Virus record (IMG/VR): IMGVR_UViG_3300045256_000830
Span: 1 to 40,348 of that record
Reading direction: 5' to 3' (one strand)
Length of the DNA: 40,348 nt
Source of the DNA: a virus
Part shown: positions 1 through 40,348 of the stretch, in pieces
How the letters are laid out: every line of letters begins with the position of its first letter
How positions within the stretch are numbered: position 1 is the stretch's first letter
Translations under genes and position numbers: made by a program
The notes under the pieces: model-generated
Told to the model about the DNA's origin: nothing
What the model saw: the letters and a program-made list of their open reading frames with translations, nothing else
The model's database searches: none

Positions 1-711
<711 letters not shown>

Positions 712-2148
712 GAACCACCGACCCGGGCGCGACCAGCGCGCGGAACAGTTCTTGGCGCTCGGCCGGCGTGGCGACGTCGACCCGCGCGCGCAGGTTGGCC
801 ATCGACCCGCGCAGCTCGGCGAGCCTGGCGCCGGCGGCGGCGAGGCCTCCTTTGGCTCGCTCGGCCGTGCGGAGCTGCTGTTGAGCGTGGTCTCGCCGCT
901 TGGCGATCTCGGCGAGCTCGAGGTCGATCGCGTTGTCGCTGATGGCGCCGTCGCGGTAGCGGCGCAGGATCCCCGACTCGGCCCGCTCAAGCTGGGTCAG
1001 CCGGTCGCGCGCGGCCTGGGCGTCCGCGGTCCAGTCGCGCCGGTCTTCGGCGCGACGCCGCTCGGCCTCGAGCACGTGGTCGATGAGCCCGGGGTCCTCG
1101 AGCTCGCGCCGGACCGCGCCCCACACCCGATCGTCCACCGCCGCGACCGCGACGCACGGCGCCGTGCAGGTCGCGACGCCAGCCGGAGGTCGCCGCCGGT
1201 GCGAGCAGACGTACGCGGCGGGGCTGGCCTTGTAGGTTGCTCCCCGCTTCACGCCGGAGCGGATCCCCAGCGGCGCCCCGCAAGCGCCGCACTTCGCGAG
1301 GCCCTCGAGCATGTAGATGTGCCGCACGCGGCGGATCCCCCTCTTGCCATGGCGGATGAGGGCGAGCTGGGCCTGTTGCCACAGCTCCTCGGTCACCGTT
1401 GGAGGCACGGCAATCTTGAGCCGCTTCGCCTTATCGGCCTGCCACTCACCGAGGTACGTGCGCGACGTGACCAGCTGCCAGACCCGCTCGCGGCACCACG
1501 CCCCACCGCGGGGCCGGGGCACGCCGCGCAGCTCGAGGTCGTCCGAGATGGCGCGGCAGCTCTCGCCCCCGGCTACCCGCTCGAACATCTCGGCCACGAG
1601 CGGCGCGTGCGCGGGGTGGAGCGACCAAGCACCGGTGGCGCGGTCATAGGCAAGACCGAAGGGCGTCGGGCCCGCCGGCTTGCGGCCCGCAGCGATCGCG
1701 CGGGTCTTGCCCGCCATGATCCGGGCCTTGTGCTTGCGCAGCCACGAGCTGCTCTGCAGGCCGCCGAAGCTGATCTGGAGATCGCCCTCGTCCGTGTCGA
1801 GGTCGATCAGGTTGCCCTTGGTGACCGTGGCGATCTTGACCCGCGCCTCCTGCAGTGTGCCGAGGATGTACCCGCGCTCGCGCAGCCGGTCGCTGCGCGT
1901 GAGACGGTCCTCGTCGTAGACCACGACCACGTCGAAGGCGCCGGCCTCCGCATCGGCTAGCAGGCGCAGCAGGCCGAGCCGGCGCTCCAGGTTACCGGCG
2001 GCGGCGCTTACGCCGTCGTCCGTGTACTCGTTGACCAGCTGCCAGCCGTGTCGAGCGGCGAGCTCGCGGCAGGCCGGTAGCTGCGCCTGGATGGTCTGCG
2101 CGTCGCGCTGGGTCGCGCTGGAGACGCGCGCGTAGATGGCCGCGCGCG

Positions 2149-2328
2149 TCACGGACGAGATCTCGATTGCGGAAGACAGCACTTCGTCGAGCTCACGGGT
2201 TCCCTGCTCAGATGACCGGCCATCTCCACCTCGCGGCCTTCCCCTGGGAGGACTTTGTACAAGTTCACGACCGCCTGCGGGCGTGGCGGGTTCGTGCGCT
2301 CGCGCTGCTCTGCCAATCGTGCGCGCAT
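2149..2328 (-). CDS. Small hypothetical protein upstream of integrase
   Basis: A 59-residue frame starting at ATG 2328, inside the end of the preceding 77-aa gene, and ending with a TGA that shares four bases with the GTG start of the integrase. It is Arg/Glu-rich at the N-terminus and has a Cys-Cys pair near the C-terminus. No family is recognised. The support is positional: the overlap with the integrase start suggests it is translated, perhaps to couple integrase translation to upstream ribosomes. It could instead be a non-functional leader frame. Confidence 0.45.
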   Translation of the reverse strand: MRARLAEQRERTNPPRPQAVVNLYKVLPGEGREVEMAGHLSREPVSSTKCCLPQSRSRP

Positions 2329-2498
2329 CCGGTGCCACCTTCGTCCGGAGCGACCGGCGTGCGCAACATGCGCGCGAGGATCGCGGCGACTCGCGACCGG
2401 ACGTGGGCCGACGGGATCCGCTCGACCACGATGACCTCGCACTTAAGCGGCCCGTTGAGGACGCCGCCGCGATCCGCCATGATCCGCCGTGTCGTCAC
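2265..2498 (-). CDS. Small hypothetical protein, integration operon
   Basis: A 77-residue frame whose GTG start (2498) overlaps the TGA of the 439-aa gene by four bases, a spacing used throughout this element. The N-terminal two thirds (Val-Ile-Val-Val-Glu-Arg, then Ala-Ala-Ile-Leu-Ala-Arg-Met-Leu) look like a small folded domain; the end is low-complexity Ser/Ala/Arg. No family recognised. It lies in the minus-strand operon leading to the integrase, so a directionality or regulatory role is possible but not shown by sequence. Confidence 0.5.
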   Translation of the reverse strand: MTTRRIMADRGGVLNGPLKCEVIVVERIPSAHVRSRVAAILARMLRTPVAPDEGGTGCAHDWQSSASARTRHARRRS

Positions 2499-3814
2499 CG
2501 CGCCGCCTTGCGCCGCGCGCGCTTCGAGCGCCGGGGAGCCGGCGGCTTCGCCACCACCGGCTCGAGAGGTGGTGACGACTCGTCCGGCTCGCGCCCGGCA
2601 TCGGTGAGGTCGTCGAAGTAGAACGTGCCAGGTGGGCGGGACATGTTGTCGCCGAGCCACGCGATCTCGAGCACGTGCTGACGCATCGCCTCCCCGATGA
2701 GAGCCCCCTCCATCGCACCGCCCGGCGCGAGCACGGCGGCGAGCGCGTCCTTGAACTCCGCCTCGAGGTCTTCGGGCATGGCGAGCGCGCGGACCAACGC
2801 CCCGCGGCCGCGGGTCAAGTAGTCGCTCATATGAGCCGGGACGTTGTGGGTGTCGCGCGCTGCGGCGTCGTAGTACCGATCGAGCGCGGCGTTCACGGCG
2901 CGGATAGCGGCGCGCGCGTGCGTCCGCATGTCGTCGAGGATCGCCACCTGCTCCGGCTGCTCCGGCTGTTTGGTCTCTGTCTCGCCAGGGATGAAGTTCG
3001 GGTCGCGGTCCAACGCCTCGAGCAGCTGACGGGACTCCGAGGCCTCCTTCGCCATCCACGTGAGGTCGCTCGCTGGCGACCACACCGCGATGACCTTGAG
3101 CAGCAACCCGACCGAGCCAGCCGGCCAGTCGTGGAAGCTCAGCTGGCCGATGATCCGCGCGATGTCGTCGGCGGCGTCCCCGACTGTGGCCTGGCGATCA
3201 GCCAGCCACATGATCGCGTCCTCACGATCGGCGCGAGCATCCCGGCCCGGCGCGGCGAGCGCGCTCTCCATGAGCTTCTGCGCAGCCTCGACGAGGCGAC
3301 GTTCGGCGTGTCCTTCGACGTGCGCGTCCTTCCACTCCTTCGTGGTCATGACGAACGCGTCGTGAAGCTGGGCGCCGATCTCGAGCTGCGCGCACGCCTC
3401 GCACCAGACCTCGCGAGCCGTGGCCACCCTGGCCGGGTCAGGCGACTCTCCCGGCGCGAGGTCGTACTCGGTCGCGTCGAGCAGCGGCTCGAGGCCGTTC
3501 CACAGCTGCGCGCGCTGCTCACGCGTCAGCAGCGCGACCCCGAATGTGTACAGCTCGTAGCCGCAGCCGAGCTCCTCGCTCCTGCTGCACACCGCGCCGA
3601 TCAACTCGATGTCGAACAGGTCGAGCCGGCCGCCGACGAGTGTGGCGCTGGCGCGGTGCTTCTTGCGGGCCGCGCGAGCGGCTCTGCTCAGTCGCGCTCC
3701 GCTCGTCGGCAGCGGCGCGTTGGGCCTCGGGGCCTCCCAGCCCTGCTTCGCGACGGCGCCGGGCTTGAGCGGTTGTACAGCGGAGGAGCGACCAGGGACG
3801 TCAGCGGCCTGCAT
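2495..3814 (-). CDS. Hypothetical protein, 439 aa, first gene of integrase operon
   Basis: Not recognised. The N-terminus (about 1-55) is low-complexity and basic. The middle (about 60-400) looks globular and helical, with Trp-rich segments near 210-260 and no catalytic motif I can identify. The C-terminus is Pro-rich and ends in a very basic Arg/Lys tail that could bind nucleic acid. It begins 45 bases downstream of the repressor stop and its ATG lies just after a good promoter (3822-3850), so the transcript may have almost no leader. It heads the operon that continues through two small genes into the integrase, suggesting a lysogeny or integration role. The long, uninterrupted frame and operon overlap make it a real gene. 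Confidence 0.75.
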   Translation of the reverse strand: MQAADVPGRSSAVQPLKPGAVAKQGWEAPRPNAPLPTSGARLSRAARAARKKHRASATLVGGRLDLFDIELIGAVCSRSEELGCGYELYTFGVALLTREQRAQLWNGLEPLLDATEYDLAPGESPDPARVATAREVWCEACAQLEIGAQLHDAFVMTTKEWKDAHVEGHAERRLVEAAQKLMESALAAPGRDARADREDAIMWLADRQATVGDAADDIARIIGQLSFHDWPAGSVGLLLKVIAVWSPASDLTWMAKEASESRQLLEALDRDPNFIPGETETKQPEQPEQVAILDDMRTHARAAIRAVNAALDRYYDAAARDTHNVPAHMSDYLTRGRGALVRALAMPEDLEAEFKDALAAVLAPGGAMEGALIGEAMRQHVLEIAWLGDNMSRPPGTFYFDDLTDAGREPDESSPPLEPVVAKPPAPRRSKRARRKAAR

Positions 3815-3821
3815 TCTTCCC

Positions 3822-3850
3822 GTGATACCGGCTGTCGCTTAACTCGTCAA
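3822..3850 (-). promoter_or_regulatory. Sigma70-like promoter for integrase operon
   Basis: On the minus strand a TTGACG -35 (3850-3845) is separated by 17 bases from a TATCAC -10 (3827-3822). Transcription would begin near 3815, one or two bases before the ATG at 3814, so the message could be leaderless. The -35 lies between the arms of the inverted repeat at 3836-3865, as expected for a repressible promoter. Confidence 0.5.
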
Positions 3851-3865
3851 CAGATTTGTTTAGCG
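3836..3865. promoter_or_regulatory. Candidate repressor operator upstream of integrase operon
   Basis: Inverted repeat with arms CGCTTAAC (3836-3843) and GTTTAGCG (3858-3865), seven of eight positions complementary, 14-base spacer. It brackets the -35 of the integrase-operon promoter and overlaps the repressor stop codon. Nearly the same arms occur at 4459-4483, so both may be bound by the phage repressor or the Cro-like protein. The spacer lengths differ (14 and 9), which weakens the case for one simple dimer site. Confidence 0.4.
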
Positions 3866-4447
3866 TCGGCGCTTGTCGACGCTATCGGACGAGCCGTCTG
3901 TACCCTGGGAATGTTCCGCCCGCCAGTCCGGCCACTGGCGCGAAGACAGAGCGCTAAACGTGGCAAGGGCCTCACGCGACAAGGCTTCCTCCGCGCGCGC
4001 ACGGTGTAGATCGATGCGGGCTGCGTAGTCGCGCTCAAGCGCAGCCGTGCTTCTAGTCATAGCGTCGCGATTGGCGGACAGCAGAGCCATGAAGACCCGC
4101 TCGTGCTGCGCTTCCGTCATCGAATTTAGTTCGTTGGCTAAGCGCTCTCTTTCTTGCGGGTCCTCGTTTGCCCGAAGGAGTCGACGCGCGAACTCCGTCG
4201 CTGCGTGCTTCTCGGCGGGTTGAGCTTCAACCGAATGGGGACTCGATCGCATCATGCGATTGATGGGGGAGACGAGCGTGCTCGTCTTGGCGGTTTTGAA
4301 GAGCTGAGTGATCGCTCCACGCGTCACGCCCAGATCGGCGGCGAGCTTCGACCGGCTGATCTGATGCTCGGGGTCTTCCATCCATTTCGCTACGGCCCTC
4401 TTCCACTCGGGCGTCACCGCAAGAGCCTCGTCTTTACTTCTTGCCAT
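3860..4447 (-). CDS. Phage repressor-like HTH protein without S24 peptidase domain
   Basis: A 195-residue DNA-binding protein. Residues about 28-60 form a helix-turn-helix (Ser-Lys-Leu-Ala-Ala-Asp-Leu-Gly-Val-Thr, then Ile-Thr-Gln-Leu-Phe-Lys). The rest is charged and helical with no Ala-Gly cleavage site or Ser/Lys dyad of the LexA/CI S24 peptidase. ATG 4447 was chosen because GGGGAGG sits a few bases upstream; an ATG seven codons earlier (4468) has no such site. Divergent from the Cro-like gene with a short control region between them, the classic immunity arrangement, so it is probably the lysogeny repressor. It could instead be another regulator of the same switch. Confidence 0.72.
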   Translation of the reverse strand: MARSKDEALAVTPEWKRAVAKWMEDPEHQISRSKLAADLGVTRGAITQLFKTAKTSTLVSPINRMMRSSPHSVEAQPAEKHAATEFARRLLRANEDPQERERLANELNSMTEAQHERVFMALLSANRDAMTRSTAALERDYAARIDLHRARAEEALSREALATFSALSSRQWPDWRAEHSQGTDGSSDSVDKRRR

Positions 4448-4458
4448 CCTCGCCTCCC

Positions 4459-4483
4459 CACTTAACATACCGAGCGTTTAGTG
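4459..4483. promoter_or_regulatory. Candidate operator between repressor and cro-like gene
   Basis: Inverted repeat CACTTAAC (4459-4466) and GTTTAGTG (4476-4483) with a 9-base spacer; the arms match those at 3836-3865 except at one position each. It lies just upstream of the repressor's ribosome-binding site, so binding could autoregulate the repressor. A lone related half-site, CGCTAAAT, lies at 4519-4526 across the -10 of the rightward promoter. Confidence 0.42.
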
Positions 4484-4498
4484 TGTCGCGGATTTTCC

Positions 4499-4527
4499 TT
4501 GCTGTCTTGTTCAGTGGTCGCTAAATT
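4499..4527 (+). promoter_or_regulatory. Early rightward promoter (PR-like)
   Basis: TTGCTG -35 (4499-4504), 17-base spacer and TAAATT -10 (4522-4527) on the plus strand, about 20 bases before the Cro-like start. It stands in a locally AT-rich stretch of an otherwise very GC-rich region. It is placed to drive the whole early operon, and the -10 overlaps an operator-like half-site. Confidence 0.55.
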
Positions 4528-4548
4528 ATCGCGCTACTGGGAGATGAC

Positions 4549-4749
4549 ATGTGTGTACATGCGAACATCACGAAGGCGCGCAAGGCCGCAAAACTATCGA
4601 AGGCACAGCTCGCGAAGAGGTGCGGCGTTACGCGGTCCGCGGTTACCCAGTGGGAGTACCGCGGGGGCAGGGGCACCATCCCAAGCAGGAGCAATCTGAA
4701 GAAGATCGCTCGCGCGACCCGACGTCGACTCGCGGACATCGCCGGCTGA
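4549..4749 (+). CDS. Cro-like HTH transcriptional regulator
   Basis: A 66-residue XRE-type protein. The helix-turn-helix spans about residues 8-45 (Ala-Arg-Lys-Ala-Ala-Lys-Leu-Ser, then Leu-Ala-Lys-Arg-Cys-Gly-Val-Thr and Ser-Ala-Val-Thr-Gln-Trp-Glu), which is nearly the entire protein. GGGAG precedes the ATG by about five bases. It is the first gene of the early operon and divergent from the repressor, so a Cro-type role in turning off the repressor promoter during lytic growth is the natural reading. It is more Lys-rich than its neighbours. Confidence 0.8.
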   Translation: MCVHANITKARKAAKLSKAQLAKRCGVTRSAVTQWEYRGGRGTIPSRSNLKKIARATRRRLADIAG

Positions 4750-4871
4750 TGCCATCCGCCTGGGTGCAGATCTCGGCCACATGCCCAGGGGCGTTGGTCG
4801 GCCGGTCTCCGACGGTGCCTCGCTGCGGTCACGCTCAACTCGCCCCGCCTCAGGCCTCGGCTCCAGGCTGA
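4749..4871 (+). CDS. Possible small protein, 40 aa
   Basis: The ATG at 4749 shares one base with the Cro-like stop (TGATG), and the frame gives 40 residues including two Cys and a Cys-Gly-His. No family recognised. It fills the only gap between the Cro-like gene and the next early gene. Support is weak: a short open frame is easy to get by chance in DNA this GC-rich. Confidence 0.25.
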   Translation: MPSAWVQISATCPGALVGRSPTVPRCGHAQLAPPQASAPG

Positions 4872-4876
4872 TACCC

Positions 4877-5041
4877 ATGAGCCCGATCCCCATCACACGC
4901 GAGCTAGTCGACGAGCTGACCAGCCAGGAGGCTGAGCTGGCCGAGCGGCTGACCCGTCACCTCGAGCGCGCCGCGGACCTCCGGGTCCAGCGGCGCCAGG
5001 TCCAGCGAGCTCGCCGGCTCGCGCTACGGAGGCTTCCGTGA
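4877..5041 (+). CDS. Small basic coiled-coil protein, 54 aa
   Basis: A 54-residue charged helical protein: an acidic first half (Leu-Val-Asp-Glu-Leu, Glu-Ala-Glu-Leu-Ala-Glu) and an Arg/Gln-rich second half with heptad-like leucines, suggesting a short coiled coil. Its TGA overlaps the GTG of the next gene by four bases (GTGA). Function unknown; early-operon position suggests a role in replication or host takeover. Confidence 0.5.
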   Translation: MSPIPITRELVDELTSQEAELAERLTRHLERAADLRVQRRQVQRARRLALRRLP

Positions 5042-5280
5042 GCGGCGTCCTGCACGGCCCGCTGGTCGACAGCGAGGCCCCGATGACGGTCATCGAGCGC
5101 TGGCTGGCGCTCGAGCTCGCCGTGGTCGCCCTCACCCGCGGCGACGGCGTCACGCTGGCGGTGATCGGCGAGCTGGTCGACGCGCTCGTCGGCGCCGCCA
5201 CGCTTGACCGACGAGGGGCCGCAGCTTACGACGCGATGCTCTACGCCACCGGCGCGATGCGCACGTGGAGGATGTCCTGA
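5038..5280 (+). CDS. Hypothetical early protein, 80 aa
   Basis: An 80-residue acidic, Ala/Leu/Val-rich helical protein with GTG start overlapping the preceding stop by four bases. Its 3' end overlaps the helicase start by 16 bases. No recognised domain or membrane segment. Translational coupling on both sides supports expression. Confidence 0.55.
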   Translation: MSGVLHGPLVDSEAPMTVIERWLALELAVVALTRGDGVTLAVIGELVDALVGAATLDRRGAAAYDAMLYATGAMRTWRMS

Positions 5281-6614
5281 GCGGCATCGTCCAGCTGCGC
5301 CCGTACCAGGAGCGTGCGCTCGCTCACCTGCGTAAGGCGTACGCGGCGGGCCGGCGGCGGCCGCTGCTCTGCCTTCCTACAGGTGCAGGTAAAACGCGCT
5401 GTGCAGCGGCGATCATCGCCGCCGCGACCGCGCTTGGGCGGCGCGTGATGTTCGTGGCCCACCGCATCGAGCTCATCAACCAGGCGGTCGACAAGCTGCG
5501 GGAGGCTGGCATCGAGCGCGTGCGCGTGATCCGCGCCGAGCACGACGCCGGCGATCCGGCGGCCCCGGTCGTGGTCGCCTCGATCCAGACCATCAGCACG
5601 GCACGCTGGCGCGGCAACCTCCCGCCGGCCGACCTGATCGTCGTCGACGAGTGCCACCGGGTCCGCGCGACCAGCTACGAGACACTGATCGCCCAGTACC
5701 CAGCGGCCTGGCTGCTGGGGCTGACCGCGACGCCGGCGCGCTCGGACAACGCAGCGCTCACCGCGTTCGACCACATCGTGGTCGGCTCGACCGTGCGCGA
5801 GCTGACCGAGCTCGGCTTCCTCGTGCCGTGTCGCGTCCTGGTTCCCGTCAAGCAGGACAGCCACACGCTCGCGCTGGACCCAGTTCAGGCGTACCGGAAG
5901 CACGGCGACGGGCAACGCGCGATCGTCTTCGCAGCCTCGGTCCAGCACGCCGCGCAGGTCGCGTCGGCGTTCGCCGAGCAGTCCGCGATCTCGGCCGGCG
6001 TTGTGACCGGCACGACGCCCGAGGCGCAGCGCGCGGCGACGGTTGCCCGGTTCGCAGCTGGCGAGCTGCGCGTGCTCGTCAACGTCGCGTGCTTGGTCGA
6101 GGGCTGGGACGACCCCGGCTGTGCGGTCGCGATCCTCGCGCGGAAGTTCGGGCACGTCGGGCCGTACCTGCAGGCGATCGGACGCGTGCTCCGACCCGCC
6201 GAGGGGAAGGCGCGCGCGACCGTCATCGATCTTCTCGGCTCGGCGCTCGAGCACGGGCCGCCCGACCTCGAGCGCGAGTACAGCCTCGAGGGCAAGGGCA
6301 TCGCGAAGCCGAAGCGGGCGACGCTCACCCAGTGCAGGAAGTGCGGCGCCATCTTCCTCCGCGCGGCGGCGTGCCCAGAGTGCGGCTTCGAGGCCCCGAG
6401 GTCCGCACGAAGGCCGCCGCGGGTCAACGGCTCGGGCGTGGTCGAGCTCGCCCCGCAGACCGCGGCGCGCGCCCTCGACCGGCGCTTCGCACGCGTCATC
6501 CGCATGACCGCGAAGTACCCCGGCCGCTGCGCGCGATGCGGCGGCGACTTCGAGGTCGGTGCGACCGTGCTCTGGTCGGAAGGTCGGCGCCGGCGACACG
6601 AGGTGTGCGCATGA
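5265..6614 (+). CDS. SF2 DEAD/DEAH-box helicase with C-terminal zinc ribbons
   Basis: An ATP-dependent nucleic-acid helicase of superfamily 2, similar in layout to the helicase subunits of restriction enzymes and to other phage SF2 helicases. Motifs: PTGAGKT (38-44, Walker A), VDECH (127-131, Walker B), TATP (154-157, motif III) and QAIGRVLR (303-310, motif VI). Two Cys clusters follow: C357/C360 with C370/C373, and C422/C425 with H445/C448, both likely zinc ribbons for DNA binding. The length of 449 aa is typical for phage SF2 helicases. The GTG at 5265 is the first start compatible with the helicase fold. The stop overlaps the VRR-NUC start by four bases, so helicase and nuclease are probably made together and may act together on branched or recombining DNA. 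Confidence 0.93.
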   Translation: MEDVLSGIVQLRPYQERALAHLRKAYAAGRRRPLLCLPTGAGKTRCAAAIIAAATALGRRVMFVAHRIELINQAVDKLREAGIERVRVIRAEHDAGDPAAPVVVASIQTISTARWRGNLPPADLIVVDECHRVRATSYETLIAQYPAAWLLGLTATPARSDNAALTAFDHIVVGSTVRELTELGFLVPCRVLVPVKQDSHTLALDPVQAYRKHGDGQRAIVFAASVQHAAQVASAFAEQSAISAGVVTGTTPEAQRAATVARFAAGELRVLVNVACLVEGWDDPGCAVAILARKFGHVGPYLQAIGRVLRPAEGKARATVIDLLGSALEHGPPDLEREYSLEGKGIAKPKRATLTQCRKCGAIFLRAAACPECGFEAPRSARRPPRVNGSGVVELAPQTAARALDRRFARVIRMTAKYPGRCARCGGDFEVGATVLWSEGRRRRHEVCA

Positions 6615-6946
6615 CACTCGAGGGAGATCTTCAGGACCGCATCCGACTCGCGCTCAACGACCCCGAGGGCGTGTGGTGGCGCAACAACCTCGGGACCGCG
6701 TTGCTCAACGGCGGGGCGCGGGTCAGGTACGGCATCGGCAACCCCGGTGGCGCCGACCTGATCGGGATCTTCCGCGGCCGCTTCGTGGCGATCGAGGTGA
6801 AACGGCCGGGTCGTAAGCAGACGCCCGACCAGCGCATGTTCCAGGATCTCGTCGAGCGCAAGCGCGGCATCTACGCGGTGGTGAGGTCGGTGGAGGAAGC
6901 GGAAGCGGCGGAGGTCCTGGAGACCTTGCGCAGGTCCGTCGGGTGA
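6611..6946 (+). CDS. VRR-NUC domain nuclease
   Basis: A 111-residue single-domain nuclease of the VRR-NUC family (PD-(D/E)XK fold). The catalytic signature is visible: Gly-Gly-Ala-Asp-Leu-Ile-Gly, then Ala-Ile-Glu-Val-Lys-Arg (the Glu-X-Lys), then Thr-Pro-Asp-Gln and the helical end with Tyr-Ala-Val-Val-Arg-Ser. Such small phage nucleases are typically found with SF2 helicases and are thought to cut branched DNA. Its ATG overlaps the helicase stop (ATGA). A 76-base gap follows before the next gene, the longest break in this part of the operon. Confidence 0.92.
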   Translation: MTLEGDLQDRIRLALNDPEGVWWRNNLGTALLNGGARVRYGIGNPGGADLIGIFRGRFVAIEVKRPGRKQTPDQRMFQDLVERKRGIYAVVRSVEEAEAAEVLETLRRSVG

Positions 6947-7022
6947 TCGGTTCGTTTCGCCCCGCGATGCGCACCCGCCACAGGCTGGTTGCATGCACAG
7001 CATCGTTCCTTTGGAGGTCCCG

Positions 7023-7247
7023 GTGAGCGGCATTCTGCAACGACCACAGCTGGAGCAGCAGCTCGCGGCCTCAGCGGCAATCGCACGCAAGGCGGAGGCG
7101 CGGCTCGTCGCCGCGCTGCGGTCGGGCCACGGATGGTCGCACGAGCGCGTGGGTGCGCTGAGCGCGACCTACACCGCGGCGCTCCATGCCACGTACCGCG
7201 CCGCGCTGGTGCTGCGTGACTTCGACGAGAAGGACGGTGATCGATGA
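7023..7247 (+). CDS. Hypothetical early protein, 74 aa
   Basis: A 74-residue helical protein rich in Ala, Arg and Gln, probably a helical hairpin. GTG 7023 is chosen because GGAGG at 7013-7017 lies five bases upstream; an in-frame ATG at 6993 is also possible but has no ribosome-binding site. Its stop overlaps the primase-helicase start by four bases. No known family; its coupling to the primase makes a replication accessory role plausible, not demonstrated. Confidence 0.6.
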   Translation: MSGILQRPQLEQQLAASAAIARKAEARLVAALRSGHGWSHERVGALSATYTAALHATYRAALVLRDFDEKDGDR

Positions 7248-9274
7248 GACAGGGAGTCGCCGGCGGTCGGCGGTGGACCAGGCAGAACCGCTGCCCGGTC
7301 TGCGGCGGCTGCGATCAGGACGCGCGCGGCAACGAGAGCCGGTGCTACGGCTTCACGTCCGACGACGGCCGGTTCATCCACTGCTCGCGCGAGGAGCACG
7401 CGGGGGACATCCAGATGTCGCAGGGCAGCCAGACGTTCGGCCACCTCGCCGAGGGACCGTGTCGCTGCGGCAGCACGCACCGCGAGCGAGCCGACGACTG
7501 CCGCAAGCCGAACGAGCAGGGGCCGGTGCAGCAGCGGGCACGCCTCGTCAAGGAGTACTCGTACAGAGACGAGCACGGTGACGAGGTCTTCCAGGTCGTG
7601 CGGCTCGAGCCCAAGTCGTTTCGCCAGCGCTGGTACAACGCGAACGAGGCCGCGTGGGTCTGGAAGATGGAGGGCGTAACGCGCGTGCTCTACCGGCTCC
7701 CTGAGCTGGTGGCCGCGGACCCCGCTCTCCCGGTCTACATCGTCGAGGGCGAGAAGGATGCCGACGCGCTCGCCGAGCTCGGCGTGGTCGCCACCACGAA
7801 CCCCGGCGGCGCCGGCAAGTGGCGGCTGGTCGACGCCTGCTCTCGGCGGGCGCTCGCGGGACGCCACGTAGTCATCGTGCCGGACGCCGACCAGCCCGGC
7901 CGGCGCCACGCGGACGACGTCGCGAGCCTCGTCGTGCCGTACGTGGCGAGCATCCGGCGAGTGGCGCTGCCCGCCGGCAAGGACGCGAGCGACTGGATCG
8001 CGGCCGGCGGCACGGTCGAGCAGCTCGAGCAACTCCGGCTGGCCGCCCCCACGAACGCCGCGCCGGACGCGCCGATCGTCCCGCAGCACGCGGGCGATCC
8101 GCCGCCGCCGCTGCCCGACCCCTGGAAGCAGGCGCTCGCGAAGGCCGCGTCCGACATCGAGGAGGCGACCGGGCGCGCGCGCCGGAGCGAGCGGGTGCCG
8201 ATGTTCATCCCGGTCTCGGAGCTGTTCCGGCGCGAGTACCCACCGACGCAGTGGCTCGTCACGGGCCTCATCACCCGGGGCGGGATCGCGCTGCTCGGCG
8301 CGGAGCCCAAGAGCTGCAAGACGTGGCTCGCCACCGAGATCGCGGTCGCGATCGCGACAGGGACGCCGGTGTGCGGCGAGTTCTTCGCCGAGCGTGGCCG
8401 CGTGGCCTACTTCTACGCCGAGGACCTGGCCGTTCAGATCCGCAACCGCGTGCGCGCGCTCGCCGCGAAGCGAGGCATCGAGCCCGCGTCCATCGCCGAC
8501 CTCCTCGTCTGCCCGCGCGGGAAGTTCCTCGACGTGACGAAGAGGGAAGATCTCGCCTGGCTCGTCGCGTCCTGCCGGATGATGGGCCAGTTCGACCTGG
8601 TCGTGCTCGACCCGCTGCGCGACGTCCACAGCGCGGCCGAGGACAAGAGCGACGAGATGGGGCCGGTGATGCGGAACCTGCGCCTCCTCGGCGAGCTGCT
8701 CGGCTGCACGGTGGCGGTCGCGCACCACGCCAGCAAGGCGACCAAGGACACGGCCAGCCGGCGCCCAGGTCAGCGCATGCGCGGGTCGTCGGCGATCCAC
8801 GGCTCGACCGACTCGGGCATCTACTTCGGCGTGCGCGGCGGCGACGGCGTGGCGCACTTCGACCTTGGCGTCGACGTCGAGATCAAGGGCGCGAAGTCGG
8901 CGGGCTTCTTCGGCCTCACGCTGTCCATCGAGGACAGCGCGACCGGCGAGTCCACGCGCGCGACGTGGTCGGTAGACCGGGAGGCCGCGAGGAAGCCGAG
9001 CAAGCCGAAGGAGGAGGCCGAGGAGCGCTCCGCGAGCGACGACTTCAAGGTGCTGCAGTACGTGCGGAAGCTCGCGGGCGAGGGCACCGCGCTGTCCAAG
9101 CGCGCGCTTCGGAGCCACGTCGGCACGCCGTTCGGCGACAAGAAGATGCGCGCGTGCCTGGAGCGGCTGCTCGGCTCGGGGCAGCTGATGGAGCGCGAGA
9201 ACGGCGCCATCGTGCCAGCTGACAACGTAGTGCCCATCACCGATTCTTGCTGGGGTGGGGTGGGGTCAAAATGA
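7244..9274 (+). CDS. Primase-helicase (zinc finger, TOPRIM, RepA/DnaB-like AAA ATPase)
   Basis: The likely replication initiator: it lays down primers and unwinds DNA. The N-terminal region has a Cys cluster (C17, C20, C23, C34, C47) of the primase zinc-finger type. A TOPRIM domain follows with VEGEKDADAL (168-177; catalytic Glu) and PDAD (213-216; metal-binding Asp pair). After a Pro-rich linker (about 270-325), the AAA_25/RepA-like ATPase has GAEPKSCKT (352-360) as Walker A, with Cys in place of the usual Gly before Lys, and LVVLDPL (452-458) as Walker B. Two adjacent His near 490 fit the RecA-fold helicase core. The C-terminus (about 590-660) looks like a winged-helix segment. Its last codons run into the G-rich repeat array that follows. 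Confidence 0.9.
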   Translation: MRQGVAGGRRWTRQNRCPVCGGCDQDARGNESRCYGFTSDDGRFIHCSREEHAGDIQMSQGSQTFGHLAEGPCRCGSTHRERADDCRKPNEQGPVQQRARLVKEYSYRDEHGDEVFQVVRLEPKSFRQRWYNANEAAWVWKMEGVTRVLYRLPELVAADPALPVYIVEGEKDADALAELGVVATTNPGGAGKWRLVDACSRRALAGRHVVIVPDADQPGRRHADDVASLVVPYVASIRRVALPAGKDASDWIAAGGTVEQLEQLRLAAPTNAAPDAPIVPQHAGDPPPPLPDPWKQALAKAASDIEEATGRARRSERVPMFIPVSELFRREYPPTQWLVTGLITRGGIALLGAEPKSCKTWLATEIAVAIATGTPVCGEFFAERGRVAYFYAEDLAVQIRNRVRALAAKRGIEPASIADLLVCPRGKFLDVTKREDLAWLVASCRMMGQFDLVVLDPLRDVHSAAEDKSDEMGPVMRNLRLLGELLGCTVAVAHHASKATKDTASRRPGQRMRGSSAIHGSTDSGIYFGVRGGDGVAHFDLGVDVEIKGAKSAGFFGLTLSIEDSATGESTRATWSVDREAARKPSKPKEEAEERSASDDFKVLQYVRKLAGEGTALSKRALRSHVGTPFGDKKMRACLERLLGSGQLMERENGAIVPADNVVPITDSCWGGVGSK

Positions 9275-9349
9275 TGTTTTCGACCCCGTTTGAGCGGGGT
9301 GGGGTGGGGTCATTCCCCTTTAGGGGTGACCACCCCACCACCCCACCCC
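9252..9349. repeat. G-rich repeat array, possible origin or terminator region
   Basis: Triplet runs GGGGTGGGGTGGGGT occur at 9252-9266 and 9296-9310 as direct repeats, and the mirror-strand version (CCCCACCACCCCACCCC) at 9333-9349. Two short hairpins lie between: ACCCCG/CGGGGT around a TTTGAG loop (about 9283-9300) and CCCC-TTTA-GGGG (about 9315-9326). The array covers the 3' end of the primase-helicase gene and the space before the next gene. G-runs of this kind can form quadruplexes, and repeats beside an initiator gene are common at phage origins. There is no T-run, so a simple intrinsic terminator is less likely. Confidence 0.7.
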
Positions 9350-9389
9350 GGTCGGACCAGATCGCTGCGCTGCGCCAAGGGATCGGCAG

Positions 9390-9758
9390 ATGACGCCGTT
9401 GCAGCAGGCTCGGAAGGTCGATCAGCGCTGCCCGCGGTGCGGTGCGCCGAGCTCGGAAACCAGCGTGTTGTGCGAGCCCCACCGCGTGGAGGCTGCGGCG
9501 CGCTGGAAGCGTTGGGCCGCGTGCGTGCGACCCGCACGGCGCGGCCGGAGCGAGTGCGCGCTCTGCGGAGCCGAGAGCGCGACGTACCGATGCGAGCGAT
9601 GCAAGGCCGCGCGGGCGGGCGCGTTGTTAGCACCCTTCCCCTTGCAGGACGGATCACCGACAACTGCCGTGGGTGATCATGCGCAGACGACGGTTGATGC
9701 TGAAGCCTCGCGTGCGGCCGGAGCGATCGCGACCGGGCACGTGCGCCGTCTGCGTTGA
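9390..9758 (+). CDS. Small zinc-finger protein, 122 aa
   Basis: An N-terminal Cys-Pro-Arg-Cys-Gly knuckle pairs with Cys-Glu-Pro-His-Arg (residues about 14-32), then a second set, Cys-Ala-Leu-Cys-Gly and Cys-Glu-Arg-Cys (about 56-72), so two zinc-binding modules are likely. The last 50 residues are low-complexity and overlap the next gene by 86 bases in another frame, so the true functional part is probably the first 75 residues. Probable DNA- or RNA-binding early protein; no specific function recognised. Confidence 0.55.
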   Translation: MTPLQQARKVDQRCPRCGAPSSETSVLCEPHRVEAAARWKRWAACVRPARRGRSECALCGAESATYRCERCKAARAGALLAPFPLQDGSPTTAVGDHAQTTVDAEASRAAGAIATGHVRRLR

Positions 9759-9909
9759 GCAGGCCGAGGTCACGCCGACGCAACTCGATGAGGGCGGCCC
9801 GAAGTACCTCATCTGCGGATCCTGCAACTCGCTAGCGATTGCGGATCCGCCGAAGCAGCCGCACAAGCCTCGGCGGACCGATCAAGAAAGCGCGAAGGCT
9901 GCACCGTGA
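9673..9909 (+). CDS. Small zinc-ribbon protein, 78 aa
   Basis: A basic N-terminus (Arg-rich, about 1-20) followed by Cys-Ala-Val-Cys and Cys-Gly-Ser-Cys, a typical zinc ribbon, then a Pro/Lys-rich tail. The start is uncertain: GTG 9673 or ATG 9679. Its stop overlaps the next GTG start by four bases. Role unknown; the basic end plus zinc ribbon suggests nucleic-acid binding. Confidence 0.55.
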   Translation: MIMRRRRLMLKPRVRPERSRPGTCAVCVEQAEVTPTQLDEGGPKYLICGSCNSLAIADPPKQPHKPRRTDQESAKAAP

Positions 9910-10118
9910 GCACGCGAGTTCACCTGCTCGGTCCTGGCGTGATGGCCGCAGCGGTCGAGAGCGATCCCAACGTAGCCGTGATGGACGATCACGTGTTCGT
10001 GCTCGCGGCCGATGACACGACGCGCGACTTCCAGATCCGCATCGATCATCCTCGGCAGCTTCGCCAGCTCGCGTGGCTGCTGTGTGAGGCGGCTGATGAG
10101 CTCGAGGGCAGACGATGA
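9906..10118 (+). CDS. Hypothetical early protein, 70 aa
   Basis: GTG start overlapping the preceding stop, and a stop overlapping the next ATG, both by four bases. The 70 residues are acidic in the middle (Asp-Asp-His-Val-Phe-Val-Leu-Ala-Ala-Asp-Asp) and end in a helix. It looks like a small folded alpha/beta protein. No family recognised. Confidence 0.6.
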   Translation: MSTRVHLLGPGVMAAAVESDPNVAVMDDHVFVLAADDTTRDFQIRIDHPRQLRQLAWLLCEAADELEGRR

Positions 10119-10558
10119 CCACGCACCACGAGTACAAGGCGATCGCGAAGCTGCTCGACGAGCACGTGAAGGCGGAGGCCGAGAGGCTCGGTCTCCGTCC
10201 GCTCGAGATGTGGCCGCGCGGGGGCCGCGAGCTCCAGCTCGAGGACGGTCGGCTCATCACCACGCCGTGCGAGAGGTGCACCTGGCCCCTGCCATGGTAC
10301 CGCCTCGCCTACTGGCGCGACATCGAGATTCCTCATGGGGCGAGCGTCGCTGATCTGACCCTCGCCGCCGCCGGCGAGATGATCCGGCGACTCCACGACG
10401 AGCACGGCCCGGGTCGCGTGGTGTTCCGCGGATCCGGGCTCGTTCACATCGTCAACGACGACGGGCAGTGGCTCTTGCGCAGCGACCGCATCGACGGTCT
10501 GTGCGTTCGACTGCGCACGATCCACGGCCACGAGGCGGACGGGGTCGCCAACCGATGA
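10115..10558 (+). CDS. Hypothetical early protein with LVHIVNDDG motif, 147 aa
   Basis: A 147-residue protein with a helical N-terminus, a Cys-Glu-Arg-Cys pair (52-55), and a C-terminal segment with Glu-His-Gly-Pro-Gly (96-100) then LVHIVNDDG (109-117). The same segment recurs in the 174-aa protein at 11833-12357 (EHGPG, then LVHIVDDDG), so these two are probably paralogues over their C-terminal halves. A similar stretch also occurs near the end of the major capsid protein. Function unknown. Confidence 0.65.
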   Translation: MTTHHEYKAIAKLLDEHVKAEAERLGLRPLEMWPRGGRELQLEDGRLITTPCERCTWPLPWYRLAYWRDIEIPHGASVADLTLAAAGEMIRRLHDEHGPGRVVFRGSGLVHIVNDDGQWLLRSDRIDGLCVRLRTIHGHEADGVANR

Positions 10559-10965
10559 GCGGCGCGCCGTTTCGAGATCTGTTCGTCGAGCTGCCTCGCG
10601 CGCTGTTCGAGACGATCAAGGGCATCGGCGAGCACGCGATCCGTCGCGCTCAGGCGCCGGGGTCGATGGCCCATCTGTACAAGCAGGCATACCCGGCGAG
10701 CGCCCGCGTCTACCTCGCGTCCGATCGGTACATCCGGCTCGTGTTCGAGCGCTACGGCTGGCGCTCGGCGACCGTCGTGCGCCTCGAACTCGGGCGCGAG
10801 ACCGAGATCAACGTCAAGCTCAGCTGCGGGCATCGCGCGAGCTACGTCGTCGACGAGATCGAGCAGGTGCGCACCGAGCGCTGTGACGAGATCGCGCTGC
10901 TCGACCGCATCGTCGACGAGACGGGCACGCGCTGCAGCTGCGTGCGGGAACACGGGCGACGATGA
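10555..10965 (+). CDS. Hypothetical early protein, 136 aa
   Basis: A 136-residue soluble protein: a helical first third, a strand-rich middle (Ala-Arg-Val-Tyr-Leu-Ala-Ser-Asp, Arg-Leu-Val-Phe-Glu-Arg-Tyr), and a C-terminus with Cys-Gly-His and Cys-Ser-Cys that may bind zinc. ATGA overlaps join it to both neighbours. No family recognised; it precedes the HNH endonuclease gene. Confidence 0.6.
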   Translation: MSGAPFRDLFVELPRALFETIKGIGEHAIRRAQAPGSMAHLYKQAYPASARVYLASDRYIRLVFERYGWRSATVVRLELGRETEINVKLSCGHRASYVVDEIEQVRTERCDEIALLDRIVDETGTRCSCVREHGRR

Positions 10966-11321
10966 GCGCGACGATCGATCCCGTGTTCGGCTGCGAGCTC
11001 GTGATCACGCGCCTCGATCGCGACGGCTACGCGTATCACGGCAAATCGCGCGCTCACATCGTCGCCTGGGTTGCGAAGCACGGCCCGGTGCCGAGCGATC
11101 ACGTGATCGATCACCTCTGCCGGCGGCGAAACTGTCGAGCGCCGCACCATCTCGAAGCCGTCACGCAGAGCGAGAACGAGCGGCGAAAGAGCTGGTCGTA
11201 TCGAGTGAAGCGAACGCATTGCCCGAGCGGACACGATCTCGCGACGAACAAGGTCATCACGCCGGAGCGCGGCGTCGTGTGCCGCTCGTGCAATCGCGAG
11301 GCGATCGACCCCGGGGGGTAG
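10962..11321 (+). CDS. HNH endonuclease
   Basis: A 119-residue HNH nuclease. The catalytic core is readable: Val-Ile-Asp-His (48-51, first His/Asp pair), Arg-Asn-Cys-Arg-Ala-Pro-His-His-Leu-Glu (56-65), and Glu-Asn-Glu-Arg-Arg (71-75), matching the pattern in which H51, the central Asn and the last His line the beta-beta-alpha metal site. A zinc-binding extension follows: C87, H91, C107 and C110. Small phage HNH proteins either help terminase cut DNA at packaging or are homing endonucleases; here the gene sits inside the early operon and the terminase is on the opposite strand 2.5 kb away, so the role is open. Confidence 0.9.
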   Translation: MSATIDPVFGCELVITRLDRDGYAYHGKSRAHIVAWVAKHGPVPSDHVIDHLCRRRNCRAPHHLEAVTQSENERRKSWSYRVKRTHCPSGHDLATNKVITPERGVVCRSCNREAIDPGG

Positions 11322-11405
11322 GTTTCCCCTCCCCCCTCCTCCAGTCGCGGTGGCTCGCAGGAGAGCCTCGATGGGACCCCGAATTTTCCAAAAAGGAGCG
11401 ACGAG

Positions 11406-11768
11406 ATGGCGACGGAAGTAGCGGATATGCTTGATCGGGCGAAGGACACGCTGTCCCGATCGCTCGCAACCATCGATCGCGAGAGCACGAGGATCTCCGA
11501 GCAGCTCACCGAGCTTGCGGGCGTCCAGCCGTACGACCACAAGCTGGGCCACAAGCTCGGGTCGCACCTCGCGTGGGTCACCGGGAAGGTGGCGGAGACG
11601 ATGTCGGCGCTCCGCCAGCTCGAGAAGCACGACCGAGCGCAGGCCAAGACCGCCGAGCAGCGCCACAAGCTCGTGAAGGACTACATCCGGGCGCTCGATC
11701 CGGTGCGCCTGGCCGATCTCCGACAGCTGATCGACGAGCTCGGCACGGCCCGGAGCGTGCTTACGTGA
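11406..11768 (+). CDS. Helical, coiled-coil early protein, 120 aa
   Basis: A 120-residue, almost wholly helical, charged protein with coiled-coil heptads (Asp-Thr-Leu-Ser-Arg-Ser-Leu, then Lys-Val-Ala-Glu-Thr-Met-Ser-Ala-Leu). AAGGAG precedes the ATG by about eight bases, the best ribosome-binding site in the operon, and an 84-base spacer separates it from the HNH gene, so it may be expressed at a higher level. No known family. Its TGA overlaps the next small ORF (TGATG). Confidence 0.7.
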   Translation: MATEVADMLDRAKDTLSRSLATIDRESTRISEQLTELAGVQPYDHKLGHKLGSHLAWVTGKVAETMSALRQLEKHDRAQAKTAEQRHKLVKDYIRALDPVRLADLRQLIDELGTARSVLT

Positions 11769-11836
11769 TGAATCCGGCGAACGGGCTGCCGCAGGCGCCC
11801 CAGGGCGCGCAGTTCAGCCTCGGCGGTGTCGTGTGA
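11768..11836 (+). CDS. Possible 22-residue micro-protein or leader peptide
   Basis: ATG 11768 shares one base with the preceding stop (TGATG) and the TGA at 11834-11836 shares four bases with the GTG of the next gene. The peptide is Gln/Gly/Pro/Ala-rich. Being joined at both ends by start-stop overlaps, it exactly fills the gap between two real genes, so it probably lets ribosomes pass from one gene to the other; a function for the peptide itself is unknown. Confidence 0.4.
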   Translation: MNPANGLPQAPQGAQFSLGGVV

Positions 11837-12357
11837 GCCGGCGCTGCACGTGCGGCGGCGAGGTCATTCGCAGCGAGTCGCGGGACGAGGCGCAGTGCGG
11901 CGAGTGCGGCGCACTCTACGTTGGCGGCGACGTGAGCAGGCTCTCCAAACTCGGTCGGCCCGCGGCGCGGCTGCTGCGTCCAGGCATCCGCGAGCGGCTC
12001 GAGGGAGACATCGCGGGCTACGCGTTCGACCACGGCATCGAGGTTGTGACCGGCGCCAGCGCGATCGAGCGCGTGCTCAGCGACGGCCGCCGGATCCCGT
12101 ACCGCGTGCGGTGGGCAGACCTGGCCGCAGATGACGAGATCGCGATCGTCGCACGCGCGCGGACGCTGGTCGACGAGATCGTGGCCGAGCACGGGCCGGG
12201 CAAGGTCTGGGTGCTCAAGCCGCGCCGCTGGCCGGGCTGCGGCCTCGTTCACATCGTCGATGACGACGGCCGCATCGTGGTCGACGGCAAGGTGCGGCTG
12301 CGCTCGTACTTCGGCCTGGAGTCGGCGGCGATCGCGGCCGGCGAGGCGAAGCCGTGA
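11833..12357 (+). CDS. Zinc-ribbon protein with LVHIVDDDG motif, 174 aa
   Basis: The N-terminus has a zinc ribbon (Cys-Thr-Cys-Gly, residues 5-8, and Cys-Gly-Glu-Cys, 22-25). A helical middle is followed by a C-terminal segment with Glu-His-Gly-Pro-Gly (119-123) and LVHIVDDDG (138-146), shared with the 147-aa protein at 10115-10558. The shared part suggests paralogous domains acting on the same partner. No biochemical function can be assigned. Confidence 0.65.
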   Translation: MSRRCTCGGEVIRSESRDEAQCGECGALYVGGDVSRLSKLGRPAARLLRPGIRERLEGDIAGYAFDHGIEVVTGASAIERVLSDGRRIPYRVRWADLAADDEIAIVARARTLVDEIVAEHGPGKVWVLKPRRWPGCGLVHIVDDDGRIVVDGKVRLRSYFGLESAAIAAGEAKP

Positions 12358-12677
12358 TGGAGATCGGGTTCCCGTGCTCTCGTCATGGCGGCGGTTGCCG
12401 CATCGACGGCGTCGACTTCGAGAAGCGGACCTTGGTGTGCGAGAGCGACCTGCGGTGGCTGCCGCGGCCGACGCGCGCGCTCACGTTCATCGAGGCGCTG
12501 ATGACCGAGAGGCCGATGCGCCGCAAGAGCACGCTCGCGCCGGACGTCTACCTGGTTCTGAAGGCCGGCGATCGCCAGCGCTTCGTGACGTGGCATCGCG
12601 CGCTCGGCGAGTCGGCGGACAACGCCGTCGGCATCGCGCGCGCCGACTACCTCGCGAACGACTGGGAGGTCGCATGA
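12357..12677 (+). CDS. Hypothetical early protein, 106 aa
   Basis: A 106-residue protein beginning Glu-Ile-Gly-Phe-Pro-Cys, with a second Cys ten residues later, and ending in a helix (Ala-Arg-Ala-Asp-Tyr-Leu-Ala-Asn-Asp-Trp). The preceding stop overlaps ATG 12357 (TGATG); GTG 12354 is the alternative start. The stop overlaps the next ATG (ATGA). No family recognised. Confidence 0.6.
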   Translation: MEIGFPCSRHGGGCRIDGVDFEKRTLVCESDLRWLPRPTRALTFIEALMTERPMRRKSTLAPDVYLVLKAGDRQRFVTWHRALGESADNAVGIARADYLANDWEVA

Positions 12678-13096
12678 CGTTCACGATGAAGGTTCGCGGC
12701 GCGCCGAGCGGTCGCGTGCTCCACGATTACACCTGTCCGGAACACGGGCGCTTCGAGGCGGAGGTCGACCGCTCGGAAGTGCCGGACGCGGTGAGCTGCC
12801 CGAAGCGCTACCCACCGCGGATGATCGCGCTGTTCGGCGCCAACGCTGAGGAGGCGGAGCGAATCCGCGCGCTCCACGTCTGCGGCAAGCTCTCGCCGTG
12901 GGCCCCTTCGCCGATCAGCGGCCGCGTGAAGCTCGGCGAGGTCGTGAAGGGCAAGGTGATGGACTACCCGCCCGAGCACGTCGTGATGGACACACGACCG
13001 CTCGCCGACGGGATGCCGATGCACGAGTTCCGCGCCAAGCAGATGGCGATCACGCGTGACCTCAACCTCAAGAAGGCGAGGGCGAACCGCCGATGA
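12674..13096 (+). CDS. Phage protein with N-terminal zinc-knuckle, 140 aa
   Basis: The N-terminus has Tyr-Thr-Cys-Pro-Glu-His-Gly (residues about 19-25) and then Val-Ser-Cys-Pro, a Cys-X3-His/Cys zinc-binding style often seen in phage proteins encoded near terminase genes. The remainder is basic and helical (Lys-Lys-Ala-Arg-Ala-Asn-Arg-Arg at the end). It may be a DNA-binding packaging accessory, but I cannot assign it firmly. Confidence 0.65.
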   Translation: MTFTMKVRGAPSGRVLHDYTCPEHGRFEAEVDRSEVPDAVSCPKRYPPRMIALFGANAEEAERIRALHVCGKLSPWAPSPISGRVKLGEVVKGKVMDYPPEHVVMDTRPLADGMPMHEFRAKQMAITRDLNLKKARANRR

Positions 13097-13584
13097 CCGC
13101 CTACCGCGCCATGCTCGACAGTGACCACGACTTCGTCGTGTCGGGCTGGTCGAGCTCGTTCCGCACGAGCAAGCACGCCGGGCTGATCGCGATGGCGACT
13201 TACGCCGACACGATGCATCTCGAGATCGACGCGATCCTGAAGCGCTCCAGCACCTCGGTCATCGTGGCGCACGAACCGGGCGAGGTGGTCATGACGAACG
13301 CCGGCGAGCGCCCGTTCCTCTACGGCTTCATCGCGACGCGCAACGATCTGCCGATGCCGTACGTCTACTACGTCTACGTGAAGTCGGCGTTCAGACGCGC
13401 GCGGCGCCGGCATGGCCGGAAGCGAGGCCACGCGGAGGACCTCTTCGCCGCGGCGGGCGTCGACCGGTCTCGGCGATTTGGCTTCGCATGCCGCACAGCT
13501 ATCAGCGACCAGATCCAGAGCGACCACAAGATCCCGCTCGCAGAGTGGGATCCACTTCCAGCACGCTTCGAAAGGCCACAATGA
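13093..13584 (+). CDS. Possible GNAT-fold phage protein, 163 aa
   Basis: A 163-residue protein with a layout resembling the GNAT acyltransferase fold: a strand-rich middle ending in Tyr-Val-Tyr-Tyr-Val-Tyr-Val-Lys, followed by a basic loop (Arg-Arg-Ala-Arg-Arg-Arg-His-Gly-Arg-Lys) where acetyl-CoA would bind, then Asp-Leu-Phe-Ala-Ala-Ala-Gly-Val-Asp. Proteins of this kind are often encoded near terminase and capsid genes. Whether it has catalytic activity is not visible from sequence. Confidence 0.55.
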   Translation: MTAYRAMLDSDHDFVVSGWSSSFRTSKHAGLIAMATYADTMHLEIDAILKRSSTSVIVAHEPGEVVMTNAGERPFLYGFIATRNDLPMPYVYYVYVKSAFRRARRRHGRKRGHAEDLFAAAGVDRSRRFGFACRTAISDQIQSDHKIPLAEWDPLPARFERPQ

Positions 13585-13901
13585 GCAACGACAAGAACGC
13601 GAAGGCGCCGGCGCTGACCGGCAGCACCCAGAGCGCGGTTCTCGAACCGGTCCGCATCAAGCACGTCCGTTTCGTCACCAAGGGCGTGATGGTCACAACC
13701 GGAAAGGAGGCGCTCGACCACATGCCAGCGCGCACCAGCAACAAGGTGCAGGGCTACGACATCCACTACTACCGCGACCGCGGCGAGTTCCTGTTCGTCA
13801 ACCACATCGACGGCGGCCCGTACACTCGGTGGATGGACCGGACGCGGATCGAAAACTACGAAGTGTGGCCGCCGGACGATCAACCGAGCAGCGCGGCGTA
13901 G
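13581..13901 (+). CDS. Hypothetical early protein, 106 aa
   Basis: Last gene of the plus-strand early operon; its 3' end overlaps the terminase 3' end by 22 bases (convergent). It has a Lys/Ala-rich disordered N-terminus, then Val-Arg-Phe-Val-Thr-Lys-Gly and Tyr-Asp-Ile-His-Tyr-Tyr-Arg-Asp-Arg, suggesting a beta-rich domain, and a short Pro-rich tail. No family recognised. Confidence 0.6.
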   Translation: MSNDKNAKAPALTGSTQSAVLEPVRIKHVRFVTKGVMVTTGKEALDHMPARTSNKVQGYDIHYYRDRGEFLFVNHIDGGPYTRWMDRTRIENYEVWPPDDQPSSAA

Positions 13902-15523
13902 TCGTCCTGGAAGAGCGTCGAGTAGTCGTCGTCGGCCGGCGGCGGCGGCGGTAGCGGCGGCACGTAGCCGGGCGCACGGGGGTCGAGCTTCACGGTCGCG
14001 CGCGGCGTCTCGATCGCCGTTAGAAAGGTCTGCATCAGCACGCGGCCATAGATCAGCGTGTCGGTGCTGTGGTTCGGCTGGCCCTTGCGCTCGATCTGCG
14101 CGCCGGTCTTGCTCTCGTCCCACTGCAGGTCGAGCAGCTGCTCCTCGAGAAGGCTGTCCTTCAGGATCTTGACGCGGCCGTCGACGAAGTCGCCGTTCAC
14201 GCCCTCGATCGCGCCGACCTTGTAGTCCATCCCCTTCTTGGCGGGCTCGATCTGGATGCCGTAGACATCGCCGAGCTCGGTGAGGAGCTGCATGGCGAGC
14301 TGCCCGGAGGTGTCCGCGCACATGCCGTTTGGCCATTCGCCGATCGCACCGATCACGCTTCCGGGGCCCGGCGTCGCGTGCTCGAGCTTCTCCCCGATCA
14401 GAGCATGCGCGATCGTCCGGGCGATCATGCCCTTCCGCTCGAGACAGAGTCGGTGATACAGCGTCCGCGTCGGGTCGCTGAGCGCGGTGGCGAACACGTT
14501 GATCGCCGTCGGATCGGTGAATCCGGGGTCGATCGCGACAACGTGGATCCAGTCGGTGAACAGCGGCGCGCCATTCGCGTCGGTCGGCAGCTGCGCGATC
14601 CGCATCGGGCCGACGCGTTCCGGGTCCCACTGGTTCCAGAGCTGCCCGGAATCGTCGTGGATGCGGTAGCGAAAGATGTTCGCCGTGTCGTCCGCTGCCC
14701 ACTCGCCGTCGTACTCGCGCCGGCGTACAGGGTTCTCGGGCGAGAGCTGCGCGGCCTCGATCTCGATCTCTTGGACGTGCAGGAGCTCGACGAGCGCCGG
14801 GATCGGGCGGTCCGCGGTCGCCTCGACAGCGCTGCGCAGCGTCCAGCGGTGGAGCGACCAACCCTTCCAGTCCGGGAACGCATCGCGCTCTTTCCATGGT
14901 CGGCTGAGCTTCGACCCGCGCCGCGACACCTCGTAGAACACGCCTTTCAGCCGCTTGCCCGGCGAGCCGATCAGGAACAGCGCGCCCAGCAACCGCGGCC
15001 CGAAGACCTCGCGGATCAGATAGGTCAGCAGCTGGTCGGCGTGGGACGCGGCTTCGTCGATGCCCACCTCGTGATAAGAGAAGCCACGCATCTTCTCCAC
15101 GTTCACCGGCTTGTCGGCGCCCCAGAGCTGCATCGACCCGCCGCTCCGCGGCAAGGTCAGCACGAGCTCGGTCTCGTTGTAGAGGACGTCGCGACCTTCG
15201 ACGAAGCCAAGCTTCCGGAACAAGTCCTTCAGCGGCTGCCACATGAGCTTCTTCGCGTGGGCGCGGTTCTTTGCGAGGTAGAAGCAGTTCGCCCTAGGCG
15301 TGGTGAGCAGGCGCTTGACGAAACGGGCGGCCCCGCCGGTGGTCTTGCCGCCGCCTCGCCCGACCAGGCCAACGATGTAGCGGGCTGAGTCGTCGGCGAA
15401 GTCGCGCTGATCAGGGTGGCATTCGCCGACGACCATGTCCGCCAGCCCAGCCCAGTGCGAGGTGTCGCGCGCCGCGTTCTGGCGCTCGGTCTCCTCGAGC
15501 GCGAAGTCGAGCCGGTCCGCCAA
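13880..15523 (-). CDS. terL: Terminase large subunit (packaging ATPase and nuclease)
   Basis: Packages DNA into the prohead. The N-terminal ATPase has GRGGGKT (55-61, Walker A) and VGIDEA (152-157, Walker B with catalytic Glu). The C-terminal RNase H-like nuclease begins with Val-Val-Ala-Ile-Asp (D331), a metal-binding Asp, and a later Asp near Thr-Asp-Thr. The length of 547 aa fits the family. The start is TTG 15523, just three bases after the portal stop; no ATG or GTG fits as well. The Pro-rich C-terminus is unusual. No obvious small subunit lies next to it; a small early gene (such as the HNH neighbour) or a missed gene may supply it. Confidence 0.95.
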   Translation of the reverse strand: MADRLDFALEETERQNAARDTSHWAGLADMVVGECHPDQRDFADDSARYIVGLVGRGGGKTTGGAARFVKRLLTTPRANCFYLAKNRAHAKKLMWQPLKDLFRKLGFVEGRDVLYNETELVLTLPRSGGSMQLWGADKPVNVEKMRGFSYHEVGIDEAASHADQLLTYLIREVFGPRLLGALFLIGSPGKRLKGVFYEVSRRGSKLSRPWKERDAFPDWKGWSLHRWTLRSAVEATADRPIPALVELLHVQEIEIEAAQLSPENPVRRREYDGEWAADDTANIFRYRIHDDSGQLWNQWDPERVGPMRIAQLPTDANGAPLFTDWIHVVAIDPGFTDPTAINVFATALSDPTRTLYHRLCLERKGMIARTIAHALIGEKLEHATPGPGSVIGAIGEWPNGMCADTSGQLAMQLLTELGDVYGIQIEPAKKGMDYKVGAIEGVNGDFVDGRVKILKDSLLEEQLLDLQWDESKTGAQIERKGQPNHSTDTLIYGRVLMQTFLTAIETPRATVKLDPRAPGYVPPLPPPPPADDDYSTLFQDDYAALLG

Positions 15524-15526
15524 GCG

Positions 15527-17407
15527 CTAGACCCCGGGCGCGAGCTGCATCGCTTGCGGAGCGAACGCGGCCCGCGGCGTCGGCATGGGCGGCGGCGCCG
15601 CCGCGGGTGGCATCGCATCGGGGCCAGGGGGCGCGCCGACGCCGGACAGGTCCGGCGCGGCGGCCATCGCGCCTTGTTGCGCCTTCGAGTCCATCCATGC
15701 GGCGTTGACGATCATGCTGCGCAGGTTCTCGAGCACGGACTCCGGGCACTGGATGCGGCTCGGCATCCAGTTCAGGTACTGCTGCTGGCCGCGCCAGACG
15801 AGCATCTTGAGGTTCATGAACGGCTCCGGCGTGACGGTACCGCCGTCGGCGATCTCCTCGATGCACTCGTCGGCGTTCTCGATCGCCGCGGTGTAAAGCG
15901 ACATCTCGCGTTCGAGGTCTGGGTGGCCCATCAGGCGCTTTGCGGTGTCCTGCGAGATGATGCCGGCCTGGGCCCACTCGATCACGGTCTGCTCGCGGCC
16001 GGCGCGGGTGCGGCTGAGGGTGGAGGCCGCGCTGATCCAGACCCGGACCTCCTTCATGTCGACGTCGGACCACTTGATCTTGCGCTCGCCCAACCGGCTG
16101 CGCCGCGTGATCGTCGGCGCCTTGTCGCCGAGCTGCTTGCAGACGTGAAGAATGAGCCAGTGGATGTCGAGGACGTAGTTCTCGAAGTCCTTCTCCGGCT
16201 CGGCGAACCGCTGGGTCGACGTATCGCGGACCTCGCGCAGTGCGACCCCGGTCTCGATGCCGGCGGGCTTCACGCCCTGGGAGAGCATGCGGTTGACGCC
16301 CGAGACCTCGCCTGCCTTCGCGCTGAGGCGATCGGCGTCGCGCAGCTCCTCGGGCGAAACCGTCGGCGGCTGCACCGTCGTCGGCGGAGTCGAGCCGCGG
16401 TAGACGGACACCGTGCCGAGCGTGTTCTGCGAGACATTCACCTGCTGCGAGGCGAGCGCCGCGTCGGCCGACGACACCCACGTCGTGGGGAAGGCGCCGT
16501 GGTCCAGCTTGCGCTCGTTCTGGAGGTTACGGCGGTTGAGCGCGAGCTGGATGCCCGAGATTCGCTCGGCCAGGCCGATGCCGTACCAGCCGTTCGTCGG
16601 CCGCGAGAACCGGTGGAACGCGAACGGGTAGAAGTCCTCGTGGTAGTCCTCATCGAGGAGCGTCGTGCCGTCGATGACGACCGTGTGGCGACCGGCGACG
16701 TAGTCCTCGTGATCCTTAACGCCGATCGGCAGGCGCCAGCTCTCGATCACGAGGATCTCGTTGCGCTGGATCGGCCGCCAGCCGGCCCAGGTCTGCCACT
16801 GCCCGAGCCCGCCTTGTGCGTGCTCGATCTGGCGCTTGAACTTCGGGTAGAGGGCCTTCAGCTCGTCGCGGTCGACCGTCGTGCGGTAGTGGAGGTGCAG
16901 CGGGTCGCCGTTGCGGAGCTCGAGCTCGTTGACGACGATGTCGTCGATCATCACCGACTCGACGCGGAGGCGAGAGAACTTGTCGCCCCACACCTTCATG
17001 ACCGCGTTGCCCTTCATGCAGGCGCCGGCCTTGAACGTGTAGCGAGCCTTCTGTGGCACGCGCTGGAGCTTCGCGACGCCCTCGATATACCACTCGAGGT
17101 GCTTGGCGCGCCGCTGCGTCGACCAGTCCGCGCCGTCGGTGTCGAACACGGAGCGGACCTCGTTGGTACCGACTTGGGCGCTGAGCGCGTCGACGTTGCT
17201 CGCGACCACGTTCTCGTGCATCCGGCCGATTCCGCGCTGTGCGCCTCGAACCCGCTGCGTCGCGCGCGGCGTGGTGTCGTACAGGCTCTCGAGCTGGCGG
17301 AAGCGGTTGAACGTGTCGAACTGCGCGCGGTCGAGCTCGCGCACAAGACTAAACACGGCGCCGTGGGCCTCGTGCTTCGCGGTGGTCCACCAGTTCGGTT
17401 GCGTCAC
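15527..17407 (-). CDS. Portal protein
   Basis: The dodecameric ring through which DNA enters the head. The 626-residue length and the internal layout (a wing with Asp-Trp, Phe-Lys-Ala-Gly-Ala-Cys-Met-Lys-Gly, a long central region, then an Ala/Pro/Met-rich tail from about 570) resemble large portals of podovirus-like phages. The GTG start at 17407 overlaps the previous stop. Lying directly before terminase in the same operon supports the call. Confidence 0.85.
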   Translation of the reverse strand: MTQPNWWTTAKHEAHGAVFSLVRELDRAQFDTFNRFRQLESLYDTTPRATQRVRGAQRGIGRMHENVVASNVDALSAQVGTNEVRSVFDTDGADWSTQRRAKHLEWYIEGVAKLQRVPQKARYTFKAGACMKGNAVMKVWGDKFSRLRVESVMIDDIVVNELELRNGDPLHLHYRTTVDRDELKALYPKFKRQIEHAQGGLGQWQTWAGWRPIQRNEILVIESWRLPIGVKDHEDYVAGRHTVVIDGTTLLDEDYHEDFYPFAFHRFSRPTNGWYGIGLAERISGIQLALNRRNLQNERKLDHGAFPTTWVSSADAALASQQVNVSQNTLGTVSVYRGSTPPTTVQPPTVSPEELRDADRLSAKAGEVSGVNRMLSQGVKPAGIETGVALREVRDTSTQRFAEPEKDFENYVLDIHWLILHVCKQLGDKAPTITRRSRLGERKIKWSDVDMKEVRVWISAASTLSRTRAGREQTVIEWAQAGIISQDTAKRLMGHPDLEREMSLYTAAIENADECIEEIADGGTVTPEPFMNLKMLVWRGQQQYLNWMPSRIQCPESVLENLRSMIVNAAWMDSKAQQGAMAAAPDLSGVGAPPGPDAMPPAAAPPPMPTPRAAFAPQAMQLAPGV

Positions 17408-17655
17408 GCGTCACCGCCGTCGGGTTGGAGGGTGTAGCCCGGCACGACGCCGTCCGGGTAGAGCGCGGGGTTGTTCAGGGGATCGGGATCGTCGTGCTCG
17501 GGGCCGCTCGCTGGCTGGGCGGCGGCGGGTAGCGGCTCCGGCACAAGCGGAGCCAGCTTGATCGCGACACCCTCGAGCGTGATCTCCAAGACGCCGACAG
17601 CTCGCAACGCCGCGGCTCGAGCCTCAAGCAGGTCAAACCATGCCGCCGGCGTCAC
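17404..17655 (-). CDS. Small acidic protein upstream of portal, 83 aa
   Basis: An 83-residue protein from GTG 17655; its stop overlaps the portal GTG by four bases. A helical N-terminus (Ala-Trp-Phe-Asp-Leu-Leu-Glu-Ala-Arg) leads into an acidic, Asp/Pro-rich C-terminus. It is the first gene of the leftward head operon. Its position would suit a small terminase subunit, but no DNA-binding motif is visible. Identity unknown. Confidence 0.5.
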   Translation of the reverse strand: MTPAAWFDLLEARAAALRAVGVLEITLEGVAIKLAPLVPEPLPAAAQPASGPEHDDPDPLNNPALYPDGVVPGYTLQPDGGDA

Positions 17656-17682
17656 GCGGCGCAGTCCGAGACGCAGGTCAAT

Positions 17683-17692
17683 TGCATATGCA
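17683..17692. promoter_or_regulatory. 10-bp palindrome in divergent head promoter region
   Basis: TGCATATGCA is a perfect 10-base palindrome in the AT-rich 80-base gap between the leftward portal operon and the rightward capsid operon. It may be a regulator site controlling both. It is short, and the case rests on position and local AT-richness. Confidence 0.3.
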
Positions 17693-17698
17693 TACTAT

Positions 17699-17728
17699 TT
17701 ACATCTGAGTCGCGATCGTGTTTATAGT
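17699..17728 (+). promoter_or_regulatory. Late promoter for the structural operon
   Basis: TTACAT (17699-17704) as -35, 18-base spacer and TATAGT (17723-17728) as -10, just before the scaffold start at 17737. The start site would be close to the ATG, so the leader would be very short. A leftward promoter for the portal operon should lie in the same gap but no clear one is seen. Confidence 0.5.
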
Positions 17729-17736
17729 CAAGACCG

Positions 17737-18795
17737 ATGGCAGAAACGGATCCTCAGGGTGGCGCCACGGCCACGGCCGCCGATCCAGCCGCCCAACGCG
17801 CAGCGACCCGTGCAGCGATCCTCGCCGGCGCCGCACGCACGACCAGCGTCCCACCCCCGGACGCAACTGCGACGCCGGCGGCGGACGCGGAGATCCTCGA
17901 GGGCGCTGCGACCAGCGCTCTGGCCGCAAAGGCCGCCGTCGAGGATGCGGATCCGCCGGGCATGGCCGCGGTCCGCAAGGCCGAGCAGAACATGCGTCGC
18001 CAGCTCGCGAACGAGCGCGCCGAGATGCGCGCCGAGTTCGAGCGCGAGCGCGCCGTGTACCAGCGCCAACTCGAGGAGCTGACCGGCTTCAAGACGAAGA
18101 TCGAGGGGAGCAGGAAGGACAGCGTCGGGCTGCTGAAGGCGCTCGGCATGACGGAGGACGAGTTCGAGGCGTTCGCGTTCGACATCTACGCGCACAGCCC
18201 CAAGGGCCAGAAGGATCCGCGCTTCAAGGAGCGCGCGGCCGCACTCCGTGGCCAGCACGAGCAGCACGCGACCGTCGAAGAGCTGCGATCGAAGCTCGAG
18301 AAGCTCGAGCAGGGCATGACCGAGAAGGAGAAGGCCGCGGAGCAGCAGGCGCGCGCCGAGACCTACATGGCGCGCGTGACCGGTACTGTCACCGACGCGA
18401 CGCCGCTCGCGAAGGCCGCGCTCGCCAAGAACCCGGACAAGACGACCGCGAAGATGTTCGAGCTGGCTCTTCAGCTCTACCAGGCGTCTGGCGAGAGCGA
18501 CGACGTGCGCGAGGACCCGACGCCCGAGCAGGTCCTGCAGGCCTATGACCGCTGGCGCGCCGCCGAGCTCGAGGAGCTGGGCCTCGACCCGAAGGCGATC
18601 CTCGCGCCGGCCGCGGCGCCCGCGCCGGCCAAGGCGGCGAAGGCCGCGACGCCCGCGCAGCCCGGCGAATCCTCGCCCCCCGCAGCGGCGGCCGCCGAGA
18701 CGCCGCCGCGCAAAAAGACCCGTGCCGAGCTGCTCGAAGGCATCCGCCAAGAGCGCGCGGCTCGCCTCGCGAACGAGCAGCGCTCCGCGACCTAG
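17737..18795 (+). CDS. Scaffolding protein
   Basis: A 352-residue head-assembly protein. The N-terminus (1-80) is Ala/Thr/Pro-rich and disordered; residues about 80-215 are a charged coiled coil (Glu-Arg-Ala-Glu-Met-Arg-Ala-Glu-Phe-Glu-Arg); a Pro/Ala linker follows (about 290-330), and the C-terminus is basic. The shape and the position directly before the capsid gene identify it. Its stop TAG is in frame with the capsid ATG 129 bases later, with no other stop between. Confidence 0.8.
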   Translation: MAETDPQGGATATAADPAAQRAATRAAILAGAARTTSVPPPDATATPAADAEILEGAATSALAAKAAVEDADPPGMAAVRKAEQNMRRQLANERAEMRAEFERERAVYQRQLEELTGFKTKIEGSRKDSVGLLKALGMTEDEFEAFAFDIYAHSPKGQKDPRFKERAAALRGQHEQHATVEELRSKLEKLEQGMTEKEKAAEQQARAETYMARVTGTVTDATPLAKAALAKNPDKTTAKMFELALQLYQASGESDDVREDPTPEQVLQAYDRWRAAELEELGLDPKAILAPAAAPAPAKAAKAATPAQPGESSPPAAAAAETPPRKKTRAELLEGIRQERAARLANEQRSAT

Positions 18796-18817
18796 CGACC
18801 CGAAGCTACGACCGATC

Positions 18818-18879
18818 GCCGGCAAGACCAACGGCGACCCCGAAGACCGACCCGCTCCTGCCGACAAGACCGACGGCGA
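18818..18879 (+). repeat. 20-base imperfect direct repeat before capsid gene
   Basis: Copies at 18818-18837 and 18860-18879 match at 18 of 20 bases (GCCGNCAAGACC core), 42 bases apart. They lie in the 129-base gap between scaffold and capsid. The 42-base spacing is a multiple of three and the frame is open throughout, so they may be the remains of a coding repeat or part of the capsid leader RNA. Confidence 0.45.
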
Positions 18880-18924
18880 ACAACTCGACCGCCGAACGCT
18901 CCGCCCCGCGGAGGGAGTCTTGTC

Positions 18925-20148
18925 ATGTCGCCCGTTACCAACACGACGGCCACGGCCGCGTACATCTTCAGAACCAACTACGCCGGCGCCATCGCGGACA
19001 CCGCGATGCGCATGCACCCGACGCTGCAGCAGATCCTGAAGTCCAGCAAGGCGCCGGGCCACGAAGGAGACTTCGTCGGTTCGAGCTTCACCTACCCCAT
19101 GAAGTTCGGGAATCCGCAGGGCATCTCGAACACCTTCACCAACTCGCAGGCGCAGGCCTCCGCGACCCGCGGTGTGCAGTTCGCCGCCCAGGCGGTCACG
19201 AAGTACGGCACCGTGCTCGTCGACGGCCCCTCGATCCTGAAGTGCGCCGACGACGGCGCCTTCACCGATCTGGTCACGCTGACCACCGACGACACGATCG
19301 CGGCGCACACCAACGCGCTCGCGTTCGACCTGTTCCGCTCGGCCGCCGCGGTGCGCGGCAAGCGCGCGTCGCTGAGCGGCAACGTGATCCAGCTGACCGT
19401 CATCGACGACGCGCGCAACTTCGAGCTGGACCAGACGATCAGCGCGACGGACGTCACCGGCGCGACCCCGCGCACCGGCACCACCACGGTCACCGGCGTG
19501 GACCTGTCGCTCGGCCAGGTCACGGTAGCGAACGCCGGATCCATCTCGGGTTTCATCGACACCGACCTCATCTACAACGCCGGCGATCAGAACCTGTCGA
19601 TGAACGGCATGGAGGACTGCACGCCGCTCGCGTCGGTCTCCGGCGCCGACAGCTTCCGCGGCGTCAACCGCTCCGCCTACCGCGAGCGGCTGTCGGGCTA
19701 CCGCCTGACGACCGCGATCAGCCTCAATCAGACCGTCGAGGAGAGCATCGGCCTCGCGGCGATCGGCGTGAACACGGTCGGCGGGATGACCACCGATGCG
19801 GTCCTGAACCCGATCAACTTCTGGGGCGTCGTCCGCCGCGGCAACGCGCGCGTGGAGATGACCACGGCCGGCGGCGAGCTGAAGTACGGGTTCGAGAAGG
19901 CCTCGATCTCGACGCCGGCCGGCACGCTCGTCCTCTGGTCGGATCCGGACTGCCCGACCGATCGCGTCCGCGGCTACAACCGCGAGTCGCACTACATCCG
20001 CAAGAACGGCGAGCTCGTCCACATCATCAACGACGACGGCAACTACAACCTGCGGTCGACGAACGCCGACAGCATCGAGACGCGCACGCGCTCGCTGCTC
20101 AACTACATCCAGAACAACACGCGCGACCACTTCGTCGCGCAGATCTGA
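18925..20148 (+). CDS. Major capsid protein
   Basis: A 407-residue protein with the order expected of an HK97-fold capsid: an N-terminal arm, a region with Lys-Ser-Ser-Lys-Ala-Pro-Gly-His-Glu-Gly-Asp-Phe, an E-loop-like stretch, and a strand-rich A-domain. GGAGGG lies about ten bases upstream of the ATG. It directly follows the scaffold gene. The C-terminal part has LVHIINDDG (364-372), resembling the motif in two early proteins. Similarity to a specific capsid family was not checked. Confidence 0.88.
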   Translation: MSPVTNTTATAAYIFRTNYAGAIADTAMRMHPTLQQILKSSKAPGHEGDFVGSSFTYPMKFGNPQGISNTFTNSQAQASATRGVQFAAQAVTKYGTVLVDGPSILKCADDGAFTDLVTLTTDDTIAAHTNALAFDLFRSAAAVRGKRASLSGNVIQLTVIDDARNFELDQTISATDVTGATPRTGTTTVTGVDLSLGQVTVANAGSISGFIDTDLIYNAGDQNLSMNGMEDCTPLASVSGADSFRGVNRSAYRERLSGYRLTTAISLNQTVEESIGLAAIGVNTVGGMTTDAVLNPINFWGVVRRGNARVEMTTAGGELKYGFEKASISTPAGTLVLWSDPDCPTDRVRGYNRESHYIRKNGELVHIINDDGNYNLRSTNADSIETRTRSLLNYIQNNTRDHFVAQI

Positions 20149-20157
20149 GGGGCCGAC

Positions 20158-20544
20158 ATGTCTCTCGACGCATGGAACGACAAGGCCACCGAGCCGGACA
20201 TGGTCAAGATCCTGGTTCGGATGGCCGGGGCTGGCGCCGCGACCCCGACGAAGGTGCGTGGCCGCGGCGTCACGCTGAACCGCACCGGCGCGGGCATCGT
20301 GACGATGACCTTCAACGAGTCGCAGAGCAACTTCGGCACCTTCATCGGGTGCGTGTTTGGCTACGACTCGGCGACGCAGGCGAACCTGAAGGGCTACACG
20401 GCCGTCGTGAGCCCGCCGGTCGCCTCCGGCCTGACGATGGTCAGCACGCTGAACATCACCAACAACGCGGACACCCTCGCCGACCTCGCGGCCGGCCAGA
20501 ACCTGACGTTGCTGCTGATGTTCACGCGGACGTCGGCGAGCTGA
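20158..20544 (+). CDS. Virion structural protein, head decoration candidate, 128 aa
   Basis: Begins MSLDAWNDKATEPDMVKI, then Thr-Phe-Asn-Glu-Ser and Asn-Leu-Lys-Gly-Tyr, a small beta-rich protein. GAGGGG lies seven bases before the ATG. Genes directly after the capsid often encode head-decorating or fibre proteins, and this length fits, but no exact family is recognised. Confidence 0.6.
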   Translation: MSLDAWNDKATEPDMVKILVRMAGAGAATPTKVRGRGVTLNRTGAGIVTMTFNESQSNFGTFIGCVFGYDSATQANLKGYTAVVSPPVASGLTMVSTLNITNNADTLADLAAGQNLTLLLMFTRTSAS

Positions 20545-20548
20545 CCCG

Positions 20549-21256
20549 ATGTCCCGACTCCTCCTGATGGGCGACATCGTCACGCGCAGCCAGCGCAGGG
20601 CGAACATGGACAAGGCCTCCCCGGTGCTGGTGCCGGAATGGAAGTCGCTCATCAGCGAGGTCTACGGAGAGCTCTACTCGATCGTCTCGAAGTCGGGGTG
20701 GCGCTACTTCGAGAGCACCTTCCCGATCACGGCGACCGGCGCGGCGAGCTACCCGCTGCCGAACGATCATGACCTGACCATCGGCGCCGACCGAGTGCTC
20801 GCCGACGGCACGACGACCCCGCTCGGCGAGGTCGGGGTGTTCGAACGCAACGCGTTCGCCGGGCGGACGGGTGACGCGGTCACGTTCTCGGTCGTCGGCC
20901 AGACGATCGTGCTCGGCCCCAGGCCCTCGAGCGGTGCTTACCAGTTCCTCTACGTGCCACAGGCGCCGGACATCTCGACGCTGGCCGACAACTCGACCGT
21001 CGACGTCGTGACGGCTGACGGGGAGGCGTTCCTGATCTGGGGCGTCGCAGCGGCCGCGCTGCCCCGCACCGAGAGCTCGCGGGTCGACGCGGTGGAGGAT
21101 CGCAACGCTGCGCGCGAGCGCCTCGCGCAGGACTGCACGATGCGTTCGCTGGCGAACCCGCGCCGGCGCATCGTCGTCCAGCACCCGCTCGACGACTACG
21201 GGATCGTCGACGACCCGCTGGACTACGACCCGGCGAGCTGGCGGTGGCGGCGATGA
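20549..21256 (+). CDS. Head-tail connector (adaptor) protein, 235 aa
   Basis: A 235-residue protein with a helical N-terminus (Thr-Arg-Ser-Gln-Arg-Arg-Ala-Asn-Met), Tyr-Gly-Glu-Leu-Tyr-Ser, then Trp-Arg-Tyr-Phe-Glu-Ser, similar in plan to short-tailed phage adaptors (P22 gp4-type) that bind beneath the portal. The stop overlaps the next ATG (ATGA). The first ATG is used; an in-frame ATG six codons later is possible. Confidence 0.6.
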   Translation: MSRLLLMGDIVTRSQRRANMDKASPVLVPEWKSLISEVYGELYSIVSKSGWRYFESTFPITATGAASYPLPNDHDLTIGADRVLADGTTTPLGEVGVFERNAFAGRTGDAVTFSVVGQTIVLGPRPSSGAYQFLYVPQAPDISTLADNSTVDVVTADGEAFLIWGVAAAALPRTESSRVDAVEDRNAARERLAQDCTMRSLANPRRRIVVQHPLDDYGIVDDPLDYDPASWRWRR

Positions 21257-21618
21257 CTACGACCCGCCGCCGCCCCTCCGCGCTCACCGCGCCCACGTCG
21301 GTGCGACTCGCCGACCCCGCGGCCGAGCGATCGCGGCTTGCGCACGAGCAGGCGCTGAGCGAGCTGCGCGGCGCCCAGCCGACGGTCATCCGCAACGTGA
21401 AGCTCGCGAACAACGTGGAGACCCCGGTGCCGCACGGGCTCGGCCGGGCTCCGCAGTGGGTCTCGCCGGGCGCGCCGATCGGCGCCGTGTCGACCGGCCG
21501 GATCGACGACATGGGCACGCGCACGACGTCGGGCGCGGTGGTCGACCGCTCGCGCACGGTGGTGCTGCGCGCGACCGGCTACGGCGCGACGATCACCGTC
21601 GACGTGGCGGTGCTCTAG
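21253..21618 (+). CDS. Virion structural protein, 121 aa
   Basis: A 121-residue protein with a basic N-terminus and a beta-rich C-terminal half containing His-Gly-Leu-Gly-Arg-Ala-Pro, a feature often found in short phage tail or head-completion proteins. Its stop (TAG) is joined to the GTG of the next gene by one shared base. Exact role unknown. Confidence 0.6.
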   Translation: MTTTRRRPSALTAPTSVRLADPAAERSRLAHEQALSELRGAQPTVIRNVKLANNVETPVPHGLGRAPQWVSPGAPIGAVSTGRIDDMGTRTTSGAVVDRSRTVVLRATGYGATITVDVAVL

Positions 21619-24600
21619 TGCCGTCCCGCGGTCTGCAATGGCAGGCGGTTCAGATTCCGCTGGCGGCGGGCCTCGACACCGGCCGGGACGTCCGCGCCGG
21701 GAACCCGCCGGGCCTGGACATCGCCCGGGACGTCGAGTTCGACGAGGAGAATGGCCTGCAGTCCCGCCGGCCGTTCGTCGACATCGGGTCGACGGCGATC
21801 GTCGGCGGCGGGTCGCTCACCAACCTGCGCCGGGTCGAGCGCAACGGCGACGAGCTGCTGGTGTTCACCGACACGCAGCTCTACAGCTGGAGCCCGCAGC
21901 AAGCGAAGTGGTCGCCGCGCGCGACGTACCTCGCGGTCGCCTCGGACGAGCGCGGCGTGTTCGTCGGGACCGGTGACCAGATCGACACCGACCGCGCCGA
22001 GCTCGGCGGCCTGATCGTCTACACCTGGGCCGAGGGCGGCGCGGTCTTCGCTGGCGCGATCGACAAGGCCACCGGCGCGGCCGTCGTCACGCCCACACAG
22101 GTGAGCACGGCGATCGGGCGTCCACGGGTCGTCGCGCTCGCGACGCGGATCCTCCTCTTCGTCCAGGCCACCTCGTCGACGCTCACCGTGCGCGTCATCG
22201 ATCCCGCTTCGCCGGCCGCGGGCATCGGCGGCGCCGGGACCACGGTCAGCAGCGCGTTCAACTCGTTCTACGACGTCGTGAAGGTCGACGGCCAGGATCG
22301 GGCGATCGGCGTGCTGCGCCTCTCGCCGACCACGAGCTATCTGGCGTTCGCCGTGACCGCGGCCGGCGCGGTCTCGACGTCGAGTAAGGCCCGGGCCGCG
22401 GACGGCCCGCTCGCGGTGACCACGACGATCGGCGGCGGCACGGCGGCGCTGGTCGTGCGGGCGAACGGCACGGCCATCGTCGGCGACCTCCTGACGACCT
22501 CGACGCTCGCCGACAACATCGTCGCCGCGACGCTCGGCACGGCCGCCGGGACGCCGGTCAACCAGGTGACCGCGGCGTTCGCGGACGCTACGACCGCGAC
22601 GGCCTACTGGGTGTCGGGCGAGACCAGCGACCAGACCGCGGGGCCGGTCTCGCTCGTCCGGCGCAACACGATCACCACGAGCGCCGTGCCCGGCTCGCAG
22701 GTCGACGTCATCCAGACGCTCGGCATCGCCTCGCGCGCGTTCGCCTACGCCGGCCGCAGCTACGTGTGGCTGGTGTTCGCGCTCCAGAACCAGGCGTCCA
22801 CGATCGCCGGCCCTTCGCCGCCGCTCGGAACGCGCGTGGTGCTCCAGAACACGTACTACCTCTACCGCGACGACGGGCTGCTGGTCGCGCGCGCGGCCGA
22901 CGAGGTGGCCGGCGGGTTCGCCCCGTCGACCGGCCGCCTGCCCGGGGTGGCGCCGTCGAGCTCGAGCGGCACGGAGTTCTCGTGGTGCGGCACGGCGCGC
23001 CGGGTGATCGAGGCCGGAGGCAACGAGCGCTCGGCGTACGACGCGCGCTCCCCGCGAGACATCACGTTCACCTTCGACAGCAACGCCGCTCGCCGGTGCG
23101 CGCGGATCGGCAAGACGCTCTACGTCACCGGCAGCATCCCGATGCAGTACGACGGCGCCGCGCTCGTGGAAGTCGGCTTTCTCGTCTACCCGCTCTCCCT
23201 CCAGGGCATCAACACGGCGACGGCGGGCGTGCTGAGCGCGGGGGCCTACACCTACAAGAGCACGCTGCGCTGGCAGAACGCGCAGGGCGAGCAGGAGCGC
23301 TCGACGACGGCCGTCGGCATGGACCTCACCACGGGCGCGTCGACCAAGAACCAGATCTTCACCTACGCGCTGACCGTCACCTTGAAGACGGCCGCGCGCA
23401 CCCCGCCGGCGATCGAGCTCTGGCGGACGCAGGTCAACCCGACGCCGGACAGCGACTCCTACCTGATCACGAGCAAGGACCCGACCGTGCTGTCGGGCGA
23501 CAACCGCTACATCGCGAACGACCCGACGCAGAACCTGCTCCCCGCCGCAGGGACGCTCGACAACATCGCTGACTCGGTGTTGCTCGCGCGAGAGGCGAAC
23601 CCCGAGAACGGCGACGTCCTGGAGTTCATCGCCCCGCCGGGCGCGGCCATCATGGTCGCGACCGACACGCGCGTCTTTCTCGGCGCCGTCGCCGGCGACC
23701 CCGACCGCGTGTGGTACTCGCGGCTCCGCGGCATCAACGAGATCGTCTCGTTCAACGAGGCGCTGACCGTCGACGTCCCGGCGCCGGGCGGCGCGATCAC
23801 GGCGATCGCGGTCGTCAGCGATGCGCTCATCGTGTTCCGGGCGACCGCGGTCTACGCGCTGCCGGGCTCCGGCTTGACGAACACCCTTGGCGGCCAGAAC
23901 TACGGCCCGCCGCGGATCATCTCGCAGGACATCGGCGCGGTGAACCACGAGGCGGTCGCGCTCACCCCGGCCGGGGTCATGTTCAAGAGCCGCAAGGGAT
24001 GGTTCCTGCTCACGCCGGACCTCGGCCTCAAGTACATCGGCGGCAAGGTGCTCGCGTTCGACGACGAGGTGATCCTCGGGATCGACGTCGTCGAGACGCA
24101 GCACCACGTGCGCGTGCTGTCCGCGGCGCGCATGCTGACCTGGGACTACCTCGTCGGCGAGTGGTCCGAGTGGACGGTGACCGACGGGCTCCACTCGACC
24201 GTCTGGCAAGGGCGCCACGTCTACCTCGCGGCCGCCGGCGTGCGCGTCCAGTCCGACTCGTTCGCGGGCGTCACCTACGGCACCGACGTCGAGCTCGCGT
24301 GGGTCAAGCCGTCCGACCTCCAGGGCTCTCAGGCCGTGCGGCGCATCATGGCCCTCGGCGAGACGCGCGGCGCCCACCTCGTTCGGGTGCGGGTCGCGCG
24401 CGACTACCAGTACCTGAGCCCGGGGAACCCCGACTACTTCGACGACGAGATCTGGACGCAGAGCCCGAACCTCCTCGGCAGCGCGCTGCAGGTCGAGCAC
24501 TCGCCGTCCCAGCAGGACCTCGAGGCGATCAAGGTCCGCCTGACCGCGGTCACCGCTGGCACCTCGGCGACGCTCAGCACGCTCACGCTCGACCCGGTGC

Positions 24601-25067
24601 AGGTGCCGACCCTCACGACGCCCTGGGCGGCGGTGCTGACCGCGCTCGCGCCGGGCGCGTACGGCAACCGATTCGCGCTCGCGGTGGCGATGGAGTACGT
24701 CGCCGGCCCGTTCGTGATCGACGTGCGCGACCACTTCGTGTGGTCGACGCCGCTCGGTCGCTGGCGTGAGGCGGTGAACACGATCGGTGTGCGCATCGCC
24801 GCGACCGAGGTCGCCCCGCCGACCATCGGCCAGCTGCAGGCGGCGATCGCCGCGGCGACGAAGCTCGCGACGATCACCACGCCGGACACCGCCTCGAAGG
24901 TGCTGAGCCCGCTGTCCTCGAACTGGAGCCAGTCGACCGCCGCGCCGTTCACGAGCGGCGCCTACGGCGTGCCGACGGGCGAGTCCATGAAGCTGACCGG
25001 CCTCGCGTTCGAGGTCGGCGCCAAACCGGGCCTCTATCGGCGCCTGCCGCCGGCCCAGAAGGTGTGA
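21618..25067 (+). CDS. Very large tail protein, nozzle/stabiliser-like, 1149 aa
   Basis: At 1149 residues one of the largest proteins in the window; mostly beta-rich with repeated Thr/Ala/Val segments, as for a multi-blade tail structure. The N-terminal start (Leu-Ala-Ala-Gly-Leu-Asp-Thr-Gly-Arg-Asp, and Ser-Arg-Arg-Pro) resembles that of P22 gp10-type hub/nozzle proteins of podovirus-like phages. GTG 21618 shares a base with the preceding stop. It is placed after the connector genes, as expected for a tail stump. Confidence 0.65.
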   Translation: MPSRGLQWQAVQIPLAAGLDTGRDVRAGNPPGLDIARDVEFDEENGLQSRRPFVDIGSTAIVGGGSLTNLRRVERNGDELLVFTDTQLYSWSPQQAKWSPRATYLAVASDERGVFVGTGDQIDTDRAELGGLIVYTWAEGGAVFAGAIDKATGAAVVTPTQVSTAIGRPRVVALATRILLFVQATSSTLTVRVIDPASPAAGIGGAGTTVSSAFNSFYDVVKVDGQDRAIGVLRLSPTTSYLAFAVTAAGAVSTSSKARAADGPLAVTTTIGGGTAALVVRANGTAIVGDLLTTSTLADNIVAATLGTAAGTPVNQVTAAFADATTATAYWVSGETSDQTAGPVSLVRRNTITTSAVPGSQVDVIQTLGIASRAFAYAGRSYVWLVFALQNQASTIAGPSPPLGTRVVLQNTYYLYRDDGLLVARAADEVAGGFAPSTGRLPGVAPSSSSGTEFSWCGTARRVIEAGGNERSAYDARSPRDITFTFDSNAARRCARIGKTLYVTGSIPMQYDGAALVEVGFLVYPLSLQGINTATAGVLSAGAYTYKSTLRWQNAQGEQERSTTAVGMDLTTGASTKNQIFTYALTVTLKTAARTPPAIELWRTQVNPTPDSDSYLITSKDPTVLSGDNRYIANDPTQNLLPAAGTLDNIADSVLLAREANPENGDVLEFIAPPGAAIMVATDTRVFLGAVAGDPDRVWYSRLRGINEIVSFNEALTVDVPAPGGAITAIAVVSDALIVFRATAVYALPGSGLTNTLGGQNYGPPRIISQDIGAVNHEAVALTPAGVMFKSRKGWFLLTPDLGLKYIGGKVLAFDDEVILGIDVVETQHHVRVLSAARMLTWDYLVGEWSEWTVTDGLHSTVWQGRHVYLAAAGVRVQSDSFAGVTYGTDVELAWVKPSDLQGSQAVRRIMALGETRGAHLVRVRVARDYQYLSPGNPDYFDDEIWTQSPNLLGSALQVEHSPSQQDLEAIKVRLTAVTAGTSATLSTLTLDPVQVPTLTTPWAAVLTALAPGAYGNRFALAVAMEYVAGPFVIDVRDHFVWSTPLGRWREAVNTIGVRIAATEVAPPTIGQLQAAIAAATKLATITTPDTASKVLSPLSSNWSQSTAAPFTSGAYGVPTGESMKLTGLAFEVGAKPGLYRRLPPAQKV

Positions 25068-25071
25068 CGCG

Positions 25072-26007
25072 ATGAGCTGGTACGACCCCTCGAGTTGGAG
25101 CGTTCGCGACCTCGGCCTGCTAGGCGGGATCACCGGCGGCATTCTCACCGGCTCGCCCAAGCTGAAGGACGCCTACAACAGCCTGACGAGCTCGCCGGGC
25201 GAGGCCGAGGAGGCGAAACGAAAGAAGCTGCTCGTCTACCAGGCCGGCGCGGCGAGCAAGTTCGCGAACCAGTCGCAGGGCGGATACAACACGCTCGGCG
25301 GCCTGGGGACCGACGCGCTTGCGCGGCTGCAGGCGCAGGCCAACGGCGCGAACTCGGTGAGCGCGGAGCAGCTGCGGCAGGGCATCGCACAGGGCATCGC
25401 GGCTCAGCGCTCGATGGCCGCCGGCGCGGCGCCGCAGAACGCGGCCGCGGCCGCGCGCACCGCGGCGATCCAGAGTGCGCGGCTGTCGTCCGGGCTGGCC
25501 GGCCAGCAGGCGCTCGCCGGTCTGCAGGAGCGCAACCAGGCCCAGCAGGCCTACGGCTCGCTGCTGCAGGGCCTGCGCGGGCAGGACCTCCAGGCCGCGC
25601 TCGGCTCGCGCCAGAACGCGCTCACCGGCTACAGCGCGAACAACACCGGCCAGCCCGAGAAGTCGGACCTCGAGAAGCTCGCGCCGATCGTCCAGGCGGG
25701 CACCTCGCTGATCGCGAGCGATCGCCGCGCGAAGACGGACATCAAGGACGGGTCGAAGGCGGCCGAGTCGGCGCTGCGCGGGCTCGGCGCGTACGTCTTC
25801 AAGTACAAGGACGAGGCGAAGCACGGCAAGGGCGTTCGGCCGGGCATCATGACCGACGACCTCAAGCGCGCCGGGCTCGGGCACGCCGTCGTCAAGGGCG
25901 CCGACGGCACCGAGATGGTCCACGGCGGCCACCTCGCCACCTCGATCGCCGCGATGCTGCCCGGGATCCACAAGCGGGTGAGCAAGCTCGAGGGCAAGGA
26001 GAGCTGA
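25072..26007 (+). CDS. Virion protein with C-terminal S74 autochaperone domain
   Basis: A 311-residue protein. The first 30 residues are Gly/Leu/Ile-rich and could insert in a membrane; residues 45-190 are Ala/Gln/Gly-rich and helical, as in phage internal or ejection proteins. The C-terminus (about 215-311) matches the Peptidase_S74 intramolecular chaperone: SDRRAK with Ser216 and Lys221, the same five-residue spacing as the Ser/Lys dyad of endosialidase chaperones. The domain normally trimerises tail fibres and then cuts itself off, so finding it on an internal-type protein is unusual. Confidence 0.75.
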   Translation: MSWYDPSSWSVRDLGLLGGITGGILTGSPKLKDAYNSLTSSPGEAEEAKRKKLLVYQAGAASKFANQSQGGYNTLGGLGTDALARLQAQANGANSVSAEQLRQGIAQGIAAQRSMAAGAAPQNAAAAARTAAIQSARLSSGLAGQQALAGLQERNQAQQAYGSLLQGLRGQDLQAALGSRQNALTGYSANNTGQPEKSDLEKLAPIVQAGTSLIASDRRAKTDIKDGSKAAESALRGLGAYVFKYKDEAKHGKGVRPGIMTDDLKRAGLGHAVVKGADGTEMVHGGHLATSIAAMLPGIHKRVSKLEGKES

Positions 26008-28559
26008 TGGCGCTCCTGGACGACCTCGAGGACCCGGCGCTCGCCAGCCAGCTCTACGGCGCGCCGCCGGCGTCGCTCGCCGACGCCCTGCCGCCGCCGT
26101 CGACCGTCGACCCGTGGGCGTGGGTCCCCGACGAGTGGAACACCCAGCCCGAGGCGGCGCCCGAGAGCGTCGCCCCCGCCGGCGCGCCGGATCTGCCCGG
26201 CGCCGTGCCCGGCGGGCCCGCGATCGTGCCGATCGAGACCGCGGCCGCGCCCGCGCTGGCGCCCGTCGACCCCGCGGTCGCGGCCGTGCCCGAGGCCGCG
26301 ACTGCCGCAGTGCCGACCGGCATCCCCGGCGCCCCCGCGCCGATCGGCGCCGACGCCGGCCCGGTGCTGGGGCCGCCCGACGTCACCGCGCCCAACCCGC
26401 TCGCCGGGACCCCGTTCGACACGTCGCCGGCGAACCCGCTGTTCGGCTTCCCCGCGCCCGCCTTGCCACCGCCGAAGGCGATCGACGTCGGCGGCGGTCA
26501 GCTCGCCGCGGGCGCGCCGCAGACCTACCCCGCGGAGTTACCGCCGGCGGAGCTGCCGTTCGGCCCGCAGCCCCCGAGCCGCGTCGCCAGCCTGCCCGAC
26601 TTCACCATCCACACCGAGACCAACGCGGAGAAGTACGCGACCCATCCGTGGGACAACCCGAACGAGGCCGAGCGCGACGCCGCGGCGCGCCACCTCGCGC
26701 TCACCGATCCCGAGGGCTTCAGCCGCTACGTCACCCACCTCGCGGCCGCGAAGGAATCAGCGCGCGCCGCCGAGAGCTCGCGCATCGAAGCCGAGAACCT
26801 CCAGAAGGCGAACGAGAACGTCGCGGCGCTCCAGCGCGCGAGCGCCGCGGCGCAGGCCAAGACGGACCAGATCGCCGCCGAGTCGCAGCACCTGACCTCG
26901 CGCGCGCTCGACCGCAAGCGCTGGTTCCGCAACCTCAGCACGGCCGGCAAGATCGCGACCGTCATCAACGCGCTGGTCGGCGGGCTCGTCTCGAAGCCCG
27001 GCGGGCCCAACCTCGGCGCCGACTTCATCACCAAGCACATCGACGACGACATCAACGACCAGAAGGCCGACATCGAGAACCAGCGCGCCAGCCTCGCCGA
27101 CCGCCGCAGCGCGGTCGCCCAGGAATTCGCGCGCACCGGCGACCTCCTCCACGCGACCGAGGTCGTCCGGCTCGCGAGCTACAACGCCGCGCTGCACGAC
27201 CTGCAGACCGTCCAGCAGAACTTCGACCCGCGCGGGACGAGCTTCGCCGAGATCGGTCAGCAAGCGCAGGCGATGCAGGCGCGGATCGCCGCGGCGAAAG
27301 AGAACGTCCGGAAGACCGCGTTCGACGAGGAGATCAAGGCAGAGCAGCTCCGGCAGACCAACGCGGTGAACGCGGAATCGCGACGCCACAACCGCGTCGA
27401 GGAGTCGATCGCGTGGACCCGCGAGGGCCGCGAGGCGAGCAAGGACCAGTCGGACAAGACCGTGTGGTCTCCGGATCAGCTGAAGGTGCTCAACCCCGGC
27501 CAGGCCGTGCCGCCGATCCCGATGACGCTCAAGGCGTACGGCCAGTGGATCGAGACCCAGAAGACGGGCGAGCAGCACAAGAACGCCGCGCTCCAGAACA
27601 ACCCCGACGAGCGCAACCGCGAGCTCGCGGTCGGCGGTGTGCTTGACTCGAAGAGCGAGCCGGTGCGCTTCCGCAGCACCGAGATCGCCGGCCACGTCGC
27701 GCAGGGCAAGGAGGACGCCGAGGAGATCGTGCGTCTGACCGACGAGCTCGCCGGCATGATCCGCAAGAACGGGTGGCAGAGCGACCTGTGGAAGAGCCCG
27801 GAATGGCGCAAGGCCACGTCGAACTACAACTCGATCATCATCCGCAAGAAGGAGCAGGACAAGCTCGGCGTGCTCACCGGGCCCGACGTCGAGATCGTGA
27901 CCGGCGAGATCGGATCGAAGAATCCGACCGAGGCGCGGAACCCGCTGCCCGGGCTCGAGCAGTTCCGCCACAACGTCGTCGAGGGCTTCAACGCGAAGCT
28001 GCGCGCCCAGGCGGTGCTGCCCGACGGCCGAACGGTCCAGCGCTGGGATCCGGTGGCGCCGCCGACCGAGGCCGCGGCCGCCGACAAGCTCTCGGGCAAG
28101 ACGTTCGGCGCGGCGATCGACGAGAGCGAGCCCGGCGCGATTCGCAAGGGGCTCGACCTCCGCAGCCTGTCGCCGGAGGGGACCGCGGGCGTCGCGCGCG
28201 ACGCTGCGCGCGCGGCGGATCGCAGCGCCCAGGTCGGGCCCACCGGTCTCGCGCCCGAGGACACCACGAAGGTCGCCGCGGCGATCAAGGCGACCCGCAC
28301 GGGCACGCCGGAGGCGCGCGCGGCCGCGGTCGGCCGGCTGGTCACCTGGGCCTCGAGCGATCGGCCGGACATCACGAGCGGCGTGCTCGGCCTCATTCAG
28401 GCCGAGAACCCGGACCTCTACGCGACCGTGCTCGCGCAGCTGCCGGAGCACCTGCGGGACGACCGCGCGGACACCGACGCGATCGGCGCCGCGCTTCGCG
28501 CGCAGGTCGCCCCCATCGAGCTGCCTCCGCCTCCACCGACGAAGCGGAAGGGGCGGTAG
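26007..28559 (+). CDS. Large internal virion (ejection) protein candidate, 850 aa
   Basis: The ATG shares one base with the preceding stop. The first 200 residues are Pro/Ala-rich and disordered; the rest is a long charged helical protein with coiled-coil segments (about 230-430). No enzymatic motif is visible. Size, composition and position after the tail stump genes fit a podovirus ejection protein that forms a conduit for DNA. No homologue is recognised by name. Confidence 0.6.
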   Translation: MALLDDLEDPALASQLYGAPPASLADALPPPSTVDPWAWVPDEWNTQPEAAPESVAPAGAPDLPGAVPGGPAIVPIETAAAPALAPVDPAVAAVPEAATAAVPTGIPGAPAPIGADAGPVLGPPDVTAPNPLAGTPFDTSPANPLFGFPAPALPPPKAIDVGGGQLAAGAPQTYPAELPPAELPFGPQPPSRVASLPDFTIHTETNAEKYATHPWDNPNEAERDAAARHLALTDPEGFSRYVTHLAAAKESARAAESSRIEAENLQKANENVAALQRASAAAQAKTDQIAAESQHLTSRALDRKRWFRNLSTAGKIATVINALVGGLVSKPGGPNLGADFITKHIDDDINDQKADIENQRASLADRRSAVAQEFARTGDLLHATEVVRLASYNAALHDLQTVQQNFDPRGTSFAEIGQQAQAMQARIAAAKENVRKTAFDEEIKAEQLRQTNAVNAESRRHNRVEESIAWTREGREASKDQSDKTVWSPDQLKVLNPGQAVPPIPMTLKAYGQWIETQKTGEQHKNAALQNNPDERNRELAVGGVLDSKSEPVRFRSTEIAGHVAQGKEDAEEIVRLTDELAGMIRKNGWQSDLWKSPEWRKATSNYNSIIIRKKEQDKLGVLTGPDVEIVTGEIGSKNPTEARNPLPGLEQFRHNVVEGFNAKLRAQAVLPDGRTVQRWDPVAPPTEAAAADKLSGKTFGAAIDESEPGAIRKGLDLRSLSPEGTAGVARDAARAADRSAQVGPTGLAPEDTTKVAAAIKATRTGTPEARAAAVGRLVTWASSDRPDITSGVLGLIQAENPDLYATVLAQLPEHLRDDRADTDAIGAALRAQVAPIELPPPPPTKRKGR

Positions 28560-30863
28560 GTGGGCTCCTACCTCGCACCGAACGGGGAGGTCGTCGTCAT
28601 CGACGACCCGGCGCTCGCGCAGCGCGCGGTCGACACCGGCTACAAGGCGATCACCGCGCAGTCGGCGGGGCCGGCGCTCACCCAGCAGGCGACGGCCGAT
28701 CAGGGCGCCGCCACGGCGGCTCTCACCGCCGGGCTGTCCGGGCTGACGCTGGGGGCGTCCGACGCGCTGCTCGCGGGCGTCGGCGACAAGGGAACGACGC
28801 GGGCGCTGCGCGAGACCCGCGAGGCGCACCCCGTCGCGTCCGCGATCGGAACGGGGATCGGGGCGCTCGCGCCGGCGGTGCTAAGCGGCGGCGAGTCGCT
28901 GCTCAACGCGCCCTCCCAGATCGGCCGCGCGGTCGCCGGCGCCGCGGAGCGCGGCGGCCTGGGCAGGCTCGGCGGTGCGATCGCCGGCGGCGCGGCCGAG
29001 GGCGGCATCTACGGCGCGGGCAACGCGGTCAGCGAGCTCGCGCTGCAGGACGACCCGCTGACGATGGAGCGCGTCGCGTCGAGCCTCTCCAGCAACTTGC
29101 TGTTCGGCGCGGCGACCGGCGGCGTCCTGGGCGGCGCGTTCAACGTCGCCGAGCGCGGGCTCTCGCGAGCGAAGGGCGCGATCGACGACGCGCTCGAGCG
29201 GTCAGCGGCGAAGGCGCGGGTGCTGACGCCGGCGGATGCGGCGGGCGTCGAGGACGTCGCCACGCTCGACAAGACCAGCCTCAAGGCGGCGCGCGAGGCC
29301 GAGCTCGACGCGATCGACCAGGCGCTCGCTCCCAAGCGCGACGAGTTCGTCGACGCCCTGAAGGCGAGCCACGAGGCCTCGGACGCCGAGAAGGTCTGGC
29401 TGTTCGCCAAGGACCACCCGAACAAGTACGTGAACGAGCTCGCGGCCGTGTCCTACCGGGTGAACAAGGGAATCCGGCGCCAGCTCGACAACATCGAGGG
29501 GCTGAAGGCGAACCCGAGCCGAGTGCTCGGCCTCCTCCAGGAGGAGGACCAAATGCTCGCGCGGATGGAGCTGGCCCTGCCGAACGACCTTAAGGAGTTC
29601 CAGCGTGGATTCGACCTCGCGCCCGGCGAGATCCGCGCGGACATCGTCGGCAACCGCGTGCCGGGCTTCGTGGTCGGCAAGGGCGGGCTCCGAGCGGACT
29701 CGCCGCTGATCGACAAGGAGGTCGAGCGCCAGATGCTCGAGCGCTACGGCAGCATGGACGCGCCGCAGCTGCCGACCAACCTCCGGGTCGCCTACGAGCA
29801 CCTCGGCGAAGCGCGGTTCCGGAACAAGGAGCTGCGCAACCAGCTCGCCACGCTCACCGCTGAGCCCACGTCGGAGCGGCTCGACGCGATCGACAACGCC
29901 ATGGACGTCCTGCGGATGCCCAAGGAGAAGGAGAGTTCGGCGGCCAAGAAGCTGCTCCACGCGATTCCGGTCGTCGGGCGGATCGCGGAGGTCGCCGACA
30001 CGGGCTCGGGCGCGCTGGCTGGGCTCAAGCTCGCGGCGGGCGGCGCGGCGCGCAAGACCGCGCAGCTCACCTCGAAGGTGCTCGGCGCGGCGGAGCGCGG
30101 CGCGAAGGTGGTGCCGCCGCTCGCGACCAAGGTGCTCGCGTCGGTGCGGTTCGCGCCGCGCGACGAGCGCAAGGCCGAGCCGGACCCGACGTCGCTCGCC
30201 GGCCTGTACAAGGCGCGGACCGACGAGATCAAGAGCCAGACGGCCTACGACGCGAACGGGACTCCGAGGCTGCGCCCGGAGGCGCGCGCGAAGATGGCGG
30301 CGCAGCTGCGCGGGCTCCGCGCGACCGACCCGATCGCCGCCGACCGCATCGAGACCCTCGCGGCGCGGCGCATCGAGTACCTCTCCGCGCTGATCCCGCG
30401 CCGGCCCGACTTCGGCACCCCGAACTTCGGCAACGACGGCTATAAGCCGAGCGACCTCGAGATGAGGTCGTACGCGCGTTCGATCGCGGCGGCCGAGGAT
30501 CCGTCGGGCGTCGAGGAGCGCGTCATCAACGGCACCGTGACGCCGGAGGACGCGGCCGCCTACTGGGCCATCTACCCCGAGCGTGGCCAGCACTTCAAGA
30601 TGCAGTACCTCAACGCGGTGTCGGGCAAGGCGGAGCGCCCGTCGCTCCGCCAGCGGATCGCGTTCGGCATGTTCGCCGGCGTGCCCGTCGACCCGTCGAT
30701 GCATCCGACGGTGCTCGCGGCGCTACAGGCGCCGTTCGCCGCCGAGCCCGGCACCGAGGGCGGCACCCAGGCGCCCAAGGCGTCGCCGCAGTTCGGCTCG
30801 ATCAAGAAGTCGCCCGACGCGCCAACGCCGGCGCAGACCCGCGCGCAAGGAGGCATGACGTGA
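28560..30863 (+). CDS. Large internal virion (ejection) protein candidate, 767 aa
   Basis: GTG 28560 follows the previous stop directly. The N-terminus begins with Val-Val-Val-Ile-Asp-Asp; residues 60-200 are Gly/Ala-rich and hydrophobic enough to pass through a membrane, then a charged helical body and a Pro/Ala-rich tail. This composition is typical of ejection proteins. No peptidoglycan-cutting motif seen. Confidence 0.6.
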   Translation: MGSYLAPNGEVVVIDDPALAQRAVDTGYKAITAQSAGPALTQQATADQGAATAALTAGLSGLTLGASDALLAGVGDKGTTRALRETREAHPVASAIGTGIGALAPAVLSGGESLLNAPSQIGRAVAGAAERGGLGRLGGAIAGGAAEGGIYGAGNAVSELALQDDPLTMERVASSLSSNLLFGAATGGVLGGAFNVAERGLSRAKGAIDDALERSAAKARVLTPADAAGVEDVATLDKTSLKAAREAELDAIDQALAPKRDEFVDALKASHEASDAEKVWLFAKDHPNKYVNELAAVSYRVNKGIRRQLDNIEGLKANPSRVLGLLQEEDQMLARMELALPNDLKEFQRGFDLAPGEIRADIVGNRVPGFVVGKGGLRADSPLIDKEVERQMLERYGSMDAPQLPTNLRVAYEHLGEARFRNKELRNQLATLTAEPTSERLDAIDNAMDVLRMPKEKESSAAKKLLHAIPVVGRIAEVADTGSGALAGLKLAAGGAARKTAQLTSKVLGAAERGAKVVPPLATKVLASVRFAPRDERKAEPDPTSLAGLYKARTDEIKSQTAYDANGTPRLRPEARAKMAAQLRGLRATDPIAADRIETLAARRIEYLSALIPRRPDFGTPNFGNDGYKPSDLEMRSYARSIAAAEDPSGVEERVINGTVTPEDAAAYWAIYPERGQHFKMQYLNAVSGKAERPSLRQRIAFGMFAGVPVDPSMHPTVLAALQAPFAAEPGTEGGTQAPKASPQFGSIKKSPDAPTPAQTRAQGGMT

Positions 30864-31399
30864 CCGATCTCAACCGCATCAACTCTTCCAACCTCGACGC
30901 GTTCACTTCGGCCGGGGTGCCGGCGCTGGCGAACCGCGACACTGGCGCGTTCACGACGTGGGGCGTGACGCTCGCGGCAAACACGACCTACCTGTTCCCG
31001 CTCGGCTCGTTCCGCGCGGCCGCGCCCGGCGAGACCCTGAACAACTCGGTCCACCTCTGGGGCAAGACCGCGGGCCTCATCATCACGAGCGCGAACATCG
31101 ACGACACCAACGTACTGCCGTTCCGCTCTCCCGACGGGCGCGGTGACGCGGTGTTGACCGACTTCGACATCACGAACACCGGCGCGTGGATCCCCGAGAC
31201 GCCGTCGAACGCCGACGTGCGCTTCGTGGGCACCGGCTGGTCCGCGAGCGGCGGCATCGTGACCGCGGCCGGAACCGGCGTCGGTGGCGCGATGTTCCTC
31301 CTCGGCAACATGGCGTCGCTGCGCAAGCGCCTCCGCGTCGTCGTCGGCGCGACGGGCGGGACCCTGCAGGTCGCGATGCACGGCGTGGGCGGCGCGTGA
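30860..31399 (+). CDS. Virion protein, beta-rich, 179 aa
   Basis: GTG 30860 overlaps the previous stop by four bases. A 179-residue beta-rich protein: Asn-Thr-Thr-Tyr-Leu-Phe-Pro-Leu-Gly and Thr-Asn-Thr-Gly-Ala-Trp, suggesting a jelly-roll or lectin-like domain. It precedes a second beta-rich gene with a similar composition. Probably part of a fibre or spike; not recognised precisely. Confidence 0.55.
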   Translation: MTDLNRINSSNLDAFTSAGVPALANRDTGAFTTWGVTLAANTTYLFPLGSFRAAAPGETLNNSVHLWGKTAGLIITSANIDDTNVLPFRSPDGRGDAVLTDFDITNTGAWIPETPSNADVRFVGTGWSASGGIVTAAGTGVGGAMFLLGNMASLRKRLRVVVGATGGTLQVAMHGVGGA

Positions 31400-32199
31400 T
31401 CGGCGCCCTGATCGGCTCGTCGATCGGCGCCCAGGTCGGCGCGAACCTCGGCGACGGCACGAGCGCGGGCGGTGGCATCGTCGGCGTGACGCGCGACGCC
31501 GCCTCCGGCTGGTACTTCCCGGCGAGCGCCGGCGAGTGGACGATCTTCATGGCGGCGGCCGGGCTCGCGACGGGCAACCCGTCGAGCGGTCACCTCTGCC
31601 AGGAGCCGAGCGGCAACCTCGCCGACTCGATCGGCTCGGTCACGCTCACGCAGAGCGGCGCGGGTCACCTCTACCAGCAGACGGTCGCCGGGTTCACGCG
31701 CAAGGCGGTCACCACCGTCGACGGCACGGCGAACCAAAAGTGGATCAACAGCACCGTCGCGCCGAACCCGAACACGACGAGCACCGGCTACCTCGCGGCG
31801 ATCCGGATGCCGGCGGCGAACCCCGCGGCCGCGCGCGACCTCCTGGCCAACGGCGGCACGCTCGATCTGCGGATGGCGGCGACCGGCAAGATCAACGCGG
31901 TCAACGGCGCGACCACCGCGGGAACCGGATCGCCGGTCGGCACCGTGCAACTCGTCTACCTGCAGCGCGACATCACGAACAGCCTGTTCACCTGCTACAC
32001 GCTGCAGGAGAAGATCGTCGGCACGTTCGGCGCGGTCGTGTCGAACCCGATGTTCGTGCTCGGCGGCCAGACGACCGTCGCCGCCGATGCCGGCTACCTC
32101 GCGGACTACCTGTTCGCCGGCGCCGCCGCCGAGCAAACCAGCGGGCAGGTCAAGACCCTGTTCCAAACCCTCACCGGCCTCGCCGTCCCTTGGAGCTGA
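31396..32199 (+). CDS. Probable receptor-binding/spike protein, 267 aa
   Basis: GTG 31396 overlaps the previous stop by four bases. A Gly/Ala/Ser-rich N-terminus is followed by a beta-rich domain (about 40-260) with aromatic residues spaced as in laminin-G/concanavalin-like folds (Trp-Tyr-Phe, Phe-Thr-Cys-Tyr). Position before the lysis genes and composition suggest a receptor-binding role. The fold assignment is an inference. Confidence 0.5.
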   Translation: MIGALIGSSIGAQVGANLGDGTSAGGGIVGVTRDAASGWYFPASAGEWTIFMAAAGLATGNPSSGHLCQEPSGNLADSIGSVTLTQSGAGHLYQQTVAGFTRKAVTTVDGTANQKWINSTVAPNPNTTSTGYLAAIRMPAANPAAARDLLANGGTLDLRMAATGKINAVNGATTAGTGSPVGTVQLVYLQRDITNSLFTCYTLQEKIVGTFGAVVSNPMFVLGGQTTVAADAGYLADYLFAGAAAEQTSGQVKTLFQTLTGLAVPWS

Positions 32200-32201
32200 C
32201 C

Positions 32202-33614
32202 ATGCGCGATCGCGTCTCCCTGTCCTTGCTCGAGCTGCTCGAACTCCCCGTGATCGCGCTGGCGGTCGCGATCCTGGCACTGGCCGCGTGCCGCGACAGC
32301 CGCGAGACGCCGCGCGCGCTGGTCTCGCAGACGCTATGCGCGTGCCCATGCGCCGAGGATGCCGGCGCGACGGACGTCGATGCGACGCCGGATGCTCCGC
32401 CGGCCGATGCCGAAGCGCCGATCGACGCCGGCCCGCGCGTGATCGATCTCGTGGCGCCGTGGCCGCGCCACGTGATCACCGCGGGGGCGAGCGTCGGGCT
32501 GACCCGCGGGGCCGACGGCGTCGACCTCGTGCACGGCTGCGTCGCGACTGGCTGGGAGGAAGGCGGGCTCGTGTCGCTCGCCTGCCGCGCGGGGACGGCC
32601 TGGACCTCGACGCCGGTGGCGACCGGGCTGGTCGGCGTCGAGGACGCGAAGATCGCCGACGTCGACGGCGACGGGCTCGACGACGGCGTGAGCGGCACTG
32701 ACCTCCCCGACGGCCGCGTCTACGTCTCGTTCGCGAACCCCGGCGCGCCGTACACCACTGTCGAGATCCCCGCCGCGCGCGCCCACAACCGCGTGATGCA
32801 GGTGGCGGTCGCCGGCGGTGACATCTACTTCGGAACGCGCGTCGGCACGCCCGCAAAACCCGCGGTGATCGGCGTTCTGCGCAACCCGGGCGGCTCGTTC
32901 GCGCGAGACGGCGCGGCGTGGTCCTACGAGCGGATCACGCTCGCCGGCTGGGCGATGAGCGTGGTTCCCCGCGACGTGAACGGCGACGGCCTGATGGACG
33001 TCGTGGTCAGCGACCGCGACGCCTATCGCGACGCCGCCGGCGTCACGCAGTGGGGGCTGTACGGTGCGCGCTGGGCCGAGCGGCGGCCCGATGGCTCGTG
33101 GCTGCACCACCCGATCAGCCCGAAGGCTGGCAGCCACGTCGGCGAGACGCCCGGCGATGAGTTCTTCCTGACGATCGTCGACGACCACACCATCGTCGAC
33201 TGCACGTCGAAGTTCACGCCGACGAACCGCATCGCGATCCGCCGCACGACCGACTGGCTGACCTGGACACAGGAGCTGGTCCCCGACGTCGCGAACGTCG
33301 GCGCGTGCCAGCAGCCCGCGATGGCAGACATCGACGGCGACGGTCGGCTCGACATCGTCGTGTCGACGCACGAGGTCGACGCAGGCGGCACGTGCTCGGG
33401 CGTCGCGCTCGCGTGCTCGACGCGCTCGGGCGTCTTCTGGCTCCGCAACACCGGCGCCGGCTGGGCGCGAGGCGAGATCAGCGGCCCCGAGGGCTCCAAG
33501 TTCGACAACCTGATCCTCGCCGACATGGACGGCGACGGCGATCTCGACGTGCTCGACAGCGAGCAGGTCGACCAGCTCGGCGTCGTCTGGTTCGAGAACC
33601 CGGGCGTGCCGTAG
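32202..33614 (+). CDS. FG-GAP/VCBS-repeat lipoprotein carried in the late operon
   Basis: A 470-residue surface lipoprotein. Lipobox Leu-Ala-Ala-Cys with C30; an Asp/Ala/Pro-rich linker (about 50-78) follows. Four calcium-binding Asp-X-Asp-Gly-Asp-Gly-type loops, at 153-161, 258-266, 376-384 and 441-449, mark FG-GAP/VCBS blades of a beta-propeller. Such propellers bind ligands or proteins in the periplasm or outside the cell. This is not a normal virion protein: the linker and design resemble myxobacterial host lipoproteins, so it is probably a cargo (moron) gene, perhaps altering the lysogen's surface or excluding other phages. Confidence 0.85.
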   Translation: MRDRVSLSLLELLELPVIALAVAILALAACRDSRETPRALVSQTLCACPCAEDAGATDVDATPDAPPADAEAPIDAGPRVIDLVAPWPRHVITAGASVGLTRGADGVDLVHGCVATGWEEGGLVSLACRAGTAWTSTPVATGLVGVEDAKIADVDGDGLDDGVSGTDLPDGRVYVSFANPGAPYTTVEIPAARAHNRVMQVAVAGGDIYFGTRVGTPAKPAVIGVLRNPGGSFARDGAAWSYERITLAGWAMSVVPRDVNGDGLMDVVVSDRDAYRDAAGVTQWGLYGARWAERRPDGSWLHHPISPKAGSHVGETPGDEFFLTIVDDHTIVDCTSKFTPTNRIAIRRTTDWLTWTQELVPDVANVGACQQPAMADIDGDGRLDIVVSTHEVDAGGTCSGVALACSTRSGVFWLRNTGAGWARGEISGPEGSKFDNLILADMDGDGDLDVLDSEQVDQLGVVWFENPGVP

Positions 33615-34105
33615 TGGCGGACATCTCCGCCTCGAGCCTGATCACGCCTGGCATGATCACCGCCGGCGGTTCGGCCGTGCTCGTGTTCGTCCGCTGGCTC
33701 GCCATCCTCTGGAAGGAGGAACGGCAGGCCGAGCGCGCCGCCGCGATCGTCGCGGCCGATGTCCAGCGCGACTTCCAGGCCAAGCAGGCGGCGGCGCGCG
33801 CCGCGTTCGAGGCCGGTATTGCCGCGGCCGCGCGAGCGGACAACGACAAGATGGTCGCGGCGCTCGTCGAGCAGGCGCGCTCCTCCACGGCGCTCGTCGG
33901 CAAGCTCGCCGAGGTGAGCGCCGTGCTCGGCGGCAAGCTCGACAACGTCTCCGACAAGATCGACGAGCTGCGCGAGCGCACGCCCGTCGAGGGGATCCCG
34001 ATCCCCGACATGCAACGCGAGCCCTCCGAGCCGCGGCCGCGCCGGTCGCTTCCTCGACCTGTTCTGCGCCCCGCCTCGCGCGGCGGCTTCGACCCCAACG
34101 AATGA
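33614..34105 (+). CDS. Membrane-anchored coiled-coil protein (holin/spanin-like), 163 aa
   Basis: GTG 33614 shares a base with the preceding stop. One membrane segment (about 12-32: Leu-Ile-Thr-Pro-Gly then Val-Leu-Val-Phe-Val-Arg-Trp-Leu), then a long charged coiled coil (about 35-125), and an Arg/Pro-rich tail. This plan is that of inner-membrane spanins or of coiled-coil holin partners. It sits between a lipoprotein and the holin-like gene, so a lysis role is likely. Confidence 0.6.
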   Translation: MADISASSLITPGMITAGGSAVLVFVRWLAILWKEERQAERAAAIVAADVQRDFQAKQAAARAAFEAGIAAAARADNDKMVAALVEQARSSTALVGKLAEVSAVLGGKLDNVSDKIDELRERTPVEGIPIPDMQREPSEPRPRRSLPRPVLRPASRGGFDPNE

Positions 34106-34118
34106 AAGGCACCCGCTC

Positions 34119-34802
34119 ATGAAGACAACCCTGCTCGACCTGTTCACCTCGAAGAAGTTCCTCGCCGCGCTGTCCGCGGTGGCCATCTACGTCGCCGGCC
34201 GCTTCGGCTTCGACCTCGACCCGGCGGCGCTCGATCGGATCTTCGCCGCGTTCCTGGTCTACGTCGGCGCCCAGGGCGCGGCCGACTTCGGCAAGAGCGC
34301 GGCGCTGATCCACACGCAGGCGGCCAACGACAACGCTCCCGCGCCTTCGCCTGCGGCGACCTCGGCCCGGTTCCCGGCGGTGCTCGTCCTGATGATCGCC
34401 TGTTTCGGCCTCGCCACGACCCAGCTGGCCTGCTCGTCCTGGCGCGCGCGCACCGCGAACGGCGTCGGCGCGTTCCTCGACTGCGAGGCGCCGCACGTCG
34501 ACCCGAACCTGCTCGCCGAGGCGAAGACCGTCGCGATCGCCGCGGTCCAGAAGTGGATCTCGGGCGACGGCCACACCGACACCGCCGGCCTCAAGAGCGC
34601 CGCCGCGCCGCTCAAGTCCGACCTGATGCGGTGCGCGTTCGACGGCGCGATCGCCGCGCTCGCGACCCCGACCCCGCCGGCGCAGAAGCCGGGCGAGGCC
34701 GTGCGCGTCGCGGCGTTCGAGGTCGACGGCGGCGAGCTGCGCGCGAAGGCCGCGCTGGTCCGCGAGGAGCTGGGCTGGCCGGCGCAGGCGGTGAGCCGGT
34801 GA
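34119..34802 (+). CDS. Holin-like protein fused to a lipoprotein-type C-terminus
   Basis: Residues 1-66 look like a small holin with two hydrophobic helices (Lys-Lys-Phe-Leu-Ala-Ala-Leu; Ile-Phe-Ala-Ala-Phe-Leu-Val-Tyr-Val). An Ala/Pro/Asn linker follows, then a second signal-like segment (about 85-105) ending in Gln-Leu-Ala-Cys, a good lipobox, and a soluble C-terminus. In most phages these two parts are separate genes (holin and outer-membrane spanin). An in-frame ATG at codon 92 (34392) could give a free lipoprotein. Confidence 0.65.
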   Translation: MKTTLLDLFTSKKFLAALSAVAIYVAGRFGFDLDPAALDRIFAAFLVYVGAQGAADFGKSAALIHTQAANDNAPAPSPAATSARFPAVLVLMIACFGLATTQLACSSWRARTANGVGAFLDCEAPHVDPNLLAEAKTVAIAAVQKWISGDGHTDTAGLKSAAAPLKSDLMRCAFDGAIAALATPTPPAQKPGEAVRVAAFEVDGGELRAKAALVREELGWPAQAVSR

Positions 34803-35005
34803 CCGTCGCCGAGCTGATCGCGTCCCTGGCGGCATTTCCCGCAGACGCCGAGGTCATCGTCGACAAGGTGGACCCCAGTCCGCTCAGCGGTGTTCGGTCT
34901 CAGATGTACGTCGCTAGGACAACCTGGTCCGGCGAGCTTGTCCACGACGATGACGCCGAACCCGGCGTCGGTGTCCGCGCAGTCGTCCTCGAGCCGGTGG
35001 ACTGA
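34799..35005 (+). CDS. Hypothetical protein, 68 aa
   Basis: GTG start overlapping the previous stop by four bases; the stop shares one base with the next ATG. An acidic 68-residue protein beginning Val-Ala-Glu-Leu-Ile, with Ala-Glu-Val-Ile-Val-Asp-Lys-Val, a typical small alpha/beta domain. No function recognised. Confidence 0.55.
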   Translation: MTVAELIASLAAFPADAEVIVDKVDPSPLSGVRSQMYVARTTWSGELVHDDDAEPGVGVRAVVLEPVD

Positions 35006-35352
35006 TGCGCACATGGCAACTCGAGCTTGGCGCGGTCGCCGCGATCCTCGTGATCGTCGCGCTTGCGACCGGAGGTGGTGCCCTCGAGCTGGTCGGCGCC
35101 GGCGCCGTGACGCTGTCGTTCGCGCATGCACAGGTCGCGGACCGGCTCGCCGAACGCGAGGCCGCACGATCGGCCGCGACCGTCGAGTGCCACCGCTGGG
35201 CAACACGCTACCTCGTCGGCAAAGAGGCATTGTGGCTGACCTATTTCGTCGCGCATCGCTCGTGGTCGGCGCTCGCCGGCGTGGTGCTGTTTCTGGCGTA
35301 CGCGCCGTGGCGTCGCTGGTGGCGCGCTCGCCATCCGCTCGGAGCGCCCTGA
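35005..35352 (+). CDS. Membrane protein in lysis cassette, 115 aa
   Basis: A 115-residue protein with about three hydrophobic segments (about 8-24, 27-42 and 87-102) and charged turns (Cys-His-Arg-Trp-Ala-Thr-Arg-Tyr-Leu). Its location among holin- and lysin-like genes suggests a lysis or membrane-modifying role, but the family is not recognised. Confidence 0.6.
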   Translation: MRTWQLELGAVAAILVIVALATGGGALELVGAGAVTLSFAHAQVADRLAEREAARSAATVECHRWATRYLVGKEALWLTYFVAHRSWSALAGVVLFLAYAPWRRWWRARHPLGAP

Positions 35353-35353
35353 C

Positions 35354-35725
35354 GTGCCCGACCGCGGCTCCCGCCCGCGCACTCCGAGCCGCGTCGTCGA
35401 GACCCCGGACATCGTCGACCTCGCGCAGGGACTCCGCGACAGCAAGCTCCTGTCGACGCGCGCCAACGAGCGGGTGACGCACTTCCTGTTCCTGACGCTG
35501 CCGGAGTGGCGCGTGCGGTTCCCGCCGCAGCTGAGCTGGCAGTTCAACGACCCCGCGCTCGACGTCTACGACGTTCCGGGCTGCCGCGCCGAGGCCGCGC
35601 AGCACCGCATGGGGTCCGTCGCCCGCGCGCTCCACGTGCGCGGGTTCGCGCTGGTCGTCTTCCACGACCACGACAACCGACAGCCGATCTGCGAGTGCCC
35701 GGCTCGCGGGAGGGGAGAGACATGA
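35354..35725 (+). CDS. Hypothetical protein in lysis cassette, 123 aa
   Basis: GTG 35354 closely follows the previous stop; the TGA overlaps the next ATG by four bases. A 123-residue protein with a basic N-terminus, a helical middle and Phe-His-Asp-His-Asp-Asn near the C-terminus. The His/Asp cluster resembles a metal-binding site; this is only suggestive. Short M15-type peptidases have a similar size and often occur in such cassettes. Confidence 0.5.
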   Translation: MPDRGSRPRTPSRVVETPDIVDLAQGLRDSKLLSTRANERVTHFLFLTLPEWRVRFPPQLSWQFNDPALDVYDVPGCRAEAAQHRMGSVARALHVRGFALVVFHDHDNRQPICECPARGRGET

Positions 35726-35868
35726 CCTGTCCGCGTCCCGACACCAGCATCCCGCTGCCGCCGAGCGGCCCCATCGTCAGCACCACGCAGCGGACCGGCG
35801 CGATCAGCGTTCGGCTGGTTCCGTTCGTGCCTCGCGTGCGCGACGTCGACACGCGGTGGCCGCGATGA
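35722..35868 (+). CDS. Short hypothetical protein, 48 aa
   Basis: A 48-residue frame joined to both neighbours by four-base overlaps. It is Pro/Ser/Val-rich and has no signal or membrane segment. The perfect packing at both ends suggests it is translated. Function unknown. Confidence 0.45.
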   Translation: MTCPRPDTSIPLPPSGPIVSTTQRTGAISVRLVPFVPRVRDVDTRWPR

Positions 35869-36659
35869 CCCCGCTGTTCGTCGACGTCTACCCCGGCGAC
35901 GGCCGCAAGGACTGGACCGCGTTCTGCGCCGCGGGCCCGCCGTGGCACGGCGTCATCTTCAAGGCATCGCAGGGGCTGCGCTACAGCTACCTCGAGTGGC
36001 TCACGCACAATCGCAACCAGCTGCGCGACGCGGCCGGCGATCGCTTCGGCGTCGACCTGTTCGACGGCATGTACCACTTCCTTGACCTCGCGGTGGACGG
36101 CGCTGCACAGGCCGACTTCTTCATGAAGAACTGCGAGGCGAGCGGCGGCGAGCGCGTCGGGACGTTGTGGGGCATGGTCGACGTCGAGCGCGGCGGGCAG
36201 GCGCCGGCGTTCCGCAACCCATCGCGCGCGCTGGTCGAGGACCGTGTGCGTAGCTTCGCAGAGCGCTACCAGCAGCTGACCGGGCGCGCGGCCACGCTCT
36301 ACGGCGGCGAGCTGCTGCGGAGCGTGGGCGTGCAGGACCGGCTCGGCTGCGCGCGCTCCGCGATCGCGCTCTACAGCGCCGAGCTCCGCGGCTCGACCGG
36401 CGGGACCGCGGACCTCCTGCGCCGGACCGGGACCGATCTCGAGCACCTGCTCCTGTGGCAGTACCGCGGGACCGAGCCGCAGGAGGCCGCCCCGCACGGG
36501 CTGCCGATGGTCGCGCCCGGCTGCGGCGAGCGCGTCGACATCAACGCGCTGACCTGGCCCGGCGGCCTCGCGGCGGTCCGCGCCGGGCTGTGGGCAGAGC
36601 GGCCGCCGATCTCCTCACTTGTTGGAGGAGCGCTGATTGACGGGGACGATCGCCTTTGA
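35865..36659 (+). CDS. Endolysin, GH25 muramidase
   Basis: Cuts the host peptidoglycan glycan strand at the end of infection. A 264-residue glycoside hydrolase family 25 domain: Val-Asp-Val-Tyr (D7), Val-Ile-Phe-Lys-Ala-Ser-Gln-Gly (30-37), Tyr-His-Phe (70-72), the catalytic Asp-Val-Glu (106-108), and later Leu-Trp-Gln-Tyr and Asp-Ile-Asn. No signal peptide, so export should depend on the holin-like proteins just upstream. ATG 35865 is chosen for its four-base overlap with the previous stop; GTG 35856 is possible. The 3' end overlaps the convergent DUF2335 gene by about 45 bases. Confidence 0.88.
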   Translation: MTPLFVDVYPGDGRKDWTAFCAAGPPWHGVIFKASQGLRYSYLEWLTHNRNQLRDAAGDRFGVDLFDGMYHFLDLAVDGAAQADFFMKNCEASGGERVGTLWGMVDVERGGQAPAFRNPSRALVEDRVRSFAERYQQLTGRAATLYGGELLRSVGVQDRLGCARSAIALYSAELRGSTGGTADLLRRTGTDLEHLLLWQYRGTEPQEAAPHGLPMVAPGCGERVDINALTWPGGLAAVRAGLWAERPPISSLVGGALIDGDDRL

Positions 36660-37103
36660 GTTGCGTTGGTCCGCCTCTCGGTCATCGGTTTTAGCGCCCA
36701 GTGGCTTTCGTGACCGCAGCACAGCGATGAAGGTGGCGGACGCCTGTGCAAGTACAGCCACGACGCCGGTAGTTGTGGCCCCGCAGAGGATCAAGACAGT
36801 TCCGCAAAGCAGCCCCGCCAGAGAAATCACGGCTCCCGAGATCTGCGACCGGCTCACGATCGCCTGCTGCTTCCCCACGAGCACCAACTCTTGGAGGGAA
36901 CGTGCGTGCTCGTGGTCCTGATCCTTCTCCGCCATCCGGACGAGTCGATTCGCCAGACCAGGCTCGATGTTCTCGAAGGCCTGCAGCATCGGCGGGGGCG
37001 GGACGGGCCCTGTGAATGAAAAACGACCGGCTGACACGGATACTACTTCGTGCTCGTCGTCGTTATCGTCGTCGTCGTCGTCGTCGTCGGATCCCCGTGA
37101 CAT
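36615..37103 (-). CDS. DUF2335 membrane protein
   Basis: Starts with an Asp-rich stretch encoded by the GAC repeat, then the DUF2335 signature: Phe-Thr-Gly-Pro-Val-Pro-Pro-Pro-Pro followed by Leu-Gln-Ala-Phe-Glu-Asn-Ile-Glu-Pro-Gly, then a charged helix (Met-Ala-Glu-Lys-Asp-Gln-Asp-His) and two hydrophobic segments at the C-terminus. The start is uncertain: ATG 37103 is used, while 37118 and 37199 are in frame. DUF2335 proteins are small membrane proteins of unknown role, often phage-linked. Convergent with the endolysin. Confidence 0.75.
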   Translation of the reverse strand: MSRGSDDDDDDDDNDDEHEVVSVSAGRFSFTGPVPPPPMLQAFENIEPGLANRLVRMAEKDQDHEHARSLQELVLVGKQQAIVSRSQISGAVISLAGLLCGTVLILCGATTTGVVAVLAQASATFIAVLRSRKPLGAKTDDREADQRNSKAIVPVNQRSSNK

Positions 37104-37371
37104 TGACCTCGACGGCATCGAGGGCCCAGACGTTCGATGGCTCCTCGTCCGCTCGATCGCCTGCTTGTTCTTGTTTCTGCGTTGCCGACTCCGAGACATT
37201 CCGTGCCTCCACGAGCGCCGCTATGGCTCGGGCGAACACCGAGTGTAAACGCTGCTCAGGAGTTCCGGAATGAGGGAGGTAGATTGAAAGAGGTGGCACC
37301 ACGACGCCCGCGGAACTGTCGAAGCCGAGGGCAAGGCCACGAACGGCAGCCTCCATGCGCTTCTCGTCCAT
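37063..37371 (-). CDS. Hypothetical protein overlapping the DUF2335 gene
   Basis: A 102-residue protein with a compact alpha/beta start (Met-Glu-Ala-Ala-Val-Arg-Gly-Leu), Pro-Leu-Ser-Ile-Tyr-Leu-Pro and a helical region, ending in poly-Arg read from the GAC repeat. It overlaps the start of the DUF2335 gene in another frame. ATG 37371 is used; the frame is open to 37425. Not recognised. It could be the upstream member of a two-gene operon with DUF2335. Confidence 0.5.
   Translation of the reverse strand: MDEKRMEAAVRGLALGFDSSAGVVVPPLSIYLPHSGTPEQRLHSVFARAIAALVEARNVSESATQKQEQAGDRADEEPSNVWALDAVEVNVTGIRRRRRRRR
37068..37088. repeat. Trinucleotide microsatellite, seven GTC/GAC units
   Basis: Seven perfect copies of GTC (GAC on the minus strand). 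On the minus strand it encodes poly-Asp at the start of the DUF2335 protein and poly-Arg at the end of the overlapping upstream gene. Gain or loss of units would change tract length in both proteins without shifting either frame. Confidence 0.85.
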
Positions 37372-37472
37372 TGCTACATCGTAGCATCGGTTCTGGAGCG
37401 CGCGCCTAGCTGATCGGTCTGACATCCCCAGGCATAACCTGCTAGGCGGTGCCCCAAAGCGTGCCGCACAGG

Positions 37473-37494
37473 CTCAGAATTCTGAGGTTTTTTT
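37473..37494 (+). terminator. Intrinsic terminator, plus strand
   Basis: A perfect palindrome, CTCAGAATTCTGAG (37473-37486), followed by G and seven T. The hairpin has a five-base stem with an AATT loop. In the plus direction it would stop transcripts of the long structural and lysis operon that run past the endolysin; the nearest plus gene ends 800 bases before. The minus strand has no U-run, so it would not stop the leftward operon. 37495-37611 holds nothing else I can support. Confidence 0.6.
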
Positions 37495-37611
37495 CCGATC
37501 AGAACGTCGCCGAAAGGGAACTTTCATCACATGGCACAACTGCCGCAGAACGCAGTTCGCACCGATCTTCGGTGCAGCACGAAGCCACACGCCTTACGCA
37601 CGCTCCAGACG

Positions 37612-38019
37612 CTAAGCGGCGGCGTACGGCATCACCTGCCGGCATGCGCCGCGGTTGGCCCAATGAGAGCGGCGTGGCGGTGGCTGCTCGCGGTCGCCGC
37701 AGAGCATTGGCGGCGCCTCGCAAGGCCGGCGGAGCGCTGCTCCAGCGGGGGCAGCGGCGTTGCGCCGGCTCCGCCGCCATCGGCTCGGGGACACGTAATC
37801 GTCCAGCGCGCGGCTACTTGGTGGATACGCCGGCGCAAACATGCGATGGGCGGAACCGGGAAGCAAAAGGTCGCCCAGTTGGTTTACCACCTTCCGCGCG
37901 CTGATCCGGACGTGAGGTATCTGCCGTCGACTCACCATCGAGCGCAGCGTGCCGGCGGGCAGCGCAAGATACTCGGCCGCCTGCTTGCAGTTGAGGCAGC
38001 GAGGACCAACGGGTCGTGA
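37612..38019 (-). pseudogene. Excisionase-like HTH remnant, probably frameshifted
   Basis: The frame reads CLNCKQAAEYLALPAGTLRS followed by Met-Val-Ser-Arg-Arg-Gln-Ile-Pro-His-Val-Arg, a good match to the helix-turn-helix of excisionase/MerR-like (HTH_17) proteins. The frame has no ATG, GTG or TTG before the helix: the in-frame stop at 38020-38022 directly precedes it, and the first ATG (37938) lies after the recognition helix begins. A start (ATG 38024) exists in the next frame, so a one-base frameshift near 38000 is likely. After Arg-Lys-Val-Val the expected Asp-Leu-Asp ending is replaced by low-complexity sequence. Confidence 0.55.
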
Positions 38020-38040
38020 TCATGCGTACACGATACGGTG

Positions 38041-38307
38041 TCAGCGCGTGCTGCGGATGCGCGGTACGATCGGCCGCACCCAGCTCCGATCTGAGCGGTC
38101 GCCCGGTCGCGCCGGCGCAGCGCCCCACGGCGCCTCTGTGCGCACCGCGAGGTAGCGATCAAATGCCTCCTCCGAGACGCGCAGCAGCCGGCCAACGCGA
38201 ACGTGCACGCAGGCACGCGCCACTCGGTAGGCCGTCGCGCGCGAGCAGCGAAGGCGGGCCGCGATATCCGCGGCCGACAGGTAGACCGTGCCGGAGCCGG
38301 ACCTCAC
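38041..38307 (-). CDS. Excisionase-like HTH protein, 88 aa
   Basis: GTG 38307 overlaps the preceding TGA by four bases. Residues about 8-50 (Leu-Ser-Ala-Ala-Asp-Ile-Ala-Ala-Arg-Leu-Arg-Cys-Ser-Arg-Ala-Thr-Ala-Tyr) form a winged-helix/HTH_17 domain of the excisionase type, with a wing Arg-Val-Gly-Arg-Leu-Leu-Arg-Val. The C-terminal third is basic. It may be the recombination directionality factor or a small regulator. Confidence 0.68.
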   Translation of the reverse strand: MRSGSGTVYLSAADIAARLRCSRATAYRVARACVHVRVGRLLRVSEEAFDRYLAVRTEAPWGAAPARPGDRSDRSWVRPIVPRIRSTR

Positions 38308-38765
38308 CGCTGCTTGTGCTCCGCGATGATCGCGTCGATCTCGGCGCGGCTGAACTGCAAGCGCCCGTCGACCTTGATGCGCTTGAGCTGACCGCGGCGG
38401 ATCCAAGCGTTCGCTGTCACCTTGGTCACCGCGAGGAGTCGGCGAGCGCCGTACAGGTCGACGAACGGCCCGTTGGGGATCGTGACCGCCGCGCGCGCCT
38501 CCGCGCGCTTGACCCGCGCCCTGTGTTCGGACTCCATCCGTGCTCTGTGCGCGGTGATCTCCGGATCCTCGCCGGCGATCGCGGGGCGAGACGCGAGCGC
38601 GTGCAATCGCCCTAGGCGCCTAGCGTCGGTGACCTGATCGTCCTCGTTCATGTCGCGCTGGGCGCGAGGGTGCGTTCGGGGCCGATCGGCGCTGAACGCG
38701 CGCGCGACCTCCTCACGCACGATCTCTCGAATAGCCTCGAGGTCGCGTCGGCTGAGTCCGGTCAT
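38304..38765 (-). CDS. Excisionase/MerR-like HTH protein, 153 aa
   Basis: ATG 38765 overlaps the lipoprotein stop (ATGA). The N-terminus (about 1-24) is a short helix rich in Glu/Arg; a charged linker follows, and the C-terminal 50 residues form an HTH_17 domain (Leu-Tyr-Gly-Ala-Arg-Arg-Leu-Leu-Ala-Val-Thr-Lys-Val-Thr-Ala-Asn-Ala-Trp) with Gly-Arg-Leu-Gln-Phe-Ser-Arg-Ala-Glu-Ile-Asp. A shorter start at 38651 is possible. Coupled to the next HTH gene, it could be a directionality factor or a regulator. Confidence 0.7.
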   Translation of the reverse strand: MTGLSRRDLEAIREIVREEVARAFSADRPRTHPRAQRDMNEDDQVTDARRLGRLHALASRPAIAGEDPEITAHRARMESEHRARVKRAEARAAVTIPNGPFVDLYGARRLLAVTKVTANAWIRRGQLKRIKVDGRLQFSRAEIDAIIAEHKQR

Positions 38766-39277
38766 GGCGAGCGGAGCACGGCGCACCGCTTCGCGCGCAG
38801 CACCAGGTCGGGATCGAGCTCGTTCTTCGCCAACACCGTGTCGCAGGTGGCTACCGTCGGATAGCAGAGCTCGAGCTTTTCGCCGGTCACGACGCGTGTC
38901 ATCGCGAAGCAGGCGAACGCGGATCTGGCCGCGCACGTCGACCACGTGTCGTAGGCCCGATAGGCGTAGGGATGCCGCTTCTCCGGCGTGTCCTTCTCGG
39001 CCGGTGACAGGGACTCGAGGAGCCGTCCCATCGTGTAGGCGACCTGCCCTTCACGGTGCAGCTGGCATGCCTCGCGGTTCTCGAAGCAACCGCCCTCGAG
39101 GTCGGTTCCGGCTTGGCCGTAGCACCACCGCGGCTCGGCGGAGAGCAGTGGCCTACCGTCGTCGGTGGCTGCCACCGGGCTGGCTTCCGGCGCCGGAGCC
39201 GGCGCGGGCAACATCCTCGAGTGCCGCCGATGGCAGCCGACCACAAGCACAACACCCATCGCCCACGTCCAGCGCAT
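38762..39277 (-). CDS. Cys-rich lipoprotein, 171 aa
   Basis: A signal sequence with Val-Val-Gly-Cys lipobox (C15), a Pro/Ala-rich linker, and a Cys-rich domain with Trp-Cys-Tyr, Gly-Gly-Cys-Phe-Glu-Asn-Arg-Glu-Ala-Cys and later Cys pairs that should form disulphides in the periplasm or outer membrane. Its size and Cys spacing resemble small secreted proteins common in myxobacteria. It is coupled to the following HTH gene by four bases, unusual for a lipoprotein. Confidence 0.7.
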   Translation of the reverse strand: MRWTWAMGVVLVVGCHRRHSRMLPAPAPAPEASPVAATDDGRPLLSAEPRWCYGQAGTDLEGGCFENREACQLHREGQVAYTMGRLLESLSPAEKDTPEKRHPYAYRAYDTWSTCAARSAFACFAMTRVVTGEKLELCYPTVATCDTVLAKNELDPDLVLRAKRCAVLRSP

Positions 39278-39312
39278 CCGCAGAGGCTAACACGGGCTGC
39301 AGCCTGGCCGCC

Positions 39313-39543
39313 TCAGCGCTTCCGCGTGCCCGTCGCAGCGGCCAGTCCGTGCTGCCGGAACCAGCCCGATACGGTCGTGGGCTTCTCGCCGCTCGCGAGC
39401 TCGGCGTTCTTCGCGGCCACCGCCTTGACGACCGTGGCGTACTCGTCGGCGGACACCTTGATCGGGACGACGCGCGTGTGCGCGCTGGAACCGAGACTGG
39501 GCCGGCCGACGCGCGGGGCCTGTCTCGACTTGGGCTTCGCCAT
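39313..39543 (-). CDS. Small ribbon-helix-helix-like protein, 76 aa
   Basis: A basic 76-residue protein: Lys/Arg-rich start, then Arg-Val-Val-Pro-Ile-Lys-Val-Ser-Ala-Asp-Glu-Tyr-Ala-Thr-Val (beta strand and helix) and Thr-Val-Ser-Gly-Trp-Phe-Arg-Gln-His-Gly, as in ribbon-helix-helix repressors and antitoxins. No toxin-like partner is visible beside it. The start at 39543 is preferred over an upstream ATG at 39585. Confidence 0.5.
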   Translation of the reverse strand: MAKPKSRQAPRVGRPSLGSSAHTRVVPIKVSADEYATVVKAVAAKNAELASGEKPTTVSGWFRQHGLAAATGTRKR

Positions 39544-39584
39544 CGGCGCAACGGTACCACTCCGGATGGCGGCTCGCTGCTGCA

Positions 39585-40040
39585 CTACCGCCCGGCTCGG
39601 GAGGCGATGGACGCGGCGATCCGCGCTCGGCAGCGCTGGGCCGTCGCGGGTGCGATCGGCGTCCCGCCGCGGCCGTGCGCGGACCGGCCGAGCGCGTTGC
39701 AGGCGTCGGCGTAGTCGGTCCAGGCGGCGCGCGCGAACGCCTCGATCTGCGCGTCGGTCGCGGTCGGGGCGGCGGCGCGGATCATCTCATTGACGGCGAC
39801 GACCGCGCGCCAGATGCAGGACGGACCGACGGATCCGGTGCGGCTGGGCGGCTCGCCCGCGGCCCGGGCGGCGTCCCGGGCGGCGATCTCCTCCAGGGCA
39901 TCCCAGGCTTCCAGGACATCGTTGGCCTTGCCGGCGATGGGGCTGATAAGCGCCAGCACCTCAAGGTCGCGCGGCGCGATCGACTCGAAGGTGACGGGCG
40001 CCATGGTGGCGAGTCGCGCGGTGGCTTCGGCGTACGTCAT
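39585..40040 (-). CDS. Hypothetical helical protein, 151 aa
   Basis: An Ala-rich helical protein with Asp-Val-Leu-Glu-Ala-Trp-Asp-Ala-Leu-Glu-Glu and Tyr-Ala-Asp-Ala-Cys-Asn-Ala-Leu. Its start is two bases after the end of the next upstream gene on this strand, so the two form an operon. No family recognised. Confidence 0.6.
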   Translation of the reverse strand: MTYAEATARLATMAPVTFESIAPRDLEVLALISPIAGKANDVLEAWDALEEIAARDAARAAGEPPSRTGSVGPSCIWRAVVAVNEMIRAAAPTATDAQIEAFARAAWTDYADACNALGRSAHGRGGTPIAPATAQRCRARIAASIASRAGR

Positions 40041-40042
40041 GG

Positions 40043-40348
40043 CTACGCGGTCTCCTTGGCCTTATCGCCCAGCAGGGAGGCGATCCGGGCCCGCTCGACC
40101 TCGAACGCCTCGCGGATCACGTCGACGTCGAACGCCGGCGCGGTCGCCGCGCAGGCCTCCTCGTCCGGCGTCGCCGCGAGGACCTCGGCCGCGGCGGCGG
40201 CGGCGGCGTAGGCCGCGGACGCGCCGGCGAGCTTGGCGAGGCGCACGGCCCCCGCCGATCGGGGCTGGAACCGGTGGAAGTGGAGGGCCTCCCGGAGGCG
40301 GAGGGCGGAGTCGGCGAGGTGCTTGTCGGTGAGCGTCGTGTTCGTCAT
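40043..40348 (-). CDS. Hypothetical helical protein, 101 aa, at window edge
   Basis: An Ala-rich helical protein with a clear start (Met-Thr-Asn-Thr-Thr-Leu-Thr-Asp-Lys) at the last base of the window. No membrane segment or motif. It probably belongs to an operon entering from the right and running through the two downstream genes; the promoter lies outside. Confidence 0.55.
   Translation of the reverse strand: MTNTTLTDKHLADSALRLREALHFHRFQPRSAGAVRLAKLAGASAAYAAAAAAAEVLAATPDEEACAATAPAFDVDVIREAFEVERARIASLLGDKAKETA

Follow-up and report, generated by a model that had tools for sequence, protein, structure and literature searches.

The gene at positions 32202-33614 of the window, the 40,348-nucleotide virus record that was analysed as a whole, encodes an FG-GAP β-propeller protein with a lipoprotein-type signal. 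Sequence comparison shows that it belongs to a phage-specific family and occupies an exchangeable slot, flanked by tail and lysis genes, in a group of temperate phages. Because related phages have differing proteins there, either exported or tailspike-like, its product probably serves the phage late, to block or process the surface to which the phage binds, and is probably not a stolen host protein. The sequences also show a slot of varying content, occupants with export signals, a tight setting in the late operon and, in one relative, a domain common to the slot protein and the tail gene.

The window encodes a serine integrase, helicases and primase, a terminase, a portal and a major-capsid-like protein, as well as an SU10-type adaptor, an S74 tail protein and a GH25 endolysin. 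Residues ~8-202 of its first frame are RecA, 90% identical to that of a deltaproteobacterial MAG and 88% to that of a Kofleriaceae MAG. Because this match ends at base 606, beside the integrase gene, the left end of the window is assigned to the host recA of a Kofleriaceae-like myxobacterium; the remainder of recA is absent from the window. The virus appears to be a prophage integrated inside recA of a soil Kofleriaceae-like myxobacterium. In the frames at 1-711 and 593-2338, recA is cut after codon ~202 directly beside the large serine integrase, and the insertion probably inactivated recA of the host. The features around the slot are as follows.

30860-31399, + strand: conserved tail-region gene upstream, colinear in relatives
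31396-32199, + strand: tail gene directly before the slot, with anchor motif MIGxRxG..GxRxG and a ConA/LamG-like jelly roll (alignment, AlphaFold2, Foldseek)
32192-32195, + strand: Shine-Dalgarno GGAG, within the 3' end of the preceding tail gene
32202-33614, + strand: FG-GAP β-propeller protein P0001 with lipoprotein-type signal, 470 aa
32202-32291, + strand: signal region, lipobox LALAAC, predicted lipidation at Cys30, in agreement with the PS51257-type rule
32334-32441, + strand: Ala/Asp/Pro-rich linker, residues 45-80, absent in homologue L164
32658-32684, + strand: calcium-type loop DVDGDGLDD (residue 153)
32973-32999, + strand: calcium-type loop DVNGDGLMD (residue 258), within a PF13517 stretch
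33327-33353, + strand: calcium-type loop DIDGDGRLD (residue 376), PF13517/PF01839
33522-33548, + strand: calcium-type loop DMDGDGDLD (residue 441), PF13517
33614-34105, + strand: protein with TM segment and coiled coil, first of the lysis-type genes, 1-nt overlap with the stop of the slot gene
34119-34802, + strand: TM/holin-like and lipobox-like protein, conserved
35856-36659, + strand: GH25 endolysin (PF01183)

The FG-GAP gene is flanked by a tail gene and lysis-type genes, as the original prediction had placed it. It starts 2 nt past the preceding stop, and its TAG overlaps the GTG of the next gene by 1 nt. A scan of 28000-37500 for sites of the sigma-70 type alone found nothing promoter-like, and no promoter-like or terminator-like site was seen at the gene. 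The frame is open throughout from an ATG, its GC3 of 0.93 is of coding type, and its codon-position GC resembles that of the neighbouring genes. The ATG start is supported by the GGAG at the right distance, 6 nt, a spacing that is identical in L164.

The N-terminus of P0001, MRDRVSLSLLELLELPVIALAVAILALAAC, has the lipobox LALAAC with Cys30. It satisfies a PS51257-type lipoprotein rule (K/R in the n-region, an uncharged h-region, a lipobox and Cys at 15-35) that only 10 of the 516 gene-like frames across this phage group satisfy. The n-region is unusual in having E11 and E14 and no net positive charge, which calls for caution on the signal. Here and in the relatives the export signals were identified by pattern, not by SignalP, and are putative. 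The linker has 10 Ala, 6 Pro and 6 Asp among its 36 residues. Loops of the type D-x-[DN]-G-D-G-x-x-D number exactly four, versus a mean of 0.001 in 5000 shuffles of the protein. The predicted combination of signal, lipobox, Asp/Ala/Pro linker and four calcium-loop blades is thus borne out.

P0001 is matched in three stretches by PF13517 (FG-GAP_3) with an E-value of 5e-20 and 72.2 bits against a curated cut-off of 26.9, and by PF01839 (FG-GAP) at 3e-6. It is like FG-GAP/VCBS-type propellers (PF13517, PF01839) in passing this cut-off and in having four Ca-type DxDGDG loops. The phage subfamily differs from other FG-GAP proteins in a conserved start, ID..APW..H.I..GA..G..GADGVD, and a conserved end, KFDN...DMDGDGDLDV..EQ..QLGVVWFENP, both of which are matched by host proteins only partly. 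Some planctomycete FG-GAP proteins have a similar order of blade motifs, a possible lead to a deeper cellular origin. The AlphaFold2 model of P0001, of low confidence (pLDDT 53, pTM 0.53), is all-β with about 28 strands, compatible with 7 blades. Together with the four loops, this suggests four calcium-loop blades that probably lie within a seven-bladed propeller. In a Foldseek search the low-confidence model came closest to the aldos-2-ulose dehydratase propeller (E 1.4e-7), and a fucose lectin, integrins and sugar-active propellers followed; the matches support a propeller but give no function. A sequence search of the PDB gave nothing significant, and neither P0001 nor L164 had a PHROG tail match. 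A match to PHROG 28538 (E 0.006) and weak matches to PliI and TcdB-mid were dismissed as repeat or signal noise. Within the limited collection of papers searched, none dealt with FG-GAP proteins of such phages.

In phages with major capsid proteins 54-76% identical, the structural genes are colinear. The occupant of the slot varies among relatives. Nothing of this kind follows the tail gene in G004/G006, G026, L218, L223 and L231. Signal-less β-helices of the pectate-lyase/tailspike type are found in L029, L170, L173, L174 and L234 (by family matches), L177 (a weak match) and L181 (by homology to L030), with matches to the tailspike family phrog_2234 down to E 3e-19 among these signal-less proteins. 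Other occupants have an export signal: the FG-GAP proteins of the window, L164, L216 and L238; the GloVer propeller of L166; β-helices with a lipobox in L030 and L224 and with a Sec signal in L219; the exported protein of L032; and that of L230, with a weak match to a phage depolymerase C-domain. In L030, L032, L166 and L224 the signal was assessed visually and is short, with Cys at 12-14. The slot is taken by other genes in L232, L235 and L236. Among 43 related records (7 + 36), many of them fragments, PF13517 found a match only in that of L164. Prophage relatives were also sought in genome contigs through the major capsid protein, and none was confirmed.

The full-length relatives of P0001 are all phage-encoded and at the same locus, from the tail lectin-like gene to the lysis genes. 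P0001 is 41% identical to the L164 protein over 404 aa, covering residues 81-470, 31% to that of L216 over residues 64-467 and 33% to that of L238 over residues 67-467. The N-terminus is a lipobox in the window and L164 and a TM anchor in L216 and L238. The original prediction had held that presence in purified virions as a tail component, together with recurrence at the same place in unrelated phages, would speak against a captured host protein. As far as the place is concerned, such recurrence was found: the capsid protein of the L164 phage is 45% identical to that of the window, and in L216 and L238 the capsid search did not detect one. The slot also has ties to the tail. The L216 FG-GAP protein has a C-terminal domain that matches the body of the adjacent anchor-motif tail gene at 45% identity (E 9e-37), and the lipobox β-helix of L030 matches phrog_2234 and is homologous to the signal-less β-helix of L181. 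Thus tail-type modules and membrane-anchored slot proteins use common domains. The FG-GAP protein of L238 has the same C-domain as that of L216, and the L238 tail gene is of the LamG type.

The LamG-like gene at 31396-32199 lies directly upstream (2 nt) of the FG-GAP gene, likewise in the relatives, and we infer that it is a receptor-binding tail gene. The AlphaFold2 model of its product (pLDDT 74) was matched by Foldseek to trans-sialidase lectin domains and the Pan3 tailspike. In the search for LamG relatives, the initial set was without conserved columns and a closer subset was used. The N-terminal anchor motif, MIGxRxGxxxGxRxG, is conserved and the bodies behind it are interchangeable: LamG-like, a SASA/SGNH esterase in place of it in G004/G006, and another domain in L216. 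Anchor-motif genes were seen at 31396-32199 in the window, 13452-15002 (- strand) in L025 and 10581-12158 (- strand) in L166.

The best explanation, which we put forward tentatively, is a membrane-anchored protein, made late, whose binding or processing of the glycan or receptor used by the tail stops re-adsorption and superinfection. The gene would be translated together with the late genes. Since the signal would be processed and the protein lipidated, a Ca-binding propeller would stand on the envelope of the infected cell, presumably displayed at the outer-membrane surface. There it would bind or process the surface glycan or receptor recognised by the neighbouring tail protein. Superinfection would thereby be blocked, and progeny would not adsorb again to the dying cell or to its debris. 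In support, P0001 and its three full-length relatives all sit at the slot with a membrane-targeting N-terminus, other relatives hold unrelated exported proteins there, and the start and stop of the gene abut late genes. The domain ties to the tail seen in L216 and L030 and the precedent of Llp in T5 and BF23 count in its favour too. The fucose lectin and sugar-active propellers among the Foldseek neighbours of the low-confidence model are also consistent with it. Against it, the n-region is not positively charged, several relatives have short signals, the fold model is weak, 470 aa is far above the size of the very small Llp and Rtp45, and a slot held in common with tailspikes also fits a virion protein. 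No sequence link was found from P0001 to known superinfection-exclusion proteins. Recognition, exclusion or sugar binding at the host surface, all raised in the original prediction, is plausible for an FG-GAP lipoprotein-type protein of the late operon.

The receptor-blocking phage lipoproteins known to us are tiny and aimed at outer-membrane proteins; Llp and Rtp45 act from the periplasm. In T5 and BF23, llp adjoins the receptor-binding gene; although the Llp proteins of the two phages are not homologous, each blocks its own receptor (PMC4728585; PMC9586334). Llp, a small lipoprotein (PMC9586334), excludes superinfection and presumably lessens phage inactivation on debris (PMC4728585; PMC9586334). 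Rtp45, a lipoprotein of ~6 kDa from LptD-targeting phages, acts similarly to Llp (PMC12685063). The window gene resembles Llp (T5, BF23), Cor and Rtp45 in its lipoprotein-type product, in its place beside a putative tail recognition gene and in the non-homologous occupants of the slot in related phages. Llp, Cor and Rtp45 are very small periplasmic proteins of another fold, whereas the proteins here are propellers and β-helices of ~300-700 aa, some TM-anchored, with a putative function. Since P0001 (470 aa) is far larger and of another fold, it was not filed as a member of the very small Llp/Cor type, although by analogy it may work in the same way.

A broader reading, possible but more doubtful, is that one slot displays tail-recognition-type domains (propellers, tailspike β-helices and the tail gene's own domain) on the membrane of the infected cell. 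Each would pair with the tail protein next to it, as a self-matched blocker or an enzyme that destroys the receptor; this would amount to Llp/Cor exclusion in a large, modular form directed at glycans. If large propellers and tailspike-like folds are held in the host membrane by a lipid or TM anchor and match the tail specificity of their own phage, phages would have a general means of keeping out rivals and shielding progeny where the receptors are glycans. The host receptors of the little-studied myxobacterial phages would also become easier to approach, and an exported protein between tail and lysis genes would be a searchable genomic signature.

A component of the virion, with a receptor- or glycan-binding propeller at the tail tip and the hydrophobic N-terminus as a virion or assembly anchor and not an export signal, is an unlikely alternative. 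Many relatives have tailspike-family β-helices at this position, the L216 FG-GAP protein shares a domain with a tail gene, and the gene belongs to the structural operon. Tails of short-tailed phages can contain propellers, the SU10 nozzle being an example (PMC9509320), and the window has an SU10-type adaptor. However, the four FG-GAP N-termini are of two unlike types, all lipoboxes or TM anchors, and lack MIGxRxG, the anchor motif of the neighbouring tail gene. A lipidated Sec substrate would moreover exit the cytoplasm, the site of virion assembly. The nozzle role would more likely fall to the conserved 1147-aa protein at 21624-25067, and identity of P0001 with the SU10 nozzle propeller was set aside. 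In related phages the slot can hold tailspikes and depolymerases (phrog_2234, PF12708, PF13229, PF25692), with an export signal in some copies; P0001 differs in its lipobox and does not match these families by sequence.

A membrane-anchored enzyme (lyase, hydrolase or dehydratase), trimming polysaccharide late to aid release or dispersal and not acting as a blocker, seems rather improbable. Its slot mates are pectate-lyase-type β-helices, the neighbouring tail gene can carry SASA esterase modules, and the Foldseek ranking, headed by a dehydratase propeller above other carbohydrate-active propellers, also points this way. That ranking comes from a low-confidence model, however, and P0001 has no significant sequence match to any carbohydrate-active enzyme and no assignable catalytic residues.

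Relatives were sought in collections of Myxococcota, a handful of other genomes, and viral, phage and plasmid sequences. Since 94 of 96 Myxococcota genomes have FG-GAP matches, P0001 may have a remote host origin. The host-homologue search that had been proposed, run on 379 Myxococcota genomes, gave repeat-level matches only, with no host protein aligned end to end with P0001. A P0001/L164 profile found none at E 1e-15 in these genomes, with few candidates scored per genome. Locally, the same profile gave 1.9e-39 for L216 versus 2.8e-26 for the best host protein, which is repeat-rich, on a small fixed scale not comparable with the 379-genome search. With phmmer, the L164 and L216 proteins each matched in one long stretch (79-470 and 52-456), versus many short repeat matches for host proteins, mostly at 363-470 of P0001. 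The Myxococcota protein L184 shares with P0001 a lipobox, a low-complexity linker (TPDP) and FG-GAP repeats, but only ~106 aa align, at 37%, and no phage gene was matched on its short contig. A tblastn search of 50,697 phage records and 72,556 plasmids with P0001 gave no match. Recent capture of a myxobacterial surface protein, as first proposed, is therefore unsupported, the nearest full-length relatives being in phages at the same place. That the gene is a captured host surface protein altering the predation, motility, adhesion or recognition of the lysogen is very improbable: such lipobox-linker-FG-GAP proteins do exist in Myxococcota and the linker is host-like, but the family is spread along a phage lineage at one locus and the codon-position GC is like that of the neighbours. 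An effect on predation or motility is unlikely as the main role because of the tight late-gene packing with no promoter-like site nearby.

Two other viral contigs also encode FG-GAP proteins with lipobox-like signals, at 3906-5291 of L179 and 17914-19473 (- strand) of L180. These FG-GAP lipoproteins (L004/L179 and L005/L180, 24-32%) were rejected as relatives since they score no better than host repeats; the window's other genes were unmatched in the stretches read. The product of 34119-34802 has a TM/holin-like segment and then a lipobox-like stretch, TTQLACSS. L029, L164 and L166 have a separate small lipoprotein there, possibly an o-spanin or a second exclusion lipoprotein. In the lipobox background scan, a gene-like frame near the right end of the window, at 38762-39277 (- strand), had a strong lipobox, MRWTWAMGVVLVVGC.
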